From positions 124,001-188,000 of the IMG/VR virus record IMGVR_UViG_3300043418_000114: a stretch of DNA of 64,000 nucleotides; one strand, given 5' to 3'. The DNA comes from a virus. Under the pieces are notes generated by a model. That model searched no databases. It was not told where the DNA came from and saw nothing but the letters and a program-made list of their open reading frames with translations. This document shows positions 1 through 64,000 of this stretch, one piece after another. Positions within the stretch are counted from its first letter, which is position 1. The number at the start of each line of letters is the position of its first letter. The position numbers and the translations under genes are program-made.

Positions 1-2
1 CA

Positions 3-260
3 TTCTATAAGATCGTTATCAATAATCAAACTAAAGAGATTGCTGGTTGGGGATTCCCTCACGTTGAGCCATATCCTAACTTAGGTAATGACTTAACTAA
101 GTTCCGTGTTCCAGTTGCGACCCTAATGCAACAGGCCGGAGTTCAATATGCATTCCCACAAGGAGCAATCGAACTACAGCCTGGCAAAGAGTGGGCAGTT
201 GACTTTGGCGCACTCACTAAAGCAAAACGCACCAAATGTGGCGCGAATGCAGAAGATTAA
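3..260 (+). CDS. C-terminal fragment of DNA/RNA non-specific endonuclease-like protein
   Basis: The reading frame is open from the left edge to a TAA at 258-260, so only the last 85 residues are visible. A stretch starting FYKIVINNQTKEIAGWGFPH, followed by FRVPVATLMQQAGVQYAF, resembles the C-terminal half of the Serratia/NucA-type endonuclease family, where the DHG catalytic motif would lie upstream and outside the window. It converges with the methyltransferase on the other strand, and both stops share the four bases TTAA. The family call is tentative because the catalytic part is missing. Confidence 0.6.
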   Translation, partial: FYKIVINNQTKEIAGWGFPHVEPYPNLGNDLTKFRVPVATLMQQAGVQYAFPQGAIELQPGKEWAVDFGALTKAKRTKCGANAED

Positions 261-985
261 TTCTTAGTATAAACGAAGTACAATCTATCGTTGGCATCTT
301 TCTTGAAGGTGTCTAGCGTAAGATTGTACTTTTCAGCAAACTCATTCACGACTTCAAAACTCCAAGGGAAGATATCAACGTAGGGACCTGTCTTATGTGA
401 GATGCCTGGATTAGCACGTAGATAAAACTTGCCACCCTTCTTTAAGAGATTGACACAATGCTCAAATCGTGCTTCAATCTCATCCTTGCTATTAAAGTTA
501 ATTGATCCAAGAGCCAGAATTACATCATGTGATTCTGGTTTTACTTTATACTCAAGAATATCAACTTCATAGTCGGCTTGATTGTTATATGGGTCGATAC
601 CAATTAAGTTTTGAATGCGGCCCTTGAATGGGTGATAGCCACAGCCAACATCAAGTACCTTCTCTGGGTTTAGTTTGTTAACTTCATCAGCAAGCTCCCA
701 CCCTGTATGCTCATAGTCACCTGTGCGTGGCTTCCAAATCTCTCCAAAGAAGCGCAGGATATATCGTTCGCTCAAATCATCGACGATATCTTTCAATGTA
801 CCTACGTATTCGCATGGCAAGCTCAATTCGGCCTCTACAGCGTCTTTGAATTTGCGATAACGTGCAGGTGTCCATGGTAAGTCTTGCACAACGGTGTTTT
901 CGTCAATGGAAATCTTTGCATACTTTGGTAAATTAAACGCAAGTTTCAAATTTTCGCTAACTAGTTTAAAAATTTTAGTGTTCAT
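257..985 (-). CDS. SAM-dependent methyltransferase
   Basis: The 242-residue protein has a class I methyltransferase core. VLDVGCGYHPFKG is the glycine-rich SAM-binding motif, LIGIDPYNN the following acidic strand, and DVILALGSINF plus LLKKGGKFYLRANP are typical later strands. The frame is open further upstream, but the ATG at 985 is preferred because longer versions would run into the oppositely transcribed Bug gene and begin with a poor sequence. The substrate cannot be read from the sequence. It is the first of several modification-type enzymes in this segment. Confidence 0.7.
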   Translation of the reverse strand: MNTKIFKLVSENLKLAFNLPKYAKISIDENTVVQDLPWTPARYRKFKDAVEAELSLPCEYVGTLKDIVDDLSERYILRFFGEIWKPRTGDYEHTGWELADEVNKLNPEKVLDVGCGYHPFKGRIQNLIGIDPYNNQADYEVDILEYKVKPESHDVILALGSINFNSKDEIEARFEHCVNLLKKGGKFYLRANPGISHKTGPYVDIFPWSFEVVNEFAEKYNLTLDTFKKDANDRLYFVYTKN

Positions 986-1024
986 AGTAATTTTTTCTAA
1001 AAAATATAAATTTCTTGGAAATTG

Positions 1025-1032
1025 TATAAATA
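1025..1032 (+). promoter_or_regulatory. T4-type late promoter candidate (TATAAATA)
   Basis: The octamer TATAAATA matches the T4 late -10 element exactly and ends about 33 bases before the Bug gene start, with AGGAGG in between. T4 late promoters have no -35 box, and none is seen here. A DsbA-like late-transcription factor is encoded at 5213. Confidence 0.5.
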
Positions 1033-1064
1033 TTCTTGTCGTCATATTTATATTAGGAGGAACG

Positions 1065-2045
1065 ATGAAAAAACTTTTAGCAACACTCACACTAGTTATA
1101 TTACCTTTGTTCGCATTCGCATGGGAACCATCTAAGCCGGTGACTGTTATTGTGGGTAACACACCTGGAGCAGGCAACGAAATCGCATTTAGGAAACTAG
1201 CAGAGATTGTGCAGAAACAAAACCCAAAGTTTGTTTATGTCGTACAAAACATTCCAGGTGCTGATTCTGTGGTAGCAAATAATAAGGTACTAGATGCTCC
1301 GACTGACGGCTATACAATCAATTTGCCAAGTCATATGAGTTCATACGTGACTAATGATATTTGGGAAAAGAAAGTTAAAAAGTATCAATGGGATAGTTTC
1401 ATCGACGTACTTACAATGGGTAAGAGTCCTCTGGTATTGGTCGCTAGTACAAAAAGTAATGTTAACACGCCAATCGACTTCATTAGATATCTGCATACTT
1501 CTACAAAGCCGATTAATATCGCAGTAGGTGGTGGAGCACACAGAACAGCATATGAGTATTTGATGGAATCTGCACATGGTGACAAGAATCTAATCACCCA
1601 CGTGAAGTTCAATGGTCCGATGCCAGCAGTGTCGAGCGTAGCACAATATGATGGTAAGACGGGTACAGAGTTCGGTATCATACCAATTGCAGTTGCTCGT
1701 TCGTTGATTGATGCAGGTAAAGTTAAACCTATCGGATTCACTGGCACAAGACACATGCCGCAATACCCAGATGTTCCGTTATTGAACACAGTAGCACCTG
1801 GGATTAACGTGTATGCCGCATGGTCAATTCAACTGCCACCTAACACTAACAAAGAGATTGTAGATTGGTATCAAAAAGCATTTAGTACCGCAGTACGTAG
1901 TAAAGAATATGCAGAATGGTGCAAATTAAATGTAGTGTTCTATTCAGAAGACGAATTGACTCCGGTTGGTCTAAAGAAACACATGCAAGAATTACGCACA
2001 ACGTTCTTACCTGTACTAAGTAAGATAGACTTATCTAAGGAATAA
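1065..2045 (+). CDS. Bug/TctC-family periplasmic solute-binding protein
   Basis: The 326-residue protein begins with a Sec signal peptide (MKKLLATLTLVILPLFAFA) and continues with features of the Bordetella uptake gene family: KPVTVIVGNTPGAGNEIA, VVQNIPGADSVVANN, then a DGYT motif, and near the C terminus PIGFTGTRHMPQYPDVPLL. These proteins bind carboxylates or other small organic acids in the periplasm, usually for a tripartite tricarboxylate transporter; no membrane partner (TctA/TctB) is nearby. The start at 1065 follows a perfect AGGAGG; the frame is open upstream but that part overlaps the methyltransferase. The family is abundant in Burkholderiales, so the gene is probably host-derived and hints at the host. 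A Bug gene in a phage is unusual. Confidence 0.85.
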   Translation: MKKLLATLTLVILPLFAFAWEPSKPVTVIVGNTPGAGNEIAFRKLAEIVQKQNPKFVYVVQNIPGADSVVANNKVLDAPTDGYTINLPSHMSSYVTNDIWEKKVKKYQWDSFIDVLTMGKSPLVLVASTKSNVNTPIDFIRYLHTSTKPINIAVGGGAHRTAYEYLMESAHGDKNLITHVKFNGPMPAVSSVAQYDGKTGTEFGIIPIAVARSLIDAGKVKPIGFTGTRHMPQYPDVPLLNTVAPGINVYAAWSIQLPPNTNKEIVDWYQKAFSTAVRSKEYAEWCKLNVVFYSEDELTPVGLKKHMQELRTTFLPVLSKIDLSKE

Positions 2046-2047
2046 AA

Positions 2048-2674
2048 TTGAAGTATATCTTTGTAGCTGGTGCTCCAGGCAGTAAATGGAGCAGTGTCGT
2101 AAAGAACATTTATTATAGTCCTAGTATTGACCACAGTGATTATAGTGATGAACGTACTTACTATCACGATGCTAGTGGTGAAATGCAGTTAATGCATTTA
2201 GGTGCATATTTTGATCCAGGAATGGAATTCTCGTTACCAGAATCAATGTCAACACTTACAAAGGCGCAAGCAGAAGAAAGATTTGATGCACCATTTTCAG
2301 GCGAAGGTGTTCGCATCATCAAGAGTCACATCTTTTGTTATCAAGAGAATATCGAGTACTTACGTGAGTTGTGGCCTGAATGCCCAATCGTAACTGTGCT
2401 TAGACCTAATGACAGTTGTTTAGGATGGTGGGTACGATGTGGTCATTTCGACATTACATATCCCATCTACGAGCCTTACTACAAAGACTTAAAGACAATG
2501 GCTAAAATCATTGACAAGCAAAACTATGAACTTGAAGAATGTACGTTTAGAAACAAAGCAACCAGAGTTTACAACAACACTAGACTTGCAATGATTCTCG
2601 GCATCCAATCGCCACCTGATGAATATCGCCACAGCTACATTGACAATGATATCACAGTAAGCGTAATACTATGA
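2048..2674 (+). CDS. sulfotransferase-like P-loop protein
   Basis: The 208-residue protein starts at a TTG two bases after the Bug stop. Its N terminus FVAGAPGSKWSSVVKNI resembles the 5'-phosphosulfate-binding loop of PAPS-dependent sulfotransferases, and IVTVLRPNDSCLGWW resembles the region holding the 3'-phosphate-binding Arg and Ser. An APS-kinase-like gene three genes downstream would make the PAPS donor, which supports the call. The acceptor is unknown. It could instead be another P-loop enzyme. Confidence 0.5.
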   Translation: MKYIFVAGAPGSKWSSVVKNIYYSPSIDHSDYSDERTYYHDASGEMQLMHLGAYFDPGMEFSLPESMSTLTKAQAEERFDAPFSGEGVRIIKSHIFCYQENIEYLRELWPECPIVTVLRPNDSCLGWWVRCGHFDITYPIYEPYYKDLKTMAKIIDKQNYELEECTFRNKATRVYNNTRLAMILGIQSPPDEYRHSYIDNDITVSVIL

Positions 2675-3303
2675 AACAAATGTTAATCATTACCGGGCCA
2701 CAAGGGTCTGGTAATCACGTTTTCAGCAAAATCTTTGCGTTACATAACGAAGTATATGGCTGGAAAGACTTACTTAATGAATATTGGATAGCACATGATT
2801 ATGAACCATTTAGTGATTGTTGGGATATGCCTAGCTTACTTAATAGCATTGACTGGACAAACATGGATAATTACGTCACTAGTATCAGTTGCCCATATGC
2901 AAACGAAGGAGTGGCTACAATCCCTCGGTACAAAGATTTCATCAGTGCATTAACTCAACTTGGTATCACTGTTAAAGTCTGTATCATTGGTAGAGACCAA
3001 ACTATCCTTAGACACCAGCAACAAAGAGTAAGAGATAGACACAGTTTACCTGATTTCGAAGGTGAACTAGAATTTTTAAATTCACTAGAGCCAATATATC
3101 TAAGTACAGAGTTGTTATATTTGTACAAAGACTATTATTTAAAGAGTTTGAGTAAAATCTTAGACTTCCCTATAGCATATGATGACCCTAGAGTGTTTGA
3201 AATATTGAAACAAGATGCAAACGAGAAATACTTTCAGAGTATTCCTCAACAAGAGTTAGACAAAACAGTCCGCAAAGTTAGCGGACTAAAGGAAAAAGAA
3301 TGA
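2671..3303 (+). CDS. second sulfotransferase-like P-loop protein
   Basis: The start overlaps the previous stop (ATGA). The 210-residue protein opens with MLIITGPQGSGNHVFSKIFA, again a strand-loop-helix like a phosphosulfate-binding loop, followed by a segment VKVCIIGRDQTILRHQQQR that could hold the 3'-phosphate-binding residues. It differs clearly from its upstream neighbour in sequence but shares layout and size, suggesting two acceptors or an old duplication. It is translationally coupled on both sides. Confidence 0.45.
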   Translation: MKQMLIITGPQGSGNHVFSKIFALHNEVYGWKDLLNEYWIAHDYEPFSDCWDMPSLLNSIDWTNMDNYVTSISCPYANEGVATIPRYKDFISALTQLGITVKVCIIGRDQTILRHQQQRVRDRHSLPDFEGELEFLNSLEPIYLSTELLYLYKDYYLKSLSKILDFPIAYDDPRVFEILKQDANEKYFQSIPQQELDKTVRKVSGLKEKE

Positions 3304-3992
3304 TTAGTAACTGGGAAACAACAAAAGCAAAAAGCAAATATCACTTTGATAATTTTAAGAATGATCCAACCATGGACAAAGTTGAAGTATTAGGGCGAAT
3401 TACAGGCGACTGGTCGCATGAAGTACAGGATATTATTGCTAACAGCAAACCTGCAACTTGGGAAACACGTGGATACAAAGGCGAAGGTGTTATGCCACCA
3501 CGTGAAGATTTGATTGCAGAAGAATACGACTTAGAGAAAACTGGTTACGGAAAAGACCACCAGATAACACACTTAAACTGGAATGTTCCAGACAAGTTAA
3601 AAAAGATTACTGAAATGTTTGGTCTAGATGACTGCATGGAACGTATTCACGTGCAGATGCCAGGCGAAGTTTGGAATCTTCATATCGACAAACTAAACAA
3701 ATGGTGCCCAGAAGAACCATGGAAAGTAATGCGTGTTATGATTCACTTGACTGATTGGGAACAAGGTCACTTCTGGTCGTATGGCAATCACGTTCATACG
3801 CAATGGCATGCAGGTGATGTTACTACATTTGATTGGCAAAACTTGCCTCATTCTACTGCTAATGCAGGACATAATCCACGTGTTACGTTTCAGTTAACTG
3901 GTGTTGTAACACCCAAAACGCTTGATTTTCTTGCTAGGCTAAAACGGTTTAACACGATACAATTAGAGTACAAAAATGAGTCTTGGTTCTAA
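3300..3992 (+). CDS. 2-oxoglutarate/Fe(II) oxygenase, aspartyl/asparaginyl hydroxylase-like
   Basis: The 230-residue protein contains the iron triad of the double-stranded beta-helix oxygenases: H128-x-D130 (NLHIDK) and distal H184 (LPHSTAN), followed ten residues later by R194, which would bind 2-oxoglutarate. The spacing and the MIHLTDWEQGHFW strand resemble the aspartyl/asparaginyl beta-hydroxylase group. The substrate may be a protein side chain or small molecule. It sits in a coupled run with the sulfotransferase-like genes (ATGA overlap at 3300). Confidence 0.65.
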   Translation: MISNWETTKAKSKYHFDNFKNDPTMDKVEVLGRITGDWSHEVQDIIANSKPATWETRGYKGEGVMPPREDLIAEEYDLEKTGYGKDHQITHLNWNVPDKLKKITEMFGLDDCMERIHVQMPGEVWNLHIDKLNKWCPEEPWKVMRVMIHLTDWEQGHFWSYGNHVHTQWHAGDVTTFDWQNLPHSTANAGHNPRVTFQLTGVVTPKTLDFLARLKRFNTIQLEYKNESWF

Positions 3993-4419
3993 ACGTATAT
4001 TAATCATGGGTCTTCCTGGTTCAGGTAAGACTACCCTAGCGGACGCACTGGAAGAACGGTTCAATTTACGTAACAAAAAGGTTATTAGGTTGAATGCTGA
4101 TAAGATACGTGAAGAATACGATGACTGGGATTTTACTACTGAGGGTAGATTGCGTCAAAGTAAGCGTATGTGTGAATTAGCTAGTAGAATCGAATGTGAC
4201 TATGTTATAGCTGATTTTGTGTGTCCACTTGTGGAAATGCGTAATAATTTTGCTCCAGACCATCTTATATGGATGGACACCATCAGATCCAGTGAATATG
4301 AAGACACTAATCAAATGTTTGTTCGACCAGAGAAGTGCACCTTCAGATTGATAGAAAAAGATGCTAAAAAATGGAGTGAGTACCTGGCGATAAATATAAT
4401 AAAGCTAGATAGCTTGTAA
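3976..4419 (+). CDS. adenylylsulfate (APS) kinase-like protein
   Basis: The 147-residue protein has a Walker A loop GLPGSGKT at residues 12-19, then VIRLNADKIREEYDDWDF, matching the substrate-binding segment of CysC-type kinases, and ADFVCPLVEMRNNF, matching the conserved F-x-x-P-x-x-x-x-R region. APS kinase phosphorylates adenylylsulfate to PAPS. At 147 residues it is shorter than usual (about 200). The start overlaps the oxygenase gene by 17 bases. Related small kinases of other specificity share the fold, so the reaction is inferred partly from the two sulfotransferase-like neighbours. Confidence 0.55.
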   Translation: MSLGSKRILIMGLPGSGKTTLADALEERFNLRNKKVIRLNADKIREEYDDWDFTTEGRLRQSKRMCELASRIECDYVIADFVCPLVEMRNNFAPDHLIWMDTIRSSEYEDTNQMFVRPEKCTFRLIEKDAKKWSEYLAINIIKLDSL

Positions 4420-4534
4420 GAACCCACCTTAGGGCCCGTTGTCGTAACGGTTAGAGCAATGCTCAGGCGTCCGCGCTAATGAACTGCACCGCGTAGTGTG
4501 CCCCGTATAAAGTAAGCGGGATGATAAATACATA
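4420..4534 (+). other. structured intergenic segment, possible tRNA remnant
   Basis: These 115 bases hold no ORF. CCGTT-GTCGT-AACGG is a perfect short hairpin in a stretch that reads like the 5' third of a tRNA (ending GGTTAGAGCA), but no anticodon stem or GGTTCGA arm follows. Nearer the next gene, CCCG and CGGG can pair, and ATAAATA precedes the start by a few bases. Confidence 0.3.
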
Positions 4535-5113
4535 ATGCGTTCCTATCAAATCATAAACGAGTCCCCTGCTACCGAATTGGCCAAGAAATTGCCATCTCTC
4601 CAAAAGCACGACTATGACACCATCGATACCCTGATGCGTAAAATCTCACAGCGTCATCGTATAACTGGTAAGCACTTACATGACTTGTTTGTTAAGCAAT
4701 ATGGAAAAACTCCAGATAACTGGATCAAAGACGATCTATCTGAAGGTGATTCTTCGGAATTAGACATTGATGCGGAAGTTCAGAAGTTTATCAAATGGGC
4801 CGCAAGACGCCTACATCTACAAACTACACCACATATTGAACTGAGCCAAGATACCAAAGACGCACAGGACAATCATCACACAGGACTACATCGTACTGAC
4901 ACTGGTGAAATCTGGATTTACGTAAAGAATCGCAATTTAGTTGATATCTTGCGTACTGTGTTTCATGAGTTGGTACATCATCGTCAAGGTGAGTTAAAGA
5001 TGATTAAGCCAGGTGATAGCTATCCTGGTAGTCCAATCGAAGCAATGGCAGACATGTTGGCTGGTAAATACATCAAGATTTACGGCGAACAAAACCATCA
5101 CATCTTCCAGTAA
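4535..5113 (+). CDS. zinc metalloprotease-like protein with capsid-targeting-like N terminus
   Basis: The 192-residue protein contains HELVH at residues 144-148 with a plausible third ligand E169 (SPIEAMAD), a zincin-type site. The N terminus MRSYQIINES resembles T4 capsid-targeting sequences (Met-basic start, aromatic and hydrophobic residues, then Glu and a small residue) that lead proteins into the prohead and are cut after Glu. A helical region at 25-65 and an acidic linker precede the catalytic part. It may be packaged and delivered with the DNA, but that is inference. Confidence 0.6.
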   Translation: MRSYQIINESPATELAKKLPSLQKHDYDTIDTLMRKISQRHRITGKHLHDLFVKQYGKTPDNWIKDDLSEGDSSELDIDAEVQKFIKWAARRLHLQTTPHIELSQDTKDAQDNHHTGLHRTDTGEIWIYVKNRNLVDILRTVFHELVHHRQGELKMIKPGDSYPGSPIEAMADMLAGKYIKIYGEQNHHIFQ

Positions 5114-5162
5114 ACACTGGATCGATTCGTTCTGAATCGTTCACCAAAACTGAGTAAAAAAG

Positions 5163-5191
5163 TTGCATTCTTTGCAGGGTTGTTATATACT
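5163..5191 (+). promoter_or_regulatory. sigma-70 promoter for dsbA-polymerase
   Basis: TTGCAT and TATACT are separated by 17 bases. The predicted start point lies about 15 bases before the dsbA start, leaving room for the AAGGAG ribosome-binding site. Confidence 0.6.
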
Positions 5192-5212
5192 AACTACTTA
5201 CAAGGAGAACTT

Positions 5213-5479
5213 ATGTCAGATTATAACCGCTCATTCAATGGCGATGCCAAAATTAAATTAACTCAATTGGTCAACGAAGGTATGACAGTCTTGCACGAGA
5301 TTGACACCCTTCAAGGCGGATTGAACGATACGATCAAGGCAGTCGCAGAAGAATTGGAAATCAAACCAGGCACTCTCAAGAAAGCAATCAAGATTGCACA
5401 CAAGGCAAGCCTGGGTCAAACAAATAAAGACCACGACGAATTGAACACTATTTTGGAAACTGTAGGTAAGACACTTTGA
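5213..5479 (+). CDS. dsbA: DsbA-like double-stranded DNA-binding protein of late transcription
   Basis: The 88-residue protein matches T4 DsbA in size (89) and pattern: an N-terminal helix pair, then AVAEELEIKPGTLKKAIKI followed by a short acidic C-terminal helix. In T4 this protein binds near late promoters and stimulates late transcription. The start was set at 5213 because AAGGAG lies seven bases upstream; an in-frame upstream ATG would fall in the promoter. It is directly upstream of the DNA polymerase, and the stop overlaps the polymerase TTG start. Confidence 0.65.
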   Translation: MSDYNRSFNGDAKIKLTQLVNEGMTVLHEIDTLQGGLNDTIKAVAEELEIKPGTLKKAIKIAHKASLGQTNKDHDELNTILETVGKTL

Positions 5480-8184
5480 GCTACGTTGATGCCATTCATA
5501 GCAGGGATGAGGATCGCATCTACGTGGTAGAGCGTCAGTCAGATGGCCGACGCACCTACAATGAATTCCCTGCTAACTACGTTCTATACTACGACGATCC
5601 TAAAGGAAAGCAACGTAGCATCTTTAACACACCTGTATCTCGATTCAGTACCCGCAAGCGTAAAGAGTTTGAAACTGAAAAGAGAATTCACTCTAACAAG
5701 CAATTGTACGAGAGTGATGTTAACGTTGTGTTCCGTTGCCTAGCCGATAATTATTTAGGTGTTGATGCTCCAAAACTTCACACTTGCTTTTTCGACATTG
5801 AAGTAGACTTTGATCCTATCAAAGGGTTTAGTCCTACTAGTGATCCATTCAACCCTGTGACAGCTATCAGTTGTTATCTAGACTGGATGGACACTTGTTT
5901 CACGTTGGTTATTGCTCCAAAGCATATGACCAAAGAAACAGCAACTGAAATCATTGGTGAATTTGAGAATACAATCTTGTTTGACAACGAGAAGGACATG
6001 TTCGATGTGTTCTTTCAGTTAATCGAAGACGCCGACGTTCTAACAGGCTGGAACTCAGAAGGCTATGATATTCCATACATGGTCAATCGTGTTACACGTG
6101 TTATGTCTAAAGATGATACACGTAAATTCTGTTTGCTTGGACAACTTCCTAAGCCAAGAGAGTATGAACGTTTCGGTAAAGTCGAATTGACGTATGACTT
6201 AGTTGGTCGCATTCACCTAGACTATTTGCAACTCTACAAAAAGTATAACTATGAATCTCGTCATAGCTATAAGCTCGATGCCATCGGTGAGATGGAAGTC
6301 GGCGAGAACAAAACCCAATACGAGGGCACTCTTGATCAGTTATATAACAAAGACTTTAAAAAGTTTATTGAATATAACAGACAAGATACGATGTTGTTGG
6401 TTAAGATCCACAACAAATTGAAGTTCCTTGATCTAGCCAATGCGCTGGCTCATGAGAACACTGTATTGTTACCTACTGTAATGGGCTCCGTTGCCATGAT
6501 TGAAATGGCAATTTTAAACGAAGCTCATGAAAGAGGTTTAGTTGTTCCAGATAAAAAACGAAAGGTAGAAAATGCAGAAGACATTCAATCAGCGGCAGGT
6601 GCCTATGTTGCTACTCCCAAAAGGGGCCTCCACGAATGGGTTGGTGCAGTCGATATCAACTCACTCTACCCGTCAACGATCCGCGCTCTTAACATGGCAC
6701 CAGAGACCATCGTTGCACAAGTCAGACAAACACTTACCGATCAATACATGAGAGAACGCGGTGCCAAACTGGCCCGTGAAAAGAAGTATTACAAAGATGG
6801 TGACGATGACGTTACAGGCGCAATCTTGTGGGAAGGATTGTTTGGTGCTCTAGAGTACACAGCAATCATGAACCAAGAACGTGGTACTATCTTAACTGTA
6901 GACTACGAAGATGGTCGCAGTGTAGAAATGAGTGCCGCCGAGATTTGGAAGATGGTCTTTGATAGCCATAAGCCATGGATGTTAAGTGCAAACGGTACAA
7001 TTTTTACGTATGAGAAAGAGGGTGTAATTCCTGGTCTACTTACACGTTGGTATACTGAACGTAAATCAATTCAGAAACAGGCAAAAGAAGCGTATGGTAC
7101 TGATATGTATGAATACTATGACAAACGCCAGCTTGTTCGTAAGATTTTGCTTAACTCTGCATACGGCGCACTGTTGAATGAACATTGTCGTTTCTATGAT
7201 AAGCGCATTGGTCAATCAGTTACTCTATCTGGTCGTCAGATTGTTAAGCACATGATGAGTACAATCAATGAAACAGTTGAGGGTAAGTATACTCATGAAG
7301 GTGAAGCTATCGTTTATGGCGATACTGACTCATGTTACTTTAGTGCATATGCAACCTTAAAACCACAGATTGATGCGGGTGACTTAGAATGGAACAAAGA
7401 TATTTGTATTGGTCTCTATGACGGCATTGCTGATCAAGCTAACAATACTTTCCCTTCGTTCTTAGAGAAAGCGTTCCATGCTCCTCGCAAGAATGGTGAG
7501 ATCATCAAAGCTGGTCGTGAATTGATTGGTGATCGTAGTATCTTTATCACTAAGAAGCGTTATGCTATCAACATCTTTGACAAAGAAGGCAAGCGTAAAG
7601 ACAAAGACGGAGCATTGGGTGATATCAAAGCCATGGGTCTAGACTTGAAACGTGCAGATACTCCAAAGTATGTGCAAGAATTCTTGATGGATGTACTTGA
7701 AATGGTACTACAACGAGGCAAGGGTAGTGAAGAAGTCATTGAACGAGTGCGAGAATTTAAACGAGTTATGGTATCTCAAGATAGTTGGACAAAGGGTTCA
7801 CCTAAATCCGTTAACAACTTGACCAAGCATACACAAGCGTTTGAAAAGACTGGTACTTGTAAAGTGGGTCACGCACGTGCCGCTATTAACTGGAATTATT
7901 TGCGACGAGTCCATGGAGATAACTACTCTATGCAAATTGTAGACGGCATGAAGATTGTTGTTTGCAAACTCAAGCCAAATGCATTGGGTTTTAACTCAAT
8001 TGCATATCCAGTTGACGAACTCAGACTTCCAGAATGGTTTAAAGAATTGCCATTCGATGATGACGAGATGGAAAAGACACTGGTCGACGAAAAGATTGAT
8101 AACTTGTTAGGTGTTCTGAATTGGGACATTAAGAGTAATATCGACGTTAAATCGACATTCGCCGAATTGTTCTCATTCGGTTAA
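5476..8184 (+). CDS. 43: DNA polymerase, family B (T4 gp43-like)
   Basis: This is the replicative polymerase with proofreading, 902 residues against about 898 in T4. All motifs are visible: exonuclease I FFDIEVDFD (D107, E109), exonuclease II TGWNSEGYDIPYM (D198), exonuclease III YNRQD (D304), polymerase A DINSLYPS (393-400), B KILLNSAYGA (556-565), C YGDTDS (614-619) and a later KKRY. Nothing catalytic is missing and there is no intein. The start is a TTG that overlaps the dsbA stop, so translation is probably coupled. The sliding clamp follows after its own promoter. Confidence 0.97.
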   Translation: MSYVDAIHSRDEDRIYVVERQSDGRRTYNEFPANYVLYYDDPKGKQRSIFNTPVSRFSTRKRKEFETEKRIHSNKQLYESDVNVVFRCLADNYLGVDAPKLHTCFFDIEVDFDPIKGFSPTSDPFNPVTAISCYLDWMDTCFTLVIAPKHMTKETATEIIGEFENTILFDNEKDMFDVFFQLIEDADVLTGWNSEGYDIPYMVNRVTRVMSKDDTRKFCLLGQLPKPREYERFGKVELTYDLVGRIHLDYLQLYKKYNYESRHSYKLDAIGEMEVGENKTQYEGTLDQLYNKDFKKFIEYNRQDTMLLVKIHNKLKFLDLANALAHENTVLLPTVMGSVAMIEMAILNEAHERGLVVPDKKRKVENAEDIQSAAGAYVATPKRGLHEWVGAVDINSLYPSTIRALNMAPETIVAQVRQTLTDQYMRERGAKLAREKKYYKDGDDDVTGAILWEGLFGALEYTAIMNQERGTILTVDYEDGRSVEMSAAEIWKMVFDSHKPWMLSANGTIFTYEKEGVIPGLLTRWYTERKSIQKQAKEAYGTDMYEYYDKRQLVRKILLNSAYGALLNEHCRFYDKRIGQSVTLSGRQIVKHMMSTINETVEGKYTHEGEAIVYGDTDSCYFSAYATLKPQIDAGDLEWNKDICIGLYDGIADQANNTFPSFLEKAFHAPRKNGEIIKAGRELIGDRSIFITKKRYAINIFDKEGKRKDKDGALGDIKAMGLDLKRADTPKYVQEFLMDVLEMVLQRGKGSEEVIERVREFKRVMVSQDSWTKGSPKSVNNLTKHTQAFEKTGTCKVGHARAAINWNYLRRVHGDNYSMQIVDGMKIVVCKLKPNALGFNSIAYPVDELRLPEWFKELPFDDDEMEKTLVDEKIDNLLGVLNWDIKSNIDVKSTFAELFSFG

Positions 8185-8191
8185 ACTAGTG

Positions 8192-8220
8192 TTGACTTTC
8201 TTACTACATTTCAGCATAAT
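8192..8220 (+). promoter_or_regulatory. sigma-70 promoter for the sliding clamp
   Basis: TTGACT, 17 bases, CATAAT. It follows the polymerase stop and lies about 30 bases before the clamp start, which has an AAAGGA ribosome-binding site. Confidence 0.55.
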
Positions 8221-8249
8221 ACATATATTAACTTCCACAAAGGATAAAA

Positions 8250-8981
8250 ATGAAAGATTATTTAAAAGATTTAATTGATCACACATACGGCCTAGGCTGT
8301 ATTGAGTTGATCAAAGTTACAGGCAGTGCCACAGAGACTCAGATTAATGCAATCGCAGAAGACAAGTCTGTTATTGTTAGCGGTGTTTTCAAGACACCAA
8401 TCACTGAGTTTGCCGGTGTATTTGGCATGCCAAACTTGAGCAAGTTGAAGACGATCATTGGTTTCGAAGACTATGATTCTAATGCTGTTATCAACGTTGT
8501 AACTAATAACGCCAGTGGCACAAACGTTCCAACTACGATTCACTTTGAGACTCAAGATAAGTCATTCGTCAACGACTATCGTTTAATGAGCCAAACAATT
8601 GTTGAAGAAAAGATTAAAGCAGTTGTGTTCAAAGGTGCATCCTGGAACGTTGAGTTTGAGCCTACCATCGCTGGTATCCAGCGTTTGAAGAAGCAAGCTA
8701 CTGCCAACAACGAAGAAAAGTATTTCACTACCAAGACAGATGGCAGTGACTTGAAGATTTACTTCGGTGATCCATCTACACACAGTGGTAACTTTGTGTT
8801 TCAACCAGGTGTTAGTGGCACACTAAGCAAGTCTTGGATGTGGCCAGTCAAAGAATTCATTAACATCATGGATCTAGTTGGCGACAAAACTGTTCGTATC
8901 ACAGATGCAGGTGCAACCTCTATCACTGTTGATTCAGGCATTGCAACCTATACATATCTATTGCCAGCACAAGCAAAATGA
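8250..8981 (+). CDS. 45: sliding clamp (T4 gp45-like)
   Basis: The 243-residue protein is close to T4 gp45 (228) in length and has the same arrangement of two beta-alpha-beta clamp repeats. The segment ITEFAGVFGMPNLSKLKTII resembles the interdomain region of gp45, and the C terminus ends in a short hydrophobic strand TYTYLLPAQ. It would form the trimeric ring that tethers gp43 and, in T4, activates late transcription. The position just after the polymerase and DsbA supports the call. Clamp loader genes (44, 62) are not in the window. Confidence 0.75.
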   Translation: MKDYLKDLIDHTYGLGCIELIKVTGSATETQINAIAEDKSVIVSGVFKTPITEFAGVFGMPNLSKLKTIIGFEDYDSNAVINVVTNNASGTNVPTTIHFETQDKSFVNDYRLMSQTIVEEKIKAVVFKGASWNVEFEPTIAGIQRLKKQATANNEEKYFTTKTDGSDLKIYFGDPSTHSGNFVFQPGVSGTLSKSWMWPVKEFINIMDLVGDKTVRITDAGATSITVDSGIATYTYLLPAQAK

Positions 8982-9361
8982 TCGACTACGTTTACGGCGG
9001 CGAGTTCATGACCGTGACTAGCAATAAGGGTTCAACTCCTTATATTAGCCCGTCCTCTCAGCCAATGACTGGAATGTTATCTTACGATAACTCCAGTCAG
9101 TCTATGAAAGTTTATGATGGTAATAGTTGGCAAACAGTTGGTGGTGGTACAGCTATGGTCAATCTGTCACCTGATGCCATCGAAACGCTCAAGTGGGCTA
9201 AAGAAAAGATGCGTCAAGAGCAAGAACTTAAAGCTCTTGCGGCAATCAATCCAACGATCAAGGATCTGGTGGATAGTATGACTGTCAGTGTTCGAGAATA
9301 TGAACATAAAATCGAAATGGTAAAAGCTCTGATTCAAAAAGAAGAAGTCACCGTTTCGTAA
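8978..9361 (+). CDS. unrecognised protein with virion-type beta motif and C-terminal helix
   Basis: The 127-residue protein overlaps the clamp stop (ATGA). Its first half holds MLSYDNSSQSMKVYDGNSWQ, a short beta motif common in phage structural and tail-associated proteins; the second half (about 65-125) is helical and charged and ends EEVTVS. An internal ATG at residue 11 is an alternative start. No function can be assigned. Confidence 0.6.
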   Translation: MIDYVYGGEFMTVTSNKGSTPYISPSSQPMTGMLSYDNSSQSMKVYDGNSWQTVGGGTAMVNLSPDAIETLKWAKEKMRQEQELKALAAINPTIKDLVDSMTVSVREYEHKIEMVKALIQKEEVTVS

Positions 9362-9372
9362 CAAAGAATTCC

Positions 9373-9424
9373 AGAGAGATTGAAATCTCTCTGAGAATAT
9401 CAGATAATAATATCGTTATCTGAT
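9373..9424 (+). terminator. two tandem hairpins after the clamp operon
   Basis: AGAGAGAT-TGAA-ATCTCTCT (9373-9392) is a perfect 8-bp stem, and ATCAGATAA pairs perfectly with TTATCTGAT (9399-9424). Neither is followed by a long T run, so they may be processing or mRNA-protecting structures rather than classical terminators. Confidence 0.45.
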
Positions 9425-9474
9425 TAACATAAACTTTATTAACTACAACCCGCTGTTTAAAAGGAAATATTAAA

Positions 9475-9684
9475 ATGGCAAAATATCAAGTTCAACCCAA
9501 TGCAAAAGTTCGTCAGATTTTCGATGACCTCGAAAAGTATCTAACTTTCTGTCAAGATTTTGGCTACAAGTTCGACGAAGCTGATTTGTACAATCATCGA
9601 AGCTATGTCTTCCGTCAGTACAATAAATTTGCAACTGGTAAGGATGCGAAAGATCAATGGGCGGAGCTAATCGCGCGTTCATGA
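9475..9684 (+). CDS. small conserved-looking phage protein
   Basis: This 69-residue protein is helical and rich in aromatic residues (FDDLEKYLTFCQDFGYKFDE). AAAGGA is placed well before the start. It is coupled to the next gene by ATGA overlap. It looks like the small unknown proteins found in T4-like aquatic phages; no function is evident. Confidence 0.6.
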   Translation: MAKYQVQPNAKVRQIFDDLEKYLTFCQDFGYKFDEADLYNHRSYVFRQYNKFATGKDAKDQWAELIARS

Positions 9685-10442
9685 AAGTAGTTCTAGTCAC
9701 TGGTGGGTTCGACCCAATTCATAGTGGGCACATTGAATATTTCAAAGCCGCTAAACAACTCGGAGATAAATTAATTGTCGGGTTGAACAGTGACGCATGG
9801 TTGACCCGTAAAAAGGGTCAACCTTTTATGCCTTACTATGAACGAATGATGGTAGTTGGCAACCTATCTATGGTTGACGAGACTATCCAATACGACGATA
9901 GCGATGATTCAAGTATCAATGCTATCAAGCGTGTTAAACAAGATTATCCTGATGCTGAAATTATCTTTGCTAACGGCGGAGATAGAACTTCATACAACAT
10001 TCCAGAAATGTCAGTAACTGATGTAGAGTTTGTGTTCGGCGTCGGTGGAGAGAACAAAGCAAATAGTAGTAGCTGGATTCTACGGGAGTGGAAACAACCA
10101 AAGACTTCACGTACTTGGGGTTACTATCGTATTCTACATGATGTACCTGGTTGCAAGGTGAAAGAACTTACTGTAGAGCCTGGTCAAAGTTTGAGTATGC
10201 AACGCCATTTCAAACGTCATGAATTCTGGCATGTTACAGAAGGCAACTGCATCTTAGATATGCAACTGCCAAGTGGTTATGCATTGCCTCCAATGGATTT
10301 ATCGCAACATAGCCAGATACAAATTCCACAAGGTGATTGGCATCGACTAAGTAATCCCTATAGTGTCCCATGCAGAATCGTAGAGATTCAATATGGTGAT
10401 ATGTGTGTGGAAGAAGATATTGAACGTAAGAACAATTCATAA
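9681..10442 (+). CDS. nucleotidyltransferase-cupin fusion (cytidylyltransferase-like plus mannose-6-phosphate isomerase-like)
   Basis: Residues 1-125 are a cytidylyltransferase-like domain with GGFDPIHSGHIEYF (the HxGH signature) as in RfaE/HldE and glycerol-3-phosphate cytidylyltransferases. Residues about 140-250 are a cupin like the type II phosphomannose isomerase domain: SRTWGYYRIL, VEPGQSLSMQRHFKRHEFWHV and a late IVEIQYGD. The fusion suggests a phage enzyme for an activated sugar or polyol. The ATG at 9681 (ATGA overlap) was preferred over an in-frame ATG 24 bases upstream. A second nucleotidyltransferase lies at 11683. Confidence 0.75.
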   Translation: MKVVLVTGGFDPIHSGHIEYFKAAKQLGDKLIVGLNSDAWLTRKKGQPFMPYYERMMVVGNLSMVDETIQYDDSDDSSINAIKRVKQDYPDAEIIFANGGDRTSYNIPEMSVTDVEFVFGVGGENKANSSSWILREWKQPKTSRTWGYYRILHDVPGCKVKELTVEPGQSLSMQRHFKRHEFWHVTEGNCILDMQLPSGYALPPMDLSQHSQIQIPQGDWHRLSNPYSVPCRIVEIQYGDMCVEEDIERKNNS

Positions 10443-10455
10443 CAGAGAAGTAATT

Positions 10456-10746
10456 ATGGCAACTAAGAAGATAAAACAAGATAGCATTACTTTAGAAATG
10501 CCTGGAACAATTGGCGGTGCAAAAGTTGTACTACCAAAAGAAAAGAAAACTAAACTAAAGAATGTAGACAGTGGTGGTTGGCCAAAGATTAATCAAGGCA
10601 CACACTTGACTGTAAAGACTTTTGAAGATGGTCGTACTGAACTAATTTGGGATGACGCACAACTCTTAAAAGAAGTCCAAGAAGCAATCGCATCAGTAAC
10701 AGTTACTGAGGCAAAACCAAAGCGTAAATCAAAGGAGAAAAAATGA
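10456..10746 (+). CDS. unrecognised basic protein
   Basis: The 96-residue protein is Lys-rich at both ends (KPKRKSKEKK at the C terminus) with a central strand pattern THLTVKTFEDGRTELIWDD. The start at 10456 was chosen for the AGAGAAG site just upstream; the longer frame overlaps the cupin gene. It resembles small conserved proteins of T4-like aquatic phages and may bind nucleic acid. Confidence 0.6.
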   Translation: MATKKIKQDSITLEMPGTIGGAKVVLPKEKKTKLKNVDSGGWPKINQGTHLTVKTFEDGRTELIWDDAQLLKEVQEAIASVTVTEAKPKRKSKEKK

Positions 10747-10937
10747 GCGCACATAACGAAATTAACACACATCTAGAAGCATACTTGGTAGAACATGAAA
10801 AGTTCGAGAAGGGCAACTCAGCCGCTGGTACTCGTGCCCGTAAAGCATTGGGTGAATTGGCTAAAGCAATCAAGGCTCGTCGTAATGAAATTACTGAGAC
10901 CAAGAATGCACGTGCCGCAGAAAAAGCAAAGGCTTAA
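10743..10937 (+). CDS. Hc1/histone H1-like small nucleoid protein
   Basis: This 64-residue helical protein contains GNSAAGTRARKALGELAKAI, the pattern seen at the N terminus of chlamydial Hc1-like proteins and phage relatives, followed by a basic Ala/Lys/Arg-rich tail. Such proteins bind DNA non-specifically. The start overlaps the previous stop (ATGA) and GGAG precedes it. The pattern is short, so the call is moderate. Confidence 0.5.
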   Translation: MSAHNEINTHLEAYLVEHEKFEKGNSAAGTRARKALGELAKAIKARRNEITETKNARAAEKAKA

Positions 10938-10939
10938 TC

Positions 10940-11233
10940 ATGGCATTGACTCCAGCAAATGACCGCATCTTGGTCAAACCGCAGGAAGCAAAGACTAGAA
11001 CAGAATCGGGATTTTATATTCCTGATTCTGCTCAAGAAAAACTGCCACGTGGTACTGTATTCAAGGTAGGCAAAGGTCGTAGACTTGATGATGGTAGTTT
11101 TGCTTCACCTGAAGTCAAAGAGGGTGATGTAGTTATCTACACTCAAACAGGCCCTCAGAAGATTACAGTTGGTAATCAAGATTTCATCGTCATGAAAGAA
11201 GAAGATATTCTTTGCATCGTTGATGAAGAATAA
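10940..11233 (+). CDS. groES: GroES-like co-chaperonin (T4 gp31 role)
   Basis: The 97-residue protein matches bacterial GroES throughout: TPANDRILVKPQEAKTRTES, then a mobile-loop region and a glycine turn, RGTVFKVGKGR, VKEGDVVIYT and the C-terminal EEDILCIVDEE. It would cap the host GroEL ring, as gp31 does in T4 to fold the major capsid protein. No GroEL is seen. In contrast to gp31 it looks like a true bacterial-type GroES. It follows the Hc1-like gene by two bases. Confidence 0.93.
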   Translation: MALTPANDRILVKPQEAKTRTESGFYIPDSAQEKLPRGTVFKVGKGRRLDDGSFASPEVKEGDVVIYTQTGPQKITVGNQDFIVMKEEDILCIVDEE

Positions 11234-11239
11234 TTTATC

Positions 11240-11425
11240 ATGAAAGATATTCCAATTTGGCGTAAGGCCGTTTATACATTCTTTGCACCATTGTTCATTC
11301 TAGTATGGGTGATTTTTCATCCTAAACTTTTCTGGGCAGAAGCAAAGAGAACTTGGAACGAACCATCTGCATGTAATGGCAATTGTAATCAAGGACGTAA
11401 CTGTGACTGCAAAAACAAATCTTGA
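11240..11425 (+). CDS. small membrane protein with Cys-rich tail
   Basis: The 61-residue protein has one membrane segment (VYTFFAPLFILVWVIF) and ends in a cysteine cluster CNGNCNQGRNCDC, which could bind metal or form disulfides. The N terminus is basic. No family was recognised. Confidence 0.6.
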   Translation: MKDIPIWRKAVYTFFAPLFILVWVIFHPKLFWAEAKRTWNEPSACNGNCNQGRNCDCKNKS

Positions 11426-11702
11426 TTGGATGAAAGAGGCGGCCGACAGGATCATGAATGATCCAGTGAAGCTCAAAGAGTTTATGCGTAGTGTAATAGG
11501 CCCTGAACAAAGAATTATCGAGGGACAAGAGAAAGAACATCTATTCACGATTTTCAATCTACTTGATCCTCTCGAAGAATCCAACAACCAACGTTCTTGG
11601 ACAACTGTATATGAACATGCAGGAAAAACGTACCACTACACTGTAGGTGATGGGTGGGATGAATTAGCAGAGATATTACCAGATGATTTTCAACAGGATT
11701 AA
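11403..11702 (+). CDS. unrecognised small protein
   Basis: About 99 residues. I prefer the GTG at 11403 because AAGGA lies seven bases before it; the frame is open to an ATG at 11376 and there is another ATG at 11430. A helical first half (IMNDPVKLKEFMRSVIGPEQ) is followed by a strand-rich half (YEHAGKTYHYTVGDGWDE). Function unknown. Confidence 0.55.
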   Translation: MTAKTNLDWMKEAADRIMNDPVKLKEFMRSVIGPEQRIIEGQEKEHLFTIFNLLDPLEESNNQRSWTTVYEHAGKTYHYTVGDGWDELAEILPDDFQQD

Positions 11703-12147
11703 AGAATTAAAACAACAAGGTCTACGTATCGGTATCACCTTTTCGCAATTTGACTTGCTACATGCAGGTCATGTTGCTATGCTCAGTGAAGCAAAAAACC
11801 ATTGTGACTATCTTATCTGTGGACTGCAAAACAACGCTAGTTGGGATCGTCCTGAAAAGAATAGTCCTATTCAATCAATCGTCGAAAGACAAATCAGTTT
11901 AAGTGCAGTACGTTTTGTTGACGAGATTGTAGTCTACAACACTGAAAAAGACCTAGAAGATATCTTACTAACACTTCCAGTTGACGTTCGTATCTTGGGT
12001 GTAGAGTACATCGATAAAGAATTCACAGGTAAACAAATTTGCCTACAGCGTAATATTGAACTAGTATTCAATGGACGTGACCACAGTTTCAGTAGTTCAA
12101 GTCTACGTAAAAGAGTAGCAGAAGCACAAAATAAGGTACAACAATGA
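11683..12147 (+). CDS. cytidylyltransferase-like nucleotidyltransferase
   Basis: The 154-residue single-domain protein shows ITFSQFDLLHAGHVAML, the HxGH signature, and the late motif FSSSSLRKRV that closes the active site in RfaE/glycerol-3-phosphate cytidylyltransferase enzymes. It would couple CTP (or ATP) to a phosphorylated sugar or polyol. It overlaps the previous gene by 20 bases and the next by ATGA. It is distinct from the cupin-fused enzyme at 9681. Confidence 0.75.
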   Translation: MIFNRIKELKQQGLRIGITFSQFDLLHAGHVAMLSEAKNHCDYLICGLQNNASWDRPEKNSPIQSIVERQISLSAVRFVDEIVVYNTEKDLEDILLTLPVDVRILGVEYIDKEFTGKQICLQRNIELVFNGRDHSFSSSSLRKRVAEAQNKVQQ

Positions 12148-12446
12148 GTAATTTTTACGATTCATTCGCTAGTAGATACCGTGTCAAACACGTGCAAGTA
12201 AGTCGTGACCGTAGATATGAAACTATCAACTATGGTTATAATCAAACTGCTAGTTACTATGCTGACCGTGAAGAAATTATTGAAATGGAACTTACACGTA
12301 GTGGATTCGAAGATTTGGTCAAGGTAGACAAGGATCATGACAAGTTATGGCAAGACCAGCGCGATGAAGCATGGTTGCGTAAACAATACCCTGCACTCAA
12401 AGATGCATACGACAAATATCAAATGCTATTGGCATTATACAAATAA
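12144..12446 (+). CDS. unrecognised charged protein
   Basis: This 100-residue protein is rich in Tyr, Asp, Lys and Arg with a helical second half (WLRKQYPALKDAYDKYQML). It is coupled by ATGA to the nucleotidyltransferase and precedes the DadA-like gene. No family recognised. Confidence 0.6.
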   Translation: MSNFYDSFASRYRVKHVQVSRDRRYETINYGYNQTASYYADREEIIEMELTRSGFEDLVKVDKDHDKLWQDQRDEAWLRKQYPALKDAYDKYQMLLALYK

Positions 12447-12457
12447 TAGGAAGTAAC

Positions 12458-13636
12458 ATGACAAAAACAGTAGCAGTTATCGGCGCAGGCATAGCTGGTC
12501 TTACAACTGCGTATTACCTTGTTAGAAAAGGTTATCGAGTTACCGTGTATGAGCAAGAGCGATACGCGGCCATGCGTACTAGCTTTGCCAACGGTGGACA
12601 AATGTCTGTTAGCAATAGCGAAGTATGGACAACCTGGAGCAACGTCAAAAAAGGCGTTAAGTGGCTATTCACCAAAGATGCACCTTTGCTCATTCGTCCA
12701 TGCTTTGACTGGAAGCAATGGAAATGGATCGCTAAATTTCTGTACTACACTGCCAAAGGTGACTACAAAGAGAATACAGCATGGACTGTTCGAGCTGGTC
12801 TAGAAGCCAGAGAACTGTACAAAGAAATCATGTTTGAAGAAGGCATTTCGTTTGATTACTTGGGAACAGGTATCGTACACTTCTACAAAGACAAACAGTA
12901 CTGGGACAATGCTCAAACTGTTAAACAGATTTACAACGACAATGGTTGTGAGTGGGATTTACTAACACCGATGCAAGTGAAAGCTCTTGATCCTGCACTA
13001 GAAAATATCGACAACATGATTGGTGGCACATTCACTCCAAGCGATAGTACAGGCGACATTCACAAATTCTGTATGAATCTAGCGTTAGTTCTAGAGAACA
13101 AATACGGCGTTGAATTCAAGTATGAATCAAACATTACTCGCAACTGGGGCATTGAAGCATTAGCTGATGTGTTCGATGCAGTAGTCATTGCCGCTGGTGT
13201 TGGTAGCACTGAATTAGCAGGGCAAATTGGTGACACGCTAGACGTATATCCAGTCAAGGGCTACTCTATCACAATCAACAATGTTGATCCTAAGTATTTG
13301 CCTAAAGTAAGTCTGTTAGACGATCAAGCCAAGATCGTGACAAGTACATTGGGCAATCGATTCCGTGTTGCTGGTACTGCTGAGTTGACTGGAGAGAACT
13401 ACGATATCACTAGAGATAGAGTTGAGCCATTGTTAGAATGGGTTCATACGAACTTTCCTAATATCAATACAAGCGACTACACCCAGTGGGCATGCTTACG
13501 TCCTATGACACCTAACATGATGCCTATCACCAAACAGAGTGACAGGAACAAGAAAGTGTTCTACAATACAGGACATGGTCATCTTGGTTGGACTCTGAGT
13601 CCATACACCTCTAAGACTGTAGCAGATTTAATCTAA
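12458..13636 (+). CDS. D-amino-acid dehydrogenase-like FAD oxidoreductase (DadA family)
   Basis: The 392-residue protein starts with the FAD-binding loop VAVIGAGIAGLTTAYYL (G9, G11, G14) and an acidic strand end (VTVYEQE). It then follows E. coli DadA: SFANGGQMS, the membrane-facing APLLIRP region, YPVKGYSI, LRPMTPN and NTGHGHLGWTLS. DadA oxidises D-amino acids to keto acids and passes electrons to quinone. It stops about 30 residues before the usual C terminus (432 in E. coli) but all catalytic segments are present. The gene has AGGAAG upstream. It is probably a host-derived metabolic gene, perhaps used on D-Ala from peptidoglycan. Confidence 0.85.
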   Translation: MTKTVAVIGAGIAGLTTAYYLVRKGYRVTVYEQERYAAMRTSFANGGQMSVSNSEVWTTWSNVKKGVKWLFTKDAPLLIRPCFDWKQWKWIAKFLYYTAKGDYKENTAWTVRAGLEARELYKEIMFEEGISFDYLGTGIVHFYKDKQYWDNAQTVKQIYNDNGCEWDLLTPMQVKALDPALENIDNMIGGTFTPSDSTGDIHKFCMNLALVLENKYGVEFKYESNITRNWGIEALADVFDAVVIAAGVGSTELAGQIGDTLDVYPVKGYSITINNVDPKYLPKVSLLDDQAKIVTSTLGNRFRVAGTAELTGENYDITRDRVEPLLEWVHTNFPNINTSDYTQWACLRPMTPNMMPITKQSDRNKKVFYNTGHGHLGWTLSPYTSKTVADLI

Positions 13637-13637
13637 C

Positions 13638-13880
13638 ATGTCACAAATACACGCAGAGTACCAAGAAGTTTCTAGAGAAGAATATGAACGTAAGACCAGA
13701 GGATGGTCTTACAGGTTCAGTCTTTTGCCAAGACGATGCATGGAAACTGGAAAGCTATTGTGGATGAAACGTGCATATCGTGGCCGTAAGATTCGTCGGT
13801 ACGATATGGATTTATTCTTTCATGACAAGTGGATGTGCAGAGAAGAATTTGTTAAATTAAGATTATTGGAAAAAATATGA
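13638..13880 (+). CDS. unrecognised basic protein
   Basis: The 80-residue protein is strongly basic (RMKRAYRGRKIRRYD-like centre) with two cysteines (CMETGK and MCREEF) that might bind metal together with His. It starts two bases after the DadA-like stop and overlaps the next gene by ATGA. Confidence 0.55.
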   Translation: MSQIHAEYQEVSREEYERKTRGWSYRFSLLPRRCMETGKLLWMKRAYRGRKIRRYDMDLFFHDKWMCREEFVKLRLLEKI

Positions 13881-14086
13881 GCGAACGAAATAATGACAAA
13901 GAATGGTTAGACAAAGTTATATTAGGATGCACAGTCTATAACGAAACACGAATTCATACAGATTTTCAAGAAGATGAAGTATTGAAATTCGTAGAGTGGC
14001 TACACAAGCAATACGGCATTGAGTACGTGAAGCCTAAGGCAACGCATCAAAATACTCCAGAACATAAAGCAAAGGGCAAGCAATGA
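13877..14086 (+). CDS. unrecognised small protein
   Basis: The 69-residue protein has a helical core (EDEVLKFVEWLHKQYGI) and a Lys/His-rich tail. It is coupled on both sides by ATGA overlaps. Function unknown. Confidence 0.55.
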   Translation: MSERNNDKEWLDKVILGCTVYNETRIHTDFQEDEVLKFVEWLHKQYGIEYVKPKATHQNTPEHKAKGKQ

Positions 14087-14271
14087 GACAAGTGGTAATT
14101 ACACGTAAACAGTATGAAAAACTAAAAGAAGTTTTCGAAATGTACGATTTGGATAGAGTTATATACACCGAAGATTCAAGTAAAGGCGCAGGTATCGGTG
14201 CGGTCACTACCATCGAATTTGATCCTAGACAATCTATCAAGATGGATATCACTGACGTAGAGAGTTGGTAA
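14083..14271 (+). CDS. unrecognised small protein
   Basis: The 62-residue protein begins with a basic amphipathic helix (RKQYEKLKEVFEMYDLD) and ends with strand-like segments. It starts inside an ATGA overlap, and the next gene starts on the last base of its stop. Confidence 0.55.
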   Translation: MRQVVITRKQYEKLKEVFEMYDLDRVIYTEDSSKGAGIGAVTTIEFDPRQSIKMDITDVESW

Positions 14272-14432
14272 TGGAACTACGTTATTTGCGTACACGAGAA
14301 GTAGACGGCACTGTGCATCAGGTGTTACAGTATAGAACACAGATTCAAGTGCCTGACTATAGCACAGAAAAGCATATTCCTAAGGTAGTATGGACTGACT
14401 GGAAAGATGTGCCAGTAGTCGAGAGTAATTAA
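14271..14432 (+). CDS. unrecognised 53-residue protein
   Basis: The frame runs from ATG at 14271 (TAATG overlap with the previous stop) to TAA at 14430. The protein starts MELRYLRTREVDGTVHQVL and ends with WTDWKDVPVVESN, a beta-rich pattern. It converges with the superoxide dismutase gene, sharing TTAA. Confidence 0.5.
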   Translation: MELRYLRTREVDGTVHQVLQYRTQIQVPDYSTEKHIPKVVWTDWKDVPVVESN

Positions 14433-14983
14433 AGGCTTTTGCCCCAGCGAGTATTAATAACGTTCCAGTTAATAATCTTCCACTGTTCTTTCAAGTATTT
14501 TTTCTTGTCAGAGCCATAATCTAATAGCCATGCATGTTCCCACCAGTCTACTAATAGTAGAATGTCACTGCGAACTTCATGGTTTTTTATGGTCTTGATT
14601 TTGCCATCAGTGGATAGATAGATCCAGCCGCTACCTTCTATCTTCATAGCTTCTTCTTGGAATTGCTCCTTGAAGTCATCCCATGAGTTATAATGCTTGT
14701 TGATAAAGCCAAGCATGGGACCATTTGGCTTGTTAACGTTTCGTACTTCACGAAACTGAGGGAATAACATGTTATGCAAGAATGCACCTGCATAGTTGAA
14801 ATCCCTATCACCTTCTTTGTTGTTGTAACGTTCAGCATAACCATGCGCTAACTTGCCATAGTGTAAGTCCAATGTCTCTTTAGACAGCACAGGACTTACA
14901 TCTTTTGGCTCGAAGTTTAGTTGAATGATTTCTATATCTTGAGGCTTGCTTTTAGCCTCAAGTAGCTGAATCAAGTCACGCAT
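14429..14983 (-). CDS. Fe/Mn superoxide dismutase with capsid-targeting-like N terminus
   Basis: The 184-residue protein carries all four metal ligands of the iron/manganese superoxide dismutase family: H41 (LDLHYGKLAHGYA), H70 (FLHNMLF), D146 and H150 (VDWWEHAWLLDY), plus the GSGW segment. It would turn superoxide into peroxide and oxygen. The N terminus MRDLIQLLEAKSK is an extension of about 20 residues that resembles T4 prohead-targeting peptides. It is in a two-gene minus-strand unit behind the Gp88-like gene, which has a similar N terminus. Metal preference cannot be read. Confidence 0.85.
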   Translation of the reverse strand: MRDLIQLLEAKSKPQDIEIIQLNFEPKDVSPVLSKETLDLHYGKLAHGYAERYNNKEGDRDFNYAGAFLHNMLFPQFREVRNVNKPNGPMLGFINKHYNSWDDFKEQFQEEAMKIEGSGWIYLSTDGKIKTIKNHEVRSDILLLVDWWEHAWLLDYGSDKKKYLKEQWKIINWNVINTRWGKSL

Positions 14984-14984
14984 T

Positions 14985-16550
14985 TTAGTGTCTCAACAAT
15001 AGAGTACTTAGAACGTTTTGATCGTTCGCAGAGATATCGCCTTCACCTGGTGCAACAATGACGTTGTACTTCATGCCACCAACTTTAGGCTTGCGTGTAT
15101 ATTCATCATAAGATAGAATAGAGTTTGGTGCTAGACCATACTGTTTAGCTAGACGTTGTTTTAGTTCACCTAGCTTGTCTGGTTGAACTTGCCATTGACC
15201 TTCACCACCTTTGACTAGGTTGCCCTTTTGATCTTTAACCAACAAGTCTTGGAACAATTCATCAGGAACAATACGTGAGTTCTTTGTCTTTTCTAGACTT
15301 GGATCGCTAGCTTTGACTTGTTTCTCTTGTGATGTATGAGCGCCTTCACTCCAGTTGATAATGAAGTTAGCTGGCTTCTTAGCAAGTGCCGCATTAGCCA
15401 TCTTTGTGTAAGCATAGAACTTAACACCAGGATGCTTTTCAGCCATCTTTAGTGCCATGTCTAGATATTCTGGAGAGAAGAAATCACCAGCATCGTGCCA
15501 ACGAATTGTTACTTCATAACCACCCTTGTCGCCAAGTTTTTCTTCTTTGGTAATCTCTGCACTTAGTTGATTGAAGAAACCATCTGGATCATTCAATAGA
15601 TATGTCAAGATACGACCATCACTTTGCCAAGCATTCTTGAACTGAACTTTACCGCCCTTCATAGCGAAGCAATCTACTTTACATGAACCAGCACCTGGGC
15701 ATGTGTTCACAATGATTAGCTTGTCAGTTTGTTCGTCTACTGCAATACCAGTTAGTGCGGCGAAACCAACGTTAAAGAACTGTTCTAGTTCACCGTTGCT
15801 GTGCTTCATCTTCTCGTTCTGCTTTAGCAATGCCTTAGGGCGTTGCTTTAGTGTGGCTTTAACAGCATCTTCGCTGTATGTCTTGCCATCAGGACCCAAG
15901 TATTCAACAACACTAGAACGATGAATATAAGGCATCTTATACTTGTCCGTCTTTGTCTTACCAGAAACATACTTTTCAGCACCTGATTTTTTATCTAATT
16001 TAACTTGACCAGTTTTCTTATCAATGTCTGGAGTACCAACAATACGTTTCATGTAGTCTTGAAATTCATCACCGCCAAATTCACGACTTTGTGCTGGCAA
16101 TGCAGTAGCCTCATCTAAACCAGATAACTTACGAATTCTGGATAGATGTTCTTCGCTTTCCTTGAATGTTAAGCCTTCACCTGCTCTGGTTCTAACATAG
16201 CGAATAACTTGTTCTACCCATCCACTAACATCACTAGAACCGATTTCATCATCAGGACCCAAGTCAACCCAATCAGCAACTTCATCAATTGCATCCATGA
16301 TTGCCTGTGGGCCATATTTTGCCAACAATCCATGATGTTGATTTAAGATACGACGAGTGATTGCTTGAGATACCGGACTGTCTACACGACCTTCTGATAA
16401 TTCTTGCTCAACTTCTGCTTGTTCGCCTTCGGTTTCACCTGGCATATCGCCAGATTTAGCAACGAATTGCTGTGGTGTCATAATCTGGATGCCCGATGGT
16501 GCACCTGGCATTTTTGGCTCTGAGCCCTCTAGTAAATGTCTGATTTTCAT
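14985..16550 (-). CDS. large Gp88-like protein with capsid-targeting-like N terminus
   Basis: The 521-residue protein has three parts. MKIRHLLEGSEP resembles a T4 capsid-targeting peptide. Residues about 58-120 (QAITRRILNQHHGLLAKYGP, later EIGSSDVSGWVEQV) form a helical module that I associate with T4-like phage proteins having the same kind of N terminus. Residues about 240-420 hold TCPGAGSCKVDCFA (C284, C290, C294) and VTIRWHDAGDFFS, as in the mycobacteriophage Gp88 domain of unknown function, possibly an iron-sulfur or zinc site. The C terminus ends NVLSTLLLRH. It is the first gene of a unit with the superoxide dismutase. Confidence 0.65.
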   Translation of the reverse strand: MKIRHLLEGSEPKMPGAPSGIQIMTPQQFVAKSGDMPGETEGEQAEVEQELSEGRVDSPVSQAITRRILNQHHGLLAKYGPQAIMDAIDEVADWVDLGPDDEIGSSDVSGWVEQVIRYVRTRAGEGLTFKESEEHLSRIRKLSGLDEATALPAQSREFGGDEFQDYMKRIVGTPDIDKKTGQVKLDKKSGAEKYVSGKTKTDKYKMPYIHRSSVVEYLGPDGKTYSEDAVKATLKQRPKALLKQNEKMKHSNGELEQFFNVGFAALTGIAVDEQTDKLIIVNTCPGAGSCKVDCFAMKGGKVQFKNAWQSDGRILTYLLNDPDGFFNQLSAEITKEEKLGDKGGYEVTIRWHDAGDFFSPEYLDMALKMAEKHPGVKFYAYTKMANAALAKKPANFIINWSEGAHTSQEKQVKASDPSLEKTKNSRIVPDELFQDLLVKDQKGNLVKGGEGQWQVQPDKLGELKQRLAKQYGLAPNSILSYDEYTRKPKVGGMKYNVIVAPGEGDISANDQNVLSTLLLRH

Positions 16551-16567
16551 ATTAATTCCGTATATAG

Positions 16568-16596
16568 TTGACTTTATTGCGTAACTGTGCTACACT
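16568..16596 (+). promoter_or_regulatory. sigma-70 promoter for the UV endonuclease
   Basis: TTGACT, 17 bases, TACACT, located in the divergent gap between the Gp88-like gene and the endonuclease. The expected start point is about 20 bases before the ATG at 16626. Confidence 0.55.
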
Positions 16597-16625
16597 TATC
16601 TATTATTTATCTCTTTGGACTCCAT

Positions 16626-17660
16626 ATGCACTCTTTTGACCTTACCACAAAACGCATCGGTTTTGCTTGTAAATTCGCTGAAATTAACAAGAAAGGCGAG
16701 ATTGCATCCGTCGATGGACTGAACACTGGTGGTACTACACTAGCTTGGGCAAGACGCAACAATCGCAGTACAGTAGAAGATAAGCTACTTGACGTTGCAA
16801 AAACCAACATTAACAACACTCATGCACTTATCAAGCGTGTGGCATCCCTGCCAGAGCCACTGCGTATGTTGCGTATCACTAGCGACATGCTGAGTCTCTA
16901 CACTCATCCAGAATTCAAAGATTTCTGGCAGTCTGCCGACATGCAATCCAGTCTAGAACGCTGGATGGCACCACTTGGTGAAACTGCACGTGCCAACAAT
17001 GTTCGTCTTTCATTTCACCCTGGACAATTCGTTGTTTTGGCAAGTGACAGCGACGATGTTCTAAATAACAGTATCGAAGAATTTGAATATCACGTGGACT
17101 TGGCCAAATGGATGGGCTACGGTAAGCAATTTCAAGATATCAAAATCAACGTACATATCGCAGGTCGTAAAGGCCCACAAGGCATCCGCGATGCGTACAA
17201 CCGTTTGTCGCCAGAAGCGAGAAACACACTCACACTAGAAAATGAGGAATACACACATGGACTATCTGACTGCCTATCACTATCTGACCTCTGTCCTACG
17301 GTCATGGACATTCACCACAATTGGATTCGTGAAGGGTCCTATATTGATCGCAATGACGATCTTGTTAAAAAGGTTATTGACAGTTGGCGCGGTGTTCGTC
17401 CTACTATGCACTATTCTGTTTCTCGGGAAGACGTACTTGGAGAACATCCCGGACACATCCTTCCCGATCATGGTGCGTTGATTCTTGAAGGCCACACAAA
17501 AGCAAAGCTCCGTGCCCACTCAGACTTTTACTGGAATGATGCAGTGAATGATTGGGCATTGACTTTCATGGACGGCTTTGATATCATGTGCGAATCAAAA
17601 GCTAAGAACCTTGCTAGCTATAAACTATACGAAAGAGCAAAACAAAATGGGATTATTTGA
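16626..17660 (+). CDS. uvdE: UV damage endonuclease (UvdE/UVDE family)
   Basis: The 344-residue TIM-barrel protein matches UVDE: RIGFACKF at the start, VRLSFHPGQFVVLAS with a metal-binding His, LTLENEEYTHGLSD with a conserved Glu, TVMDIHHNWI with two His, and HYSVSRED. It nicks DNA 5' to UV photoproducts and other distortions, fitting a phage of sunlit water. The start at 16626 excludes 13 upstream codons that overlap the promoter. No T4 DenV homolog is present, so this may be the phage's main UV repair enzyme. Confidence 0.9.
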   Translation: MHSFDLTTKRIGFACKFAEINKKGEIASVDGLNTGGTTLAWARRNNRSTVEDKLLDVAKTNINNTHALIKRVASLPEPLRMLRITSDMLSLYTHPEFKDFWQSADMQSSLERWMAPLGETARANNVRLSFHPGQFVVLASDSDDVLNNSIEEFEYHVDLAKWMGYGKQFQDIKINVHIAGRKGPQGIRDAYNRLSPEARNTLTLENEEYTHGLSDCLSLSDLCPTVMDIHHNWIREGSYIDRNDDLVKKVIDSWRGVRPTMHYSVSREDVLGEHPGHILPDHGALILEGHTKAKLRAHSDFYWNDAVNDWALTFMDGFDIMCESKAKNLASYKLYERAKQNGII

Positions 17661-18072
17661 CAAACTATTCGGCAAAAAGCCAGAACCAGAAAAGGTAGAG
17701 GCTCCTAAGCCTGCACCTAAGCAAAAAGAAAAGAAAGTTCCTGAACTATCAGCCAAAGAAAAGGCAACTCAAGCGGGTGAGCCTTATGTTAATATCTTAA
17801 GCATGGAAGTTGATCCTAAAGATATTAATTCAGGTGCGTTTGAACTTGACTGGAACGACAAGTTTGTGTTAAACTTGATTCGTGCTGGGTTCAAGATTCG
17901 TGATGACGACACTGATAGTCAAATTGTTGACAGATGGTTTCAAACTGTATGCCGCAATGTGGCACTTGAACTCTATGAACAACAACAAGCTGATCCAGAT
18001 AATCGCTACAAGGCAGACCTACGCACGGTCAGTACAAAAGATATCGGTGATGGCAGAACAGAAGTAAGCTAA
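17647..18072 (+). CDS. conserved T4-like phage protein of unknown function
   Basis: The 141-residue protein starts MGLFDKLFGKKPEPEK with a Lys/Pro linker, then a compact domain (NILSMEVDPKDINSGAFELD and WFQTVCRNVALELYEQ). I recognise the pattern from T4-like phages of cyanobacteria and other aquatic hosts, where its role is unknown. It overlaps the endonuclease gene by 14 bases and the exonuclease start by one base. Confidence 0.65.
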   Translation: MGLFDKLFGKKPEPEKVEAPKPAPKQKEKKVPELSAKEKATQAGEPYVNILSMEVDPKDINSGAFELDWNDKFVLNLIRAGFKIRDDDTDSQIVDRWFQTVCRNVALELYEQQQADPDNRYKADLRTVSTKDIGDGRTEVS

Positions 18073-19073
18073 TGAAATACGCATTGATCGATACCGCAAA
18101 TACATTCTTCCGTGCCCGACACGTAGCGGCACGTGGTGCTGACACATGGGAAAAAGTTGGCATGGCAATTCACTTGACGATGGCCAGCGTCAATCAAATG
18201 GTACGCAAGTTTGGCATTGACCACGTTGTGTTCTGCTTAGAGGGTCGTAGCTGGCGCAAAGATGTTTATCCTCCATATAAGAAGAATCGTGTCGTTGATG
18301 AACAATCGACTACCGAAGCTGAGAAGGAAGAAAACGAAATGTTTTGGGAAACGTATGATGCGTTTACCACCTATCTCCGTGAGAAAACCAATTGCTCAGT
18401 GTTGCGTCAAGGTGAAGCAGAAGCGGATGATCTGATTGCCCGTTTCATTGCACTGCATCCAGATGATGAACACTTTATTATCAGTACAGATACGGACTAC
18501 GTACAACTGATTACACCAAAAGTCAAACAGTACAATGGCGTTACTGGTCAGTTGATCACACTCGAAGGCTACTTTGATGACAAAGATCGTCCTGTCAAAG
18601 ACAAAGTTACCAAAGAACCTAAACTATTGGGCGATCCACAATACTTGTTGTTCCTCAAGTGTATGCGCGGAGACACATCCGATAACGTATTCTCTGCATA
18701 TCCTGGGGTGCGTGAGAAAGGTTCTAGTAAGAAAGCTGGCATTATGGAAGCATATGCTGACAAAGACAAGCAAGGCTTTACCTGGAACAACATGATGCTC
18801 CAGCGTTGGGTCGATCACAATGGTGTTGAACACAAGGTTATCGACGACTATAAGCGTAACGTTATCTTGATTGACTTGACTGCACAACCTCAAGAAATTA
18901 AAGACAAGGTTGATCTTGAAATTATTCGAGGTGTTCGCACCGAGACTGTGCCTCAAGTTGGCATTCATCTGATGAAATTCTGTGGTAAATATGAACTTAA
19001 TAAAATCTCTGAAAATGTTGAAACTTATAGTAAGTGGCTTAATTCACCGTATAAAGGGATCCTACATGAGTGA
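18072..19073 (+). CDS. 5'-3' exonuclease (FEN/T4 RNase H family)
   Basis: The 333-residue protein has the flap-nuclease acid clusters: ALIDTANTFF at the N terminus, GEAEADDLIA, STDTDYVQL and RGDTSDNV. The helical arch and helix-hairpin-helix region follow. Such enzymes remove RNA primers and 5' flaps, working with polymerase, clamp and the ligase encoded at 36363. It starts with ATG on the last base of the previous stop. Confidence 0.88.
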   Translation: MKYALIDTANTFFRARHVAARGADTWEKVGMAIHLTMASVNQMVRKFGIDHVVFCLEGRSWRKDVYPPYKKNRVVDEQSTTEAEKEENEMFWETYDAFTTYLREKTNCSVLRQGEAEADDLIARFIALHPDDEHFIISTDTDYVQLITPKVKQYNGVTGQLITLEGYFDDKDRPVKDKVTKEPKLLGDPQYLLFLKCMRGDTSDNVFSAYPGVREKGSSKKAGIMEAYADKDKQGFTWNNMMLQRWVDHNGVEHKVIDDYKRNVILIDLTAQPQEIKDKVDLEIIRGVRTETVPQVGIHLMKFCGKYELNKISENVETYSKWLNSPYKGILHE

Positions 19074-19302
19074 TTTACTTGAAAAACAACTGTACATGGG
19101 CATCGTTGCTATACTGAAGGATGACAAAATATACTATCAGTCTAGTATTGGTAAGAAGGGCGAATACAATCACTTTAAAGAAGGTGGTCAGGAAGCTCTA
19201 CTAACCTATCTTGATTACATGGCTCCACTCATTATGAAGAATGAGCGTGATAAAGTTGACAAACGTGCCAAAGAAATGATGTGGGAAGAGTTGAAAAAAT
19301 GA
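19066..19302 (+). CDS. unrecognised small protein
   Basis: The 78-residue protein has a strand-rich N half (YMGIVAILKDDKIYYQSSIG) and a charged helical C half. The ATG at 19066 overlaps the exonuclease end by eight bases; the longer frame lies within the exonuclease. It is coupled to the next gene by ATGA. Confidence 0.6.
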   Translation: MSDLLEKQLYMGIVAILKDDKIYYQSSIGKKGEYNHFKEGGQEALLTYLDYMAPLIMKNERDKVDKRAKEMMWEELKK

Positions 19303-19526
19303 CATTCACCCAACCTGAAAATCGTTTTAGAGAAATTCGTCCAGGCGATGATCACTTTATGATGACTGATGGTATCAAGCTGGTACCACGTGCTAGTCTC
19401 GAATTTAGTAGCGACTGTCCAAAAAAATATATTGACATTATTGCACGTTGTTACGAGAATGGATGGATCAAAACTGTTGCACATGTAAAGACAAAAGAAC
19501 TTTTCTGGGAAGTACTAGAACAATGA
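19299..19526 (+). CDS. small conserved-looking T4-like protein
   Basis: The 75-residue protein contains KLVPRASLEFSSDCPKKYID followed by ENGWIKTVAHVKTKEL, a pattern I associate with T4-like phage small proteins. ATGA overlaps bind it to both neighbours. Function unknown. Confidence 0.6.
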   Translation: MTFTQPENRFREIRPGDDHFMMTDGIKLVPRASLEFSSDCPKKYIDIIARCYENGWIKTVAHVKTKELFWEVLEQ

Positions 19527-19669
19527 CACTCATTTTAGATGACTACAATCAAGTCTACGTATGGGTCGACGACAATGATCACGAACATGAACTAAGCCCA
19601 CGCTTTGATTATGAAGAAGATGCGAATCAGTGGTTTGAGCGCATCAAGCAAGAAGTGGTTGACAAATAA
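19523..19669 (+). CDS. small acidic protein
   Basis: The 48-residue protein (MTLILDDYNQVYVWVDDNDH at the start) is highly acidic. The start at 19523 is set by the ATGA overlap; the longer frame is inside the previous gene. It ends the exonuclease run. Confidence 0.55.
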   Translation: MTLILDDYNQVYVWVDDNDHEHELSPRFDYEEDANQWFERIKQEVVDK

Positions 19670-19726
19670 TCAGACCAGTGATACATTAAAGTTTCTCGTT
19701 AATTAAACATTCTTTGAAAGGTATAT

Positions 19727-20053
19727 ATGTTTAAAGGTATTTTGGCAGGTGTTGGTGCGTTAGTTATTTTTCTAGCGTTTGTGTTTGGCATGAATCTTTT
19801 TGGTCTTGCTAGTTATAGTTTCTTTGCTCCGAAATACCGTGCAGTAGAGAATCAAGTGTTCAAAGAATCAGAACAGTATAATGACGGCATGATTCGTGAC
19901 TTGGAAAACTTGCAACTTGAATACATCAAAGCCGATGACGCAGGCAAACAAAGTCTCCGTGCTATCGTATTGCATCGTTTCTCTGTCTACCCAGTAGAAA
20001 AGATGCCACCAAATCTCCGTAACTTCTACGAACAACTGAAGGCAGGTAAGTAA
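19727..20053 (+). CDS. membrane-anchored protein
   Basis: The 108-residue protein has an N-terminal membrane anchor (ILAGVGALVIFLAFVFGMN) and an extracytoplasmic helical domain. GAAAGG precedes the start. It opens a run of envelope genes and sits two bases before the first lipoprotein. Confidence 0.6.
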   Translation: MFKGILAGVGALVIFLAFVFGMNLFGLASYSFFAPKYRAVENQVFKESEQYNDGMIRDLENLQLEYIKADDAGKQSLRAIVLHRFSVYPVEKMPPNLRNFYEQLKAGK

Positions 20054-20055
20054 TC

Positions 20056-20538
20056 ATGAAAAAAATTCTCGCATTTATCGTTGTTGCATTCGCATTGACC
20101 GCATGTGACCAAGCTCCTACTAGCACTCAAATCGAGCGCCGAAAGCAAGAAGAAATGTCTATGCAGGCAGTGACTCAAGTTGGCATGCCAGCTATCACGA
20201 ACTTCGCTGAAAAGCGCATGATGAAGGACATTATGGAGTTGCGTGACCAGAACGTGGCTACTACTGTCTACATCACGGACATGAACGGCAAGTTGCACAA
20301 GGTCTGTAATGCAGTTGGATATGGCTTGCCGTATGCAACACAGTACACCAACCCAAGTCGTGTAGTTTACGACAGTGGTCACGGCAATGCAGTCATTCCA
20401 CAAGCTGATCCTAATGGTCTGTACAGCCCTGCAAGTGCAGATGGCACTTGGGTCTTGTGTGTTGCCAAAGATGGTAAAGCAAAGCCAGTGTTCATTGAGC
20501 CTCGTGTAATTGTTTCACCAATCCCTCTGGGAGAATAA
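20056..20538 (+). CDS. lipoprotein, first of a tandem pair
   Basis: The 160-residue protein has a lipoprotein signal with lipobox LTAC (MKKILAFIVVAFALTAC). The mature part contains VGMPAITNFAEKRMMKD, GYGLPYATQYTNP, DPNGLYSPASADGTWVLC and EPRVIVS, all repeated in the next gene. Two further Cys could pair in the periplasm. Function unknown; an envelope role is likely. Confidence 0.75.
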   Translation: MKKILAFIVVAFALTACDQAPTSTQIERRKQEEMSMQAVTQVGMPAITNFAEKRMMKDIMELRDQNVATTVYITDMNGKLHKVCNAVGYGLPYATQYTNPSRVVYDSGHGNAVIPQADPNGLYSPASADGTWVLCVAKDGKAKPVFIEPRVIVSPIPLGE

Positions 20539-20539
20539 T

Positions 20540-20995
20540 ATGAAAAAGATTCTGCTTGCAGTGGCAGTACTTGCGGCAACCATGCTTACAGCATGTGGCC
20601 CGCAAACAGATACTCGTTCTAGTTGGCAAATTGAGCGTGACACGCAAGAACGTACTCTCAAGCAAATTGCACAGAGTGTTGGCATGCCAGCTATCACTAA
20701 CTTCTCCGAGAAGCGAATGATGAAAGATGTACTGGAGTTGCGTGACAAGATGAAGCCAACATACACATACTTGGTTGGAATGAACAACCAACTAACTTTG
20801 CTTTGCAACAGTCTTGGCTATGGCTTGCCCTATGCCACACAATACACTGATCCGAAGCTAGCTGATCCTAACGGACTGTATACTCCATCAAGCGCAGATG
20901 GTACGTGGGTGCTTTGTTTGAATCCCAAAACAAAACAAGCTGAACCACAGTACGTTGAGCCTCGTGTTATTGTGTCAACTTATCCTCTTAACTAA
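20540..20995 (+). CDS. lipoprotein, second of a tandem pair
   Basis: The 151-residue protein has lipobox LTAC (MKKILLAVAVLAATMLTAC). It repeats the VGMPAITNFSEKRMMKD, GYGLPYATQYTDP, DPNGLYTPSSADGTWVLC and EPRVIVS blocks of its upstream neighbour, with diverged linkers. A tandem duplication followed by divergence is the simple explanation. The ATG lies two bases after the previous stop. Confidence 0.75.
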   Translation: MKKILLAVAVLAATMLTACGPQTDTRSSWQIERDTQERTLKQIAQSVGMPAITNFSEKRMMKDVLELRDKMKPTYTYLVGMNNQLTLLCNSLGYGLPYATQYTDPKLADPNGLYTPSSADGTWVLCLNPKTKQAEPQYVEPRVIVSTYPLN

Positions 20996-21012
20996 TCCTC
21001 AAAGGAAATAAA

Positions 21013-21909
21013 ATGTTTTTAATCTCTATCGCCCTGTTGGTAGCAATCGTTGCTTCCATCGCACTGTATTTCGTTTCCCTCGTAAATCATGATCGAAACT
21101 CAAATCAACATGTAACGACATATCCCTTGCGTAAGTTGGCAATGTTGCCTTACTTGCTAGTTGTAGCTGTCATTGCGTTTGAATCATTCACTATTGTGCC
21201 ACCTGGTCACGTTGGTGTGCAAGTCACTCTAGGTAAAACAAACTTAGATAACGTATTGCCTGAAGGTGTTACCTTTGTTAACCCTATTTCTAGTGTTCGT
21301 AATGTGAACGTACAGTTGCAACGTGCAGAACTTGAGAATCAGAACGCAGGCACTACAGATATGCAACAAGTTCACACTGATATTGTGGTTAACTATCGAC
21401 TAACTGCTAATATGGTCCCGACTATCTATAAAGAGTTTGGTTTGAATGTAGCAGACAAAGTTCTTGGTCCAGCTATCAGCGAAGCATTTAAGACTGTAAC
21501 TGGTCAGTACACAAGCCAAGAATTGATTTCAAAGCGTGAAGAAGTTTCCGCTAAGATTCTTGAACGTTTGGCACATAAAGTTGCACCATTCGATATCACA
21601 GTCAGTAACATCAGTTTGGTGAACTTTGGCTTCTCTAAAATCTATCAAGATTCTATTGATGCTAAGATGGTTGCCACGCAAACTAAGTTGAAAGCTGAAC
21701 AGGATTTGCAACGCATTGAAATTGAAGCTAAGTCACGTATCGCACAAGCTGAAGGTGAAGCTAAAGCTATCTCGATTCAAGCACAAGCTATTCAAAGTAA
21801 CGGTGGCGCTCAGTACGTACAGTTGCAATGGATTGAAAAGTGGAATGGTGCTCTCCCAAGTACTGTAGTAGGTGCAGACAGTAAAACACTGATGAACATT
21901 GGCAAGTAA
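21013..21909 (+). CDS. SPFH/prohibitin-family membrane protein
   Basis: The 298-residue protein has two N-terminal hydrophobic segments (about 1-20 and 43-60), then IVPPGHVGVQVTLGK and the Band-7 domain (VHTDIVVNYRL, ISEAFKTVTGQYTSQELIS), a KILERLAHKVAPFDITV segment and a coiled coil rich in Glu/Ala. Prohibitin and HflC relatives form membrane scaffolds and modulate proteases such as FtsH. AAAGGA precedes the start. It belongs to the envelope block. Confidence 0.85.
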   Translation: MFLISIALLVAIVASIALYFVSLVNHDRNSNQHVTTYPLRKLAMLPYLLVVAVIAFESFTIVPPGHVGVQVTLGKTNLDNVLPEGVTFVNPISSVRNVNVQLQRAELENQNAGTTDMQQVHTDIVVNYRLTANMVPTIYKEFGLNVADKVLGPAISEAFKTVTGQYTSQELISKREEVSAKILERLAHKVAPFDITVSNISLVNFGFSKIYQDSIDAKMVATQTKLKAEQDLQRIEIEAKSRIAQAEGEAKAISIQAQAIQSNGGAQYVQLQWIEKWNGALPSTVVGADSKTLMNIGK

Positions 21910-21912
21910 TCT

Positions 21913-21951
21913 AAGAAAGCGGTTGACACGACGACCGCTTTCTTGTATACT
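21913..21951 (+). promoter_or_regulatory. promoter built into an 11-bp inverted repeat
   Basis: TTGACA at 21923-21928, 17 bases, TATACT at 21946-21951. The stem AAGAAAGCGGT (21913-21923) pairs with ACCGCTTTCTT (21934-21944), so the -35 box lies at the stem edge and loop and the spacer is one arm. As RNA read from upstream this would be a strong hairpin after the SPFH gene; as DNA it is the promoter of the TPR gene. Confidence 0.65.
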
Positions 21952-21981
21952 CAATCATCTTTTAACACACAGGAGTTTTCC

Positions 21982-23160
21982 ATGAAAAAGTTTATCGCAA
22001 TTCTCGTACTCGGTCTGGCAAGTATGTCAGCCTTTGCAGAAGCATCATTCGAACAGATCGAAGGTCTGATTCAACAAAAGAATTATGCCGCCGCGGCATC
22101 AGGTCTTGAAGGTATCATTCAAAACCATCCAAAATCAGCCAAAGCATTCTATGCAATGGCACAAGCTCAAGCTGGTCTCGGTAATCTTGAGAAGGCAAAC
22201 AAAGCACTCACTATTGCAACTGGGTTGAATCCTGCTCTTGACTTTGCTCCTGAAGGCTCAGTGCAAAAGCTCAAGCAAGCAATTACTCCTCAAGTAGCAA
22301 AGATTGAGGCAGTCGAGGAATCTCATGTGTATCGTAATATGCTGATTCTCTTGGGTCTAGGTGTGATTGGCTTCTCTATCTGGTTCGCTTATGGCCAGAT
22401 CAAGATTCAACGTGAAGAAGACGCTGAACGTCAAGCACGAGAGCAAGCAGATGCCGCAAAGCGTGAACAAGCCAGAGCAGAGCGTGACGCACGTTGGGAA
22501 AAAGAACGTGCTGAACTTGCTACTAAGATGGCCGCCGAACGTGCCGCAATTGAAGCAGAAGAAGCGGCATTGAAAGCACACAAGAACTATGGTCATGAAC
22601 GTTTCGACCCAGCTAATCCTGACAAGTTGAAATCAGTGAAGCAGTTCAAGGAAGAAAAACTTGCAGAAGAAATGGTAGCAAAAGCTCGTGCAGAGGCGGC
22701 AGAAGCCAAAGCTCGTGCAGAACGTGCGGAACTTGATGCGCGACTCGCCCGAAGCAATGCATCATCTGGCCCAGCATATGCTCAACCAACTCATACTACT
22801 GTTGTCAATAACTCCGGCAACGACATGTTGACTGGTATCATGATTGGCAACATGATGGGTGGTTCACATCACCATGACCATGACACCACAATCATTCGTG
22901 AGCGTGAAGTAGTTCGTGAAACTCCTCGTAGCACTCGTGATAGTTCGTGGGACGATACTCCTACTCCTAGCATTAGCACAAGTCGTAGCTCTAGCTGGGA
23001 TGACGCTCCAAGTTCTAGCTCGTCACGTTCTAGCTCTTGGGATGATGACAGTTCTAGTCGTAGTTCTAGCTCTAGTTCTTGGTCTAGCTCAAGCTCCAGT
23101 GATTCTAGCTCTAGCTGGTCTAGCAGTGACAGTTCTTCTAGCTCTAGTTCTTGGGATTAA
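21982..23160 (+). CDS. exported TPR-coiled-coil-Ser/Trp/Asp-rich membrane protein
   Basis: The 392-residue protein has a signal peptide (MKKFIAILVLGLASMSAFA), a TPR-like repeat region at 20-110, a membrane segment (MLILLGLGVIGFSIWFAYG, about 130), a long Ala/Glu/Arg coiled coil (150-260), a short glycine/His region and a C-terminal 75 residues made of Ser runs punctuated by WDD. The topology suggests a periplasmic TPR domain linked to a cytoplasmic tail. The start at 21982 follows AGGAG. No known family covers the whole protein. Confidence 0.65.
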   Translation: MKKFIAILVLGLASMSAFAEASFEQIEGLIQQKNYAAAASGLEGIIQNHPKSAKAFYAMAQAQAGLGNLEKANKALTIATGLNPALDFAPEGSVQKLKQAITPQVAKIEAVEESHVYRNMLILLGLGVIGFSIWFAYGQIKIQREEDAERQAREQADAAKREQARAERDARWEKERAELATKMAAERAAIEAEEAALKAHKNYGHERFDPANPDKLKSVKQFKEEKLAEEMVAKARAEAAEAKARAERAELDARLARSNASSGPAYAQPTHTTVVNNSGNDMLTGIMIGNMMGGSHHHDHDTTIIREREVVRETPRSTRDSSWDDTPTPSISTSRSSSWDDAPSSSSSRSSSWDDDSSSRSSSSSSWSSSSSSDSSSSWSSSDSSSSSSSWD

Positions 23161-23174
23161 TTTAAGGAAAAATC

Positions 23175-23675
23175 ATGATTGATTATTTGGCTATTTTCTT
23201 TGCAACATACTTTCTGACTTGGCCTGCACTGGTCGCATTGTGTGTATTTGGTATCTGGGCAGAACACGTTGAAGCTCGTGGCTTTGCAGTGTTCTGGGCA
23301 TTGGTAGCAGGTGTTTCGGCATTCTTCTACTTCAATGTTTCACTTGAATCTATTGCTATCAGTTCAATCGGTTATGTATGTTTTGGTATCGTATGGAGTT
23401 TCTATCGATACAAGCGATTCATTACTGCTAAAGTAGATTCAATCACTGAAATGAACTATCGCATTGAGCGACTTGAACAGTATCATCCAAGCAAGATGCT
23501 TGACACTATCACAGCATGGATCATTATCTGGCCATTTAGCTTGATTGAAAACTTGTGTGGTGATATCATTAACGGCATCGAGAATCTTGTGAAGACTGTT
23601 TTCAAGGGTGTCTACAATCGAATCTACAATGCCGCTATGGCAGACTTGATTCGCAAAGATGAAGGTGTACGATGA
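23175..23675 (+). CDS. multi-pass membrane protein
   Basis: The 166-residue protein has three N-terminal membrane segments within residues 1-77 and a further amphipathic or membrane helix at about 112-130. AAGGAA precedes the start. It is coupled by ATGA to a tiny membrane protein. Function unknown. Confidence 0.6.
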   Translation: MIDYLAIFFATYFLTWPALVALCVFGIWAEHVEARGFAVFWALVAGVSAFFYFNVSLESIAISSIGYVCFGIVWSFYRYKRFITAKVDSITEMNYRIERLEQYHPSKMLDTITAWIIIWPFSLIENLCGDIINGIENLVKTVFKGVYNRIYNAAMADLIRKDEGVR

Positions 23676-23782
23676 TTGTTCTAGTTGAACTTTTGATGGC
23701 AGTTGGCATTGTTGCAATCGCTGGCTCACTGTTATACAGTGGCTATCGATTGGGCAAGTCTGACAAGGATGAAGAAAAATGA
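23672..23782 (+). CDS. 36-residue membrane peptide
   Basis: A frame from 23672 (ATGA overlap) encodes MIVLVELLMAVGIVAIAGSL followed by a short charged tail KSDKDEEK. It is a single membrane segment and is coupled to both neighbours. Confidence 0.5.
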   Translation: MIVLVELLMAVGIVAIAGSLLYSGYRLGKSDKDEEK

Positions 23783-24069
23783 ACTTCTTGGAATGGATGG
23801 GATGGAAGAAAATGAATGACGATAATGTTGTAAAGTTTCCGTCTGTAGCACCAGTTGCACCTCCAATGCCGAGAGTCGAACCACCTAAAACAGTGAACAG
23901 AGAACACTATCGCATTGGTTATGATTATGAACGTGAAATGGCAACGTTGACATTGTTGGATAATTATAATCAAGCAGTTACCACATTGAGCATGAATCGT
24001 ACTGCCGCGGAACAGATGATTCGCATGTTACGTGCGGCATTCCCAGTTAAAGGAGAAAATGATGATTGA
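23779..24069 (+). CDS. unrecognised small protein
   Basis: The 96-residue protein has a Pro/Val linker (about 24-38) and a strand-helix domain (RIGYDYEREMATLTLLD, then AAEQMIRMLRAAF). ATGA overlap with the previous gene; AGGAG near its end serves the next one. Confidence 0.55.
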   Translation: MNFLEWMGWKKMNDDNVVKFPSVAPVAPPMPRVEPPKTVNREHYRIGYDYEREMATLTLLDNYNQAVTTLSMNRTAAEQMIRMLRAAFPVKGENDD

Positions 24070-24427
24070 TGCAGTATTACTTTTATTGTTCTTGCTTTTT
24101 GTTAAGCACTGGTACATTGATTTTGTCAATCAAAACAATGTCGAAGTAGCAAGCAAAGGCATCTATGGTGACTTTCATGGCATAATGCACAGTACAAAGC
24201 AAGGCATAGGTACAGTCTTGTGCGTCTTGTTTGTGACTGGACCAGCATATCTGTTTTATGCACTTGTGTTGGGATTACTTGATTTCGTAATTCACTATCA
24301 CGTTGACTGGATCAAAATGAACTATGGCAATCGTGACATTCGCACTCCAGCATTCTGGAATCACTTAGGGCTAGATCAACTAGCACACTACACAACTTAT
24401 CTCGTTATCGCAAGGATGATCGTATGA
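24062..24427 (+). CDS. DUF3307-like membrane protein
   Basis: About 121 residues with N-terminal and central membrane segments. YGDFHGIMHSTKQGIGT and FVIHYHVDWIKMNY, followed by LGLDQLAHYTTY, match the His/Asp pattern I know from DUF3307-like phage membrane proteins. The ATG at 24062 has AGGAG six bases upstream; 24059 is an alternative. Function unknown. Confidence 0.6.
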   Translation: MIDAVLLLLFLLFVKHWYIDFVNQNNVEVASKGIYGDFHGIMHSTKQGIGTVLCVLFVTGPAYLFYALVLGLLDFVIHYHVDWIKMNYGNRDIRTPAFWNHLGLDQLAHYTTYLVIARMIV

Positions 24428-24603
24428 ACGACTTTATGAGCAAATTTCGCCGTTGGTATCTAACATATTGGACTGAGATTACTTGGTTCATTATTGGTTG
24501 GCTAGCCATGGCATTGCTAGAGGCCATTGGCCGTCAGCAATGGACTACCGCATTGATCGATGCAGGTCTTATCTATATCAACTACGCAATGGCAAGACGA
24601 TGA
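24424..24603 (+). CDS. 59-residue membrane protein
   Basis: A frame from an ATGA overlap at 24424 encodes a protein with one or two hydrophobic helices (EITWFIIGWLAMALLEAIG). It ends overlapping the next start. Function unknown. Confidence 0.5.
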   Translation: MNDFMSKFRRWYLTYWTEITWFIIGWLAMALLEAIGRQQWTTALIDAGLIYINYAMARR

Positions 24604-24932
24604 AAAAGCCTGTTAAAAATCTACCTAACATGTTTCGTCCGAGTTCAAGTTCGAATAAAATCAATGTTATGAAGATGCGTTTAAAGTATGGGCGCACTGA
24701 CAACTACAACTGGCGCTCCAGGGTTGAGTGGTATCCAGTCGGGTTCAAGCTCAATCACAGAACCATCTTTAAACAATTTGGCAGACTTCACGGCCTAGCA
24801 TGTCACTCACCTGAGCCAATTGAAAAGCGTTGGCAAAACGCATACAATGCGTTTCAAGCAAAGCATTTTGGTGCATTCAAGGGCGCGAGTATGCGATATT
24901 TGAATAAGTGGTCGTGTCATAGTTGGCTATGA
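24600..24932 (+). CDS. unrecognised basic protein
   Basis: The 110-residue protein is rich in Arg, Lys, Asn and Trp. The ATG at 24600 (ATGA overlap) is preferred over a longer frame that overlaps the membrane gene. Function unknown. Confidence 0.5.
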   Translation: MKKPVKNLPNMFRPSSSSNKINVMKMRLKYGRTDNYNWRSRVEWYPVGFKLNHRTIFKQFGRLHGLACHSPEPIEKRWQNAYNAFQAKHFGAFKGASMRYLNKWSCHSWL

Positions 24933-25144
24933 ATATTGAACATGAAAACACTGCCAGAGCGTTAAGAGACCAGCCATTGTTTGCAACAAGACAGTGGCGG
25001 TGTCGCTTTGGCATACACACATGGTTAATGTGGGGTAAGCCTGCCGCTAATAGGCGTGGTGCCTACGTGATGGTTGAGCAGTTCCGCACATGTGGATGTT
25101 GTGGACAAGCTGACAGAAAAGTATTATCTAAGGAGATAGGATAA
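24929..25144 (+). CDS. small putative zinc-binding protein
   Basis: The 71-residue protein contains CRFGIHTW and, near the end, RTCGCCGQADRK, a likely zinc-ribbon pairing of Cys and His seen in short phage proteins. The start at 24929 is set by ATGA; a TTG two codons upstream is possible. AAGGAG before its stop serves the next gene. Confidence 0.55.
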   Translation: MNIEHENTARALRDQPLFATRQWRCRFGIHTWLMWGKPAANRRGAYVMVEQFRTCGCCGQADRKVLSKEIG

Positions 25145-25482
25145 TGTCCAATCTAGCAGAATATTTCGCAAAAAATAGATATCAAGCTAAATATAGTCTC
25201 GGCGATAGGATCATCGGTAAATGGAACAAGATACCCTTCGTCGGCACTGTCGGCAACGACACTTTAATTAGTGAGATAGAAGGTCCTAGAATCTCTGTTC
25301 ATCTTGATTTGCCAATTAAGTATGAAGATAAAGTGTTTAACTTTATAATCGTTAAGCACAAAGACGTTAAGAGATTACCGTTAATTGAAATAGAGGAAAC
25401 AAATGACAAAAGCACTAATCGCAAAGCCAGTAGTAAAGAACCAGTTCTGGATAGTGACAGACGGAAACGAAAAAGTAGGTAA
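25144..25482 (+). CDS. unrecognised protein, 3' end overlaps next gene by 80 bases
   Basis: The 112-residue protein is beta-rich in its first 85 residues (YSLGDRIIGKWNKIPFVGTV). The last 27 residues, mostly charged, are read from the same bases as the start of the next gene in another frame. Either a real long overlap or the result of a lost stop. Function unknown. Confidence 0.5.
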   Translation: MSNLAEYFAKNRYQAKYSLGDRIIGKWNKIPFVGTVGNDTLISEIEGPRISVHLDLPIKYEDKVFNFIIVKHKDVKRLPLIEIEETNDKSTNRKASSKEPVLDSDRRKRKSR

Positions 25483-25864
25483 TGTAATTGCCGATGGCTC
25501 TGGGTTCGAAGTAAAGCTAAACGGAGGTATTGCTCACTTTAAGAATACCAATGCTATTACAAAGCAAACTCATATCGAATTTGAGCGCAATGTCAATGCT
25601 AAAGTAAAACAAGAAATTCCATTCAACGAGTTTCCTACTACCACTAAAGTATACAACAGTATGCTTGACATTAAGCGCAAACTCCATCTTTTTACTAAGA
25701 CTAGTAATAGTAAATGCTACTATGCGGCAGGTTGGTTCACGTTGACTCAATGTAACGAAACTACAGTGGAATTCTGTCCAAAGTATATTTTTATTCAGAG
25801 ATATGCATACCAAGGGCCATTTAAAACTAAAGAAGAAGCAGAGAATGCGCTAAATATACGATGA
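25403..25864 (+). CDS. conserved-looking T4-like protein
   Basis: The 153-residue protein starts after GAGGAAAC with KPVVKNQFWIVTDGNEKVGN, a pattern I associate with unknown proteins of T4-like phages of aquatic bacteria. A helical centre and a beta-rich end (YIFIQRYAYQGPFKTKEEA) follow. It is the first of four consecutive genes of this conserved type. Confidence 0.65.
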   Translation: MTKALIAKPVVKNQFWIVTDGNEKVGNVIADGSGFEVKLNGGIAHFKNTNAITKQTHIEFERNVNAKVKQEIPFNEFPTTTKVYNSMLDIKRKLHLFTKTSNSKCYYAAGWFTLTQCNETTVEFCPKYIFIQRYAYQGPFKTKEEAENALNIR

Positions 25865-26058
25865 TTCACATTAAACGATTCATTGATAAAGTATCATATA
25901 CTGAGTCCAAACAGAGCAAAGATTTGATTCTGCCAATGGCAGACGCACGTGGTTTACGTGACGAGTTAGCTAAACTATTAGCTGACTTACACAACACCAA
26001 TGAGTCACCGTCCAAAGAAGAGCCAATTGAAGTACAGATTGTAGGAGGCAAGTTCTAA
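25861..26058 (+). CDS. conserved-looking T4-like small protein
   Basis: The 65-residue protein (RFIDKVSYTESKQSKDLILP, then a helix LRDELAKLLADL) is of a type common in T4-like phages, function unknown. ATGA overlap upstream; AGGAGG before its stop serves the next gene. Confidence 0.65.
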   Translation: MIHIKRFIDKVSYTESKQSKDLILPMADARGLRDELAKLLADLHNTNESPSKEEPIEVQIVGGKF

Positions 26059-26354
26059 TGAGCCGCACTCAACCTAAAGTCTTACTTGAATTGGTTGATA
26101 AGACCACATACAAATGTGATCAAATCGTCGAGGCCTCTGGTATTTGGGCTGTATTCTATGATGGGCAACCTATCAATTTAAAGTCTCAGCATTATCTTGA
26201 CAGCGAAGCGACACCAAAGTACAAGAAAACTAGTTTTAGTAATCCAGGTCACGCACGTAACCTATGCAGAAAGCTAAACAAGCAATTCAAAACTGACAAA
26301 TTTACTGTCGTGTTTATGAATAACGGTACAGTCGTGTACCCAGATGCACCCTAA
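26058..26354 (+). CDS. conserved-looking T4-like protein
   Basis: The 98-residue protein contains KYKKTSFSNPGHARNLCRKL followed by FKTDKFTVVFMNNG, a pattern I recognise from T4-like phages where it is unassigned. It starts in a TAATG overlap. Confidence 0.65.
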   Translation: MSRTQPKVLLELVDKTTYKCDQIVEASGIWAVFYDGQPINLKSQHYLDSEATPKYKKTSFSNPGHARNLCRKLNKQFKTDKFTVVFMNNGTVVYPDAP

Positions 26355-26745
26355 CACTCACAAGTACAAAATCACGGAAGCTGTTCGCAAGCAACTTCCT
26401 AGTGATGACACCCCCATAGAAATCATCATCAAGGATTGGTGGTTTACTAAATCCAGTGAGAATCTTAGATTAACTGCGTATGGAGACCAGGCACTTCGAC
26501 ACGCTGAGATAGAGTACTTTGATGTGCCGATAAACATAACACAGGACAGGTGGTACGCATTCATTGTTGATTGTGGTAAAAAATTAAAGTGCCCATTTTA
26601 CATTGGCACTAATAAGAAACACTCAAGATTAGACGGCACCACTGGTGGACCATTCATCAGACTCTATGACAGCAAGATTGCCATGATGCTGACTCTTTAC
26701 GGTGACATTTATGGCTACCTCGACTCAATTAAAGTAAGAAAATAG
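26344..26745 (+). CDS. conserved-looking T4-like protein
   Basis: The 133-residue protein contains DWWFTKSSENLRLTAYGDQA and ends with the strongly patterned IRLYDSKIAMMLTLYGD segment, familiar from T4-like phages with no assigned function. It overlaps the previous gene by 11 bases. Confidence 0.65.
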   Translation: MHPNTHKYKITEAVRKQLPSDDTPIEIIIKDWWFTKSSENLRLTAYGDQALRHAEIEYFDVPINITQDRWYAFIVDCGKKLKCPFYIGTNKKHSRLDGTTGGPFIRLYDSKIAMMLTLYGDIYGYLDSIKVRK

Positions 26746-26805
26746 TCAACTGAATCCGTGGTTGAAGCGTTAAATATATGTACTTGTTTTTATAAGGAGA
26801 TAACC

Positions 26806-26991
26806 ATGAAACAATTATTCGCAATCGTATTAGCACTATTCGCATTCTCAACATTTGCCGCTGAGCCAGCAGTTGCCCCAGCAGGTGCACCAAAGCAAGA
26901 AATGAAGTTGGCCAAGAAGAAAGATCACTCAAAGGACAAGAAGGTGGACGCCACCAAAAGTCCCCAGAAAAGTAAAGCTGTTAAGAAGTAA
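26806..26991 (+). CDS. exported Lys-rich peptide
   Basis: The 61-residue protein has a signal peptide ending SAFA-like (ALFAFSTFAAEP) and a mature part dominated by Lys (KLAKKKDHSKDKKVD). The start follows AAGGAG. It might bind nucleic acid or acidic polymers in the periplasm. The frame just downstream is open without a start (next entry). Confidence 0.6.
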   Translation: MKQLFAIVLALFAFSTFAAEPAVAPAGAPKQEMKLAKKKDHSKDKKVDATKSPQKSKAVKK

Positions 26992-27202
26992 TCCACATCA
27001 TAAATCAGTTCTCGTTATCGACGATGAAGATGACGAGATTGATGACGATGGACTAGCTACATTCTATCGTAGACCTAGACTGGTGAAGTATAACCCAGAT
27101 GAAGATTTGGAAGATTTGCCAGAACACATCACGCTTAGGCTAGCAGAGATTAGAGAGAAAGCTCTACAAAAATATCGTGATCAATGCTATAATACAGCAT
27201 AA
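26992..27202 (+). other. protein-like frame without a normal start codon
   Basis: In the +1 frame relative to the previous gene, the sequence is open from inside that gene to TAA at 27200. The part after 26992 reads like a real protein: HHKSVLVIDDEDDEIDDDGL, then LPEHITLRLAEIREKALQKY. There is no ATG, and the only GTG (near 27084) has no ribosome-binding site. It may be reached by a +1 frameshift at the AAG-TAA stop, start at a rare codon, or be a gene that lost its start. Confidence 0.4.
27185..27193 (+). promoter_or_regulatory. extended -10 promoter for the phasin-like gene
   Basis: TGCTATAAT is an extended -10 element (TGnTATAAT); no good -35 box is seen. It lies about 70 bases before the gene at 27264, whose leader contains ACACAGGAG. 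Confidence 0.5.
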
Positions 27203-27263
27203 ATAAAGTAGTTAGAGTTCTACTTAAAAACTCAACTTAAACACACTTACACAGGAGAAAATT

Positions 27264-27557
27264 ATGTTTAATACATTCGCATTTCAAGGCGTGGACGCCA
27301 TTCAATCAGCCAAGAAACAATTCGTTTCTACATTCGTTCAAAACGAACAAATCAAAGAAGCTCTTAACGGTTTCATTGATGCTCAAGCATCATACACCAA
27401 AGAAGCTATCACTGCAGGTTCTGTAGCTGTTACTAAGGTAACTGAAACCTTCACTGACCGCACTCCATACGTTGAAGCAACTAAGAAAGTTTCTGACTTC
27501 TTAGCTCCATTCTTCCCAACAGCGGCATGTGCTACTCCAGCTAAGAAGGCTAAGTAA
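27264..27557 (+). CDS. phasin-like protein
   Basis: The 97-residue all-helical protein has low-complexity heptads (NEQIKEALNGFIDAQASYTK, then AITAGSVAVTKVTET) and a basic Ala/Lys tail, similar to granule-associated phasins that coat polyhydroxyalkanoate in betaproteobacteria. It is shorter than typical phasins (about 150-190). It has its own promoter and a strong GGAG, suggesting high expression. Other helical coat-like proteins could look the same, so the call is moderate. Confidence 0.45.
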   Translation: MFNTFAFQGVDAIQSAKKQFVSTFVQNEQIKEALNGFIDAQASYTKEAITAGSVAVTKVTETFTDRTPYVEATKKVSDFLAPFFPTAACATPAKKAK

Positions 27558-27559
27558 TC

Positions 27560-27751
27560 ATGTTATCAGTTCTACTATCATTTTTAGTGTTAGCAGTCAT
27601 GGGCAGTATCGTGCCTATGATTGGACTACTAAGTGAAGGTACATCATACGGTTCGAAGTTAGAAGAATACATCACAAGTCGTAATCCAAAAGACACTGCC
27701 GATGTAGAGCGTTATACACGTGATTTTGATTCAAAGAAGAATTTTCTATGA
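27560..27751 (+). CDS. small membrane protein
   Basis: The 63-residue protein has one long hydrophobic helix (LLSFLVLAVMGSIVPMIGLL) and a charged C terminus. It starts two bases after the phasin-like stop and overlaps the next start by ATGA. Confidence 0.55.
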   Translation: MLSVLLSFLVLAVMGSIVPMIGLLSEGTSYGSKLEEYITSRNPKDTADVERYTRDFDSKKNFL

Positions 27752-27831
27752 AGAAGTTTTTCCTAGCATTAATCGAAGCCATACAACTAGCACGTGACGC
27801 CCAAGCAAAAAGAATCGTTCGCGGATCATGA
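27748..27831 (+). CDS. 27-residue basic amphipathic peptide
   Basis: The ORF from an ATGA overlap at 27748 encodes MKKFFLALIEAIQLARDAQA plus a short basic end and overlaps the acetyltransferase start. The helix is hydrophobic on one face. It is supported only by the tight overlaps on both sides. Confidence 0.4.
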   Translation: MKKFFLALIEAIQLARDAQAKRIVRGS

Positions 27832-28403
27832 TGCAAATTCACCACACTAACATATACAAGATTAGTGATTATAGTCGTCACTTGAAGGCGCTAACACCTG
27901 AGGATAAAGTCTCACGTTTTGGTTACCCTGCAAATGACTTCTCTATCGATCAAATGATTTTGAGTATGTGCTACAATCCTAGCGACCATGAACTATGGTA
28001 CGCACGTGATGATGGCGATAGAGTGGGCTGGGGACATATGGCAAAGAATCGTGATGGTTCTTGGGAACTAGCAGTTTCTGTTAACAAAGACTATCAACGT
28101 CAGGGCATTGGTAATATGCTTATTACTGAAATGCTCAGATGGGCTAAGTTTCACAAAATCAGTGAGGTGTATATGCACTGCATTGAAGATAACAAAGTCA
28201 TTCAACACTTAGCATCAAAAAACGAACTACAAACTAGAAGTCGTGGCGACGGTGAACGTACTGCCGCGATTGAAGTCCCTGAACCATCGTTCTTGGAAGC
28301 TAACACACAACTCTGGAAAGAGCAAAAAGAAATTTTCAACGAATTCAGTAAACTACGCAATCGCTTAACTCAATTATGGGCATTGCCAATGTTACCGAAA
28401 TAA
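27828..28403 (+). CDS. GNAT-family N-acetyltransferase
   Basis: The 191-residue protein has the acetyl-CoA-binding motif VNKDYQRQGIGNMLITEML (Q/R-x-x-G-x-G/A) after a beta strand ELAVSV, typical of GNAT enzymes. A C-terminal helix (about 155-185) is extra. The substrate may be a protein N terminus or small molecule. ATG at 27828 or 27831 both possible. Confidence 0.75.
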   Translation: MMQIHHTNIYKISDYSRHLKALTPEDKVSRFGYPANDFSIDQMILSMCYNPSDHELWYARDDGDRVGWGHMAKNRDGSWELAVSVNKDYQRQGIGNMLITEMLRWAKFHKISEVYMHCIEDNKVIQHLASKNELQTRSRGDGERTAAIEVPEPSFLEANTQLWKEQKEIFNEFSKLRNRLTQLWALPMLPK

Positions 28404-28460
28404 TTGCATTACACAATGCAGTACAATAAACTTAACACACATTAACACAGGAGACAGAAA

Positions 28461-28733
28461 ATGTCACAATTCGAAGCACCAAAATTACCACAAGTTAAAT
28501 TCAACAAAAACGGCTATGAGATTCGCGCCGACGTTCTAGCAATGGCTAAGGAAGTAGTCATGCAAGACTATCAAGTTAAGATGCATGGTTGGGAAATCAC
28601 TGCTGGTCGTGATGAACGTACCGGTCAACTTACAACTACAGTAGCAATGCCAGAGTTTCCGGGCATGGACAAGATTCTAGAAGCCGCAGAAAAGATGTAT
28701 GTCTTCGTCAATCAAGGTTCTACACAAAAGTAA
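28461..28733 (+). CDS. conserved-looking T4-like protein
   Basis: The 90-residue protein carries FNKNGYEIRADVLAMAKE and MPEFPGMDKILEAAEKMYVF, a pattern familiar from T4-like aquatic phages, function unknown. The leader contains the TTAACACAGGAG element seen at other genes. It ends at a terminator. Confidence 0.7.
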   Translation: MSQFEAPKLPQVKFNKNGYEIRADVLAMAKEVVMQDYQVKMHGWEITAGRDERTGQLTTTVAMPEFPGMDKILEAAEKMYVFVNQGSTQK

Positions 28734-28751
28734 TACTTTCTTACTAACAAC

Positions 28752-28780
28752 ATAGGCCCTATAGGGGCCTATTTCATTTT
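28752..28780 (+). terminator. intrinsic terminator
   Basis: ATAGGCCC pairs with GGGCCTAT around a 5-base loop (28752-28772) and is followed by a T-rich stretch ending TTCATTTT. It separates the previous operon from a strong promoter that begins three bases later. Confidence 0.75.
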
Positions 28781-28782
28781 GG

Positions 28783-28811
28783 TTGACACTAAATGGGTTT
28801 GGACATATAAT
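28783..28811 (+). promoter_or_regulatory. sigma-70 promoter of the repeated cassette type, apparently giving a leaderless mRNA
   Basis: TTGACA, 17 bases, TATAAT, with the internal TTTGG shared by the cassette family. The start codon of the next gene at 28818 is only six bases after the -10 box, so transcription would begin at or next to the A of ATG. Confidence 0.75.
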
Positions 28812-28817
28812 GCAATC

Positions 28818-30101
28818 ATGAAAAAACTTATTATTCTCCTGTCTATCGTTTTAACTGCATGTGGCGGAGGTGGTGGCGGATCAGCCAGTACTGCAACTGC
28901 TCCAGTTAACCCATGTGTGTTGAAAACGTATAACTCTCAGCCTCTTCCTGAGTATGCAGGTGCTCATTCACTTCCTGCTCCGTCGAATTTGAAATTTGAT
29001 GCGTCGGTGCAACGTGCAATTGGATTGAAAGACTATTACCCAGGCGGCGAAAACAACGGCTGTGCATCTAACAAAGACTATGCTCGTCTGTTGTATCAGA
29101 AGACATTGGATCGACTGCAAACACTGAACATTGATGTTGTTGAAATCTACCAGTACGGACCAGTTGATGATTTCAATGCAACAACGTGGACTGCGGATAA
29201 ATCTAAATGGCAAATTCCAGAGAGTGAATTGATTTGGTTTATCAAAGAAGCAAATAGCAGAAACATCAAAGTGAGTTTGATCTGGCAACTGTGGGGCGTT
29301 GATTCCAAAGGCAACACCATTGATACCAGCATGTCTACATCCGAAGCCTACATGTTGAAGGTTCTTCGTGGCTGGCACAACATCATTGTTGATATGGCAA
29401 AGTTAGGTGGTAGCAATGGTCTAAACATGTTGACCATTGAGTGGAATGCGTTCTACTTTCCTGTGATGACTAATTATCCGGTGAGTGCAACGACCGAATT
29501 CGTAGCTATCGTGGATGATATTCGTCAATACTTTAATGGCAAGTTGTTCATGCAAGCATCGCCAATCTTCTTTGATGGCCGATTGCTCAACAAAGTAGAT
29601 GCAGTCATTGTGCCGCTGAACCCAGCGAACTGGACGCACGTAGATGACACAAACATGTCTGTTGGTCTACTCAAGAGTAGGTATGCAGATGATATTTTTG
29701 GTAAAGCACTTGCACTGTCGATTGCAACTGGTGTGAATGCATCTAGTATTCCTGTGATCTGGGACTTGAACATTCAGAGTCGTGACCGAGCATTAAGCGA
29801 TGGCTGGGTAGAAGATGGATTCTGCATCACACAGGTTGGCAGTTCACCAACGACCTTTTCTAACCCATCATGTATGCAAAAAAACTATGTAACTGATTTT
29901 AGTGTGCAGGCAAATGCAGTCGAGGCAGTGTTCCAAGCTATCAAAGAGCAAACATATGTAAAGACGTACGGCATTATTTTCAGCACTAGTTACTGGCTCA
30001 CTGACACCATGACACCTGGCGAAGAAGGCTTTCCTAATTTGTCACAAAGCATTCGTGGCAAGCCAGCAGAAACTATCGTGAAGAATTGGTTTAGTAAATA
30101 A
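28818..30101 (+). CDS. exported lipoprotein with TIM-barrel glycosidase-like features
   Basis: The 427-residue protein has a lipoprotein signal with lipobox LTAC followed by a glycine run. The mature part alternates strands and helices as in a TIM barrel: NIDVVEIYQYGPVDDF, IKVSLIWQLWGVD, LNMLTIEWNAFYFP (a Glu at a strand end), KLFMQASPIFFDG and VIWDLNIQSR. It could be a glycoside hydrolase of the outer membrane, but no family signature is certain. There is no Shine-Dalgarno site before the ATG, and the promoter position implies a leaderless message. Confidence 0.6.
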   Translation: MKKLIILLSIVLTACGGGGGGSASTATAPVNPCVLKTYNSQPLPEYAGAHSLPAPSNLKFDASVQRAIGLKDYYPGGENNGCASNKDYARLLYQKTLDRLQTLNIDVVEIYQYGPVDDFNATTWTADKSKWQIPESELIWFIKEANSRNIKVSLIWQLWGVDSKGNTIDTSMSTSEAYMLKVLRGWHNIIVDMAKLGGSNGLNMLTIEWNAFYFPVMTNYPVSATTEFVAIVDDIRQYFNGKLFMQASPIFFDGRLLNKVDAVIVPLNPANWTHVDDTNMSVGLLKSRYADDIFGKALALSIATGVNASSIPVIWDLNIQSRDRALSDGWVEDGFCITQVGSSPTTFSNPSCMQKNYVTDFSVQANAVEAVFQAIKEQTYVKTYGIIFSTSYWLTDTMTPGEEGFPNLSQSIRGKPAETIVKNWFSK

Positions 30102-30104
30102 ACG

Positions 30105-30722
30105 ATGAAGTATAAAATCTTAGGTCGATTAGGTGGAAGTGGTCCATTCATTGCAACAGTCCTACAAAAGATGGGACTTGATGCTCAGTATGATCCTGTC
30201 AATAAGCCAGGTGACAATGATGTAGCTATTCTAGTTACATATCAATACGATATGTTTGCATGGGTGATGACTTCTCGCCATGTCGAAGACACCATATATC
30301 AATATAACTTGGGCAACCGTGAACGATTTGATGCGTGGATACAACACTATGTTGGCCCTGGTGATCCTCAAACGCTAGAAGAAATCTCAATGAGTGACTG
30401 GGCAGAACATGTGGTGCAAAGCTATAGACACATTGGTATGTATGCACCATTGAATGGAATCTTTGAAGATTTAGAATTGATCTGCAAAGATTCACTATGT
30501 GCAAAGCATGATTTGCCACTAGAATTGATTGTAGATAAACCAGAAGAAGCTATTAGTGTAATAGAAAAGATCACAGAAAAAACGATGGACAGTAATACTA
30601 AAGACTTCTTTTTATCTGAACTCAGCAAACAAAAGGCATTACTTTCAACATGGATGGAAGAATACGCTAAAGCAAAAGAAAAATCAACAGATAGTTATTT
30701 GTGGCTAAAACGGTTGACTTAG
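30105..30722 (+). CDS. unrecognised protein with glycine-rich N-terminal loop
   Basis: The 205-residue protein starts KYKILGRLGGSGPFIATVL, a strand-loop-helix that recalls nucleotide or phosphosulfate binding loops, but lacks a Walker Lys. The rest is mostly helical and acidic. It follows the lipoprotein by three bases and its end overlaps the next promoter. Confidence 0.55.
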   Translation: MKYKILGRLGGSGPFIATVLQKMGLDAQYDPVNKPGDNDVAILVTYQYDMFAWVMTSRHVEDTIYQYNLGNRERFDAWIQHYVGPGDPQTLEEISMSDWAEHVVQSYRHIGMYAPLNGIFEDLELICKDSLCAKHDLPLELIVDKPEEAISVIEKITEKTMDSNTKDFFLSELSKQKALLSTWMEEYAKAKEKSTDSYLWLKRLT

Positions 30723-30742
30723 AATAATTTTGGGCATATAAT
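30714..30742 (+). promoter_or_regulatory. sigma-70 promoter, cassette type
   Basis: TTGACT, 17 bases containing TTTTGG, TATAAT, then CACTCATTGTTCAACGCACC and GGAG before the start at 30775. This is the same layout as the promoters at 33170, 33480, 41286, 48921 and 49744. Confidence 0.8.
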
Positions 30743-30774
30743 ACACTCATTGTTCAACGCACCGGAGAAATCAA

Positions 30775-31041
30775 ATGGGTTACATCGTTTTTCATACTGC
30801 CGCACCTCACGCTGAAAAGCGTTATTTCAAGACTGCCGCAGGCGCGAAGCGTAGTGCAACTTGTTCTAATCGGAATGCCGGTACTAATGTGTACCAAGCA
30901 ATGGAAGAAACTTTCTTTGCTATCGTTCATCCTCGTGGCACCAAGACTGTAAAGAGTTTGATGACAGGTCAAAACGTTGAAATTCCGGAAGACACTCCTT
31001 GGTGTTGCAATCCTGCTAGCGAATCGTACTGGAGCATGTGA
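30775..31041 (+). CDS. unrecognised small protein
   Basis: The 88-residue protein (YIVFHTAAPHAEKRYFKTAA) has four Cys, two adjacent near the C terminus (PWCCNP). It is first in a promoter-driven run of small genes. Function unknown. Confidence 0.6.
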   Translation: MGYIVFHTAAPHAEKRYFKTAAGAKRSATCSNRNAGTNVYQAMEETFFAIVHPRGTKTVKSLMTGQNVEIPEDTPWCCNPASESYWSM

Positions 31042-31238
31042 TGAAAGTCTATCAACTGACCGCAAGACGAGCAGATGGTGGTATCACTGATTGGAACTAC
31101 AATCCAATCTATGCTACACTCGAAGGTGCTGAAAAGCAAAAAGAAATCGAATTCAATGCATACACCAAAGTCAACGGCGTGGTGATGTTTGAATGTCCCT
31201 ATATTTTTGAGATTAGAGAATTTGAGGTAAAAGAATGA
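31041..31238 (+). CDS. unrecognised small protein
   Basis: The 65-residue protein (KVYQLTARRADGGITDWNYN) is beta-rich. ATG at 31041 shares its first base with the previous stop; a GTG one codon earlier is possible. Coupled to the next gene. Confidence 0.55.
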   Translation: MKVYQLTARRADGGITDWNYNPIYATLEGAEKQKEIEFNAYTKVNGVVMFECPYIFEIREFEVKE

Positions 31239-31459
31239 ACAACCGAATCAATGAACTCGCAGTCCAAGCTGGTGGAATCTGGCGTGGTGGCTATGTTGAA
31301 CAACCCAACGGTGATAGTGTCTACACAGACCAGAAGTTTGTTCACGGTGGAGACATGGATGTAGAACAATTCGCCCGACTGTTGGTGAAAGAATGTTGCG
31401 ATGTAGTTGATTACAACAATGCTCGGGCAATCGTTAATCATTTAGGAGTTGAAGAATGA
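31235..31459 (+). CDS. modular MNERIKEL-type small protein
   Basis: The 74-residue protein is one of a family with three constant parts: an N-terminal MNxRIxELAxQA helix, a central xxFAxLLVKEC helix and a C-terminal HFGVEE-like tail (here NHLGVEE). The segments between vary in length and sequence. It ends with GGAGTTGAAGAATGA, which is both its last codons and the ribosome-binding site of the next gene. Function unknown. Confidence 0.65.
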   Translation: MNNRINELAVQAGGIWRGGYVEQPNGDSVYTDQKFVHGGDMDVEQFARLLVKECCDVVDYNNARAIVNHLGVEE

Positions 31460-31659
31460 ACAAATACTTTCACATCGTTTATGTCCACCCCGTAGAGAAC
31501 GGTGAGCCCAACACTTACAAGGTTGTTCTTGAAAAAGAATTTACAACCAAACAGCAGGCAGACAAGTTCATTTTGTTGTTCAACACACCTGATATCAAAT
31601 TATATGTTGAGGCAGTCTATCTAGGCTGTGTCAACGATGAAACCGGAGAACTGGTATGA
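31456..31659 (+). CDS. unrecognised small protein
   Basis: The 67-residue protein (YFHIVYVHPVENGEPNTYKV) is beta-rich and not of the modular family, although it starts in the same GGAG...ATGA junction. It overlaps the next gene by four bases. Confidence 0.55.
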   Translation: MNKYFHIVYVHPVENGEPNTYKVVLEKEFTTKQQADKFILLFNTPDIKLYVEAVYLGCVNDETGELV

Positions 31660-31892
31660 ACGAACGAATTAAACAACTTGCTGAACAGGCTACGACTTAC
31701 ATTGAGCCAACATCAACAAGCGGTGAAGGTTGGATCTTTGACAAAGAAAAGTTCGCCGAGTTGATTGTCAAGGAATGTGCTAAAGTTATCGTGAACGGTG
31801 GTTATTGGTCGGGTGGTCCACTTGGTCCTAAGAGACAATGCACTCCGCCAGAGATTGCTCAAATGATTAAAGAATATTTTGGAGTTGAATGA
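31656..31892 (+). CDS. modular MNERIKEL-type small protein
   Basis: The 78-residue protein has MNERIKQLAEQA, a variable loop, EKFAELIVKECA, a Gly/Pro-rich insert and the tail EYFGVE. Its first 36 bases differ by one base from the genes at 38145 and 38928. Function unknown. Confidence 0.65.
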   Translation: MNERIKQLAEQATTYIEPTSTSGEGWIFDKEKFAELIVKECAKVIVNGGYWSGGPLGPKRQCTPPEIAQMIKEYFGVE

Positions 31893-32098
31893 TGGACGAC
31901 TATAAACATTCAGTAAGTGTAATTCTTGTTGACAACATGAACCGATTACAACGAGGAGAAATCACTAAGCAACAATTACTGGCACTAGTCCACAGTCTAG
32001 AAGCGATTAGCATTGACGAAACGCAGAGCAATTTTTTCAAGTCGTATTATGAACTTTTGGATCAGGTTGAAAAACAACATTTCGGAGTTGAAGAATGA
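31889..32098 (+). CDS. small protein with shared HFGVEE tail
   Basis: The 69-residue protein is helical and lacks the N-terminal and central family motifs, but ends QHFGVEE like the modular family. The tail DNA again supplies GGAG for the next start. Function unknown. Confidence 0.55.
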   Translation: MMDDYKHSVSVILVDNMNRLQRGEITKQQLLALVHSLEAISIDETQSNFFKSYYELLDQVEKQHFGVEE

Positions 32099-32277
32099 CA
32101 CGAGAACAAATGATGGCGTTGTTTGAAAAGTCCTGTGCTAACTGGGGATTTGATTTCACTAAAGATGATACAGGTCCTAATGGAGTAATCTATGCTTCAT
32201 ATGAAACCGGTGTGATGTTTGGCATGTTTGATATAGGCTTTGATACAGCAAAAGAACATTTTGGAGTTAAAGAATGA
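32095..32277 (+). CDS. small protein with shared HFGVKE tail
   Basis: The 60-residue protein (EQMMALFEKSCANWGFDFTK) shares only the C-terminal EHFGVKE with the modular family. ATGA junctions at both ends. Function unknown. Confidence 0.55.
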   Translation: MTREQMMALFEKSCANWGFDFTKDDTGPNGVIYASYETGVMFGMFDIGFDTAKEHFGVKE

Positions 32278-32540
32278 AAACAAATGACGAACTATTTGAT
32301 ATGGTGACAAAACTGGACCATCCTATGGCTCGTAAACTGAAAGAACTACGCATTGAGGCTTTCAAGTTGCCAACCACTAGTGATGCTGAAAAGTTTTTAT
32401 CAGAGTGGAAGAAGAACAACCCCGAAGAAGCAACAGCCATGCGTGAGTTTATCATGAGTATTGAAATTGAATATAAAGAAGGTCGCCGTGAAGTTAAATC
32501 ACAGTTAGGTTACAGTCGCATTGGATTGGGTAATGTATGA
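32274..32540 (+). CDS. unrecognised helical protein
   Basis: The 88-residue protein is charged and helical (DEEATAMREFIMSIEIEYKE-like). It starts in the family-type junction but does not carry family motifs. Function unknown. Confidence 0.55.
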   Translation: MKTNDELFDMVTKLDHPMARKLKELRIEAFKLPTTSDAEKFLSEWKKNNPEEATAMREFIMSIEIEYKEGRREVKSQLGYSRIGLGNV

Positions 32541-32791
32541 ACAAACAACTAATATATGATCTTGCTGTAAAGCATAAGCATATTTGTGGTGAACTACCAT
32601 TGAATGTAGTTGAAGAACTCGCCCTTGTTGGATTGGAACTATTTGCTGAGGTAATTGTTCGGGAATGTATTAAGTCTATTCAATCAGACATGGATCGTGA
32701 GACAATGAACGGAACTATATCTTTAGCAAAACACGCAGGTATGGTATCAGCAAAAACGGTTATCAAAAAACACTTCGGAGTTGAAGAATGA
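32537..32791 (+). CDS. modular-type small protein
   Basis: The 84-residue protein has a diverged N terminus (MNKQLIYDLAVKHKH), a central LFAEVIVRECIKSIQ that corresponds to the family helix, and the tail KKHFGVEE. Function unknown. Confidence 0.55.
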   Translation: MNKQLIYDLAVKHKHICGELPLNVVEELALVGLELFAEVIVRECIKSIQSDMDRETMNGTISLAKHAGMVSAKTVIKKHFGVEE

Positions 32792-32976
32792 CACGGTATT
32801 ATTTGAATCTAAAGTTTAACAACTTAGACAACAGTTTATATACTGATTATCAAGCTGTTATGCAGATTGAAATCATCACTGATGATATCAGTCACGCACA
32901 TTTGCTTGGTCAACGTTGGATGAAGGTCATGGACGCCGATGAATATCAACTGGTAAAAATGTACAAGGTATCGTAA
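32788..32976 (+). CDS. unrecognised small protein
   Basis: The 62-residue protein (RYYLNLKFNNLDNSLYTDYQ) has a ferredoxin-like strand-helix pattern. It follows the family-type junction and overlaps the next ATG by one base. Confidence 0.5.
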   Translation: MTRYYLNLKFNNLDNSLYTDYQAVMQIEIITDDISHAHLLGQRWMKVMDADEYQLVKMYKVS

Positions 32977-33173
32977 TGGAACTGACGATTTCTATAGCCT
33001 TGATTGGTAAGAGTATGCTGTTCGCACTCTTATCGATGCTCTTGGTAATGTTCATTCTGTTTCCAATCAATGATCGCCCAACTAGTCGAGGGCAAGTTAT
33101 TGTTTGGATCATTAGTGAAGTGCTTCTACTCTCCGTGATCTTTGATTTTATTTCTTTTCGAATAGTTGCTTGA
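32976..33173 (+). CDS. two-helix membrane protein
   Basis: The 65-residue protein has two hydrophobic segments (LFALLSMLLVMFILF and VLLLSVIFDFI) around a short polar loop. Its stop lies in the -35 box of the next promoter. Confidence 0.55.
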   Translation: MELTISIALIGKSMLFALLSMLLVMFILFPINDRPTSRGQVIVWIISEVLLLSVIFDFISFRIVA

Positions 33174-33198
33174 CAATAAATGGTTTTGGGTATATAAT
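33170..33198 (+). promoter_or_regulatory. sigma-70 promoter, cassette type
   Basis: TTGACA, 17 bases with TTTTGG, TATAAT, then TCATCCATTGTC and GGAG before the start at 33230. Confidence 0.85.
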
Positions 33199-33229
33199 TC
33201 ATCCATTGTCAAACAAAACGGAGATTATC

Positions 33230-33472
33230 ATGAACAAAGCCAAAGTCACTAAAATTCTTGTTAACTGCAAAGATTTCAACGGTTACAAAAATTGCATCTT
33301 CATGATGAAGTCTGATGATTTCCGTCTGACTAACAGCTACATGGGCAATGTCATTGAGTTTGGCTACACAAAGATTGCTGATGGCAAATTCAACACAAAA
33401 GAACGTAAGTTTGTAACTGATGCTGGTGATACTTACAAAGTCTACCGCGATTGGTCAGCAGAAAAAATTTGA
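33230..33472 (+). CDS. unrecognised small protein
   Basis: The 80-residue protein (KVTKILVNCKDFNGYKNCIF) is beta-rich. The start at 33230 has CGGAG upstream; the longer frame lies in the promoter. It is a single-gene transcription unit followed at once by another cassette promoter. Confidence 0.6.
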   Translation: MNKAKVTKILVNCKDFNGYKNCIFMMKSDDFRLTNSYMGNVIEFGYTKIADGKFNTKERKFVTDAGDTYKVYRDWSAEKI

Positions 33473-33479
33473 AAAATGG

Positions 33480-33508
33480 TTGACAGTAAATAATTTTGGA
33501 CATATAAT
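33480..33508 (+). promoter_or_regulatory. sigma-70 promoter, cassette type
   Basis: TTGACA, 17 bases with TTTTGG, TATAAT, then CAGTCATGTTTAATATACGGAG and the start at 33539. Confidence 0.85.
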
Positions 33509-33538
33509 ACAGTCATGTTTAATATACGGAGAATCAGA

Positions 33539-33742
33539 ATGTCACTCGAAGATGTAGCTCTTGGAATTGTCAACCCATCATTGCAAAATGGCGAAATGGC
33601 TGAATTCGATTATGGCACTTTGTTTTTGCACTGCACTGAAAAGACTAGTCGCAAAGTGTTCTCCGATCTGTTCATTGAATTCAACGGTAAAGTAAAAATC
33701 TCTACTGTTGGTTACGAATACGCAATTGACTTCACCGCTTAA
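33539..33742 (+). CDS. unrecognised small protein
   Basis: The 67-residue protein (SLEDVALGIVNPSLQNGEMA) is acidic and beta-rich in its second half. The ATG at 33539 follows CGGAG; an ATG at 33515 lies within the leader of the cassette. Confidence 0.6.
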   Translation: MSLEDVALGIVNPSLQNGEMAEFDYGTLFLHCTEKTSRKVFSDLFIEFNGKVKISTVGYEYAIDFTA

Positions 33743-33751
33743 GGAATAATC

Positions 33752-34528
33752 ATGCCAGGTTTTATTGACGTTTCTCATATGTCTAATGAAGATGTTCGTC
33801 GCATGGGTCATGCTGATGACTATGATGAAGAATACGTGCCTAGTAAACCATCGTATCCTACGTACACTCGTAGCACATACACTAACAAGCCTCGTGCTAC
33901 TCGCCAAGTTGTCAGCCACAAAGCTGATGATGTATGGTCTGCCTCATGTGCGGCATTCCGTATCAACGGTTCATATGTCAAAGTCGCTGTGGTTGATGAA
34001 CGTGGTCTTAAGACCAACCGTGCAATCATGGATGAACTCTTGCTGGATCCTACTAAGATCACCCAAGAAGATCGTGAACAAGGTGAAGCTGTTCGTCGTT
34101 ATTTTAAAAGCCAGACCTTTAAGATTCTTGAAGGCAGAGACTTGAGCCAGTTTATGCGTAGTGCAATGGAGATTGCAGAGAAGGATAACATCGCTTCGGC
34201 GTATGATATCGCTGTGATCACCAGCTTGCCTGCCACTTATGTTAATGCGGCTAAGCGTGATGGCGTCGATAGTCGTATCAAGTGGGCGCGTGGTGGCTAC
34301 ATTGGTGATGTAGGTCACAAAGTCGAAACTAAGATTGAAATCGTTAAGCGCCTGTGGTCTGAAAAGTATTCCACTTGGTATGTAACTGGTATCAATGAAC
34401 AAGATCAAGTTGTTTTCTTTTCTTTTAAGAAACAAGTTGAAATTGGTGATACAATGACTATCGAAGGCAAAGTCAAATCACAACGTGAAACTTCCACTCA
34501 ACTCTCTCATGTAAAGGTGAAATCATGA
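33752..34528 (+). CDS. unrecognised 258-residue protein
   Basis: An N-terminal Tyr/Pro-rich stretch (about 25-55) precedes a domain with VAVVDERGLKTNRAIMDELL and AIEDNIAS-type helices. The last 70 residues (TKIEIVKRLWSEKYSTWYVT, then VEIGDTMTIEGKVKSQRET) look like an OB-type beta fold, suggesting nucleic acid binding. No family was recognised. It is coupled to a small membrane protein. Confidence 0.6.
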   Translation: MPGFIDVSHMSNEDVRRMGHADDYDEEYVPSKPSYPTYTRSTYTNKPRATRQVVSHKADDVWSASCAAFRINGSYVKVAVVDERGLKTNRAIMDELLLDPTKITQEDREQGEAVRRYFKSQTFKILEGRDLSQFMRSAMEIAEKDNIASAYDIAVITSLPATYVNAAKRDGVDSRIKWARGGYIGDVGHKVETKIEIVKRLWSEKYSTWYVTGINEQDQVVFFSFKKQVEIGDTMTIEGKVKSQRETSTQLSHVKVKS

Positions 34529-34653
34529 AAAACTTTATTCTTGGTACTATTTTTGGCATCGTCATTGCTACTGTCGGATTCGGTGGCATCGCAAAAATGC
34601 TTGACAACGGCATCGAGAAAACAAAAACAATCGCAGTGGAGAGCGCAAAATGA
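34525..34653 (+). CDS. 42-residue conserved-looking membrane peptide
   Basis: The frame from an ATGA overlap encodes MKNFILGTIFGIVIATVGFG followed by a short charged tail. This is a small one-segment protein type common in T4-like phages of aquatic bacteria; role unknown. Confidence 0.6.
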   Translation: MKNFILGTIFGIVIATVGFGGIAKMLDNGIEKTKTIAVESAK

Positions 34654-34865
34654 TCTTCACTAAAGAACAAATTGCACAAGCACTTGATGCACTGCCAAAA
34701 GAAAATCGCCCAGTGATGACTGCGATCATTGGTCAACTTCAGGCTAAACTGTTCGAACTCAAGCACGAAGTAAGCACCGATCCAATTAACAAGCCATTTG
34801 AATTGAATCCAAAGTTTGTTGCCAAGTGTGACGAAATCGGTCGTAGCCGTCGTCAATTTCAATAA
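34650..34865 (+). CDS. unrecognised helical protein
   Basis: The 71-residue protein (FTKEQIAQALDALPKENRPV) is helical with a basic end. ATGA overlap upstream; AAGGAGTTGA follows its stop as the ribosome-binding site of the next gene. Confidence 0.6.
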   Translation: MIFTKEQIAQALDALPKENRPVMTAIIGQLQAKLFELKHEVSTDPINKPFELNPKFVAKCDEIGRSRRQFQ

Positions 34866-34873
34866 GGAGTTGA

Positions 34874-35116
34874 ATGATGAACGAACACACAAAACTACTT
34901 ATTATGAAGGCAGGTGGAATCATTTGTTCCACAGAAGCCACTGGTCACATTGACAAAATTGATTACTTACACTTTGATGCGGAAAAGTTCGCCGAGTTGC
35001 TTGTTAAGGAATGTGCGACCATAGACTTCACTGAAAAATCTAAAGGTAACTTCAATGCCCTGCAAACTAATTGGATTAGTAATATCATCATTGAACACTT
35101 TGAGGACGAAGAATGA
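34874..35116 (+). CDS. modular MNERIKEL-type small protein
   Basis: The 80-residue protein has MNEHTKLLIMKAGG, a variable insert, EKFAELLVKECA and the tail EHFEDEE. The segment before its start is the same GGAGTTGAATGATGAAC string that elsewhere encodes the FGVE tail, but here it is non-coding. Confidence 0.65.
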   Translation: MMNEHTKLLIMKAGGIICSTEATGHIDKIDYLHFDAEKFAELLVKECATIDFTEKSKGNFNALQTNWISNIIIEHFEDEE

Positions 35117-35475
35117 GAACACTTAATAAAACAGGCTTGCTAATTTGTTTAGCATTGGTGTCTGCATCGGCCTTGCTTACTGGTTGCAATGAAAATCGTG
35201 ACCGAACAGTGGGCAACGTTGAATACGAAATCAAAGCTGATGGATGTGTTGTCAAAGCTATTGACAACCCCAAAGGTCCTAACTTCTTCATTGCTAAGTG
35301 CCCAGCGGCTAGCGAAACAACTACTTACCAATACCAACAGGGTAAGACTACACGACCACTGGCAACAGTAGTCACAAGTGACGACCTCCGCAATCAATTA
35401 GCTGAGGTTGAAGCAAAAGAAAAAGCCCTGTCTAAATTGACAGAAACAGAAAAGAAACTTCTAGGAGTACAATGA
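35113..35475 (+). CDS. small lipoprotein
   Basis: The 120-residue protein has a signal with lipobox LLTGC, a periplasmic domain with two Cys (GCVVKAI and AKCPAAS) and a C-terminal charged helix. The pattern is found in T4-like phage envelope proteins. Function unknown. Confidence 0.65.
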   Translation: MRTLNKTGLLICLALVSASALLTGCNENRDRTVGNVEYEIKADGCVVKAIDNPKGPNFFIAKCPAASETTTYQYQQGKTTRPLATVVTSDDLRNQLAEVEAKEKALSKLTETEKKLLGVQ

Positions 35476-35627
35476 TGGAAATCAAATGGTTTATGATTGC
35501 AATGTCAGTGATGTTCGGTGGTGGCATGGCTGCCGCTGGTATTGGTGAATATCAAAAAGGTCAGTGTAAGATTGCTTACGTGCAGTCGAACAAGACTGCC
35601 GAAGAAATCAATCGAATCTGTAAGTGA
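35472..35627 (+). CDS. 51-residue membrane protein
   Basis: The frame from ATG at 35472 (ATGA overlap) gives one hydrophobic segment (WFMIAMSVMFGGGMAAAGIG) followed by a small domain with two Cys (QCKIAYV and INRICK). Possibly an anchored periplasmic partner of the lipoprotein. Confidence 0.55.
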   Translation: MMEIKWFMIAMSVMFGGGMAAAGIGEYQKGQCKIAYVQSNKTAEEINRICK

Positions 35628-35635
35628 AGTGAATC

Positions 35636-36079
35636 ATGGGTCTAGATATGTACGCATACGTTGGTCGTGCTGGACAACGTGAGGAATACTGGGACCAGTA
35701 TGGTGAAGATATTTCCGAGGATAAAAAAGTAAGTAAGCCTCAAGAACTTGCCTACTGGCGTAAACATCCCAATCTTCATGGTTGGATGGAACGACTTTGG
35801 TTGAGAAAGAATGGGTACGCACTTTCAGAAGATCAGCAGTTCATCGAAGGCAAGCAAGCGCCAGACTTCAACGGGGTTGAACTTGAATTGACCTTTGACG
35901 ATATTCTTGCACTTGAGCGTGATATCAATAATGGTAAGATGGCAAAGTTGGGTACTACTGGTTTCTTCTTTGGTAATCCTAGCGATGACCACTACAAAGA
36001 ATATGACCTTAAGTTTTGCATTGATGCTAAGGCAGAATTGTTCCTTGGTCGTAAAGTTTTCTACAATTCAAGTTGGTAG
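35636..36079 (+). CDS. MGLDMY-type conserved phage protein
   Basis: The 147-residue protein begins MGLDMYAYVGRAGQ and has LAYWRKHPNLHGWMERLW and TTGFFFGNPSDD, the pattern of a widespread phage and plasmid protein family of unknown function. GTGA/ATCATG junction upstream. Intact. Confidence 0.65.
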   Translation: MGLDMYAYVGRAGQREEYWDQYGEDISEDKKVSKPQELAYWRKHPNLHGWMERLWLRKNGYALSEDQQFIEGKQAPDFNGVELELTFDDILALERDINNGKMAKLGTTGFFFGNPSDDHYKEYDLKFCIDAKAELFLGRKVFYNSSW

Positions 36080-36106
36080 CAACTAAATACGCTACACAGG
36101 TGCGGC

Positions 36107-36313
36107 ATGCTTAAAAATATAATAATCACAATTCTCGGTCTTTTCATTGTAGTCTTTTGGCTAAAAGAAGAACCAGAGGACATGGTGAGTGATGATCCAA
36201 ATGATGTTACAATTGAATACAAATGTAACGAACTGGATACGTATGAAAGTGTGCCTGTCGAAGTCATCGAAGAATGCAAGAGTCGTGGCTTTGCTGTGCG
36301 CGATACTATTTGA
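36107..36313 (+). CDS. membrane-anchored conserved-looking phage protein
   Basis: The 68-residue protein has an N-terminal anchor (NIIITILGLFIVVFWLK) and a small acidic domain IEYKCNELDTYESVPVEVIE with two Cys, a type I associate with T4-like phages. Its stop lies in the ligase promoter. Confidence 0.6.
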   Translation: MLKNIIITILGLFIVVFWLKEEPEDMVSDDPNDVTIEYKCNELDTYESVPVEVIEECKSRGFAVRDTI

Positions 36314-36338
36314 CATACAACCATCAATCTGATATAAT
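36310..36338 (+). promoter_or_regulatory. sigma-70 promoter for DNA ligase
   Basis: TTGACA, 17 bases, TATAAT, then a short leader with TTAGGAG before the start at 36363. It lacks the TTTGG of the cassette family. Confidence 0.8.
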
Positions 36339-36362
36339 CTATCAATTGATTAGGAGAAACTA

Positions 36363-37712
36363 ATGTCCGCATCGTGGATTCAAAAACTGAATGAGTCTGA
36401 TAGTCGTCTTCACAAAGAGGACGTACTGCAACAAGCACTCGAAGCCGCTACGCTCGGTAGCACAAATTCAATTACTTTCTTGAGCTATCTCAAGTCATGT
36501 TATAACCCATTCTTGACTTTTGGTGTCAAGCAGATTCCTGACACTGTTGGCATCACTGGTGCTGATAATCCCTGGAGTGAATTCAATCAACTCATGATCG
36601 ATCTTGGTCAACGCAAGTTGACTGGACACGCCGCACGTGATGCGATTCTAGAACTGTCAGAGCGTTTTGATTCGGAAGAATGGAACACATTCCTTGCTCC
36701 GGTACTGCGCCGCGACATGCGTTGTGGTATCAGCGAGAAGACTATCAACAAAATCTGTAAAAAGACTGACTACGAAATCCCCGTGTTTGGTTGCCAACTA
36801 GCAACTAACTCGGAAGGTCGTCCTGAAATGAAGGGTATCAAACGACTTGAGCCTAAGTTGGATGGTGTTCGTGCCCTGTTCATGGTCATTCCAAGTGACG
36901 ACGGTGAAGTGACTACAATCTGTTTCAGTCGCAATGGCAAACAGTTTGATAACTTTACTCACATTGAAGATCAACTTCGTACTAACTTCATTAACATTGT
37001 TAATGCATGTAACGGCACTGATCAAGGTCGTGGACTAGTTCATGGCTTTGTTATGGATGGCGAAGTGATCGGCAATACATTCCAAGAATTGATGCGCCAA
37101 GCTCGTCGCAAGAGTGACGTACAAGCTGATGATAGCGTATTCAATATCTTTGATATCGTACCACTAGCTGACTTCCGTCGTGGCTACTGGAATGCTCAAC
37201 TTGAAAAGCGTATCAAGCTCCTCGAAGCTATGCGTACGGTGGTCGACGACATGCCTAACGTTGAACTGTTGCCTCATTTGATGGTCGACTTGAGCACCGC
37301 AGAAGGCCAAGATCAATTGCATCGTTATGCTGTAGATCAAGTCAATGCTGGATTTGAAGGCATCATGATTAAAGAAATGCAATCCCCATATCAGTGCAAG
37401 CGTAGTACTGATTGGATGAAATGGAAGCCTACTATCACTGTTGACCTTGAAGTCATTGGCGTTGAAGAAGGTACTGGTCGTAACGTTGGTCGTCTTGGTG
37501 CACTTGTATGTGCAGGCATTGATGATGGCAAAGAGATTTTCGTAAACGTTGGTAGTGGTCTCAGTGATGCAGACCGAGATGAATTCTGGGCCAATCGTAA
37601 TGTAGTTATTGGTCGCACTGTTGAAATTTTATGTGATGTGATTACACAAAACCAAGATGGTACTTACAGCCTGCGTTTCCCTCGCTTTGTTCGCTTCCGT
37701 GATGACAAGTGA
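36363..37712 (+). CDS. 30: ATP-dependent DNA ligase (T4 gp30-like)
   Basis: The 449-residue protein carries the adenylation motif EPKLDGVR with the reactive K165, then MDGEVIG (motif III), GFEGIMIKE (motif IV) and STDWMKWKP (motif V), and ends in an OB-fold domain. It is somewhat shorter than T4 gp30 (487). It seals nicks left by the polymerase and 5' exonuclease encoded here. It overlaps the next gene by four bases. Confidence 0.93.
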   Translation: MSASWIQKLNESDSRLHKEDVLQQALEAATLGSTNSITFLSYLKSCYNPFLTFGVKQIPDTVGITGADNPWSEFNQLMIDLGQRKLTGHAARDAILELSERFDSEEWNTFLAPVLRRDMRCGISEKTINKICKKTDYEIPVFGCQLATNSEGRPEMKGIKRLEPKLDGVRALFMVIPSDDGEVTTICFSRNGKQFDNFTHIEDQLRTNFINIVNACNGTDQGRGLVHGFVMDGEVIGNTFQELMRQARRKSDVQADDSVFNIFDIVPLADFRRGYWNAQLEKRIKLLEAMRTVVDDMPNVELLPHLMVDLSTAEGQDQLHRYAVDQVNAGFEGIMIKEMQSPYQCKRSTDWMKWKPTITVDLEVIGVEEGTGRNVGRLGALVCAGIDDGKEIFVNVGSGLSDADRDEFWANRNVVIGRTVEILCDVITQNQDGTYSLRFPRFVRFRDDK

Positions 37713-38026
37713 TGTTATACGTTGAATATAAATGGGCCAAACGCCCAGGACGCATGGGAATATTCCACAAGAGCAAACGAGTTGGCGTTAGGTCTAAGTT
37801 TGTTCGTGGAAGTCAACCAGGTCTAGCGCGTTGGAAGATTGCCAATCTAACAGACGAATACAAACCGCATGAATTCTTTGCTATTCTGAGTTTTGATAAT
37901 CTCAGTAATTGGGTTGAGAATAGTCCGCAGTGTAATCCAAGACTACAAGCGGCCTACAATAAACATAGATTCATACGTGGCAATATTGCACATCGTTATA
38001 TTAGACGACTGAGTGGTGAAGAATGA
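37709..38026 (+). CDS. unrecognised basic protein
   Basis: The 105-residue protein is rich in Arg, Lys and aromatic residues (KRPGRMGIFHKSKRVGVRSK) and may bind nucleic acid. It is coupled to the ligase (ATGATG junction). Confidence 0.55.
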   Translation: MMLYVEYKWAKRPGRMGIFHKSKRVGVRSKFVRGSQPGLARWKIANLTDEYKPHEFFAILSFDNLSNWVENSPQCNPRLQAAYNKHRFIRGNIAHRYIRRLSGEE

Positions 38027-38148
38027 CATTAACTAAGATTGAATTAAACAAGGACAATCGCATGTTGCGTATTGGCTTTGGTAAGAATGACGGCAACTGG
38101 TTTGCCCGTGTTGACTTGTGGTGTGTGGGATTTAGGATCATACAATGA
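38023..38148 (+). CDS. 41-residue protein
   Basis: The frame from an ATGA overlap encodes MTLTKIELNKDNRMLRIGFG and a Trp/Phe-rich end. It overlaps the next start by four bases. Short but well embedded. Confidence 0.45.
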   Translation: MTLTKIELNKDNRMLRIGFGKNDGNWFARVDLWCVGFRIIQ

Positions 38149-38180
38149 ACGAACGAATTAAAGAACTTGCTGAACAGGCT
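38145..38180 (+). repeat. 36-base direct repeat, copy 1 of 2 (near copy at 31656)
   Basis: This stretch encodes MNERIKELAEQA and is identical to 38928-38963; 31656-31691 differs by one base. Identity at silent positions points to recent duplication or gene conversion. Confidence 0.85.
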
Positions 38181-38381
38181 TATGAACAACAGCCGCTGAT
38201 GATTGCTAATCCCGAAACATTTGAAATTGAACATAAGATTGGCAACGGTGGAGTTCCTATATATCATAAAGTGTTTAACCAAGAAAAGTTCGCCGAGTTA
38301 ATTGTTCGGGAATGTATTGCTCAATGTAATGATGGTGATAGTCGGTGGTTTATCGCACAACATTTTGGAATTGAAGAATGA
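38145..38381 (+). CDS. modular MNERIKEL-type small protein
   Basis: The 78-residue protein has MNERIKELAEQA, a long variable insert, EKFAELIVRECI and the tail QHFGIEE. Its first 36 bases are identical to those of the gene at 38928. Confidence 0.65.
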   Translation: MNERIKELAEQAYEQQPLMIANPETFEIEHKIGNGGVPIYHKVFNQEKFAELIVRECIAQCNDGDSRWFIAQHFGIEE

Positions 38382-38725
38382 ACGAACGAATTAAAGAACT
38401 AGTAAGACTAGTCCAATCCCTTAAAGATAGATTTTTTGTCAAGCGACCTGTAGATATACTACTAGGTGAGTATTGGGCACAATTAGAAGAATTGTGGAAA
38501 AGTGAACTTATTAATCTGCCCAGGTGTGCCCCGGGTAAACTGTATTACGCCAGTGATATCATAAAATTTATAGAACAAGATGTGGCACCAAAATATGGAT
38601 TTAAATTAATCCGTAAACCAAATGAAACCCACAATGGGTTGTTGAAGGATATACCCTGTTACTGGATTAGATTCAATGACCCCAAGAAGGTAACAAGATT
38701 TACAACAGAGTTCGGAGTTGAATGA
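38378..38725 (+). CDS. chimeric protein with family ends and unrelated middle
   Basis: The 115-residue protein shares MNERIKEL at the start (first 23 bases identical to its neighbours) and EFGVE at the end with the modular family, but the 100 residues between are unrelated and lack the central helix motif. This suggests a foreign segment placed between family ends. Confidence 0.6.
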   Translation: MNERIKELVRLVQSLKDRFFVKRPVDILLGEYWAQLEELWKSELINLPRCAPGKLYYASDIIKFIEQDVAPKYGFKLIRKPNETHNGLLKDIPCYWIRFNDPKKVTRFTTEFGVE

Positions 38726-38931
38726 TGAACGAGCAAACAAGAATTAAGTATTCGTATGTTTCTATTTTACCAGAAGAAATGTCACCATATTCATCTGCGG
38801 TTAGAATAAGTCACAAGGATTCTACTGTTAAAGAATTGTTAGATCAGTTGTGTGTGAATAGTCAGATCAAAGATGAAAATGGTAAAATTGTGAGCAGTAT
38901 TTTCGATATCAATTACGAGGTTATTGAATGA
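38722..38931 (+). CDS. unrecognised small protein
   Basis: The 69-residue protein (RIKYSYVSILPEEMSPYSSA) is not of the modular family except for its MMNEQT start. It overlaps both neighbours by four bases. Confidence 0.55.
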   Translation: MMNEQTRIKYSYVSILPEEMSPYSSAVRISHKDSTVKELLDQLCVNSQIKDENGKIVSSIFDINYEVIE

Positions 38932-38963
38932 ACGAACGAATTAAAGAACTTGCTGAACAGGCT
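38928..38963 (+). repeat. 36-base direct repeat, copy 2 of 2
   Basis: Identical to 38145-38180; see that entry. Confidence 0.85.
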
Positions 38964-39185
38964 GGCTGTGGCTATTTGTATGATTATTCAGCAGACGGAC
39001 ATGCAATGGTTTGTAATGTAAATGACATTGAAAAGTTTGCCGAGTTGCTTGTCAAGGAATGTGCTATGCTTGTCGAGGGATTTATACTTGATCAAGAGGT
39101 AGCTCTTGACGAATATGTTGAATATGAAGCAAGTAGTGTACTTCGAGAACACTTTGAAATAAACAGTGAAAGTAAATCTACATGA
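38928..39185 (+). CDS. modular MNERIKEL-type small protein
   Basis: The 85-residue protein has MNERIKELAEQAG, a variable insert, EKFAELLVKECA and a tail REHFEINSESKST that diverges after HFE. Function unknown. Confidence 0.65.
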   Translation: MNERIKELAEQAGCGYLYDYSADGHAMVCNVNDIEKFAELLVKECAMLVEGFILDQEVALDEYVEYEASSVLREHFEINSESKST

Positions 39186-39379
39186 AAGAATCAGTAAGCC
39201 GTGAAGAACTCTCTGAAATTATCAACCGAGAGTTATTGGCATTTGTCGGGCATCCTAATACCGAAAAGACTAGACAAGCCATCTTTGAAATGATATTATC
39301 TTTAGTTAATAGGTTTCCTGAGAAAATTGATTTGATTCAAGAAATCATACAAGAAGGAATGAAGAATGAATCCACATGA
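39182..39379 (+). CDS. unrecognised helical protein
   Basis: The 65-residue protein (VSREELSEIINRELLAFVGH) is wholly helical. It overlaps the next gene by 14 bases. Confidence 0.55.
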   Translation: MKESVSREELSEIINRELLAFVGHPNTEKTRQAIFEMILSLVNRFPEKIDLIQEIIQEGMKNEST

Positions 39380-39572
39380 TTTAGAGGGCAAGAAATATAT
39401 ATTTGAAGATGGTGCTGAAATATTCATTAAGCACGTAAAAGACGTTGATGCTGAACGCGGTACACTTCAGGTAACATATCTTGTCACAACTAGTCCTAGA
39501 AGCATACCTAGACAACTCATACTACCATGGCAAGAGTTTCAGGAGCACTATGGACACTTGTTTAAAGAATAA
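39366..39572 (+). CDS. unrecognised small beta protein
   Basis: The 68-residue protein (LEGKKYIFEDGAEIFIKHVK) looks like a small beta barrel. GAAGGAATG upstream supplies the ribosome-binding site inside the previous gene. Confidence 0.55.
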   Translation: MNPHDLEGKKYIFEDGAEIFIKHVKDVDAERGTLQVTYLVTTSPRSIPRQLILPWQEFQEHYGHLFKE

Positions 39573-39579
39573 ATATTAG

Positions 39580-41289
39580 ATGTATAAAAAAATCATAAAT
39601 TTACCAAATCTAACTCTATTGGTCGCACTGTGTTTGAGTACAGTAGCGGCCTATTATAGTATTATTGGTTTAACTGCAATTTTTGCAGGGGCAGTTATTC
39701 CAGTTATTATCATGGGTAGTATGCTCGAAGTGGCAAAGATTACTACCACTGTATGGCTACGCAAATACTGGAATCGTGCTGGCTGGGTCATCAAGATGTA
39801 CCTTGTTCCTGCTGTTATTGCATTGGCTCTACTCACTTCGATGGGTATCTTTGGATTCTTGTCTAAAGCTCACTTAGATCAAAACATTGGATCTGGTGAT
39901 GTACAAGCAAAAGTAGCATTGCTTGATGAAAAGATCAACATTCAACGTGACAACATTAAAGCTAGCAAAGCGGCACTAGCACAAATGGATACCCAAGTCA
40001 ATGATATCATGACTAAGGGTGATAGCGAACGCAGTGTTGAACGTTCCGTTATGATTCGCAAGCAACAAGCCAAAGAACGTGCTAGCTTGATGAAAGATAT
40101 TGAAGTTGCCAATAAAGAGATTCAAGCTCTTAATGCAGAACGTGCGCCTATTGCAAGTGAACTCCGCAAAGTAGAAGCCGAAGTTGGCCCTATCAAGTAT
40201 ATTGCCGCCTTAATTTATGGTGACAATGCAGATCAAAACATGCTAGAGTCTGCCGTTCGTTGGGTTATCATTCTGTTAGTTGTTGTATTCGACCCACTTG
40301 CCATTGCACTTGTATTAGCTGGCAATCAAAGTAAAGAATGGAACGATGACGAACCTGAATACGAACCTGATAATGGTCCTATTAATGAAGAAGCACTGGC
40401 ATTATTACGTGCCAAAGTAGAACAAGATTTACCAACTGGTGAATTAATCACAAAGTCAGAATTGTTTCCTGATCCAGAAGAAGGTAACAAACTTATTGAT
40501 GAACTCGAAAAAGAAGTACCAGAAGTTGTTCTTCCAAATGAACCAATGCAGTTTGTTGATTTTGGTGAGCATCCAAAAGACTACGATGAAAATCAAGTTG
40601 AAGAACCTGTGGTTGAAGAAGAAAAATCTATTCTTGAACAACATCCATACTTGTTGAATGGGTTTGATCACTTCTCTAATACTACGCCAATTGTTCATAA
40701 GCCAGAGCCAAAGAAAGTTGACTTCACTCAAGGCAGATATGAAGTTAGCGATCCAGTCATGAGCTATAATATTGTCTTGCCAGAGCCAGCGATTGAACCA
40801 GCTCCAATGCCAGAGCCAACAAGTGAAGTGTTCGATAGACCAGGTGACTATATTGTTCCAGAAGACACTTCGGAACTTATTACACCAGAAGTCAAACAAC
40901 AATTTGTCGAAGAAGAAGATGGCTACGTGATCTATGACGGATTGCACATGAGTAAAGATGCCTTAAAAGGAATGCATCCAGAGTTGTTCACATTGAAAGC
41001 TGATGAAGGTCGACCAATTAAAACTAACTTTGGTATTGGTTTCCCATCACAAGCTGATAAAGGTGATATCTTTGTTCGTGTTGATATGCTACCAAATCGT
41101 GTGTACAAATTTGATGGACACGGCAAGTGGATAGAAGTCAACAAAGAAATCACTGACACATATCTACACAATCAAAAATATCTACAACACCTTGTCAACA
41201 TGATTGAACGTGGTCAATATGATGTAGAATTGCTTTCTGAAAATGAGAAGGCTGAGATTGAAGAATATCTACGCAAGCAAAATGGTTGA
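39580..41289 (+). CDS. large membrane protein with coiled coil and acidic tail
   Basis: The 569-residue protein has three N-terminal membrane segments (about 10-35, 40-55, 72-95), a cytoplasmic or periplasmic coiled coil (about 105-205, LLDEKINIQRDNIKASKAAL), a fourth membrane segment (WVIILLVVVFDPLAIALVLA, about 225-245) and a long acidic Pro/Glu-rich C-terminal region. I associate this layout with a conserved unknown membrane protein of T4-like aquatic phages. It could organise the membrane during infection. Confidence 0.65.
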   Translation: MYKKIINLPNLTLLVALCLSTVAAYYSIIGLTAIFAGAVIPVIIMGSMLEVAKITTTVWLRKYWNRAGWVIKMYLVPAVIALALLTSMGIFGFLSKAHLDQNIGSGDVQAKVALLDEKINIQRDNIKASKAALAQMDTQVNDIMTKGDSERSVERSVMIRKQQAKERASLMKDIEVANKEIQALNAERAPIASELRKVEAEVGPIKYIAALIYGDNADQNMLESAVRWVIILLVVVFDPLAIALVLAGNQSKEWNDDEPEYEPDNGPINEEALALLRAKVEQDLPTGELITKSELFPDPEEGNKLIDELEKEVPEVVLPNEPMQFVDFGEHPKDYDENQVEEPVVEEEKSILEQHPYLLNGFDHFSNTTPIVHKPEPKKVDFTQGRYEVSDPVMSYNIVLPEPAIEPAPMPEPTSEVFDRPGDYIVPEDTSELITPEVKQQFVEEEDGYVIYDGLHMSKDALKGMHPELFTLKADEGRPIKTNFGIGFPSQADKGDIFVRVDMLPNRVYKFDGHGKWIEVNKEITDTYLHNQKYLQHLVNMIERGQYDVELLSENEKAEIEEYLRKQNG

Positions 41290-41314
41290 CAGTAAATCAC
41301 TTTGGTGATACACT
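41286..41314 (+). promoter_or_regulatory. sigma-70 promoter, cassette type
   Basis: TTGACA, 17 bases with TTTGG, TACACT, then CAATCATTCTTAACTAACGGAG before the start at 41344. It begins inside the stop of the membrane protein gene. Confidence 0.75.
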
Positions 41315-41343
41315 GCAATCATTCTTAACTAACGGAGTAATCC

Positions 41344-41976
41344 ATGAAATTTAAACTCTTTGCAATTGCCGCAGTTACGGCGTTAATGACTGGCTGTGGC
41401 ACAACCAAGCTAACTGAGGATCCTATTCGCAGTCAGAAACTGTCCACTACTTTCGTTAACGAAAGCATCAAGCTGGAAACTGATTGCAAGTGGTACACTA
41501 TCAACAAAAGCGAGTGCAACATTGTTTCAATTGAATCTACTGGCGTAGCTACTACAAACGGTAACACTGAAAGCAATCGTCGTGTTGCCTTGATTCGTGC
41601 TGGTGACCGCGCACGTGCCGCCGTCCGCCACTTCATTCAAGAAGATGTGTCAAGCTCTCGTGTTAACCAGACGATTGCCAAGAACGTAGAGAAGGCAAAT
41701 GATCGCCTCAAGTCTAAGATGGACGGTGTTGATCCAGTTTCTATGAGCGACGATGAAGCCTCCAAAGATACTAACTGGTCAATTCGTGAAAATGCAAACA
41801 ATACTGCATATAGCTTGACTGAAACCATTCGTGTCAATGCCGCTGGTATCTTGAAGGGTTTCAAAGTTATCAAACAAGAAATGGTCGGACCTCAAGAAGT
41901 CGCTGTTACTATTCGCTGGGACCTCGAATCTGAGCGTATGTCCAACCAACTGCGTCGAAAGTTTGACGGACGATGA
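41344..41976 (+). CDS. lipoprotein
   Basis: The 210-residue protein has lipobox LMTGC (MKFKLFAIAAVTALMTGC). The mature part holds two Cys (DCKWYTI, ECNIVSI) and a helical segment NRRVALIRAGDRARAAVRHF, ending in a beta-strand with WDLESER. It is coupled by ATGA to a second lipoprotein. Function unknown. Confidence 0.7.
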   Translation: MKFKLFAIAAVTALMTGCGTTKLTEDPIRSQKLSTTFVNESIKLETDCKWYTINKSECNIVSIESTGVATTNGNTESNRRVALIRAGDRARAAVRHFIQEDVSSSRVNQTIAKNVEKANDRLKSKMDGVDPVSMSDDEASKDTNWSIRENANNTAYSLTETIRVNAAGILKGFKVIKQEMVGPQEVAVTIRWDLESERMSNQLRRKFDGR

Positions 41977-42977
41977 AATACATTCTAGCGATAGTTGTCT
42001 TACTACTCGCTGGATGTGCCACCACTACCAAGTCTGAATTCATTCGTACTACGGGTGAAGGCAACACGTTCGAGCAAGCCAAACTGGCTGCCTTTCGTGA
42101 AGCTATTCAGACTAAAGTAGGTGCCGTCGTCCTCAGTGAGCGTTTACACAACATTGAAAAAACAGTCCAGGACGATATCACCGTTCATAGCTCTGGCTAT
42201 GTAGATGACTATAAAGTTATCAATACGACAAACATCAGCGGCACATATCGTGTCACCGTAGATGTATTGGTAGCTGAAAGTAAGTTAGCTAATCAAATCC
42301 TAACAACCGCAAAAGCAGAAAAAGATTTTGCAGGTGACCGAGCAACTAATGCCTATTCTACATACATGAATCAAGCAAACGATGCAGACAAAATTGTTGC
42401 ACGAGTGCTTAGTGGATATCCACGACATGCTTTCATCCTTGAACAAGGCCCATATGTGATTGGTGTAGATCAGTATCGATCTGGTAAAATCGTGCTACCA
42501 TTCAAAGTTCGATGGAGTAAAGACTATCTGACCGCAGTGGATGAAATTGTTCATCGATATGAAGACAAGCGTGGCGTTGTTGACAAGATCATGTACAAAC
42601 CAATGAACATTGTTGAATTTCATTCTAAAAATGATAACTACTTCGGCAAGAATTCAAAATATGAGATTGTTGATCAAAGACTGCTAAATACCATTGTCAA
42701 TAGCGTTTATGGCGCAAATGAAATGCGTATTCGTACCGATGTGTATGACGGCAATCACAATTCCATGTATACTACGTGCGTAGTGCCGTGGTGGCGTAAT
42801 TACGGCAAACAATTCTTTTCATCGGACACGTATAACAATATTCTGTTTGATGGCAATCTGGAGCGTAGTGGTGAGTTAACTCTTCCAGTGACTAATGCCA
42901 ATTTACAGATGTACGCTAGAGCCGTGTCTATTGAGTTGTCAATTGTGGCAGTAAAAGATTGTCCACGAGAGCGTTAA
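41973..42977 (+). CDS. lipoprotein with FlgT/LPP20-like N-terminal domain
   Basis: The 334-residue protein has lipobox LLAGC. Residues about 25-105 (EGNTFEQAKLAAFREAIQTK followed by YRVTVDVLV) resemble the N-terminal domain of FlgT and LPP20-like lipoproteins, which sit at the outer membrane. The remaining 220 residues are unassigned. It ends 13 bases before clpX. Confidence 0.6.
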   Translation: MKYILAIVVLLLAGCATTTKSEFIRTTGEGNTFEQAKLAAFREAIQTKVGAVVLSERLHNIEKTVQDDITVHSSGYVDDYKVINTTNISGTYRVTVDVLVAESKLANQILTTAKAEKDFAGDRATNAYSTYMNQANDADKIVARVLSGYPRHAFILEQGPYVIGVDQYRSGKIVLPFKVRWSKDYLTAVDEIVHRYEDKRGVVDKIMYKPMNIVEFHSKNDNYFGKNSKYEIVDQRLLNTIVNSVYGANEMRIRTDVYDGNHNSMYTTCVVPWWRNYGKQFFSSDTYNNILFDGNLERSGELTLPVTNANLQMYARAVSIELSIVAVKDCPRER

Positions 42978-42990
42978 GATAAATTAATAT

Positions 42991-44193
42991 ATGAGTACTG
43001 AAAACAAACTGAACCATTGCTCCTTTTGTGGCAATCATAAAGATGTAGTTAAAAAATTGATCGTTGGCGATGACGTTGCTATCTGTAGCGACTGTATTGA
43101 CCTGTGTACTCAATTAATTGTTGATGACGGCACGGTAGAGGACAATTCTATCAAGACCAATGATCAATATGATCCTGCCTTAATTAAGACTTACTTGGAT
43201 CAACACGTTATTGGCCAAGATAGTGCTAAAATGGTACTATCGGTGGCTATCGCAAATCACTATAAGCGAATCACTCATCCACCTAAAGATTTAGATATCT
43301 CGAAGGGCAACGTTCTTATCGTAGGTCCCACTGGCAGTGGTAAAACATTGCTTGCGAAAACCGTAGCGAAATACCTTAACGTTCCATTTGTAGTGGCTGA
43401 TGCAACTAGCTTAACCGAAGCTGGCTATGTAGGTGATGACGTTGAATCAATGATCAGTATGCTAGTTGCTAATGCAAACGGCGATACTAAACTAGCAGAG
43501 CGCGGAATCGTGTTTGTTGATGAAATCGACAAGATTGCACGTAAGGGTGAGTCTACCAGCTTAACCAGGGACGTTTCAGGCGAAGGTGTACAACAAGCAC
43601 TATTGAAACTAGTCGAAGGTACTGTGTGTCGTGTTCCTGCACAGGGTGGTCGTAAGCACCCAGGTGGAGATATGCTAGAAGTCAACACCAAGAACATCCT
43701 GTTCATTGCTGGTGGCGCATTCGTTGGCTTGAAAGACGTTATCGAGCGTAGAACTAACGGCGGTGGCATTGGATTCGGAGCAACTGTAAAGAAATCCCAA
43801 CAAGAAAGCAATTTAGGTGAAGTCACTCCTGATGACTTGACTAAGTTCGGCATGATTCCTGAGTTTATCGGTCGATTCACTACTACTGTCGCTATTGAGA
43901 CACTAACAAAAGACGAACTTAAGCGTGTTCTTCTTGAGGTCAAAAACAACTATATCGCCCAGTATCAGTATCTGTTCTCCATTGACGGCATTGAGTTGGT
44001 ATTGGAGGATTCAGCACTGGATCAGATCGTAGATAATTGCGTCAAACTCAAGACTGGCGCACGTGGCTTGCACACTGAGATTGAACGTGCCCTAATGCCA
44101 CACATGTTTAACACTGGTAAATATCGTCAAAACAAGATTAAAAAGATAAATATTAATCAGGAGTTAATTTTAAACCCAAAACCAATTGTATGA
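42991..44193 (+). CDS. clpX: ClpX ATPase, protease-unfolding subunit
   Basis: The 400-residue protein is complete: zinc finger C10, C13, C32, C35; Walker A GPTGSGKT (112-119); pore loop GYVG (145-148); Walker B IVFVDEID (173-180); RKH loop (221-223); IGF loop (260-262), which docks on ClpP; sensor 2 GAR (356-358). It should recognise, unfold and thread substrates into ClpP. Presence of IGF suggests it works with ClpP, phage or host. It is slightly shorter than E. coli ClpX (424). The bS21 gene overlaps its stop by four bases. Confidence 0.97.
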   Translation: MSTENKLNHCSFCGNHKDVVKKLIVGDDVAICSDCIDLCTQLIVDDGTVEDNSIKTNDQYDPALIKTYLDQHVIGQDSAKMVLSVAIANHYKRITHPPKDLDISKGNVLIVGPTGSGKTLLAKTVAKYLNVPFVVADATSLTEAGYVGDDVESMISMLVANANGDTKLAERGIVFVDEIDKIARKGESTSLTRDVSGEGVQQALLKLVEGTVCRVPAQGGRKHPGGDMLEVNTKNILFIAGGAFVGLKDVIERRTNGGGIGFGATVKKSQQESNLGEVTPDDLTKFGMIPEFIGRFTTTVAIETLTKDELKRVLLEVKNNYIAQYQYLFSIDGIELVLEDSALDQIVDNCVKLKTGARGLHTEIERALMPHMFNTGKYRQNKIKKININQELILNPKPIV

Positions 44194-44408
44194 GAAAAGG
44201 CAGACGAGTAATTGTTAATGATGGCAACGTTGAAAAGGCGTTGCGTAAATTTAAAAAGAAGATCGCGGATCAGGACCTGCTACAGGAAGTTCGTGATCGT
44301 GGACAGTTTGTTAAACCTACAATTAAGCGTAAGTTAGCTAAGAGCCAGGCTAAACGTAGATGGCAAAAGTACTTGCGTGATCAGAGTTTGCCTAAGAAAC
44401 TCTATTAA
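44190..44408 (+). CDS. rpsU: ribosomal protein bS21
   Basis: The 72-residue protein matches S21: NVEKALRKFKKKIADQDLLQ, then RDRGQFVKPTIKRK and a basic LAKSQAKRRWQKYLRD tail. bS21 binds the 30S subunit near the anti-Shine-Dalgarno end and acts in initiation. Phage-borne bS21 is known from large aquatic phages and is thought to bias the ribosome towards phage mRNA. It is coupled to clpX by ATGA. Confidence 0.9.
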   Translation: MRKGRRVIVNDGNVEKALRKFKKKIADQDLLQEVRDRGQFVKPTIKRKLAKSQAKRRWQKYLRDQSLPKKLY

Positions 44409-44453
44409 ACCAAAATATTAGAATTTTTTGCGTATTTTTAGTTAAATAAATAC

Positions 44454-44484
44454 GACAGTAGATGCCGATGGTCGGGTCTACTAC
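44454..44484 (+). promoter_or_regulatory. hairpin in the hsp20 leader
   Basis: AGTAGA pairs with TCTACT and, inside, CCGA with TCGG, separated by small bulges. It lies about 35 bases before hsp20 and after an AT-rich stretch containing TTAAATAAATA. It could be a leader structure; coordinates are approximate to a base or two. Confidence 0.4.
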
Positions 44485-44517
44485 ATGTCATAACTTGCTT
44501 ATTAAAGGAGAAAACAA

Positions 44518-44955
44518 ATGACAAAAACTTTATCCCTTCGTTCCCTCGACATTCCGTCAATCCACAAATTTGGTATCGGCTTCGATAACATGTTTGATGA
44601 ATTAATGCGAATGAATGCTCAACAATCCCTTAACTATCCTCCATACAACATTCTCAAGAATACCGATGATTCATTCGATATTCAAGTGGCTGTTTCTGGC
44701 TTTAGTGAAGGTGAGATTGAGGTCAATCTTGACAATCGAGTATTGACTATCAAGGGTCAGAAGGCGGAAGATGTAGTTGCTGAATATCTGCATAAAGGTA
44801 TCAGTACACGTGATTTCGTGCGTGAGTTCACTCTAGCCGAACACGTTGAGGTAATCAATGCCTCACAAAAAGATGGTATTTTGACTATTCAACTAGAACG
44901 CATCGTTCCAGAAGAAAAGAAACCGAAAAATATCCAGATATCTTATTCTAAATAA
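44518..44955 (+). CDS. Hsp20 small heat-shock protein
   Basis: The 145-residue protein has the alpha-crystallin domain: [49 protein letters not shown] and [10 protein letters not shown], and ends with [11 protein letters not shown]. Phage Hsp20 is standard in T4-like cyanophages and is thought to hold unfolded proteins during assembly. AAAGGAG precedes the start. It neighbours clpX, bS21 and clpS in a protein-quality cluster. Confidence 0.93.
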
Positions 44956-45623
44956 GAATTGCATTTTTCAAAATGCCATCGTCGCATTCCTGGGGTAGCT
45001 CCAGATTTGCCACAATGCGGACAGGTAATCATGATTGAATTAGGATTAACATTCTTTTGAAAATTATGATTACCTTCTCGAACTAGCTCACGCGCCCGTA
45101 CTGATTCTTGGTTATATGTTCGACCACTTGATCTGATTCCAATACTAATATTTTTTCGATGTTGATCCGTCTTGAATCCTTTATAATTATCTTTGTTGGA
45201 TTTAGGGCCTTGTAATTTTCGGATAAACTCTGGATTTTTAACTTTCGCTTGATTTGCTAATTTAATTTTATTTGCATGATCTACTGATTTTGGACCTCTG
45301 AGTTTTTCTCTCGTTTCCAATGAATGCTTATGGCCAGTAGTTCCCTCTCCACCATCGGTTTGATTTCTTAGTATACCTGTCATGTTGTCCTTGCGACCAT
45401 ACCATCTTATCATGCGTCTTTCCAACGCAAAAGCTCCAATTTCAGATAGTGATTGTTCCATGATGATAATTCTACATTCATCTACTGGCAAATTTATGCA
45501 ATGATTTTTGTGCCATGCCCTACCATTAAATCCCTTTCCGATATAGTACGGCGTACCATCGTCGCGCAAATATGCGTAAACATAGAACCCAATCGGTGGA
45601 TTCTTTTTTGAATAAATAGTCAT
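44943..45623 (-). CDS. GIY-YIG homing endonuclease
   Basis: The 226-residue protein starts with [20 protein letters not shown], the GIY-YIG core in its F-Y-V/Y-Y-I-G form, followed by an Arg (RAWHK) and Glu (ALERRM). Its centre has NUMOD-like repeats ([17 protein letters not shown]), and the C terminus is a zinc finger with [12 protein letters not shown] and FEKC. It lies opposite to all its neighbours, overlaps the hsp20 end by 13 bases and separates hsp20 from clpS, as expected for a free-standing homing endonuclease inserted between conserved genes. Confidence 0.9.
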
Positions 45624-45703
45624 GCTGATTGCTCCTTGAAAGCGTTAGAGTAGTCGGAGAGGTTAGAGACTCGCGGACTACACTTTTATTTATACCAAAC
45701 CAA

Positions 45704-45731
45704 TTGATATTACTTAATTTAGTGATATAAT
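45704..45731 (+). promoter_or_regulatory. sigma-70 promoter for clpS
   Basis: TTGATA, 16 bases, TATAAT. The expected start point, around 45738, coincides with the first base of the hairpin described next. Confidence 0.65.
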
Positions 45732-45737
45732 TAACGA

Positions 45738-45764
45738 GAGTAGTCGAAAGGCTACTCACTTTTT
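45738..45764 (+). promoter_or_regulatory. 5'-terminal GAAA-tetraloop hairpin and T run in the clpS leader
   Basis: GAGTAGTC-GAAA-GGCTACTC forms an 8-bp stem with one G-T pair and a stable tetraloop, followed by ACTTTTT. It would be the first structure in the clpS transcript. It could cap the mRNA against decay or act as an early terminator. Confidence 0.6.
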
Positions 45765-45783
45765 AAATTTAACCGTAAAGATT

Positions 45784-46092
45784 ATGCCTACCAAAACTGA
45801 TACAAAAATTAAAATCAAACCCAACGTTGCTCTACAAGAACCACCGTTGTTTAAGATCATTTATATCAACGATGACGTAACGAGCATGGAGTTTGTTGTG
45901 TCTAGTTTGATTGACTACTTCAATTACACCGAAGATACAGCCGAGAATATCACCATGGATATTCACAATCAAGGTAGTGCAGTTGTCGCTATTTTACCTT
46001 ACGAGATTGCCGAACAAAAAGGCATCGAGGTAACTCTTGACGCACGTAGTCAAGGATATCCACTTCAAGTCAAAGTGGAAGCTGAGGCTTAA
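45784..46092 (+). CDS. clpS: ClpS adaptor of the N-end rule
   Basis: The 102-residue protein keeps the ClpS fold and binding pocket: FKIIYINDDVTSMEFVV (N29, D30, D31, T33, M35) and H61 in MDIHNQGSA. In bacteria ClpS brings proteins with N-terminal Leu, Phe, Trp or Tyr to ClpA-ClpP. A 20-residue flexible N-terminal tail, needed for delivery, is present. No clpA is seen in the window, so it may redirect host ClpAP or work with the phage ClpX. It converges on the next gene, sharing TTAA. Confidence 0.92.
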   Translation: MPTKTDTKIKIKPNVALQEPPLFKIIYINDDVTSMEFVVSSLIDYFNYTEDTAENITMDIHNQGSAVVAILPYEIAEQKGIEVTLDARSQGYPLQVKVEAEA

Positions 46093-46781
46093 ACCTCTAT
46101 TCTTTTTGCCCAATAAGGGCTCTTATCATAACAAGCGTTATTAATGTAGTTGATGCCATTTAAATTGGTGTCAACTACTTTTTTATATGTGCCGTACACC
46201 CAGTGATTGATCTTGTGTTCAGTATCTGCTTCTAATGCTATCTTCAATGGCAGATGACCATTCACGAAACTTGGCGCTTCGCCAAAATATAGCTTTTCAT
46301 CTGGCACACTATTCGATACTACAATAATATTCTTAACATCTAAGTGTTTTTGTAGTCTTTCGATTGTACTCTTGAGGTAAATAATATCCTCATGGCGTAA
46401 TTCTTCGACTTTTAAATCAGTGACCATGTCACTTGGTAACGTGTTGCCGTACCATCCATTTGCTCCTGCAATCGCAATCCCATCGATAATGACGACATGA
46501 TGATGCAGTAGAGCCAAGTTACGTATACTACTACATAGCTTGTGTATTTCTTTGGTTCTAGTATCAACGTCAGCTACACCATCATATTCCAGTGAACCGA
46601 GGGAATAGAACACTCCTTGATAAAACTTACTCAAATGAGATAGGGTTTGATGTATGGTTTTCAAGTCAGGACTAATATTACCAGCGATTATGCAATATAA
46701 ACTAGTCGCCTTGCCTTCCCAATTTAAACTTGCACCTGGTGCAAGATTTAAATCGCTAATTACATCAAACCCAATCTTCAT
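46089..46781 (-). CDS. degenerate metallophosphoesterase, metal ligands lost
   Basis: The 230-residue protein aligns block by block with the intact phosphoesterase at 51054, but the metal-binding residues are replaced: SDLN for SDLH, AGNIS for SGDIM, GSLEYDG for GNHEFYHG, VSNSVPDE for VGHHAPSK and VYGTYKKV for THGHTHDP. The frame is open and full length, so this is not decay. It may bind a ligand or protein without catalysis. It forms a minus-strand pair with the next gene. Confidence 0.6.
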   Translation of the reverse strand: MKIGFDVISDLNLAPGASLNWEGKATSLYCIIAGNISPDLKTIHQTLSHLSKFYQGVFYSLGSLEYDGVADVDTRTKEIHKLCSSIRNLALLHHHVVIIDGIAIAGANGWYGNTLPSDMVTDLKVEELRHEDIIYLKSTIERLQKHLDVKNIIVVSNSVPDEKLYFGEAPSFVNGHLPLKIALEADTEHKINHWVYGTYKKVVDTNLNGINYINNACYDKSPYWAKRIEV

Positions 46782-47110
46782 TATTTTGCTACGCGAATTT
46801 TAGCTTTTTTGACTACGGCTTTAGTAGCCTTAGCTTTAGCTGGTTGCTTCGCCGAAGCGGGTTGCTTCTTTGTAGCTTGCTTCTCAGCAGGGGCTTTCTT
46901 GGCACGTGCTTTCTTTGGGGCGGCAACTGGTACCTCAACTGCAGGTGCAGGTTGAACTACTGGTTTTACTTCCTCAACGACAGGTGTTTCTACCTTGTAC
47001 GCGGCTACCGGTGCCTCAACAACAGACTCAACTTCTTGTTTACGTTTGCTGATGAAATACACTAGTGCACCGATGACTACGATGCCAATTGCAATGTCTA
47101 ATGGACTCAT
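46781..47110 (-). CDS. membrane-anchored protein with Lys/Ala/Pro-rich tail
   Basis: The 109-residue protein has one N-terminal membrane segment (LDIAIGIVVIGALVYFI), a Val/Glu/Pro linker and a C-terminal 55 residues of KKARAKKAPAEKQATKKQ type, resembling histone H1 tails. It could tether DNA or acidic surfaces to the membrane. AGGAGATA precedes the start. It is translated ahead of the degenerate phosphoesterase. Confidence 0.6.
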   Translation of the reverse strand: MSPLDIAIGIVVIGALVYFISKRKQEVESVVEAPVAAYKVETPVVEEVKPVVQPAPAVEVPVAAPKKARAKKAPAEKQATKKQPASAKQPAKAKATKAVVKKAKIRVAK

Positions 47111-47183
47111 TTTTATCTCCTAAACATATATTTACTATTGGACATTTACTACTAATTTTTTGTCTAAAAGTAAACCAAAAGAT

Positions 47184-47213
47184 TTGATATGTGATAGTTG
47201 ATTTTTATATACT
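47184..47213 (+). promoter_or_regulatory. sigma-70 promoter candidate for clpP
   Basis: TTGATA, 18 bases, TATACT, followed by a 25-base leader with AAGGAG before clpP. The divergent gap (47111-47243) holds nothing else obvious. Confidence 0.45.
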
Positions 47214-47243
47214 ACATATCTCAATTAATTATTAAGGAGTATT

Positions 47244-47834
47244 ATGAGTCTAGTCCCTATCGTCATCGAACAAACATCTAAGGGTGAACGTAGTTATGAC
47301 ATTTACAGCCGTCTACTGAAAGATCGTGTTATTTTGCTTGAAGGTGAAGTCCATGATCAAATGGCAAACCTTATCGTTGCTCAACTACTCTTTTTAGAAA
47401 GCGAAGACCCTGGCAAAGATATCAACATGTATATCAACTCTCCAGGTGGCAGTGTCACCGCTGGCATGGCAATCTATGACACCATGCAATTCATTAAGCC
47501 AGATATCCATACTATCGTGATGGGTCAAGCGTGTTCGATGGGTTCATTGCTAGCACAAGCTGGAAGCCCTGGCAAGCGTTTCATGTTGCCTAATGCTCGT
47601 CATATGATTCACCAACCATCCGGTGGTGCTCGTGGCATGCAATCGGATATCGAAATCTCCTACAAAGAAATCACTTACTTGAAAAAGCGTTTGACTGAAA
47701 TCTACGTCAAACACAACTCCGCTGGTAAGACATACGAAGAATTCGAACGTGACATGGATCGTGATAAGTTCATGAGCGCAGACGAAGCATTAGCTTATGG
47801 TCTAATCGATCAAGTGTTGGAGAAACGTCCTTGA
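47244..47834 (+). CDS. clpP: ClpP protease
   Basis: The 196-residue protein has the full catalytic triad: S98 ([11 protein letters not shown]), H123 ([10 protein letters not shown]) and an Asp near 170 (ERDMDRDKF). The oligomerisation motif [11 protein letters not shown] is intact. There is no long propeptide; the N terminus [20 protein letters not shown] matches mature ClpP. It should form the tetradecameric chamber driven by the phage or host ClpX. It lies about 3 kb downstream of clpX in its own unit. Confidence 0.97.
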
Positions 47835-48502
47835 TTAAGTATACACCAGTTCCAGTATCAGAACACGAATCTATTTTAGGTAAGAATTTTAAAACTAAGT
47901 TTGCGGCAGAAATGTGTGCGTATTACGCACCATTTCAAAACAAAAAGCGAGCCATTCAAGTAGCAAAAGAAACCTGGGAATATGCAGTGTCTGACAGTAT
48001 CCCTAAAGCATCATGGGTTGGTGCAGGCAACTACGTAGCAGACGTTAGGGCGCCGACAGCCGACTTAGATGTTAAGGGTCTAAGCATCAAGAGCATCACT
48101 AATAAGCAAAGCTCAGAGGCAAGTGTGTTGCAAAACAACAAACAAGAAAACGATGGTTTCGGTAAGTTGTTTGAAAGCAAGGACTACAAATCCCTCAAAA
48201 CTATGTTTGTCGATCCGATTGATGAAAAGATCAAAGATACTAATAATCTACATCTTTTAGCTATCGTCAGGGAAACTTCTACTAAGAAAGTTTACTACTC
48301 ATTGTTGAAAGTTACTAAGTCCAACTTAAATAACAAACAATTTTTAGACCGAATGGTGGTCGATGGTAAACGCAGTATATCACTTCCTATGATTGATCCG
48401 CAATTCGGTTACACTTATCTTTATATCGCCAAGCGACGAATTGAGATTAGACTGAACTGCGAAGGCATGAAAGACTACTTAGTTTATTCACACTCTTATT
48501 AA
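47831..48502 (+). CDS. unrecognised protein, possible PD-(D/E)xK-type fold
   Basis: The 223-residue protein starts at a TTG overlapping the clpP stop (TTGA). [20 protein letters not shown] resembles the D...D-x-K strand pair of restriction-type nucleases, but the pattern is short. Helical N terminus, beta-rich C terminus. Coupled translation with clpP suggests a link, perhaps as a partner. Function unknown. Confidence 0.5.
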
Positions 48503-48505
48503 TGG

Positions 48506-48533
48506 TTGACAATGGATTACTCCAGTGTATAAT
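48506..48533 (+). promoter_or_regulatory. sigma-70 promoter
   Basis: TTGACA, 16 bases, TATAAT, then ACAAACATTCACAACTGGAG before the small gene at 48563. It is a variant of the cassette family. Confidence 0.75.
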
Positions 48534-48562
48534 GTACAAACATTCACAACTGGAGTAATTCC

Positions 48563-48721
48563 ATGAAGTCTTTCATTCTCGGTCTTGTTGTTGTTCTCGG
48601 TGCTCTTGGTGGCATTGAATCTAGCATCAACACTATTCCCATGATTCAATCATTTGGCATTGCAATCGTCGGTCTCGCCATCATGTTGATCGGTGTCAGT
48701 AATCTCCAGTCAGGCAACTAA
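48563..48721 (+). CDS. 52-residue two-helix membrane protein
   Basis: The frame encodes MKSFILGLVVVLGALGGIES and a second hydrophobic segment FGIAIVGLAIMLIGV. TGGAG precedes the start and a promoter lies just upstream, so it is probably expressed early. Confidence 0.6.
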   Translation: MKSFILGLVVVLGALGGIESSINTIPMIQSFGIAIVGLAIMLIGVSNLQSGN

Positions 48722-48723
48722 TC

Positions 48724-48924
48724 ATGTATACTCTTGTACTATTAGCAAACATGACACTTCTTGGTACATATGCCAACATGGCATCATGTCAGAATGCGAT
48801 GCATGAAATCTATGCAGTCAAAATGAATCCTCATGGCAAGCGTTTACCAGAAGTAGACGAAGCAATCAAGGCGCGGATGCAGTACTCAAAAGATTATGTG
48901 TGTTTGCCTGTATCAAAAGATTGA
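48724..48924 (+). CDS. small exported or membrane protein
   Basis: The 66-residue protein has a short hydrophobic N terminus (YTLVLLANMTLLGTYANM) and two Cys (SCQNAM, YVCLPV), a type seen in T4-like phages. It starts two bases after the previous stop. Function unknown. Confidence 0.55.
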   Translation: MYTLVLLANMTLLGTYANMASCQNAMHEIYAVKMNPHGKRLPEVDEAIKARMQYSKDYVCLPVSKD

Positions 48925-48949
48925 CAACAAATGGGTTTGGGTATATAAT
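48921..48949 (+). promoter_or_regulatory. sigma-70 promoter, cassette type
   Basis: TTGACA, 17 bases with TTTGG, TATAAT, then CATTCATTGTTTAACACACC and AGGAG before the start at 48982. Confidence 0.85.
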
Positions 48950-48981
48950 TCATTCATTGTTTAACACACCAGGAGATTCAG

Positions 48982-49230
48982 ATGCAAATCACCCGCTTCA
49001 ACAAAGATGAAAAGTTTCGTGTCATTATCAGTGGCATTTCTTTTTACGCAACTGCGAGTGAAATTCGAAATGGTGTAGGTGACACAGCAAAGCCTAATGC
49101 GGCAATTCAAAAATGTCTTGATGCACTTGAGTTCATTCGATCGGGTCAAGGCATTGCAGATCAATGCACGACAGGCCTTGCTGGCACATGGGAAGGCTTC
49201 AACGTTCAACTCGACAAACACGTTCGATAA
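48982..49230 (+). CDS. unrecognised small protein
   Basis: The 82-residue protein (FNKDEKFRVIISGISFYATA) has beta strands followed by a helix. CAGGAG upstream. First of three small genes behind a cassette promoter. Confidence 0.6.
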   Translation: MQITRFNKDEKFRVIISGISFYATASEIRNGVGDTAKPNAAIQKCLDALEFIRSGQGIADQCTTGLAGTWEGFNVQLDKHVR

Positions 49231-49241
49231 GGAGTACTACC

Positions 49242-49445
49242 ATGGGTTATAAAATTCTCCGTGAGCGTGATGCTAAGTGGCAACCTCGCAAAGGTCTTGA
49301 AGGTCCTTTCTTCTATCCCAATGGTCAAGTCTTGTACTACGATCCTAAAGAAGGAATGTACTGGGACCCGACAACTGACTTTTTCGTTGAGTACGAACAA
49401 GTTCAGGAATTGCAAAATATGTTTTTGGAAGTTTTGAAAAAATGA
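49242..49445 (+). CDS. unrecognised small protein
   Basis: The 67-residue protein (GYKILRERDAKWQPRKGLEG) is rich in Tyr and Pro with WDPTTDFFVEYEQ. The start at 49242 follows AAGGAG; the longer frame overlaps the previous gene. Confidence 0.6.
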   Translation: MGYKILRERDAKWQPRKGLEGPFFYPNGQVLYYDPKEGMYWDPTTDFFVEYEQVQELQNMFLEVLKK

Positions 49446-49747
49446 AAATCATTCTAGCTCTCGTTATTGCACTCGCCGTAGGCACATGTTATGCCAAGGG
49501 AGGCGGAGGCGGTGGTGGTCATGGAGGTGGTGGCGGCCATGGTGGCGGCCATGCTAGCTCCAGTGGTCACTCGTCATCGTCTGGTGGCCATTCAACTTCT
49601 ACTGCAAAGAGTGGATCGACCAGTGGTGCTCATGAATCTGCACCAGCAAAGTCAACAAGTACTACTTCATCTACATGGTTTCCTTGGTGGAGTCGTGGCG
49701 GCTCTAGTTCGACCCAATGCGACAAGAATAAAGATAAAAACTGTTGA
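49442..49747 (+). CDS. exported Gly/His/Ser-rich protein
   Basis: The 101-residue protein has a signal peptide (MKIILALVIALAVGTCYA), then glycine-histidine repeats (GGGHGGGGGHGGGH) and a Ser/Thr-rich stretch, ending in FPWWSRGG and two Cys. The His/Gly part could bind metal. Function unknown. Confidence 0.6.
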   Translation: MKIILALVIALAVGTCYAKGGGGGGGHGGGGGHGGGHASSSGHSSSSGGHSTSTAKSGSTSGAHESAPAKSTSTTSSTWFPWWSRGGSSSTQCDKNKDKNC

Positions 49748-49772
49748 CAATAAATCACAATGGATGTATAAT
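49744..49772 (+). promoter_or_regulatory. sigma-70 promoter, cassette type
   Basis: TTGACA, 17 bases, TATAAT, then TCATTCATTGTTTAACACAC as at 48921. The -35 box includes the stop of the previous gene. Confidence 0.85.
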
Positions 49773-49802
49773 TCATTCATTGTTTAACACACGGATTTCA
49801 AA

Positions 49803-50288
49803 ATGGGAACACGTTCTACTATCGCAATCGAGCATTCTAACGGTGCCATCGAACAGGTGTATTGTAATTGGGATGGCTATCTTTCCAACAACGGCAAGAT
49901 TTTGCTGAATCATTACATGGATCCTGAAAAGGTGCGTGAACTGATCAACTTAGGTTATCTGGCTAGCTTGCGTGAAGATATTGGCGTAAAGCATCCATTT
50001 GATAATCCTCACCAATACAATACAGTTGAATGGGAAGCACATCGTGAACAATATGGTAAGATGTGTACATTTTACGGTCGTGATCGAGGCGAAGATGGTC
50101 ATAATGCTTTGTATTTCAAAGACTATGACACATTCTTAGCAGATGGCATGAGTGAAGAATACGACTACATCTTACGTAATGACAGTGTGTGGTATGTTAA
50201 TCAAGGCGAAGGTTTTGAGCCATTGATGGAAGCATATATCGAAGTATTGCGACAAGAGCATGAAGAATCGATATCGGTTGTAGAATGA
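49803..50288 (+). CDS. MGTRSxIA-type conserved phage protein
   Basis: The 161-residue protein starts MGTRSTIAIEHSNGAIEQVY and has CNWDGYLSNNGKILLNHY, the pattern of a widespread phage protein of unknown function. A possible glutamine-amide-like fold has been noted for look-alikes, but this is not certain. Coupled to the next gene by ATGA. Confidence 0.65.
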   Translation: MGTRSTIAIEHSNGAIEQVYCNWDGYLSNNGKILLNHYMDPEKVRELINLGYLASLREDIGVKHPFDNPHQYNTVEWEAHREQYGKMCTFYGRDRGEDGHNALYFKDYDTFLADGMSEEYDYILRNDSVWYVNQGEGFEPLMEAYIEVLRQEHEESISVVE

Positions 50289-50650
50289 AGTACTACCAGG
50301 AAACTACTGATTGGGGCAGTGACACTGCCTTGAATCATATATACTACCTGAACAAAGAAAAGTCATTCATGGTAGGATATATCAAGAATGGCGAGACAGA
50401 ACTATTTAAGTTCAAGAAGCCAATCAGAATTGATTCACGTGGTCGGCAGTTTAAAGTATTAAACATGAAGGGTGAACCTGATTCTGTTTACTTCGGTAAG
50501 AAAGAAGATGATACACCCAAGAATGCCATCGAAGTCGAAGGATCAAATGGCAAAAAGTATTACGTGAGTGAATTGGGTGCTAAGTATATATGTACTTGCC
50601 CTGGATTTACGTTTAGACATACGTGTAAACATATTGAGGTGATGAAATGA
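50285..50650 (+). CDS. SWIM zinc-finger protein
   Basis: The 121-residue protein ends with a SWIM motif, CTCPGFTFRHTCKH (C-x-C, then C-x-H), preceded by a strand pair VEGSNGKKYYVSELGAK. SWIM fingers bind DNA or protein. The same arrangement occurs in T4-like phages. ATGA overlaps at both ends. Confidence 0.7.
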   Translation: MKYYQETTDWGSDTALNHIYYLNKEKSFMVGYIKNGETELFKFKKPIRIDSRGRQFKVLNMKGEPDSVYFGKKEDDTPKNAIEVEGSNGKKYYVSELGAKYICTCPGFTFRHTCKHIEVMK

Positions 50651-50871
50651 AATATATTCCATTATTTGTTATTGTAACATTTTGTGGTATTGCCGGTCTT
50701 ATTGGATCGACTATCGTTATGACGTTCAGCAAGATCGAAACAAGATATAACTGTGAGTTAGCAGAAATTAGTCCTGACTTTCCAATCAAGGCAAAGCAGG
50801 AATGCAGAGAATTAAGGATAAAAAATGAAAAAGGAACTATTCAAGGAGATAGCACTACAAGCGGGCGGTAG
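50647..50871 (+). CDS. membrane-anchored small protein
   Basis: The 74-residue protein has an N-terminal anchor (IPLFVIVTFCGIAGLIGSTI) and a short Cys-containing domain RYNCELAEISPDFP. Its end overlaps the next gene by 47 bases. Confidence 0.55.
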   Translation: MKYIPLFVIVTFCGIAGLIGSTIVMTFSKIETRYNCELAEISPDFPIKAKQECRELRIKNEKGTIQGDSTTSGR

Positions 50872-51052
50872 TCATTATCCAGGTGTTGGTGGTGAAACGT
50901 TAGAGCGTTTCGCCGATTTGCTTTTGCAGGAAGTGATCAAGGCAGTAGAATCTACCCCAAGACATTGTGCATACACCACCTATGATTTGGGTGTAGTTGA
51001 ATGCACTATCGAGAAAACAATCAACACAATCAAAGAACGATTCGAGGTATAA
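50825..51052 (+). CDS. diverged modular MNERIKEL-type protein
   Basis: The 75-residue protein (KKELFKEIALQAGGSHYPGV) keeps the A-x-Q-A-G start helix, a central ERFADLLLQEVIKA and an end KERFEV, matching the family layout about 12 kb away from the main cluster. AAGGA precedes its start inside the previous gene. Confidence 0.55.
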   Translation: MKKELFKEIALQAGGSHYPGVGGETLERFADLLLQEVIKAVESTPRHCAYTTYDLGVVECTIEKTINTIKERFEV

Positions 51053-51053
51053 A

Positions 51054-51902
51054 ATGAAAATTGCAGTATGCAGTGACCTACATTTGGAGTTTCAAGACAT
51101 TAATCTCAAGAACACCGAGGGTGCTGAGGTTCTTATCTTGTCTGGTGATATCATGGTCGCTGATTATATGCACGATCATCCAAGCCCAGATCCATACACT
51201 CCAGGTGGCATGCGTGAGTACGGCCACAAGATGTTAATGAGTATCAGATTTCGTGACTTCCTTAAACGTGTAAGTTTTGAGTTCCCTCATGTTATCTACG
51301 TTGCTGGCAATCATGAGTTCTATCATGGTAAATGGAAAGGTAGCCTAGACGACTTGCGTTTTCAATGCGGTCAGTTACCAAACGTTTACTTCCTAGAGAA
51401 TGATATCAAGACGATTGGCGAACATACGTTCATTGGTTGTACTCTATGGACTGATTGTAACAATGGTGATCCGTTGACACTGCATTGTCTCAGTGACATG
51501 ATGAACGACTTCCGTATCATTCGCAATGATGAAGCTGGGTATACCAAACTGCGACCTGCTCATACATTGAGCCGTCACGTTAAGAGCAAACAGTACATCA
51601 AGAATATCATTCAAGGTATGCATGATGAAAAGTTTGTGGTTGTTGGTCACCATGCACCTAGCAAATTGAGTACACACGAACGTTACCAACATGCTGTCCA
51701 TTCTACAATGAACGGTGGCTATAGTAGTGACTTGAGTGAATTCATTATGGATCATCCTCAGATCAAACTCTGGACTCATGGACATACGCATGACCCATTT
51801 GATTATGTGATCGGTGAGACTCGCATTGTTTGCAATCCTCGTGGCTATGGTGGACATGATCCTCAAGCAGATTTGTTTGAGTTGAAGTTTTTGGATATCT
51901 AA
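51054..51902 (+). CDS. calcineurin-like metallophosphoesterase
   Basis: The 282-residue protein keeps every family block: SDLHLEF (D8, H10), LSGDIMVAD, AGNHEFYHG, VGHHAPSK and THGHTHDPFD, so it should bind two metals and cleave phosphoesters. The start at 51054 gives the catalytic Asp at the usual distance; the longer frame overlaps the previous gene. The substrate (nucleotide, RNA end, protein) is unknown. The protein at 46089 is its non-catalytic look-alike. Confidence 0.88.
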   Translation: MKIAVCSDLHLEFQDINLKNTEGAEVLILSGDIMVADYMHDHPSPDPYTPGGMREYGHKMLMSIRFRDFLKRVSFEFPHVIYVAGNHEFYHGKWKGSLDDLRFQCGQLPNVYFLENDIKTIGEHTFIGCTLWTDCNNGDPLTLHCLSDMMNDFRIIRNDEAGYTKLRPAHTLSRHVKSKQYIKNIIQGMHDEKFVVVGHHAPSKLSTHERYQHAVHSTMNGGYSSDLSEFIMDHPQIKLWTHGHTHDPFDYVIGETRIVCNPRGYGGHDPQADLFELKFLDI

Positions 51903-51926
51903 ATGCGTTCAGGTGTCCAAAACGTA

Positions 51927-51955
51927 TTGTTAAGTGAAAAGTATTATCGTATAAT
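51927..51955 (+). promoter_or_regulatory. sigma-70 promoter
   Basis: TTGTTA, 17 bases, TATAAT, followed by a leader with ATAAGGA before the start at 51999. Confidence 0.6.
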
Positions 51956-51998
51956 CTATGTACGTTGTGAGAACAACGATATACATAAGGAAATGAAA

Positions 51999-52256
51999 AT
52001 GAACGTAACTCAACAAACACGTGTCTTAGAGGCACTTAAGGCTGGCGAAGCATTGACTGCAAAACAAATCTCTGCACGTTTTGGTGCAAAGAATCCAACT
52101 GCAACCATTAGCAACATTCGCTATGAAGGCTATGCAGTTTATGCAAACCAACACACCGATACCAAAGGTCGTGTTACTACCAAGTATCGTCTTGGTAAAC
52201 CAAGTCGCGCACTTGTAGCCGCAGGTTACAAAGCAATGGCTCTTGGTCTAGTCTAA
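51999..52256 (+). CDS. small winged-helix DNA-binding protein
   Basis: The 85-residue protein has LEALKAGEALTAKQISARFG followed by NPTATISNIRYEGYAVY, a helix-turn-helix and a wing, as in small T4-like phage regulators. The ATG at 51999 has AAGGA at good distance; an ATG two codons earlier is too close. It is a single-gene unit with its own promoter and a hairpin after the stop, fitting a regulator. Confidence 0.65.
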   Translation: MNVTQQTRVLEALKAGEALTAKQISARFGAKNPTATISNIRYEGYAVYANQHTDTKGRVTTKYRLGKPSRALVAAGYKAMALGLV

Positions 52257-52277
52257 TCTCGGGAGAGATAAGCAATC

Positions 52278-52301
52278 AGAAGGCTCCTCACGGAGCCTTC
52301 T
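52278..52301 (+). terminator. strong GC-rich hairpin after the regulator
   Basis: AGAAGGCTCC pairs with GGAGCCTTCT around TCAC, a perfect 10-bp stem. It is not followed by a T run, so termination may be partial. Confidence 0.65.
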
Positions 52302-52305
52302 CCAC

Positions 52306-52334
52306 TTGCAAATGATTCAAAGCTGTGCTATAAT
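52306..52334 (+). promoter_or_regulatory. sigma-70 promoter
   Basis: TTGCAA, 17 bases, TATAAT, then TAGTCATAACTAATAGGAG before the cupin-like gene at 52360. Confidence 0.65.
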
Positions 52335-52359
52335 TAGTCATAACTAATAGGAGTGTTAC

Positions 52360-52848
52360 ATGGGTTTTTTGCATAATTTGATGGTTAAACTTGATCGATA
52401 CAAACTTGTGCCCGATCGCACGACTGGTGAAGATTATCTTCATCGTTATTACTTGTTTCTCAAGGATCGAAAACATTTCCCATTCAACGTAACACTGCAC
52501 AAGATCGTGCGTAGTGATGAACCAGTGATGCATGATCATCCATGGTCATATCTGACTATCGTACTAAAGGGTGGCTACTGGGAACACACTCCTGTCTTTA
52601 ACTACGAAGGCAAAAAGATTGCAGAGTTCCAACACTGGCGAGGCCCAGGCTCTATCATTAAGCGTAGTGCTAATGAATATCACTGGCTTGAGCTTGATCC
52701 AGAAATTGGCCCTGCAACTACCCTGTTCTTTATGGGGTCACAGAAGCGTGAGTGGGGTTTCTTGAAAGATAATAAATGGTTCCAGTGGAAAGATTATTTG
52801 TCATCTAAGCAAGCCACTGTTAACAAAGAAGAAAAGAAAATTGCGTAA
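52360..52848 (+). CDS. cupin-like phage protein
   Basis: The 162-residue protein has VMHDHPWSYLTIVLKGGYWE and RSANEYHWLELDP, His-rich strands of a cupin barrel, then TTLFFMGSQKREWGF. This type of cupin protein is common in large phages. It could act on a small molecule or bind metal. Function unknown. Confidence 0.65.
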   Translation: MGFLHNLMVKLDRYKLVPDRTTGEDYLHRYYLFLKDRKHFPFNVTLHKIVRSDEPVMHDHPWSYLTIVLKGGYWEHTPVFNYEGKKIAEFQHWRGPGSIIKRSANEYHWLELDPEIGPATTLFFMGSQKREWGFLKDNKWFQWKDYLSSKQATVNKEEKKIA

Positions 52849-52856
52849 GGTTCTAT

Positions 52857-53345
52857 ATGAAAAGAGAGAATTTTAAGCAATTTGTAGAAACTGATTTGTT
52901 CATCGATGCTAGTACCAACAAACCTGTTGTTTTAAACACACGACGATACAATCATCTTGGGAATCCATTATGCATCGAAGAAGGCTGTAATCATACAGCC
53001 CATAATCAAGGCAAAGATCATGGTGGATTTCAGCTAAGATGCAAACATCATTTAGGACGATTGGGTAAAAAAAGCTACAAGAGTCACAAATTAGTTGTAC
53101 CATATTGCGAGAATATTGATTCCAGACTTGGATTTATTTGCACAACAACAATCGTAGATTCATGTATGTTAGGCGTAGATCATATCAATGAGAATCATAA
53201 AGATCCTAGGGCAGAAAATTTGCAAACACTCTGTGCTGGTTGTCATGCATACAAAACAAAACATTTTCGAGGACTGGGCGAAGATGCTATCCTGCAACGA
53301 CTGCAGGAAAATATACAAGTCTACATCGATAGCAAAGGAAAATAA
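52857..53345 (+). CDS. HNH endonuclease-like protein
   Basis: The 162-residue protein contains two Cys/His groups (LCIEEGCNHTAH, RCKHH) and a C-terminal HNH: VDHINENHKDPRAENLQTLC with a following C-x-x-C-H. Free-standing HNH proteins of phages are often homing nucleases. It lies on the same strand as its neighbours. Confidence 0.75.
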   Translation: MKRENFKQFVETDLFIDASTNKPVVLNTRRYNHLGNPLCIEEGCNHTAHNQGKDHGGFQLRCKHHLGRLGKKSYKSHKLVVPYCENIDSRLGFICTTTIVDSCMLGVDHINENHKDPRAENLQTLCAGCHAYKTKHFRGLGEDAILQRLQENIQVYIDSKGK

Positions 53346-53346
53346 A

Positions 53347-53634
53347 ATGAGTGGTGGACACTTCCAATACAAGCAATACGAATTTGGCTATATAGCTGAT
53401 GAAGTTGAACAATTGATTATCACCAATGGTAGTCAAGAGAAGGATCAGTGGGGTTACAATAAACATTGTGAATTCACGCCGGAAACTATCGAAGAATTCA
53501 AACGTGGCCTAGAAATCATGCGACAAGCACAAATCTATGCACAACGTATAGATTGGTTAGTTTCTGGTGATGATGGCGAGGATAGCTTCCATAAACGACT
53601 AAAAACCGACTTAGAACAGTTAAAACAACCATAA
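53347..53634 (+). CDS. MSGGHFxYKQYE-type conserved phage protein
   Basis: The 95-residue protein starts MSGGHFQYKQYEFGYIADEV and has a helical second half, the pattern of a small family widespread in phages. The ATG at 53347 is right after the HNH stop; the longer frame lies within the HNH gene. Confidence 0.65.
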   Translation: MSGGHFQYKQYEFGYIADEVEQLIITNGSQEKDQWGYNKHCEFTPETIEEFKRGLEIMRQAQIYAQRIDWLVSGDDGEDSFHKRLKTDLEQLKQP

Positions 53635-53649
53635 CTTTATAAATAAATC

Positions 53650-54012
53650 ATGCTCGAACTATTAATATTGGCTTTTGTATTCTATTGTGGATTCATTATC
53701 GGTGAGCATATCATGGCGTGGAAACTCCGTGATATCTTGGTTGAAGCCGCTAAAAAAGAGGGTATTGAAGTCACAGAAGACTACAAAATCAAAGACACAA
53801 GCAAGCCAAAAGTCTCTAAACTCTATGTTGAGAAAGAACAAGACACATTGTATTTGTATGACCACGAAGAAAAAGAATTCGTATGCCAGGCAAAATCAAT
53901 GGAAGAGCTAGCTAAATTGGCACTCCAGTACAAAAAAATCAAGTATGCCGCGGTGATCGACGGCGAACAGACATTTATGTTTGTTGATGGAGCAGTTAAA
54001 CAACACCTATGA
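53650..54012 (+). CDS. membrane-anchored conserved-looking protein
   Basis: The 120-residue protein has an N-terminal hydrophobic anchor (LLILAFVFYCGFIIGEHIM) and a domain with LYVEKEQDTLYLYDHEEKEF then SMEELAKLALQYKKIK, familiar from T4-like phages. TATAAATA at 53638-53645 is directly upstream, too close to be a normal promoter for this start. ATGA overlap with the next gene. Confidence 0.6.
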   Translation: MLELLILAFVFYCGFIIGEHIMAWKLRDILVEAAKKEGIEVTEDYKIKDTSKPKVSKLYVEKEQDTLYLYDHEEKEFVCQAKSMEELAKLALQYKKIKYAAVIDGEQTFMFVDGAVKQHL

Positions 54013-54548
54013 AAACTAAAATTGGTAAGTTTCCTAAAGTAGGAGACAATCGCAAGATCGATATTCAAATTGAAAAATTTGACACCTGGTCTTTAGATCA
54101 CACCCTTGCACTAATCATTTACCCTGCGTTGATTCAGTTAAAAGAAACAAAGCATGGTGTACCAAATGAATTTGTCAACGATGTTGGTGGTGAAGACTTT
54201 AGAGAACAAGATAGTTTTGACTTCTACAAAGAATCACACAACGAAGCATTTGACATTGCGTGTAAGCGTTGGGATGAAGTTCTCGATAAAATGATTTGGT
54301 CATTCGAGCAACTTTTAAAAGACGACTACGATAGCAAGTATCATCATGGCAAGTCTGAGTATGACTTTGTGGAGAGTGGTACACTATATCCAAATCCCAT
54401 TTCTGGCAAGATGGAAGCAACCTATCAAATGGTTGACAAAGATCCATCGAGTCATTGGTACGATCATGTTGGGCATCGTTTACACGAAGACCGTATACAA
54501 GAAGGTCTAGAGTTGTTTGGTAAGTATTATCGTAATTTATGGGATTGA
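54009..54548 (+). CDS. conserved-looking large-phage protein
   Basis: The 179-residue protein begins KTKIGKFPKVGDNRKIDIQI and then FDTWSLDHTLALIIYPALIQ, a pattern I know from T4-like and jumbo phages, where it is unassigned. A helical middle (EALFDIACKRWDEV-like) and a His/Tyr-rich end follow. Function unknown. Confidence 0.65.
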   Translation: MKTKIGKFPKVGDNRKIDIQIEKFDTWSLDHTLALIIYPALIQLKETKHGVPNEFVNDVGGEDFREQDSFDFYKESHNEAFDIACKRWDEVLDKMIWSFEQLLKDDYDSKYHHGKSEYDFVESGTLYPNPISGKMEATYQMVDKDPSSHWYDHVGHRLHEDRIQEGLELFGKYYRNLWD

Positions 54549-54549
54549 T

Positions 54550-54798
54550 ATGAATAGTTTTGAATCGATGATTGCTACCATCAAAGGTATCGAGAACTGG
54601 AATATGAGTAAGCAAAAGAAAACTATTACAAAAGCAGAGTATGAATTATTCTGTAAAGAATATGTTTTTGAGCAGATAAAAGGAATCAGTTTTGGACAGG
54701 CCTTTTGTAAAAGATTTAACATCGAAGATCATCTTATAAATAATGTCAGTAATGACACAGCCAAATTTCACATCGAAGCATTAGGATATATTAAGTGA
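54550..54798 (+). CDS. conserved-looking small protein
   Basis: The 82-residue protein contains KAEYELFCKEYVFEQIKGIS and FGQAFCKRFNIEDHLI, a helical pattern seen in T4-like phages. An internal ATG 19 codons in is an alternative start. It overlaps the dCMP deaminase start. Confidence 0.6.
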   Translation: MNSFESMIATIKGIENWNMSKQKKTITKAEYELFCKEYVFEQIKGISFGQAFCKRFNIEDHLINNVSNDTAKFHIEALGYIK

Positions 54799-55328
54799 AG
54801 CAAAAATACATAGACTATTACATGGACGTTGCAGAACGTACCGGTAAACTCAGCCACGCGATTCGCAGACAAGTGGGAGCCGTGATCGTCAAAGACAATC
54901 GCATTCTGTCATATGGCTACAATGGCATGCCAACTGGTTGGGACAACGAATGCGAGTACAAAGACTACATGAGTGGCGATGCTGGCGGTTGGCTCAATCC
55001 TGATGAAATTCAAGAACGTTGGCCAATCGTAGAGTATGATCCTTCGGTGCAAAGCAACAGACGATATCGTTTGGTAACCAAAGATGAAGTCTTACATGCA
55101 GAAAGCAACGCAATCGCTAAAGTGTCTGGTTCTACTGAGTCAAGTGAAGATGCTACACTATTTGTAACAACTGCACCTTGCATTCACTGTGCTAAGATGA
55201 TTTTTCAATCTGGCATCAGAAGCGTGTTCTACCGTGAAGCCTATCGAGATACGGCTGGAGTAGATTTCTTAACCAAAGGTGGAGTTAGTGTCACCCAATA
55301 CACAGCACAAGACAATAATAGTAATTGA
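54795..55328 (+). CDS. dCMP deaminase
   Basis: The 177-residue protein has the zinc site of the cytidine/dCMP deaminase family: LHAESNAIAK (His and catalytic Glu) and PCIHCAKM (two Cys), plus SYGYNGMPTGWDN for substrate binding. It turns dCMP into dUMP for dTTP synthesis. The start is a GTG that overlaps the previous stop (GTGA). No thymidylate synthase lies in the window. T4 has the same enzyme (cd). Confidence 0.92.
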   Translation: MKQKYIDYYMDVAERTGKLSHAIRRQVGAVIVKDNRILSYGYNGMPTGWDNECEYKDYMSGDAGGWLNPDEIQERWPIVEYDPSVQSNRRYRLVTKDEVLHAESNAIAKVSGSTESSEDATLFVTTAPCIHCAKMIFQSGIRSVFYREAYRDTAGVDFLTKGGVSVTQYTAQDNNSN

Positions 55329-55488
55329 TTTTGGAGGTCTGAGACCAATCGCCAGTTGGTGCGAACGCAATTGCATCGGAGACTGGGGCTGGTCGCAGAT
55401 AGAGCCTGCTGGCGAAGATGCAGGTGTGTATGAGTTTTACTTTGAGGAAGAAAAAGATAAAGTTGCCTTTATCTTATGGAAGACATGA
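55279..55488 (+). CDS. unrecognised protein overlapping the deaminase end
   Basis: Up to 69 residues; DFGGLRPIASWCERNCIGDW and a beta-rich end YEFYFEEEKDKVAF look like a real domain. The start is unclear: GTG at 55279 or 55288, both inside the deaminase gene, are the only standard codons. It overlaps the next gene by ATGA. Confidence 0.5.
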   Translation: MELVSPNTQHKTIIVIDFGGLRPIASWCERNCIGDWGWSQIEPAGEDAGVYEFYFEEEKDKVAFILWKT

Positions 55489-55757
55489 AATACTTTACAT
55501 TTAAACGTGAATCAAATGATTTTGATGATATACTAAAAGACACTATCATCAAGAAACTGTTCTCTATGAAACTTCAATGGAGAAATCACTTGATGGTAGG
55601 TATCAGTGAAGCTGGCAACGATGGCACATTTAGCTACATTACACTGAAATACGGCGATGATATGGTAACTGATATTGTCCCAGATCGTTCACCTGTTATA
55701 TACGTAGATTACTTGCCAAAGGGCAACGAAAACTACAAGGGCTCAGTATCTAAGTGA
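55485..55757 (+). CDS. unrecognised small protein
   Basis: The 90-residue protein (KYFTFKRESNDFDDILKDTI) has an alpha-beta pattern. ATG at 55485 is set by ATGA overlap. It converges with the D,D-peptidase gene, overlapping it by 15 bases. Confidence 0.55.
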   Translation: MKYFTFKRESNDFDDILKDTIIKKLFSMKLQWRNHLMVGISEAGNDGTFSYITLKYGDDMVTDIVPDRSPVIYVDYLPKGNENYKGSVSK

Positions 55758-56492
55758 TATTAGGCGGGCTTCTGGAATACGAGTATGAGTATTCTTGCTA
55801 CCTAATAGAACGACTGTTCTAATTCCATTCTTGGTTGGTAACATCATCACGATGCATCCACCACTGCGATTAATAAATCCTGTCTTACTTACAACGAATG
55901 ATTGTAATCCAACGATGGGATTTGTGTTGTGAAATACTAGTTTAGATTTCTTAACAGGAACAACAATCAACGACTTGTTACTAGCTTGTACGATTGTTGA
56001 ATAAGAGCTTGCCGCTTGTACCATTTTAATCAAATCTTCTGCCGTACTGACATTCATCACAGATAATCCAGTTGGCTCGGCAAATTTCGTGTTAGGCATC
56101 TCTAGTGCGTATGCTTTTGAATTCATAGCATGTATACATGCAGAGAACCCGCCAGGATAATACTCACAGAGCAACCTAGCCGCTTTGTTGTCAGACTTAA
56201 CTATCGCCAAATCAATCAACGTTTGTCGTGTTTGTTCTTGGTTGTAGAGCTTTGTAGGAATAGTCTCGTCAAGCGGCTGGTTTGCATCCATGACAATCAT
56301 TACCGTCATTAATTTAGTGATGCTGGCGATAGAACGGACGGCTGTAGTATTGATGCCGTCTATTATTTTTCCTGATTCGTCAGCCACCAACCATGACTTA
56401 GCGGTAATCACTGGTTCATGTTGAACTTTGGCATTGCCCACCAGCGAAGTGAACAAAGCCGTGATCAACACGGTCTTTTTCAAAAAGTTCAT
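55743..56492 (-). CDS. exported D-Ala-D-Ala carboxypeptidase/endopeptidase (PBP7-like)
   Basis: The 249-residue protein has a signal peptide (MNFLKKTVLITALFTSLVGNA) and the three motifs of penicillin-binding serine enzymes: SITK, SDN (VKSDNKAARLL) and KTG (SKTGFINRSGG). The order and ASITKLMTVMIVMD context match the S11 family (PbpG/DacA). It would trim or cut cross-bridges in the periplasm. It lacks the C-terminal beta domain and membrane helix of DacA. It could act at lysis, in superinfection, or in wall remodelling. It has its own minus-strand promoter. Confidence 0.88.
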   Translation of the reverse strand: MNFLKKTVLITALFTSLVGNAKVQHEPVITAKSWLVADESGKIIDGINTTAVRSIASITKLMTVMIVMDANQPLDETIPTKLYNQEQTRQTLIDLAIVKSDNKAARLLCEYYPGGFSACIHAMNSKAYALEMPNTKFAEPTGLSVMNVSTAEDLIKMVQAASSYSTIVQASNKSLIVVPVKKSKLVFHNTNPIVGLQSFVVSKTGFINRSGGCIVMMLPTKNGIRTVVLLGSKNTHTRIPEARLISLRY

Positions 56493-56498
56493 TTGATT

Positions 56499-56527
56499 AT
56501 TGTATCATAGATATGCATTAGATTCAA
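56499..56527 (-). promoter_or_regulatory. sigma-70 promoter for the D,D-peptidase
   Basis: On the minus strand TTGAAT (56527-56522), 17 bases, TACAAT (56504-56499), close upstream of the ATG at 56492. The start point would be only a few bases from the start codon, so the leader is nearly absent. Confidence 0.5.
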
Positions 56528-56538
56528 TGCATACGGTG

Positions 56539-56560
56539 AAAAGCCCCCGAAGGGGCTTTT
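56539..56560 (-). terminator. bidirectional intrinsic terminator
   Basis: AAAAGCCCC and GGGGCTTTT form a perfect 9-bp stem with a CGAA/TTCG loop and T runs on both strands. It follows the DUF4337-like gene by one base on the minus strand, and separates it from the D,D-peptidase unit. Confidence 0.88.
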
Positions 56561-56561
56561 A

Positions 56562-57107
56562 TTAGAACCAGAGCCAGATGCCCTGACTTAACAGTAATAC
56601 ACCTATAACAGCAACCACTTCGCTGATTTTGTACATTTTGTTGTTGACTGCTAGAATAGAAGCTGATAACAACACAATAGCTAATTGGAATGCCATGCTT
56701 GCGAACGTTAGCCATGGAGAGTGCTTTGCCGCATCGTCACGTGCCTTTTCAAATGCCTGTGCTTTTGCCAACAACTCTTTCTTGCCTTCGCCTTTTTCTG
56801 GATCACTTTCGTAACGAGCAATCTTAGCATCTAACTTTTCAGCCTTTGCTTTGTCACCACGGGCAACATAGTCGTCACGCTGACCTTCTGCAATAGCTTG
56901 CTTGATAGATTTAGACTGAAAGAAAGCGTATGTATCAGTTGCTTTCAGGGTATTCTTCAATATTGCACCACTATAAGTGTTTGCAAAGTATGTAGTGATT
57001 GCCATGAACAATGCCATGATAACGATTACTAAGCCCGCTTTGTCTTTGATTTGTGCTTCACGCTCGGAACGTGATAATGGTTTGGTTTCTTGTTTTAGTT
57101 CTGCCAT
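56562..57107 (-). CDS. DUF4337-like membrane protein
   Basis: The 181-residue protein has a first membrane helix (AGLVIVIMALFMAITTYFA), a coiled segment with TDTYAFFQSKSIKQAIAEGQ, and two membrane helices at the C-terminal end (FASMAFQLAIVLLSASILAV, VIGVLLLSQGIWLWF). This is the DUF4337 layout, of unknown role. GGAG lies before the start. First of three minus-strand genes ends here. Confidence 0.7.
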   Translation of the reverse strand: MAELKQETKPLSRSEREAQIKDKAGLVIVIMALFMAITTYFANTYSGAILKNTLKATDTYAFFQSKSIKQAIAEGQRDDYVARGDKAKAEKLDAKIARYESDPEKGEGKKELLAKAQAFEKARDDAAKHSPWLTFASMAFQLAIVLLSASILAVNNKMYKISEVVAVIGVLLLSQGIWLWF

Positions 57108-57126
57108 TTTTTTCTCCTATATTTAT

Positions 57127-57300
57127 TTAGTGTAAGTGCTTTGCGTACCACTTGAGGAAAACATATAATATTCCTAAAGATACTGCAAATAACATGAAAA
57201 AGAACGAATTGACTATGAGCATGGATACTAGAGTTCCCTGTTCAAGTAGCCACCACCATAGATAATCGTATTGTTCTTTGATTTCTTTAAATATTTTCAT
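57127..57300 (-). CDS. 57-residue membrane protein
   Basis: The protein has one long hydrophobic helix (TLVSMLIVNSFFFMLFAVSL) and a basic end. The ATG at 57300 follows GGAAGATAAG on the minus strand; a longer frame overlaps the next gene. Confidence 0.55.
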   Translation of the reverse strand: MKIFKEIKEQYDYLWWWLLEQGTLVSMLIVNSFFFMLFAVSLGILYVFLKWYAKHLH

Positions 57301-57301
57301 C

Positions 57302-58084
57302 TTATCTTCCAACGTACTTTTTAGGTAGTGCTTCAAGTTTGCGTTGTTCTTCTGTTTTTGGTATCCAATCGTCTCCATACTGTGGATACTTTCGAATTCT
57401 GTCTTCTACTACCATTGCCAATGCAAGTCCTATACCTGCGGCTAACATTACTGCACCTATTCCCCAGGCTGCCTCTACCCAGATCGTTTCAATGCGTTTC
57501 TTTCGCTTCATGGATCTGATATGCTGATTCTTCATTTGTTGTTGAATCAACACACGCTGGGTAGCACCCATCTTCTGCATCATTGCCTCAACCTCAGTGT
57601 AGAGCGCACCCAACTCAGGAGGACTTTGATATACCATTAACTCTCTCAAGTCAACACTCATTTGTTCTAGTTGCTTACGCATTAAAACACGCTGGAGGGC
57701 ACGTTTGCCCAGGGATGCATCACCCGTATAAACTTCTGTTTCCGCTCGGCGCTCCTCTTCCTCGAAGACGGCCATGCACTTATAGAAGTTATCGTAGTAT
57801 GTGCCTAAGTGATCACCGATTTCTTGGTAGATGCCTTGATGTGCGCCTTCATTGGCTTTCTTGTTGAGTTCTCTGACACGTTCCTTTTCTTCTAAGAACT
57901 GTCGCTTTTGCTCATTGGTTGCTGGTTTCTCAGGTGGATGTAGCTTATGAAACTGGTCGTCTAAATCTTTAAGAACTTCCTTGACTTCGCCAGCCGCACC
58001 TTTAATGTCCTTGTATAGTTTGCACCCAGCTTTGACTGCCGAAACAGCCCCATTGGCTAGAGCAAAGAGCGTTAGCGGATCCAT
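57302..58084 (-). CDS. unrecognised helical membrane-linked protein
   Basis: The 260-residue protein starts MDPLTLFALANGAVSAVKAG, has long charged helices (about 60-190) and one membrane segment near 205-225 (WGIGAVMLAAGIGLALAMVV). I associate the N-terminal pattern with conserved unknown proteins of T4-like aquatic phages. It leads the minus-strand unit with the two small membrane genes. Confidence 0.6.
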   Translation of the reverse strand: MDPLTLFALANGAVSAVKAGCKLYKDIKGAAGEVKEVLKDLDDQFHKLHPPEKPATNEQKRQFLEEKERVRELNKKANEGAHQGIYQEIGDHLGTYYDNFYKCMAVFEEEERRAETEVYTGDASLGKRALQRVLMRKQLEQMSVDLRELMVYQSPPELGALYTEVEAMMQKMGATQRVLIQQQMKNQHIRSMKRKKRIETIWVEAAWGIGAVMLAAGIGLALAMVVEDRIRKYPQYGDDWIPKTEEQRKLEALPKKYVGR

Positions 58085-58211
58085 CCCAACAAAATCCTTT
58101 ATTTATTATAGTTATCATCTATTTATAAAAAAGTTAGACTTTTTTGATTGGATTATTTGATAAATATCAATGTCAACATCTTAGACAATAACAATAATAA
58201 TAAAGGAATAG
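58085..58211 (+). promoter_or_regulatory. divergent AT-rich control region
   Basis: The gap contains a hairpin AAAAAAGT-TAG-ACTTTTTT and a perfect palindrome TTGATAAATATCAA (58157-58170), which includes the late-type ATAAATA. It separates the minus-strand unit from the large exported protein at 58212; AAGGA lies just before that start. Confidence 0.45.
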
Positions 58212-59246
58212 ATGATGAAGAAGACAATTTTGGCGCTGGCCATGATGGCTGGCCTCGGCGCGTATGCCCAAACCTCTCCTACCCTAATCAATCAGGGAAC
58301 CTACGATAGCAAGACTTTGGTAGATACTAATAGCACTTCCAATAGTGCTAGTTCAGTTACTACCAACAACACAAGTGTGAGTACCAGTACAAACACAAGT
58401 GCTAGTACGGTAAATAGCACTAGTGTAAACACGAACAACAACGTGAACAGTGGTACAATTACGTATAACAACAATAACGTATCCAGTGGCTCATTGACTA
58501 ACATAAATCAGAATACCAATAACGGTACGATGACTTATAACAACAATAATGCCATGAGTGGTTCAGTGACGTATAACAATAACAACGTGCAGTCTGGCAC
58601 ATTGACGAATAACAACAATAACGTCAATACCACTACAGCAACCACGGTTAATACAAACAACAACATTAACTCAGGAACACAAACGTTCAACAATAACAAC
58701 GTCAGTACCGCAGTTAATACCAATAACAACGTCAACACTGGCACCATGACGTACAACAATAACAATGCTAGTACCAGTTCTAACACCAACGTGAATCAGA
58801 ACAATAATAATAGTACTAGCACTGCTACAAACGTCAATCAGAATATTCAAAGCGGTTCGTTAACTAACAACAATAACAACGTTAGTAAGATTGACCAGAC
58901 ACTACATCAGCCACCTCCAACAGCTATCGCTCCAGCGATGATGAGCATGGGCACTGATTTGTGCGTTACCGGTGTTAGTGGCGCAACACAAACTCAAATC
59001 TTTGGCTTGAGCTTTGGCTCTACCATGCGTGATGCGAACTGTGAACGACTAAAGCTATCAAAGACTTTATTCGACATGGGCATGAAGGTGGCGGCAGTTG
59101 CCACAATGTGTCAAGATCGCCGTATCTGGGATGCTATGATGCAAGCTGGCACACCTTGCCCATATGAAGGCAAGATTGGTGAGCAAGCACGTGAAGCATG
59201 GGAAGCAAACCCTAAAAAGATTCCTACTATCGGCTTGAAAGAGTAA
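58212..59246 (+). CDS. exported Asn-rich repeat protein with conserved C-terminal domain
   Basis: The 344-residue protein has a signal peptide (MMKKTILALAMMAGLGAYA), a low-complexity region at 40-228 of Asn/Thr/Ser repeats of the NNNNVxSGTxT type, reminiscent of curlin or other beta-solenoids, and a C-terminal 110 residues with TDLCVTGVSGATQTQIFGLS and MKVAAVATMCQDRRIWDAM that look like a true globular domain found in other phages. Four Cys are all in the C-terminal part. It could form a surface or tail-linked fibre, or an envelope protein. Confidence 0.65.
   Translation: MMKKTILALAMMAGLGAYAQTSPTLINQGTYDSKTLVDTNSTSNSASSVTTNNTSVSTSTNTSASTVNSTSVNTNNNVNSGTITYNNNNVSSGSLTNINQNTNNGTMTYNNNNAMSGSVTYNNNNVQSGTLTNNNNNVNTTTATTVNTNNNINSGTQTFNNNNVSTAVNTNNNVNTGTMTYNNNNASTSSNTNVNQNNNNSTSTATNVNQNIQSGSLTNNNNNVSKIDQTLHQPPPTAIAPAMMSMGTDLCVTGVSGATQTQIFGLSFGSTMRDANCERLKLSKTLFDMGMKVAAVATMCQDRRIWDAMMQAGTPCPYEGKIGEQAREAWEANPKKIPTIGLKE
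58430..58890 (+). repeat. imperfect tandem coding repeats
   Basis: AACAATAACAACGT-like units recur about every 40-75 bases and encode NNNNV, followed by a variable SGTxT. The repeats are degenerate and vary in spacing, as expected for repeat expansion and loss within the coding frame. Confidence 0.7.
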
Positions 59247-59247
59247 G

Positions 59248-61134
59248 ATGAAGGGACTAGTACTCGGCTTGATGTTATTGAGCAATTCAGTTTTTGCTCA
59301 ATACATACAAAACGTGGGTATGATTGATGGTGCTACTGGTAACTTAGTATACACCTCTGTCAATCCACCACCTCCTGGCGCCGATCCAGTTACTTGGTCT
59401 GGCTTTACGGGCACAACTTCAACTGGTGGCGGATACAGCGGCGGCTATATGCCAGGATACAATTCAACCACTGGCACCTTCATGTTTGGTTATAGTAGAG
59501 GAACTATAGCGTATTCGACTCCAGTTAACTATGCATTAGCAATGGCCGGTACAAATATTCAGGTGAATGGGTTTAAGTATTCTTGGGAGTATATTAACCA
59601 AGACTACAGCAGAGGAACACTTAGTGGTAATATTAACTTGACTAGCAACACTGGTCAAGTATTGCAGAACTACAACTATAATATGCCACAGACAACTGCT
59701 GGCTGGACAACAATGAGTGGCATAGAAAACTTCAACACTCAGTATGCCGCATCATCATTGGGCCGTCTAAATGTCAGTTTCACTGGCAAAGATGATAGAT
59801 TCTGGGCTGGTTACTATGGTCCACAAATTAGAGATATCGATGTGAAGTTGTTATATAGCGTTGCACCTCCTCCTGTGCCAACGGACTTTCTAAAGTGGGT
59901 TCCTCTTACAAATGAAAACGGAGAGTTCACACTTACTAAGCCAGGTGTGGTTCGCTACGGTGCTAATGATGTGTATGTTTATCATGAATTTCAAGCTGGC
60001 ACGTATAGCTGTACTAACAGTGCTTGGGGCATTGATCCACTTAGTGGTGTTGGCAAATCTTGTTCACTAGGCACAAACACATCCACAACAACTACTCCCA
60101 CAGTTACTAAGACTACCACAACTGATACTTACACTAGTGGTGTGACATTGTTGGAACCAGTAACAACTGCATCGACACCTACTACCACAACGGTAGCAAC
60201 ACCGACAGTAGATTCTACATCCTTGCCAACTAGTTCCGCACCACAAACAAGTGTGATTAGTGCGGTTGTTTCTGCACCAGCACCGACTACTTCAACGAGT
60301 ACAACGACTGCAAGTACCTCAACCATATCGAGTACACAGAGTTCAAAAGAATCAAGTGGGTCAAGTGGTTCAACTAGTTTGGCACTAAGCATTATCAGTA
60401 AGAACAATGAACGTGATGCCGCTGGATCAGCAGTTGCACAATCAGCAATGGCACAAGCACAACAGGCGGCAACTCAAGCACAACAGGATGCCGCTAATGT
60501 AGCATCAAACGCAGTGTCAAACAGCGTGAGTGCTAACGCAGTGTCAATTGGTGGTCAGCAATCAACTGGTAATGGAATCAGAGCTACATCAAGTGGTAGT
60601 TCATCTGTATTGGCGTCGAACGCTTCCTTGTCTATTGGCACAACAGGAACTGCACAGCAACTAGTAATATCACAACAGCCTGGCACTACTTCTGTTATTA
60701 ACACAACAACACAAAGCGCAACTGCACAGACAGCATCCGCATATACACAGCAGAACGTTAGCACGACAATGCAAACGCAAGAGACTTACGTGTTGGTTCA
60801 ACCTAATACACTAACTGACAGAACAAACCCACTGACCGATATCGTTGAGGGTAAACAATCCGTTCCTCAAAGTAATTCAGTGGGAATGACAGGCCCTGCA
60901 GTGAATAAAAATGCACAGGACAATGACATTGCAGGTGGCGTATCTATCAACAAAATGGCTACTGCGCCTAATGGATACGGAGACTACTTAAACTTTACTA
61001 TGCGTGATGTTGCATTCTACGCACCAAAGGAAGTTTACAAGAATCAACGTAACGTTGATAACCAACGTGCATTGCGTACACTAACCAGTGACAGCAAGCA
61101 CAGAGAAATGGTGGAGATGCAATATGCTAAATGA
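59248..61134 (+). CDS. large exported Thr/Ser/Ala-rich protein
   Basis: The 628-residue protein has a signal peptide (MKGLVLGLMLLSNSVFA), a beta-rich N-terminal domain (30-245, with FMFGYSRGTIAY and RDIDVKLLYSV), a low-complexity Thr/Ser stretch (285-380), an Ala/Gln helical part (400-450) and a C-terminal conserved-looking segment (DYLNFTMRDVAFYAPKEVYK). I associate the layout with large unknown proteins of T4-like aquatic phages. It is one base downstream of the Asn-rich gene, so the two are probably used together. Confidence 0.65.
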   Translation: MKGLVLGLMLLSNSVFAQYIQNVGMIDGATGNLVYTSVNPPPPGADPVTWSGFTGTTSTGGGYSGGYMPGYNSTTGTFMFGYSRGTIAYSTPVNYALAMAGTNIQVNGFKYSWEYINQDYSRGTLSGNINLTSNTGQVLQNYNYNMPQTTAGWTTMSGIENFNTQYAASSLGRLNVSFTGKDDRFWAGYYGPQIRDIDVKLLYSVAPPPVPTDFLKWVPLTNENGEFTLTKPGVVRYGANDVYVYHEFQAGTYSCTNSAWGIDPLSGVGKSCSLGTNTSTTTTPTVTKTTTTDTYTSGVTLLEPVTTASTPTTTTVATPTVDSTSLPTSSAPQTSVISAVVSAPAPTTSTSTTTASTSTISSTQSSKESSGSSGSTSLALSIISKNNERDAAGSAVAQSAMAQAQQAATQAQQDAANVASNAVSNSVSANAVSIGGQQSTGNGIRATSSGSSSVLASNASLSIGTTGTAQQLVISQQPGTTSVINTTTQSATAQTASAYTQQNVSTTMQTQETYVLVQPNTLTDRTNPLTDIVEGKQSVPQSNSVGMTGPAVNKNAQDNDIAGGVSINKMATAPNGYGDYLNFTMRDVAFYAPKEVYKNQRNVDNQRALRTLTSDSKHREMVEMQYAK

Positions 61135-61255
61135 GATTATTAATTGGAATACAACTGCAATGATTATCGTCGCAGTGTTGAGTATACATGCCGGAATCAA
61201 ACTAATAAACCGAATGTTTGAAAACCTAGGCAAGAAAAAGAATTCATTATTTTAA
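61124..61255 (+). CDS. 43-residue membrane protein
   Basis: The frame encodes MLNEIINWNTTAMIIVAVLS and ends in a Lys-rich tail. It overlaps the previous gene by 11 bases. One membrane segment; function unknown. Confidence 0.5.
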   Translation: MLNEIINWNTTAMIIVAVLSIHAGIKLINRMFENLGKKKNSLF

Positions 61256-61266
61256 AGGAAGTGAAT

Positions 61267-61833
61267 ATGTCAGAAGAAATTAAAGACTTAAACAGTCAAG
61301 TCGATAAACTAGAGGAAGCCGCTAAGAAGTATGCGAGTAAAGATACAGTCATTAGCATTGGTGGTTATGAGTTTACGCCAGCAAAGTTAATGGTTGCATT
61401 CACAATTGTGTCTTCAACTCTCGGCGGGCTTTATGGATGTTTTGAGGTCTACAAAGACTACACAAGCATGAAAAAACACATCGCGGAATACGTTGCACCT
61501 GATCTATCTGTATTTGATAAACGTTTAGCCGTTATCGAAGAAAATAGCCAGAAGTCAACTGACTACACCCGTGATATCAAAAACGATTTAAAGAACGATA
61601 TCCGTCGTTTGGAAGGAGTAGTTGAGAATGTAGAACGTAGTCAAAAACAAACTGCTAGAGAAACGGATGTTGCAGTGCGTGAAGTTCAAACCGAAGTGCG
61701 TAATACAACTCGCAGTGTCGAACAGGAACTACGTAAGAACACCCGTGAGATGGAACAGTCAGTAAAGAACATACAAAGAGAAGTTGACCAAAAAATCAAA
61801 CAGGCTATTGACAATCCACTAGCAAACAAGTAA
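61267..61833 (+). CDS. membrane protein with long coiled coil
   Basis: The 188-residue protein has a short N-terminal helix, a membrane segment (AKLMVAFTIVSSTLGGLYG, about 40-60) and a coiled coil from about 85 to 180 (SVKNIQREVDQKIKQAI-type repeats). The ATG at 61267 follows AAAGGAA; a GTG two codons earlier is possible. It may link other exported proteins to the membrane. Confidence 0.6.
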   Translation: MSEEIKDLNSQVDKLEEAAKKYASKDTVISIGGYEFTPAKLMVAFTIVSSTLGGLYGCFEVYKDYTSMKKHIAEYVAPDLSVFDKRLAVIEENSQKSTDYTRDIKNDLKNDIRRLEGVVENVERSQKQTARETDVAVREVQTEVRNTTRSVEQELRKNTREMEQSVKNIQREVDQKIKQAIDNPLANK

Positions 61834-61842
61834 AATGATTGA

Positions 61843-62403
61843 ATGAAAATCACAGAACTTGAAAAGAAAATGCCCCATCTGTATCTTGATATGGATGGGG
61901 TTCAAGCTGACTTCTTTGGTGCATGGGCTGACAAGCATAACGTTAGTCACTGGAGAGCTATCCAGGACAAAGAAGGTGAAATCGAAGAACTGGCAAACAG
62001 TACACCAGAACAAGTCTACGATTTCTTCCGCAAGCTAAAACCACTACCAGGTGGACAACTAATTATCAATTGGTTGAAAGAAAACAAAATCCCCTTTACC
62101 GTACTGAGTGCTCCTCTACGGGGCCCATACGCCGATGTTAGTAAGCAAGCCAAACGTGATTGGTTAGATGAACATAATCCAGGTACTAGCGAAGATGCTA
62201 TCTTTACTAGCGGCAAGCAAAAGTACGCAGTGACAGATGGTGTTGCTAATGTACTAGTTGACGATTTTGGACCCTATATCCAAAAATGGACAGATGCTGG
62301 CGGCATACCCGTCAAGCATGAGGATGAATCAGAAGTTGCAAGTGCCGCTGAGGACACTATTGAGAAACTAGAAAAGATTTATTCTCCTTATCTAAAACGA
62401 TAA
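61843..62403 (+). CDS. HAD-family 5'(3')-deoxyribonucleotidase-like protein
   Basis: The 186-residue protein has LYLDMDGVQADFF, the nucleophile motif D-M-D of HAD phosphatases, PFTVLSAPLRG as motif II, a Lys (QAKRDWL) and VLVDDFG as motif IV. Relatives of this size dephosphorylate deoxynucleotides or act as phage 5'-nucleotidases. The first 10 residues (MKITELEKKM) form a short extra helix. The start at 61843 is the only good one. Confidence 0.78.
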   Translation: MKITELEKKMPHLYLDMDGVQADFFGAWADKHNVSHWRAIQDKEGEIEELANSTPEQVYDFFRKLKPLPGGQLIINWLKENKIPFTVLSAPLRGPYADVSKQAKRDWLDEHNPGTSEDAIFTSGKQKYAVTDGVANVLVDDFGPYIQKWTDAGGIPVKHEDESEVASAAEDTIEKLEKIYSPYLKR

Positions 62404-62410
62404 GTAGTAG

Positions 62411-62596
62411 ATGACTGCTCCAGGACAAAACCAAACACGTTACGAAGTTATAACACAAGAAGATCCAGAAACTGGTGATCTTCTTATGCCTATTCCACCT
62501 GAACTATTGAAAAGTCTGGGATGGAAAGAAGGCGACGAAATAGAATTCGGCATCGACGACTCTGGTAATTATATTCTAAAACGAGTTGATAAATGA
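62411..62596 (+). CDS. SpoVT/AbrB-type small DNA-binding protein
   Basis: The 61-residue protein has MPIPPELLKSLGWKEGDEIE followed by GNYILKRVD, the swapped-hairpin AbrB/MazE fold. In isolation such proteins are antitoxin or regulator domains, and no toxin gene is adjacent. It is coupled by ATGA to the next gene. Confidence 0.7.
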   Translation: MTAPGQNQTRYEVITQEDPETGDLLMPIPPELLKSLGWKEGDEIEFGIDDSGNYILKRVDK

Positions 62597-63000
62597 GCGA
62601 ATACGACATAGATTTATCGGACATGGCTTACACAACACTAACATCACCTAATTCAAGTTTAGTCCGGGGTGCAACTGGAACAACAGCAACAAACAACGTA
62701 TACACAGTAGCAGGATCAAACGGGTCAAGTGCCATGTGGTCTGATACTGTTACTATATCTGCGGCACCCCACCCATCACTTGCAGTAAAAGGTGATGCCA
62801 CGTTTGAAGGCGATGTTAAAATCAATGGCAAGTCAATCGGTGACTCACTTGAGCGTATTGAAGAACGACTAGCTATCTTACGTCCTAACGAAGAACTAGA
62901 AGAAAAGTGGGAAAACTTACGTGGCTTACGTAAGATGTATATGGACCTCGAAGCTGAGATTATTGAGAAAGAAAAGATGTGGGGTATACTCAAAAAGTGA
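62593..63000 (+). CDS. conserved phage protein with beta-prism and helical tail
   Basis: The 135-residue protein has LAVKGDATFEGDVKINGKSI followed by LERIEERLAILRPNEELEEK and EAEIIEKEKMWGILKK, a pattern very common in T4-like phages, probably a virion-associated protein. The first 50 residues are Thr/Ser-rich. Confidence 0.72.
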   Translation: MSEYDIDLSDMAYTTLTSPNSSLVRGATGTTATNNVYTVAGSNGSSAMWSDTVTISAAPHPSLAVKGDATFEGDVKINGKSIGDSLERIEERLAILRPNEELEEKWENLRGLRKMYMDLEAEIIEKEKMWGILKK

Positions 63001-63003
63001 TAC

Positions 63004-63031
63004 TTGACAATTAACTAAATTCCAATATAAT
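63004..63031 (+). promoter_or_regulatory. sigma-70 promoter
   Basis: TTGACA, 16 bases, TATAAT, followed by a leader of about 25 bases to the start at 63062. Confidence 0.7.
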
Positions 63032-63061
63032 AGCGCATATATCAACTATGTCCAAACAGCC

Positions 63062-63457
63062 ATGACAATGCATCTCGCACATCCCTCCCTTTCCATGGGT
63101 GGCAAGCGCAAAGGCAAAAAGAAATTTCGCAATGCAGACGAAGCACGTAAAGCACGTGAGCTTGATGCTGAGTGGGAACAAAAGCAAAAAGAGTGGGCTA
63201 AACTCAGTCCACTTGCTAACAAAAAAACAACATTCAAGCCTGCACCTTCCCTGAGTCCGCAGATTCCTGCAGGCCGTGATACAACTCGTCACATCAAGAG
63301 TCTAGACACTGGTCACACTGGTGCAATCGCTAGTAAACAAATCCCACAGTACACTGGCACTAAGATCATCGGCATTGGCACCCTGCACAAATCAAATGCT
63401 GTGCCTATTTTCAGTGATGAAGAAGCGGTTGAAATTTCAAGGATGCGCCGTGGCTAA
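63062..63457 (+). CDS. conserved-looking T4-like basic protein
   Basis: The 131-residue protein starts MTMHLAHPSLSMGGKRKGKK, then a helical region with DEARKARELDAEWEQKQKEW and a C-terminal segment with IGIGTLHKSNAVPIFS. I associate the pattern with T4-like phages; its role is unknown. Its end overlaps the next gene by eight bases. Confidence 0.68.
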   Translation: MTMHLAHPSLSMGGKRKGKKKFRNADEARKARELDAEWEQKQKEWAKLSPLANKKTTFKPAPSLSPQIPAGRDTTRHIKSLDTGHTGAIASKQIPQYTGTKIIGIGTLHKSNAVPIFSDEEAVEISRMRRG

Positions 63458-63701
63458 TTTCTATTTTGAGATTGCTGACTGCATGATAGACAAAGTTGGC
63501 GGCAAGTATTACATGACCAGTAAGTCAATCACTAGTAATCTTGCCGGAAAATCTCAACGACTATTAGAGTATAGCGATAGGGCTTGGTGCGAAAAAGAAG
63601 GCGCAGTCTGGTTTATTAAACACCGCATGGATCCAACTGCCGAAGTTGACTTGAAGGAATTCATGTGGATCAAACTTAGTGCGGAGGATGTACGTGGTTA
63701 A
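63450..63701 (+). CDS. small protein, first of a tandem pair (GTG start)
   Basis: The 83-residue protein starts at a GTG with AAGGA upstream (63441). It contains ANFYFEIADCMIDKVGGKYY and ends with LKEFMWIKLSAEDVRG. The segment LKEFMWIKL-x-A-x-D is shared with the next protein, so the two are paralogs. Confidence 0.62.
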   Translation: MANFYFEIADCMIDKVGGKYYMTSKSITSNLAGKSQRLLEYSDRAWCEKEGAVWFIKHRMDPTAEVDLKEFMWIKLSAEDVRG

Positions 63702-63981
63702 TCAAAAAACTCCAGCAATGGTCAATCAATACTATTGTGAGTTAGAGCATGGCTATCAGAGCATTGAAGCTGGCATCTATACTTTCAACAAAGGCCAAGG
63801 CACAAGACACCCTGCTAGTAAATTGCGATATATAGATATTGCTGATAGAGTTTGGAAAGAAAACGAAGTTGGCGTATTTGTAATAAAAAATACTCACAAG
63901 AGCGTAGGTATACCAAACAAACTCGCAGGTGACGAGTTGAAAGAGTTTATGTGGATTAAACTCAAAGCACAAGATATTTAA
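63694..63981 (+). CDS. small protein, second of a tandem pair (GTG start)
   Basis: The frame from GTG at 63694 has GGAGG six bases upstream and gives 95 residues with QYYCELEHGYQSIEAGIYTF and LKEFMWIKLKAQDI. Upstream GTG and ATG codons at 63679 and 63688 are less well spaced. The next gene would start after AAGGAGCG at 63981, beyond the window. Confidence 0.62.
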   Translation: MVNQKTPAMVNQYYCELEHGYQSIEAGIYTFNKGQGTRHPASKLRYIDIADRVWKENEVGVFVIKNTHKSVGIPNKLAGDELKEFMWIKLKAQDI

Positions 63982-64000
63982 GGAGCGTAAAGCAAAACAC

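What the first reader, a model, noticed from the sequence alone, without database searches (positions are those of the whole stretch)
31235..39185. Modular small-protein family with constant ends and swapped middles
Seen: genes at 31235, 31656, 34874, 38145, 38928 and diverged 32537 and 50825 share MNERIKELAEQA, EKFAELIVKEC and HFGVEE-like parts with unrelated spacers. Some genes (31889, 32095) keep only the tail, and 38378 keeps only the ends around a foreign 100-residue middle. Two copies share 36 identical bases. This looks like cassette shuffling through the conserved ends, possibly a source of host-specific small effectors.
Basis: seen in the sequence. Interest (0 to 1): 0.8.

Follow-up and report, generated by a model that had tools for sequence, protein, structure and literature searches.

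The report
Shuffled two-cassette phage small-protein family
Phages from environmental DNA, almost unknown among cultured phages, carry many copies of a tiny protein gene built from three fixed blocks around two exchangeable cassettes, and nature mixes the cassettes almost freely, so one short gene becomes a combinatorial kit whose targets are unknown.

Summary
The window is part of a 364-kb phage record with about 15 copies of an unnamed family of 60-100-residue proteins: B1 (MNERIKELAEQA) - V1 - B2 (EKFAELIVREC) - V2 - B3 (HFGVEE). I recovered 460 distinct members from 216 loci. 231 pairs share a homologous V1 and 190 share V2, but only 6 share both; 76 of 77 multi-member V1 clusters pair with different V2s. 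Shared DNA tracts begin and end at the blocks. Recent swaps are visible between near-identical flanks: L124/L132 differ in V1 alone. A syntenic relative of the window, L095, lacks the 34874 gene and carries other spacers further along. The central block B2 is a main crossover seam, not only the ends. The HFGVEE tail also encodes the next gene's ribosome-binding site (GGAG, 11 nt before ATG), so tail-only genes (31889, 32095) share a translation signal, not a protein module. V1 and V2 are under strong purifying selection (dN/dS about 0.14), and AlphaFold2 gives one alpha-beta hairpin-alpha-alpha scaffold with no PDB match. Exchange is shown by sequence; the recombinase route and effector role are inferred.

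The parts
31235..31459 (+). family gene: B1 31235-31270, V1 31271-31363, B2 31364-31396 (EQFARLLVKEC), V2 about 31397-31438, B3 tail and stop 31439-31459
   Evidence: V1 84-87% identical at protein level to V1 in L023, L069, L130, L234; V2 shared only with L130
31656..31892 (+). family gene: V1 31692-31745, B2 31746-31778 (EKFAELIVKEC), V2 31779-31871, tail EYFGVE and stop about 31872-31892
   Evidence: V2 93% identical to L028:2784 V2, which follows a different V1; AlphaFold2 model
32537..32791 (+). diverged family gene; B2 32636-32668 (ELFAEVIVREC); tail HFGVEE
34877..35116 (+). family gene (ORF may start at 34874 as MM); B2 34982-35014; preceded by the B3 DNA as a plain ribosome-binding site (GGAGTTGA 34866-34873) after a stop codon; absent in syntenic relative L095
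38145..38381 (+). family gene: B1 38145-38180, V1 38181-38282, B2 38283-38315, V2 38316-38360, B3 HFGIEE and stop 38361-38381
   Evidence: V1 82% identical to L066:8866 with a different V2; AlphaFold2 model mean pLDDT 91
38928..39185 (+). family gene: B2 39030-39062, V2 MLVEGFILDQEVALDEYVEYEASSVL; tail diverged (REHFEINSESKST)
   Evidence: V2 81% identical to L021 V2 next to a different V1
50825..51052 (+). most diverged family gene (MKKELFKEIALQAGG...RFADLLLQEV...KERFEV)
38378..38725 (+). non-family gene bracketed by the B1 start (MNERIKEL) and the B3 tail/RBS (FGVE ATGATG) around a foreign middle; no B2
31889..32098 (+). non-family gene ending in HFGVEE: the tail DNA is the RBS of the gene at 32095
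32095..32277 (+). non-family gene ending in HFGVKE: the tail DNA is the RBS of the gene at 32274
31445..31459 (+). RBS seam GGAGTTGAAGAATGA (stop of 31235 gene overlaps start of 31456 gene)
34866..34876 (+). same seam DNA (GGAGTTGAATG) outside any tail, directly after the TAA of the gene at 34650
38367..38381 (+). RBS seam GGAATTGAAGAATGA at the 38145/38378 junction

Best explanation
This is a multi-copy phage gene family that evolves by exchange of two independent cassettes. Each gene is B1-V1-B2-V2-B3. B1 (about 36 nt), B2 (about 33 nt) and B3 (about 20 nt, continuous with the next gene's start) are conserved at the DNA level and act as short homology seams. Recombination at B1 and B2 replaces V1, recombination at B2 and B3 replaces V2, and recombination between successive B3/B1 junctions inserts or removes a whole gene (SHOWN from sequence: re-pairing, tract ends, swaps between near-identical flanks, an empty site). 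B3 also carries the Shine-Dalgarno sequence and spacer of the next, overlapping gene, so any gene dropped into an array is translated at once (the position and the frame-independent conservation are shown; translation is inferred). At the protein level the blocks form a constant scaffold: helix B1, beta-hairpin V1, helix B2, helix V2-B3 (predicted). The exchange is most likely done by the phages' ordinary homologous recombination during co-infection (inferred; this phage has a RecA/UvsX-type gene and no dedicated recombinase recurs near the arrays). The most likely role is a repertoire of small early proteins whose two variable faces bind differing host or rival-phage targets (inferred, weakest step).
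For: Re-pairing: 231 V1-sharing pairs, 190 V2-sharing pairs, 6 shared by both; 76/77 V1 clusters and 82/84 V2 clusters have two or more partners; free shuffling predicts about 0.4 co-shared pairs and no shuffling about 199. Tract ends: V1-shared DNA starts in B1 in 190/223 and ends in B2 in 182/223; V2-shared DNA starts in B2 in 132/177 and ends in B3 or the stop in 151/177. Flank-controlled swaps: L124/L132 have near-identical flanks on both sides with only V1 replaced between B1 and B2; L020/L137 (96-97% flanks), L027/L153, L225/L227, L072/L077 and L216/L217 show re-paired or inserted genes. Window: empty site in L095 at the GGAGTTGAA seam. DNA-level blocks, measured in loci not chosen by a nucleotide-exact pattern: CGA for R4 85% vs 11% in long ORFs, GCC in FAE 77% vs 20%, GAG 86% vs 28%, CGG 60% vs 4%, GGA in HFG 95% vs 22%, and the same codons in GC-rich contigs, small sample. 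RBS: GGAGTTGA 178 sites vs 26 expected, 120 with ATG exactly 11 nt on; about 30 upstream of an ATG without being read as GVE; 10 family genes keep the DNA in another frame, mostly ending FRS. Function kept: dN/dS about 0.14 in V1 and V2. Scaffold: two members with unrelated spacers give the same alpha-beta-beta-alpha-alpha order (pLDDT 91 and 88). Recombination gene: RecA-type C1:26692-27450.
Against: All members come from assembled metagenomes; no isolate carries the family, so nothing has been seen to recombine in the laboratory. Random members share exact runs of only 8-13 nt (median) in single blocks, below the 31-34 bp (RecA) and 23-27 bp (Red-beta) minimal efficient pairing segments quoted in PMC3945230, so exchange would usually need a relaxed recombinase or a closer partner. 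RecT and ERF annealing-protein families were not found in this phage. Synonymous divergence of B2 in V-sharing pairs (pS 0.47-0.49) is only slightly below that of the spacers (0.50-0.52). No protein target is known.
Confidence: 0.85

Rival explanations
1. Old fixed paralogs: one gene family whose loops diverge quickly by mutation, with no exchange between copies.
For: Blocks conserved and spacers variable is the usual picture of a diverging family.
Against: Identical or near-identical spacers occur next to unrelated partner spacers in hundreds of pairs; shared tracts stop at the blocks; a relative has an empty site and other spacers in the syntenic region.
Confidence: 0.03
2. Metagenome assembly artefact: assemblers join unrelated phages at the repeated 30-60 bp blocks and so create the chimeras.
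For: All data are metagenomic contigs and the blocks are repeats.
Against: Shared cassettes have diverged (median DNA identity 81-83%, spacer pS about 0.5, dN/dS 0.14), so the combinations are old and selected. In L124/L132, L020/L137 and W/L095 both flanks match the same relative, so two matched joins would be needed each time. Reading frames are intact.
Confidence: 0.05
3. A dedicated site-specific recombinase or homing endonuclease acts on B1/B2/B3, as in integrons or shufflons.
For: DNA-level conservation of the blocks beyond codon usage.
Against: No recombinase recurs among 110 neighbouring proteins; GIY-YIG-type domains (T5orf172, MUG113) are single hits. Seams are imperfect (65-80% identity between random members), more like homology traces than a recognition site. 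I saw no inverted repeat in the blocks by eye.
Confidence: 0.1
4. The blocks are conserved only because the protein needs them, and exchange is illegitimate joining with selection for in-frame products.
For: B1 and B2 are helices in the model, and B3 is read in frame 0 in nearly all terminal cases (347 against 10 in another frame).
Against: Rare synonymous codons are kept at high frequency across contigs of differing GC, and tracts end inside blocks rather than at random in-frame points.
Confidence: 0.2
5. Not host effectors: the family serves phage-phage competition or an internal phage process, and its diversity reflects neutral gene flux in an accessory region.
For: Arrays lie among varied accessory and metabolic genes (DNA ligase, RNA ligase, ribonucleotide reductase, ThyX, NAMPT), and no target is known.
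Against: Strong purifying selection on both spacers and many copies per genome speak against neutrality; they do not distinguish host from rival-phage targets.
Confidence: 0.35

Closest known systems
[quoted passage not shown] PMC3077401)
   Same: Two variable domains separated and flanked by conserved DNA; TRD1 and TRD2 are re-paired by recombination in the central and flanking conserved regions; direct repeats of 19-53 bp act as seams.
   Different: Here the protein is 60-100 residues with no Pfam match, in phages, with many copies per genome. V1 sequences do not move to the V2 position (one marginal hit), unlike the domain movement reported for HsdS.
Mosaic phage proteins with ongoing fragment shuffling (Smug et al. 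2023, PMC10684548)
   Same: Recent shuffling of protein fragments between phages. The authors predicted more mosaicism in accessory proteins of unknown function.
   Different: A two-cassette family with fixed DNA seams and almost free re-pairing; it was not found in the cultured phage records and has no PHROG.
Start-Associated Sequences of cluster K mycobacteriophages (PMC3203893)
   Same: A short repeated DNA motif containing the Shine-Dalgarno core just upstream of many non-structural gene starts.
   Different: Here the motif (GGAGTTGAAGAATGA) is usually translated as the C-terminus of the upstream gene and continues into a conserved downstream N-terminus; SAS is not described as delimiting swapped protein cassettes.
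Homology-driven mosaicism by relaxed phage recombinases (De Paepe et al. 2014, PMC3945230)
   Same: Exchanged fragments flanked by short, partly identical sequences (HR traces).
   Different: There the unit is a gene or segment among temperate phages; here it is half a gene of about 60-100 nt between repeated seams. RecT and ERF were not found in this phage.

Membership tests
HsdS (Type I RM specificity subunit) | Methylase_S/TRD homology | tested here: not met
   No Pfam family over its cut-off in the window members, and no HsdS family among the hits of 100 family members
HsdS (Type I RM specificity subunit) | two variable domains re-paired through a conserved central region | tested here: met
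   (works like it, is not one)
HsdS (Type I RM specificity subunit) | domain sequences moving between position 1 and position 2 | tested here: not met
   V1 against V2: one marginal 12-residue hit at E=0.001
Start-Associated Sequences (cluster K) | repeated SD-containing motif a few bases upstream of start codons | tested here: met
   GGAGTTGA 178 sites vs 26 expected; 120 of 150 with ATG at +11
Start-Associated Sequences (cluster K) | consensus GGGATAGGAGCCC, with extended inverted repeats at about half of sites | tested here: not met
   Consensus here is CATTTcGGAGTTGAAgAATGA; inverted repeats were not searched for systematically
Known phage protein family (PHROGs/Pfam) | profile match | tested here: not met
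   100 members scanned: only isolated hits at E about 0.001-0.01, no family matched by more than one member
Known protein fold in the PDB | significant structural match | tested here: not met
   Best Foldseek E-value 1.1; in BFVD the leading hits (E 8e-4 to 0.035) are uncharacterised proteins of uncultured Caudovirales
Integron or shufflon cassette system | cognate site-specific recombinase linked to the cassettes | tested here: inconclusive
   None recurrent among 110 neighbours scanned with Pfam; whole genomes were not exhaustively annotated
Anti-defence or host-takeover small proteins | inhibition of a host or defence target | not testable with these tools
   needs expression and binding assays

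The most novel reading that the evidence does not exclude
Phages keep a combinatorial repertoire: two binding faces (V1 hairpin, V2 helix) on one small scaffold are reassorted freely across unrelated phages through seams that are also ribosome-binding sites. It would be a shared library of host- or rival-binding proteins, selected as a unit-exchange system and renewed at each co-infection.
Probability: 0.35. Interest if true: 0.92.

Novelty: new variant of a known kind. Interest (0 to 1): 0.78.

Why it matters
It is a widespread, unnamed gene family in uncultured phages, nearly missing from the cultured phage collection searched here, in which protein halves recombine almost without linkage. 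That looks far more extreme than the fragment shuffling described for known phage proteins. It makes testable how phages diversify small proteins, whether gene-junction ribosome-binding sites double as recombination seams, and which targets the cassettes recognise. Annotators should also stop reading HFGVEE-like tails as protein homology alone: part of that tail is a translation signal.

Tried and rejected
Old paralogs: rejected by re-pairing statistics and the empty site. Assembly artefact: judged unlikely from diverged cassettes and double matching flanks. Known families: Pfam and PHROGs on single members and on 100 members gave nothing consistent; PDB fold search nothing significant. Annotated phages: megablast of the region, tblastn of a member, of a block consensus and of 22 concatenated cassettes, and blastn of the junction gave no clear member in 50,697 records, only weak hits such as Manatee Spring metagenomic phages. 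Bacterial carriers: 9 matches of degenerate B2 in 84,980 genomes, nearly all on small MAG contigs; not followed. Position switching of V1 and V2: not seen. Dedicated recombinase next to arrays: not seen. No literature mention of the blocks.
Full report
Context. The window is positions 124,001-188,000 of a 364,247-base phage record with no match in the phage collection searched. The region is densely packed with short overlapping genes, mostly on the plus strand.

The observation. All named genes exist with the stated blocks. A family profile finds 15 matches in the phage at E<=0.01 and 2-18 in each of 19 other large phage records. Pfam and PHROGs do not know the family, and no paper in the library prints its motifs.

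Sampling. Two collection scans gave the data: an exact junction pattern (capped at 120 contigs) and an independent, codon-degenerate pattern for the FAELIV-EC block (also capped). I used the second set when measuring B1 and B3, and the first when measuring B2 in random pairs, so that the selecting pattern does not create the signal. Together they hold 498 family ORFs, 460 of them distinct, in 216 loci. The same degenerate pattern finds only 9 places in 84,980 bacterial and archaeal genomes.

Cassette exchange. I cut each protein into B1, V1, B2, V2 and B3 and clustered the spacers by BLAST. 231 pairs share V1 and 190 share V2, but only 6 share both. 76 of 77 multi-member V1 clusters and 82 of 84 V2 clusters have more than one partner; complete linkage would give about 199 co-shared pairs and free shuffling about 0.4. 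In DNA, the V1-shared tract begins in B1 (190/223) and ends in B2 (182/223); the V2-shared tract begins in B2 (132/177) and ends in B3 or the stop (151/177). Window examples: 31656 has the V2 of L028:2784 beside a different V1; 31235 has the V1 of L023 and L069 beside a different V2; 38145 has the V1 of L066; 38928 has the V2 of L021.

Recent events with controls. In L124 and L132 the aligned upstream DNA is identical and the downstream nearly so, while V1 alone is replaced between the B1 and B2 seams. L020 and L137, with flanks 96-97% identical on both sides, differ in array content but keep the last V2 with a new V1; L027 and L153 re-pair two V1s with other V2s; L225 and L227, about 95.6% identical elsewhere, show GLKYH-MRMCEV and GSTHK-LDIVN in one and GLKYH-LDIVN, GSTHK-RQAKE and EFSEK-MRMCEV in the other. 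L095 is syntenic with window 34277-40321; it lacks the 34874 gene, with homology continuing up to the GGAGTTGAA seam, and carries different spacers between 37690 and 39667.

Blocks as DNA. Codons inside the blocks are kept far beyond background usage: R4 is CGA in 85% against 11% in long ORFs, A of FAE is GCC in 77% against 20%, E of FAE is GAG in 86% against 28%, R of VREC is CGG in 60% against 4%, G of HFG is GGA in 95% against 22%. GC-rich and AT-rich contigs use the same codons, though the GC-rich sample is small. Two random members from different loci are 79% identical over B2 and 65% over B1, against chance-like 29-32% at matched positions of the spacers. Caveat: in V-sharing pairs the synonymous divergence of B2 is only slightly below that of the spacers, so conserved codons do not prove ongoing homogenisation.

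The tail. HFGVEE followed by a stop is CATTTcGGAGTTGAAgAATGA: a Shine-Dalgarno core, a spacer, and the ATG of the next gene overlapping the stop. GGAGTTGA occurs 178 times against 26 expected; 150 have an ATG 7-15 nt on, 120 at exactly 11; about 30 of these are not read as GVE at all, being intergenic or in another frame. Window 34866 is one: the same DNA follows a TAA. Ten family genes keep the DNA in another frame, mostly ending FRS. So the tail-only genes 31889 and 32095 share a translation signal. The tail also has protein value, or at least inherits its frame with V2, since 347 family cases end in the HFGVE frame against those 10. Other genes have been captured between the same start and end blocks: 38378 in the window and a rhodanese-like protein in L099.

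Protein. V1 and V2 evolve under strong purifying selection (pooled dN/dS 0.14 each). AlphaFold2 models of 38145 and 31656, whose spacers are unrelated, both give helix - beta hairpin - helix - helix with mean pLDDT 91 and 88: B1 is helix 1, V1 the hairpin, B2 helix 2, V2-B3 the last helix. PDB fold search finds nothing significant; the leading BFVD hits are uncharacterised proteins of uncultured Caudovirales.

How it most likely works. Short seams with partial identity match the homologous-recombination traces described for phages in PMC3945230. The phage has a RecA-type gene, RecT and ERF were not found, and no recombinase recurs beside the arrays, so ordinary phage recombination during co-infection is the best inference. 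The nearest working analogue is TRD1/TRD2 shuffling in HsdS (PMC3077401), although V1 and V2 are not interchangeable here. The function, two variable faces on a constant scaffold directed at changing partners, is inference from multiplicity, purifying selection and combinatorial variation; it is not shown.

Limits. Everything rests on metagenomic assemblies; the host is unknown; both contig scans were capped, so prevalence figures are lower bounds.

Noticed in passing
window 42991-47834: The phage encodes ClpX (42991-44193), an Hsp20 chaperone (44518-44955), the adaptor ClpS (45784-46092) and ClpP (47244-47834) close together: apparently a complete own Clp protease with adaptor (Pfam).
   Followed up: partly
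window 28783, 30714, 33170, 33480, 48921, 49744: A repeated sigma70-like promoter, about TTGACAATAAATGGTTTTGGGTATATAATTCATTCATTG, stands before several small-gene runs, including the family arrays: probably early promoters.
   Followed up: partly
L099 (- strand, about position 211): A rhodanese-like protein has acquired the family start MNERI and a GVEE tail, as if a foreign gene had been captured between the B1 and B3 blocks (the rhodanese naming is by eye).
   Followed up: no
L072 (- strand, about position 4444): B1 is fused to the C-terminal remnant of a gene that is longer in the relative L077 (Band 7/SPFH-like by eye): a deletion with one end at the seam.
   Followed up: partly
window 32274-32540 and L043:2829: The C-terminus EVKSQLGYSRIGLGNV of a non-family window gene reappears in L043 fused to a family B1-V1 half, so exchange also reaches outside the family.
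   Followed up: no
G000 near C1:26692-27450 (locus L248): A RecA/UvsX-type gene (L248:1417-2490) lies next to a 333-residue ORF (L248:135-1136) resembling a T4 gp32-type single-strand binding protein by eye.
   Followed up: no

Follow-up and report, generated by a model that had tools for sequence, protein, structure and literature searches.

Gene content and order of the block

The window analysed here is a stretch of 64,000 nucleotides (positions 124,001 to 188,000) of the IMG/VR virus record IMGVR_UViG_3300043418_000114, a metagenomic record of 364 kb whose genes outside the window were searched by family only. Between positions 42991 and 47834 of the window, the plus strand carries clpX, rpsU, hsp20, clpS and clpP, all intact and all where an earlier note, made from the letters alone, had placed them as one block; in a profile search, the Pfam scores of their products lie far above cut-off. 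The first gene, clpX (42991..44193, 400 aa), is overlapped by rpsU (44190..44408; ribosomal protein bS21, Pfam PF01165 Ribosomal_S21, 52 bits against a cut-off of 27) through the ATGA described earlier, an overlap kept in 52 of 53 rpsU-bearing relatives. These are followed by hsp20 (44518..44955; small heat-shock protein of 145 aa, Pfam PF00011, PHROG 432), clpS (45784..46092, 102 aa) and clpP (47244..47834, 196 aa). Because all 33 distinct viral loci on contigs of sufficient length have these genes in the order clpX-(rpsU)-hsp20-clpS-clpP, chance is excluded as the cause of the block. The 'translation takeover' once proposed for bS21 is conceivable, though the block can do without bS21, which 11 of 60 relatives lack.

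Three ORFs on the minus strand lie inside the block. One of these, a homing-endonuclease-like ORF (44943..45623; PHROG 314, 15526 and 10829), situated between hsp20 and clpS, has no counterpart at the same place in any relative compared. No tRNA or tmRNA was found in the window, and a near-identity search of the block DNA against phage records returned no match. The best bacterial identities of ClpP, at 65-68%, are mostly to Burkholderiales, a weak guess at the host.

Promoter-like sites accompany several of the genes on the plus strand. A candidate sigma70-like promoter of clpS (TTGATA-16-TATAAT, 45704..45731) agrees at 11 of 12 positions, and 74% of relatives reach 10 or more of 12, compared with 4% of shuffled sequences. 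Directly 3' of it, a hairpin (45738..45757) has a conserved stem: 68 of 72 leaders form one of at least 7 bp, compared with 13% of shuffled sequences, and 39 different 5' arms occur. By promoter-match score, a similar sigma70-like site precedes clpP (47184..47213), with at least 10 of 12 matches in 77% of relatives.

Proposed phage-encoded partners of the Clp proteins

The active-site and docking residues of the block proteins are nearly invariant among the 68-83 relatives compared. ClpX, an AAA+ protein, is full-length with zinc finger, Walker A/B and IGF loop, as had been noticed before; it retains four zinc cysteines, the Walker A and B motifs, the GYVG pore loop, the RKH loop, the IGF docking loop, the arginine finger and sensor 2, all invariant or nearly so among 83 sequences. 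The N-degron pocket of ClpS likewise holds the expected N29, D30, D31 and H61, together with M35; among relatives N29, D30 and H61 are invariant and D31 is D, E or N, and of the ClpA-binding residues E74 occurs in 77 of 77 sequences and K79 in 70 of 77, with R in the other seven. For ClpP, S98 and H123 of the catalytic triad stand as first read, and the aspartate placed near 170 does not, being D174, the equivalent of E. coli D171 in mature numbering. The protein begins at the mature N-terminus, without a propeptide, and in its hydrophobic cleft the equivalents of Y62, I90, M92 and L114 are kept, that of Y60 is mostly S and F112 varies. The features of a ClpXP protease are present: an AAA+ motor with zinc domain and IGF loop, and a ClpP with triad and hydrophobic cleft.

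The claim that there is no ClpA gene holds for the window but fails for the genome, since the 364-kb record also contains, 16 kb ahead of the window, a 754-aa clpA that overlaps dnaJ; dnaJ and clpA are located 57 kb upstream of clpX. The phage ClpA scores 598 bits against E. coli ClpA structures and has the N-domain PF02861, and both its IGF loop and the equivalent of N-domain residue E28 are found in 8 of 8 sequences. ClpA is present in 9 of 9 large related records. A double-AAA ClpA with N-domain and IGL/IGF loop, beside a ClpS with N-degron pocket, supplies the features of a ClpAP-ClpS system. FtsH M41, sought as a further protease of the lineage, was not found in seven records, including that of this phage.

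Because the phage encodes ClpA, the roles that the earlier note suggested for ClpS, linking host ClpA to phage ClpP or acting with ClpX, are unnecessary, and its self-contained proteolysis set is more strongly supported than was claimed, DnaJ being encoded as well. A partnership of ClpS with ClpX is highly improbable: the two share a gene block, and the sequence holds nothing that forbids it, but E74 and K79 of ClpS and the E28 equivalent of ClpA are kept, and the phage encodes a ClpA. Rather unlikely, too, is that the Clp proteins of the phage cooperate chiefly with those of the host (ClpS with ClpA, the ATPases with ClpP) or function in virion assembly instead of proteolysis. It has been proposed that phage ClpS targets host ClpAP and that phage ClpA and ClpX assist assembly (PMC7824862), and PHROGs lists phage ClpP-like proteins under head maturation; against this, the lineage keeps the whole set, with ClpA always present, docking and catalytic residues all retained, and a single ClpP in each genome, save for a suspect composite record with two. 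We favour a proteolytic set of the phage's own, in which ClpX and ClpA would use their IGF loops to dock on phage ClpP and ClpS, to judge from its conserved residues, would hand N-degron substrates to phage ClpA. In ClpP and ClpX trees the jumbo phages group together, apart from Bacillus phage G, which is consistent with old vertical inheritance.

A ROSE-like leader before hsp20

An RNA element before hsp20 was missed by the earlier note. The untranslated leader (44446-44520, plus strand) comprises an ATAAATA, a hairpin with strong covariation and then a hairpin of ROSE type. From its sequence, the ATAAATA (44446..44452) resembles a late promoter; 73 of 78 hsp20 leaders contain TAAATA, compared with 9% of shuffled sequences. 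The stretch 44456..44523 is matched by the Rfam model ROSE_3 (RF02523) over model positions 1-69 of 69, with 27.8 bits and an E-value of 0.011, below the gathering score of 43, and it is the best match of this model in the window. In 9 of 9 relative loci tested ROSE_3 matched, always at the start of hsp20, with 24.5-35.3 bits. As a search with Rfam at gathering cut-off returned nothing and the ROSE_3 scores lie below theirs, the assignment rests on sub-threshold scores together with independent tests, and we call the leader ROSE-like rather than a certified Rfam member. When the model was calibrated on bacterial genomes, matches of 69.8 and 31.1 bits preceded hsp20 and those of 23.3 bits or less did not.

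In hairpin I (44458..44481), both partners have changed in 8 of 10 pairs. Cells with such double changes number 52, compared with 15 after shuffling and no more than 18 after sliding. Covariation is limited to this hairpin, and the sensing part, hairpin II, hardly varies. In the leader alignment, hairpin II holds CUUGCUU (44494..44500), an instance of the ROSE anti-Shine-Dalgarno motif U(U/C)GCU, which is found in 80 of 81 distinct leaders; it faces the AGGAG Shine-Dalgarno of hsp20 (44506..44510), and the imperfect helix formed by the two in the 3' hairpin has 96% paired cells. Upstream, UGUCAU (44486..44491) is complementary to AUGACA at the start codon (44518-44523). Such a start-codon helix, of 5 bp or more, is present in 74 of 80 leaders and in 10% of shuffled sequences; its sequence is nearly invariant, hence the little covariation.

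An RNA model, R1, was built from the leaders of this phage lineage. It scores 83.6 bits at the hsp20 leader, its sole match in the 364-kb genome, and in each of the jumbo phages Phosso, PA5oct and Atu_ph07 it picks out a single leader, that of hsp20; it also matches the hsp20 leaders of Melnitz-3, a Methylophilales phage, and of most sampled cyanophages. There was no match in 0.66 Mb of bacterial control DNA or in 14 bacterial genomes, and because of the latter R1 is too lineage-specific to date a transfer. Of 80 loci returned by a gene-blind search for the RNA pattern, 75 lie at hsp20, and a wrong start or a truncated ORF accounts for most of the others. In seven loci of relatives, a second copy of the leader precedes phage dnaK. 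An Rfam search of Atu_ph07 and PA5oct reported no ROSE, although R1 and the motif search matched both; the motif of the PA5oct leader is UUGCG. In the Prochlorococcus phage P-HM2, the ROSE motif is absent at the annotated hsp20 start.

The leader looks, from its sequence, like an RNA thermometer of a type so far reported only in bacteria. With ViennaRNA the hsp20 AUG is unpaired to 11% at 15 C and 21% at 45 C, a small opening that separates the temperatures poorly. ROSE sensing relies on non-canonical pairs, which nearest-neighbour models such as ViennaRNA do not score. This weak melting in silico would suit a ROSE relic, taken over from a bacterial hsp20 and serving only as a 5' stabiliser or weak translation brake that does not sense temperature, and since cyanophage small heat-shock proteins group with bacterial class A proteins (PMC3827213), the leader could have been acquired along with the gene. 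We nevertheless regard such a relic as unlikely: the UUGCU facing the Shine-Dalgarno is kept in jumbo phages and in cyanophages, whose hosts differ, while hairpin I drifts with compensation, and the copy before dnaK suggests an element in use, not merely inherited.

A proposed proteostasis set and its known counterparts

We consider it probable that this T4-related jumbo phage lineage has inherited a heat-shock-like proteostasis set with a ROSE-type thermometer on hsp20, to which the ClpX, ClpS, ClpP and Hsp20 block and the distant DnaJ and ClpA belong. Transcription of hsp20 would start near the late-promoter-like site; hairpin I would be a constant stem, and in hairpin II UUGCU would cover the Shine-Dalgarno and UGUCAU the start codon. 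Warming would open hairpin II and yield more Hsp20 without new transcription, and Hsp20 would hold proteins that unfold. Somewhat less firmly, we lean towards a heat-shock regulon of the phages' own, in which ROSE-type thermometers would control the Hsp20 of jumbo phages and cyanophages, as well as a phage-encoded DnaK in some relatives, so that chaperones could be raised within one infection upon warming, independently of the host heat-shock sigma factor.

The leader matters more than the Clp set, which alone is one more member of the known jumbo-phage repertoire and corrects the idea of a ClpS without a phage partner. Should the element function as proposed, temperature would be sensed directly in the mRNA of a large group of phages from marine and fresh waters, with a bearing on phage replication in warming water, and dnaK would be a new target gene for the ROSE class.

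The earlier note could name no T4-like phage with all three Clp parts and bS21 in this order, and would have dropped its reading were the block a common cassette already described. A search of Clp sets against phage genomes finds just that, and the cassette is not unique: the same set occurs on dozens of IMG/VR contigs and, in largely similar order, in the published jumbo phages PA5oct, Atu_ph07, Phosso and SCTP-2. Atu_ph07 was published in 2018 with ClpX, ClpA, ClpP, ClpS and DnaJ (PMC6102473), and a table published in 2022 lists bS21 beside Hsp20 and Clp genes (PMC9723584). PA5oct and its relatives (Wroclawvirus) share the arrangement on one strand, with clpX and rpsU overlapping, two ORFs, hsp20 and clpS, then clpP and, further on, dnaJ-clpA, and PA5oct has a ROSE-like hsp20 leader (R1 30.6 bits); its proteins, however, are only about 30-52% identical to those of this phage, and FtsH and other genes separate its clpS from its clpP. 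Agrobacterium phage Atu_ph07 (Rak2-like) and Sinorhizobium phage Phosso also have ClpX, ClpA, ClpS, ClpP and Hsp20, ordered clpX...hsp20-tk-clpS...clpP, but differ in an IF-3 gene after clpX and a thymidine kinase gene between hsp20 and clpS; in Atu_ph07 dnaJ adjoins clpA, as here, and there is an additional ClpB.

Among RNA elements, the closest likeness is to the Pseudomonas ibpA ROSE, the short two-hairpin form (PMC3669281; RF02523), which also has two hairpins in about 65 nt of a small heat-shock gene leader, with U(U/C)GCU facing the Shine-Dalgarno in hairpin II. In the phage element, a late-promoter-like motif replaces sigma32 and a start-codon helix is added; it is phage-borne, falls below the Rfam cut-off and also occurs before phage dnaK. 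The lambda cIII thermosensor (PMC4166951) is likewise a temperature-dependent mRNA structure in a phage, but its structure and gene are unrelated and its response has the opposite sign, translation falling with heat.

Conserved Clp proteins and a phage-encoded ClpA

The earlier note placed clpX, rpsU (bS21), hsp20, clpS and clpP at 42991-47834, and all five are there, intact and on the plus strand. Their products match Pfam models well over the curated cut-offs (the zinc finger, AAA and C-terminal domains of ClpX, Ribosomal_S21, HSP20, ClpS and CLP_protease), and ClpX, ClpP and ClpS align co-linearly and at full length with solved E. coli-type structures. Of 83 ClpX sequences, one from the window and 82 from relatives, all have unchanged zinc cysteines, Walker A and B motifs, pore tyrosine, arginine finger and sensor 2, and the IGF docking loop, rightly described as retained, reads I/M-G-F throughout. 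ClpP, whose N-terminus is the mature one without a propeptide, has S98 and H123 invariant among 68 sequences, as proposed; the catalytic aspartate, expected near residue 170, would instead be the equally invariant D174, judging from structure alignment and its column in the ClpP alignment. The ClpS pocket has N29, D30, D31 and H61, as given; N29, D30 and H61, together with E74, are invariant in 77 sequences, whereas D31 varies (D/E/N). Such conservation argues for retained function in all three proteins as a general sign, short of proof of activity.

Although no ClpA gene had been seen, a 754-aa ClpA is encoded outside the window, which spans bases 124001-188000 of a 364,247-base record, but in that same record, about 57 kb upstream of clpX, where clpA overlaps the end of dnaJ (7776-10040 and 6970-7779 of L003, a fetched locus of this record). 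It has the N-domain and both AAA modules by Pfam, and E. coli ClpA gives its best structure matches, which cover residues 5-727. Because ClpA is encoded in the same record, and in all 9 of the large related ones, ClpS has a phage partner. Each genome carries one clpP, the sole exception being a composite-looking 524-kb record (G002, 524,565 bases, locus L068); clpA, clpP and rpsU each occur twice there, on opposite strands, and it is probably two phage genomes fused during assembly.

Gene order, promoters and insertions

The note knew of no T4-like phage described with all three Clp parts and bS21 in this order, but the block is not new: PA5oct, Atu_ph07, Phosso, SCTP-2 and IMG/VR relatives carry matching Clp sets in largely the same order. 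PA5oct shares with the window phage the order clpX-rpsU, hsp20, clpS, clpP and dnaJ-clpA, with a 14-nt clpX-rpsU overlap; in Atu_ph07 and Phosso the matching circular order runs clpX, hsp20, tk, clpS, clpP, with dnaJ adjoining clpA in Atu_ph07; and in SCTP-2 clpX, an unannotated bS21 and clpS are adjacent. The SCTP-2 gene between clpX and clpS (L264, 2648-2908) is annotated as hypothetical and reads as bS21. Among 80 fetched IMG/VR clpX loci (64 distinct), counted only where the contig was long enough, hsp20 lies downstream of clpX in 58/60, clpS in 47/47, clpP in 33/33 and rpsU in 49/60, and the ATGA overlap of clpX and rpsU is kept in 52/53. By ClpP sequence, the jumbo phages cluster in a single supported group that excludes Bacillus phage G. 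The Atu_ph07 set was published in 2018 (PMC6102473), a 2021 review covered phage ClpA, ClpX, ClpP and ClpS (PMC7824862), and bS21 was reported in 2022 within 10 genes of Hsp20 in 127 of 900, with 50 and 47 for Clp proteases (PMC9723584). The block is a further member of already known phage gene sets. Two records, 'Acinetobacter phage MD-2021a' and 'Listeria phage LM 4-11-1', hold clp/dnaK sets of bacterial appearance, likely host contamination of the phage collection.

Upstream regions of the block genes were compared over about 80 relatives. Sigma70-like promoters with at least 10 of 12 matches precede clpS in 74% and clpP in 77% of relatives (4% of shuffles), and TAAATA, followed by a conserved hairpin, lies upstream of hsp20 in 73 of 78. 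In most relatives a hairpin with variable yet paired arms (within 45704-45765), in some followed by a T-run, begins about 7 nt 3' of the clpS -10 box and could be an hsp20 terminator, a 5' stabiliser or an attenuator. Upstream of clpX (42973-42990) there is no Shine-Dalgarno sequence; AGATAAATTAATA stands immediately 5' of the start, apparently conserved among the relatives inspected.

A homing-endonuclease-like gene between hsp20 and clpS (44943-45623), with a GIY-YIG-like start by eye, is a recent insertion found in the window phage only, with no match at this place in any relative. The motif GAGTAGTCG occurs upstream of both this gene and clpS. Between clpS and clpP, a minus-strand ORF (46089-46781) conserved in all long relatives has no Pfam or PHROG match and looks metallophosphoesterase-like by eye. 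Elsewhere the window encodes a TctC-type tricarboxylate-binding receptor (894-2045; PF03401), of a family expanded in Burkholderiales, and a DAO-family FAD-dependent oxidoreductase (12458-13636).

A ROSE-like leader upstream of hsp20

The hsp20 leader (44446-44520) comprises ATAAATA, hairpin I and hairpin II, with UUGCU facing the Shine-Dalgarno AGGAG. Its best Rfam match is the RNA thermometer ROSE_3 (RF02523; 27.8 bits, full model, ending within the start codon), which is also the top match, at an unchanged position, in 9 of 9 relative loci (24.5-35.3 bits), the gathering score of 43 being reached by none of them. In bacterial genomes used for calibration, ROSE_3 reached 69.8 bits in Pseudomonas and 31.1 bits in Novosphingobium upstream of hsp20; hits scoring 23.3 bits or lower lay elsewhere.

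Independent tests were applied. When 39 diverse leaders were aligned with plain MAFFT, 8 of the 10 pairs of hairpin I had changed on both sides, giving 52 such cells; shuffles gave 15, with 0 of 500 reaching 52, and sliding gave 18 at most. RNAalifold recovered hairpin I unaided and did not find hairpin II. U(U/C)GCU, a ROSE hallmark (PMC3669281), occurs in all but one of 81 distinct leaders (80 of 81), and in 74 of 80 a helix of 5 bp or more joins the start codon to the region 5' of the motif (10% of shuffles). The motif is also carried by 13 of the 14 isolate leaders sampled, which are mainly from cyanophages; DNA similar to the S-B64 leader occurs in 333 phage records. R1, a covariance model built from this lineage's leaders, has the hsp20 leader as its sole match at E<=0.1 in the whole genomes of the window phage, Phosso, PA5oct and Atu_ph07 (weak in the last, E 0.035), also recovers those of Melnitz-3 and of most cyanophages sampled, and has no match in 0.66 Mb of bacterial DNA. 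An RNA-only pattern retrieved at least 120 IMG/VR stretches, with an Hsp20 ORF directly 3' in 75 of 80 examined, the remainder mostly reflecting start-codon choice or truncation.

Seven relatives carry a second ROSE-like leader, after ATAAATA-type DNA, upstream of an intact dnaK: at L034 11466-13425, at L046 3755-5700, and between rpsU and hsp20 in L023, L036, L039, L062 and L085. The product is a full-length phage DnaK of about 630 aa; no Hsp70 was found in the window phage.

Candidate thermosensing and relation to known ROSE elements

Nearest-neighbour folding of the hsp20 leader gives a small temperature effect; such models assign no score to non-canonical pairing, which ROSE needs in order to work. 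By analogy with short Pseudomonas ROSE elements (PMC3669281), the leader may act in thermosensing: hairpin I would stay a constant stem and sensing would fall to hairpin II, where UUGCU would pair imperfectly with AGGAG in the cold and open on warming. Full-text searches of the openly readable literature found no account of ROSE elements or other RNA thermometers in phages, and neither of two papers about cyanophage sHSPs mentions a thermometer or UTR. The openly readable papers report ROSE solely for bacterial small heat-shock genes, and phage Clp sets are already published. The phage form differs from the short Pseudomonas elements in that UGUCAU also pairs to the start codon, and it would extend ROSE-type leaders beyond the bacterial small heat-shock genes described in those papers.
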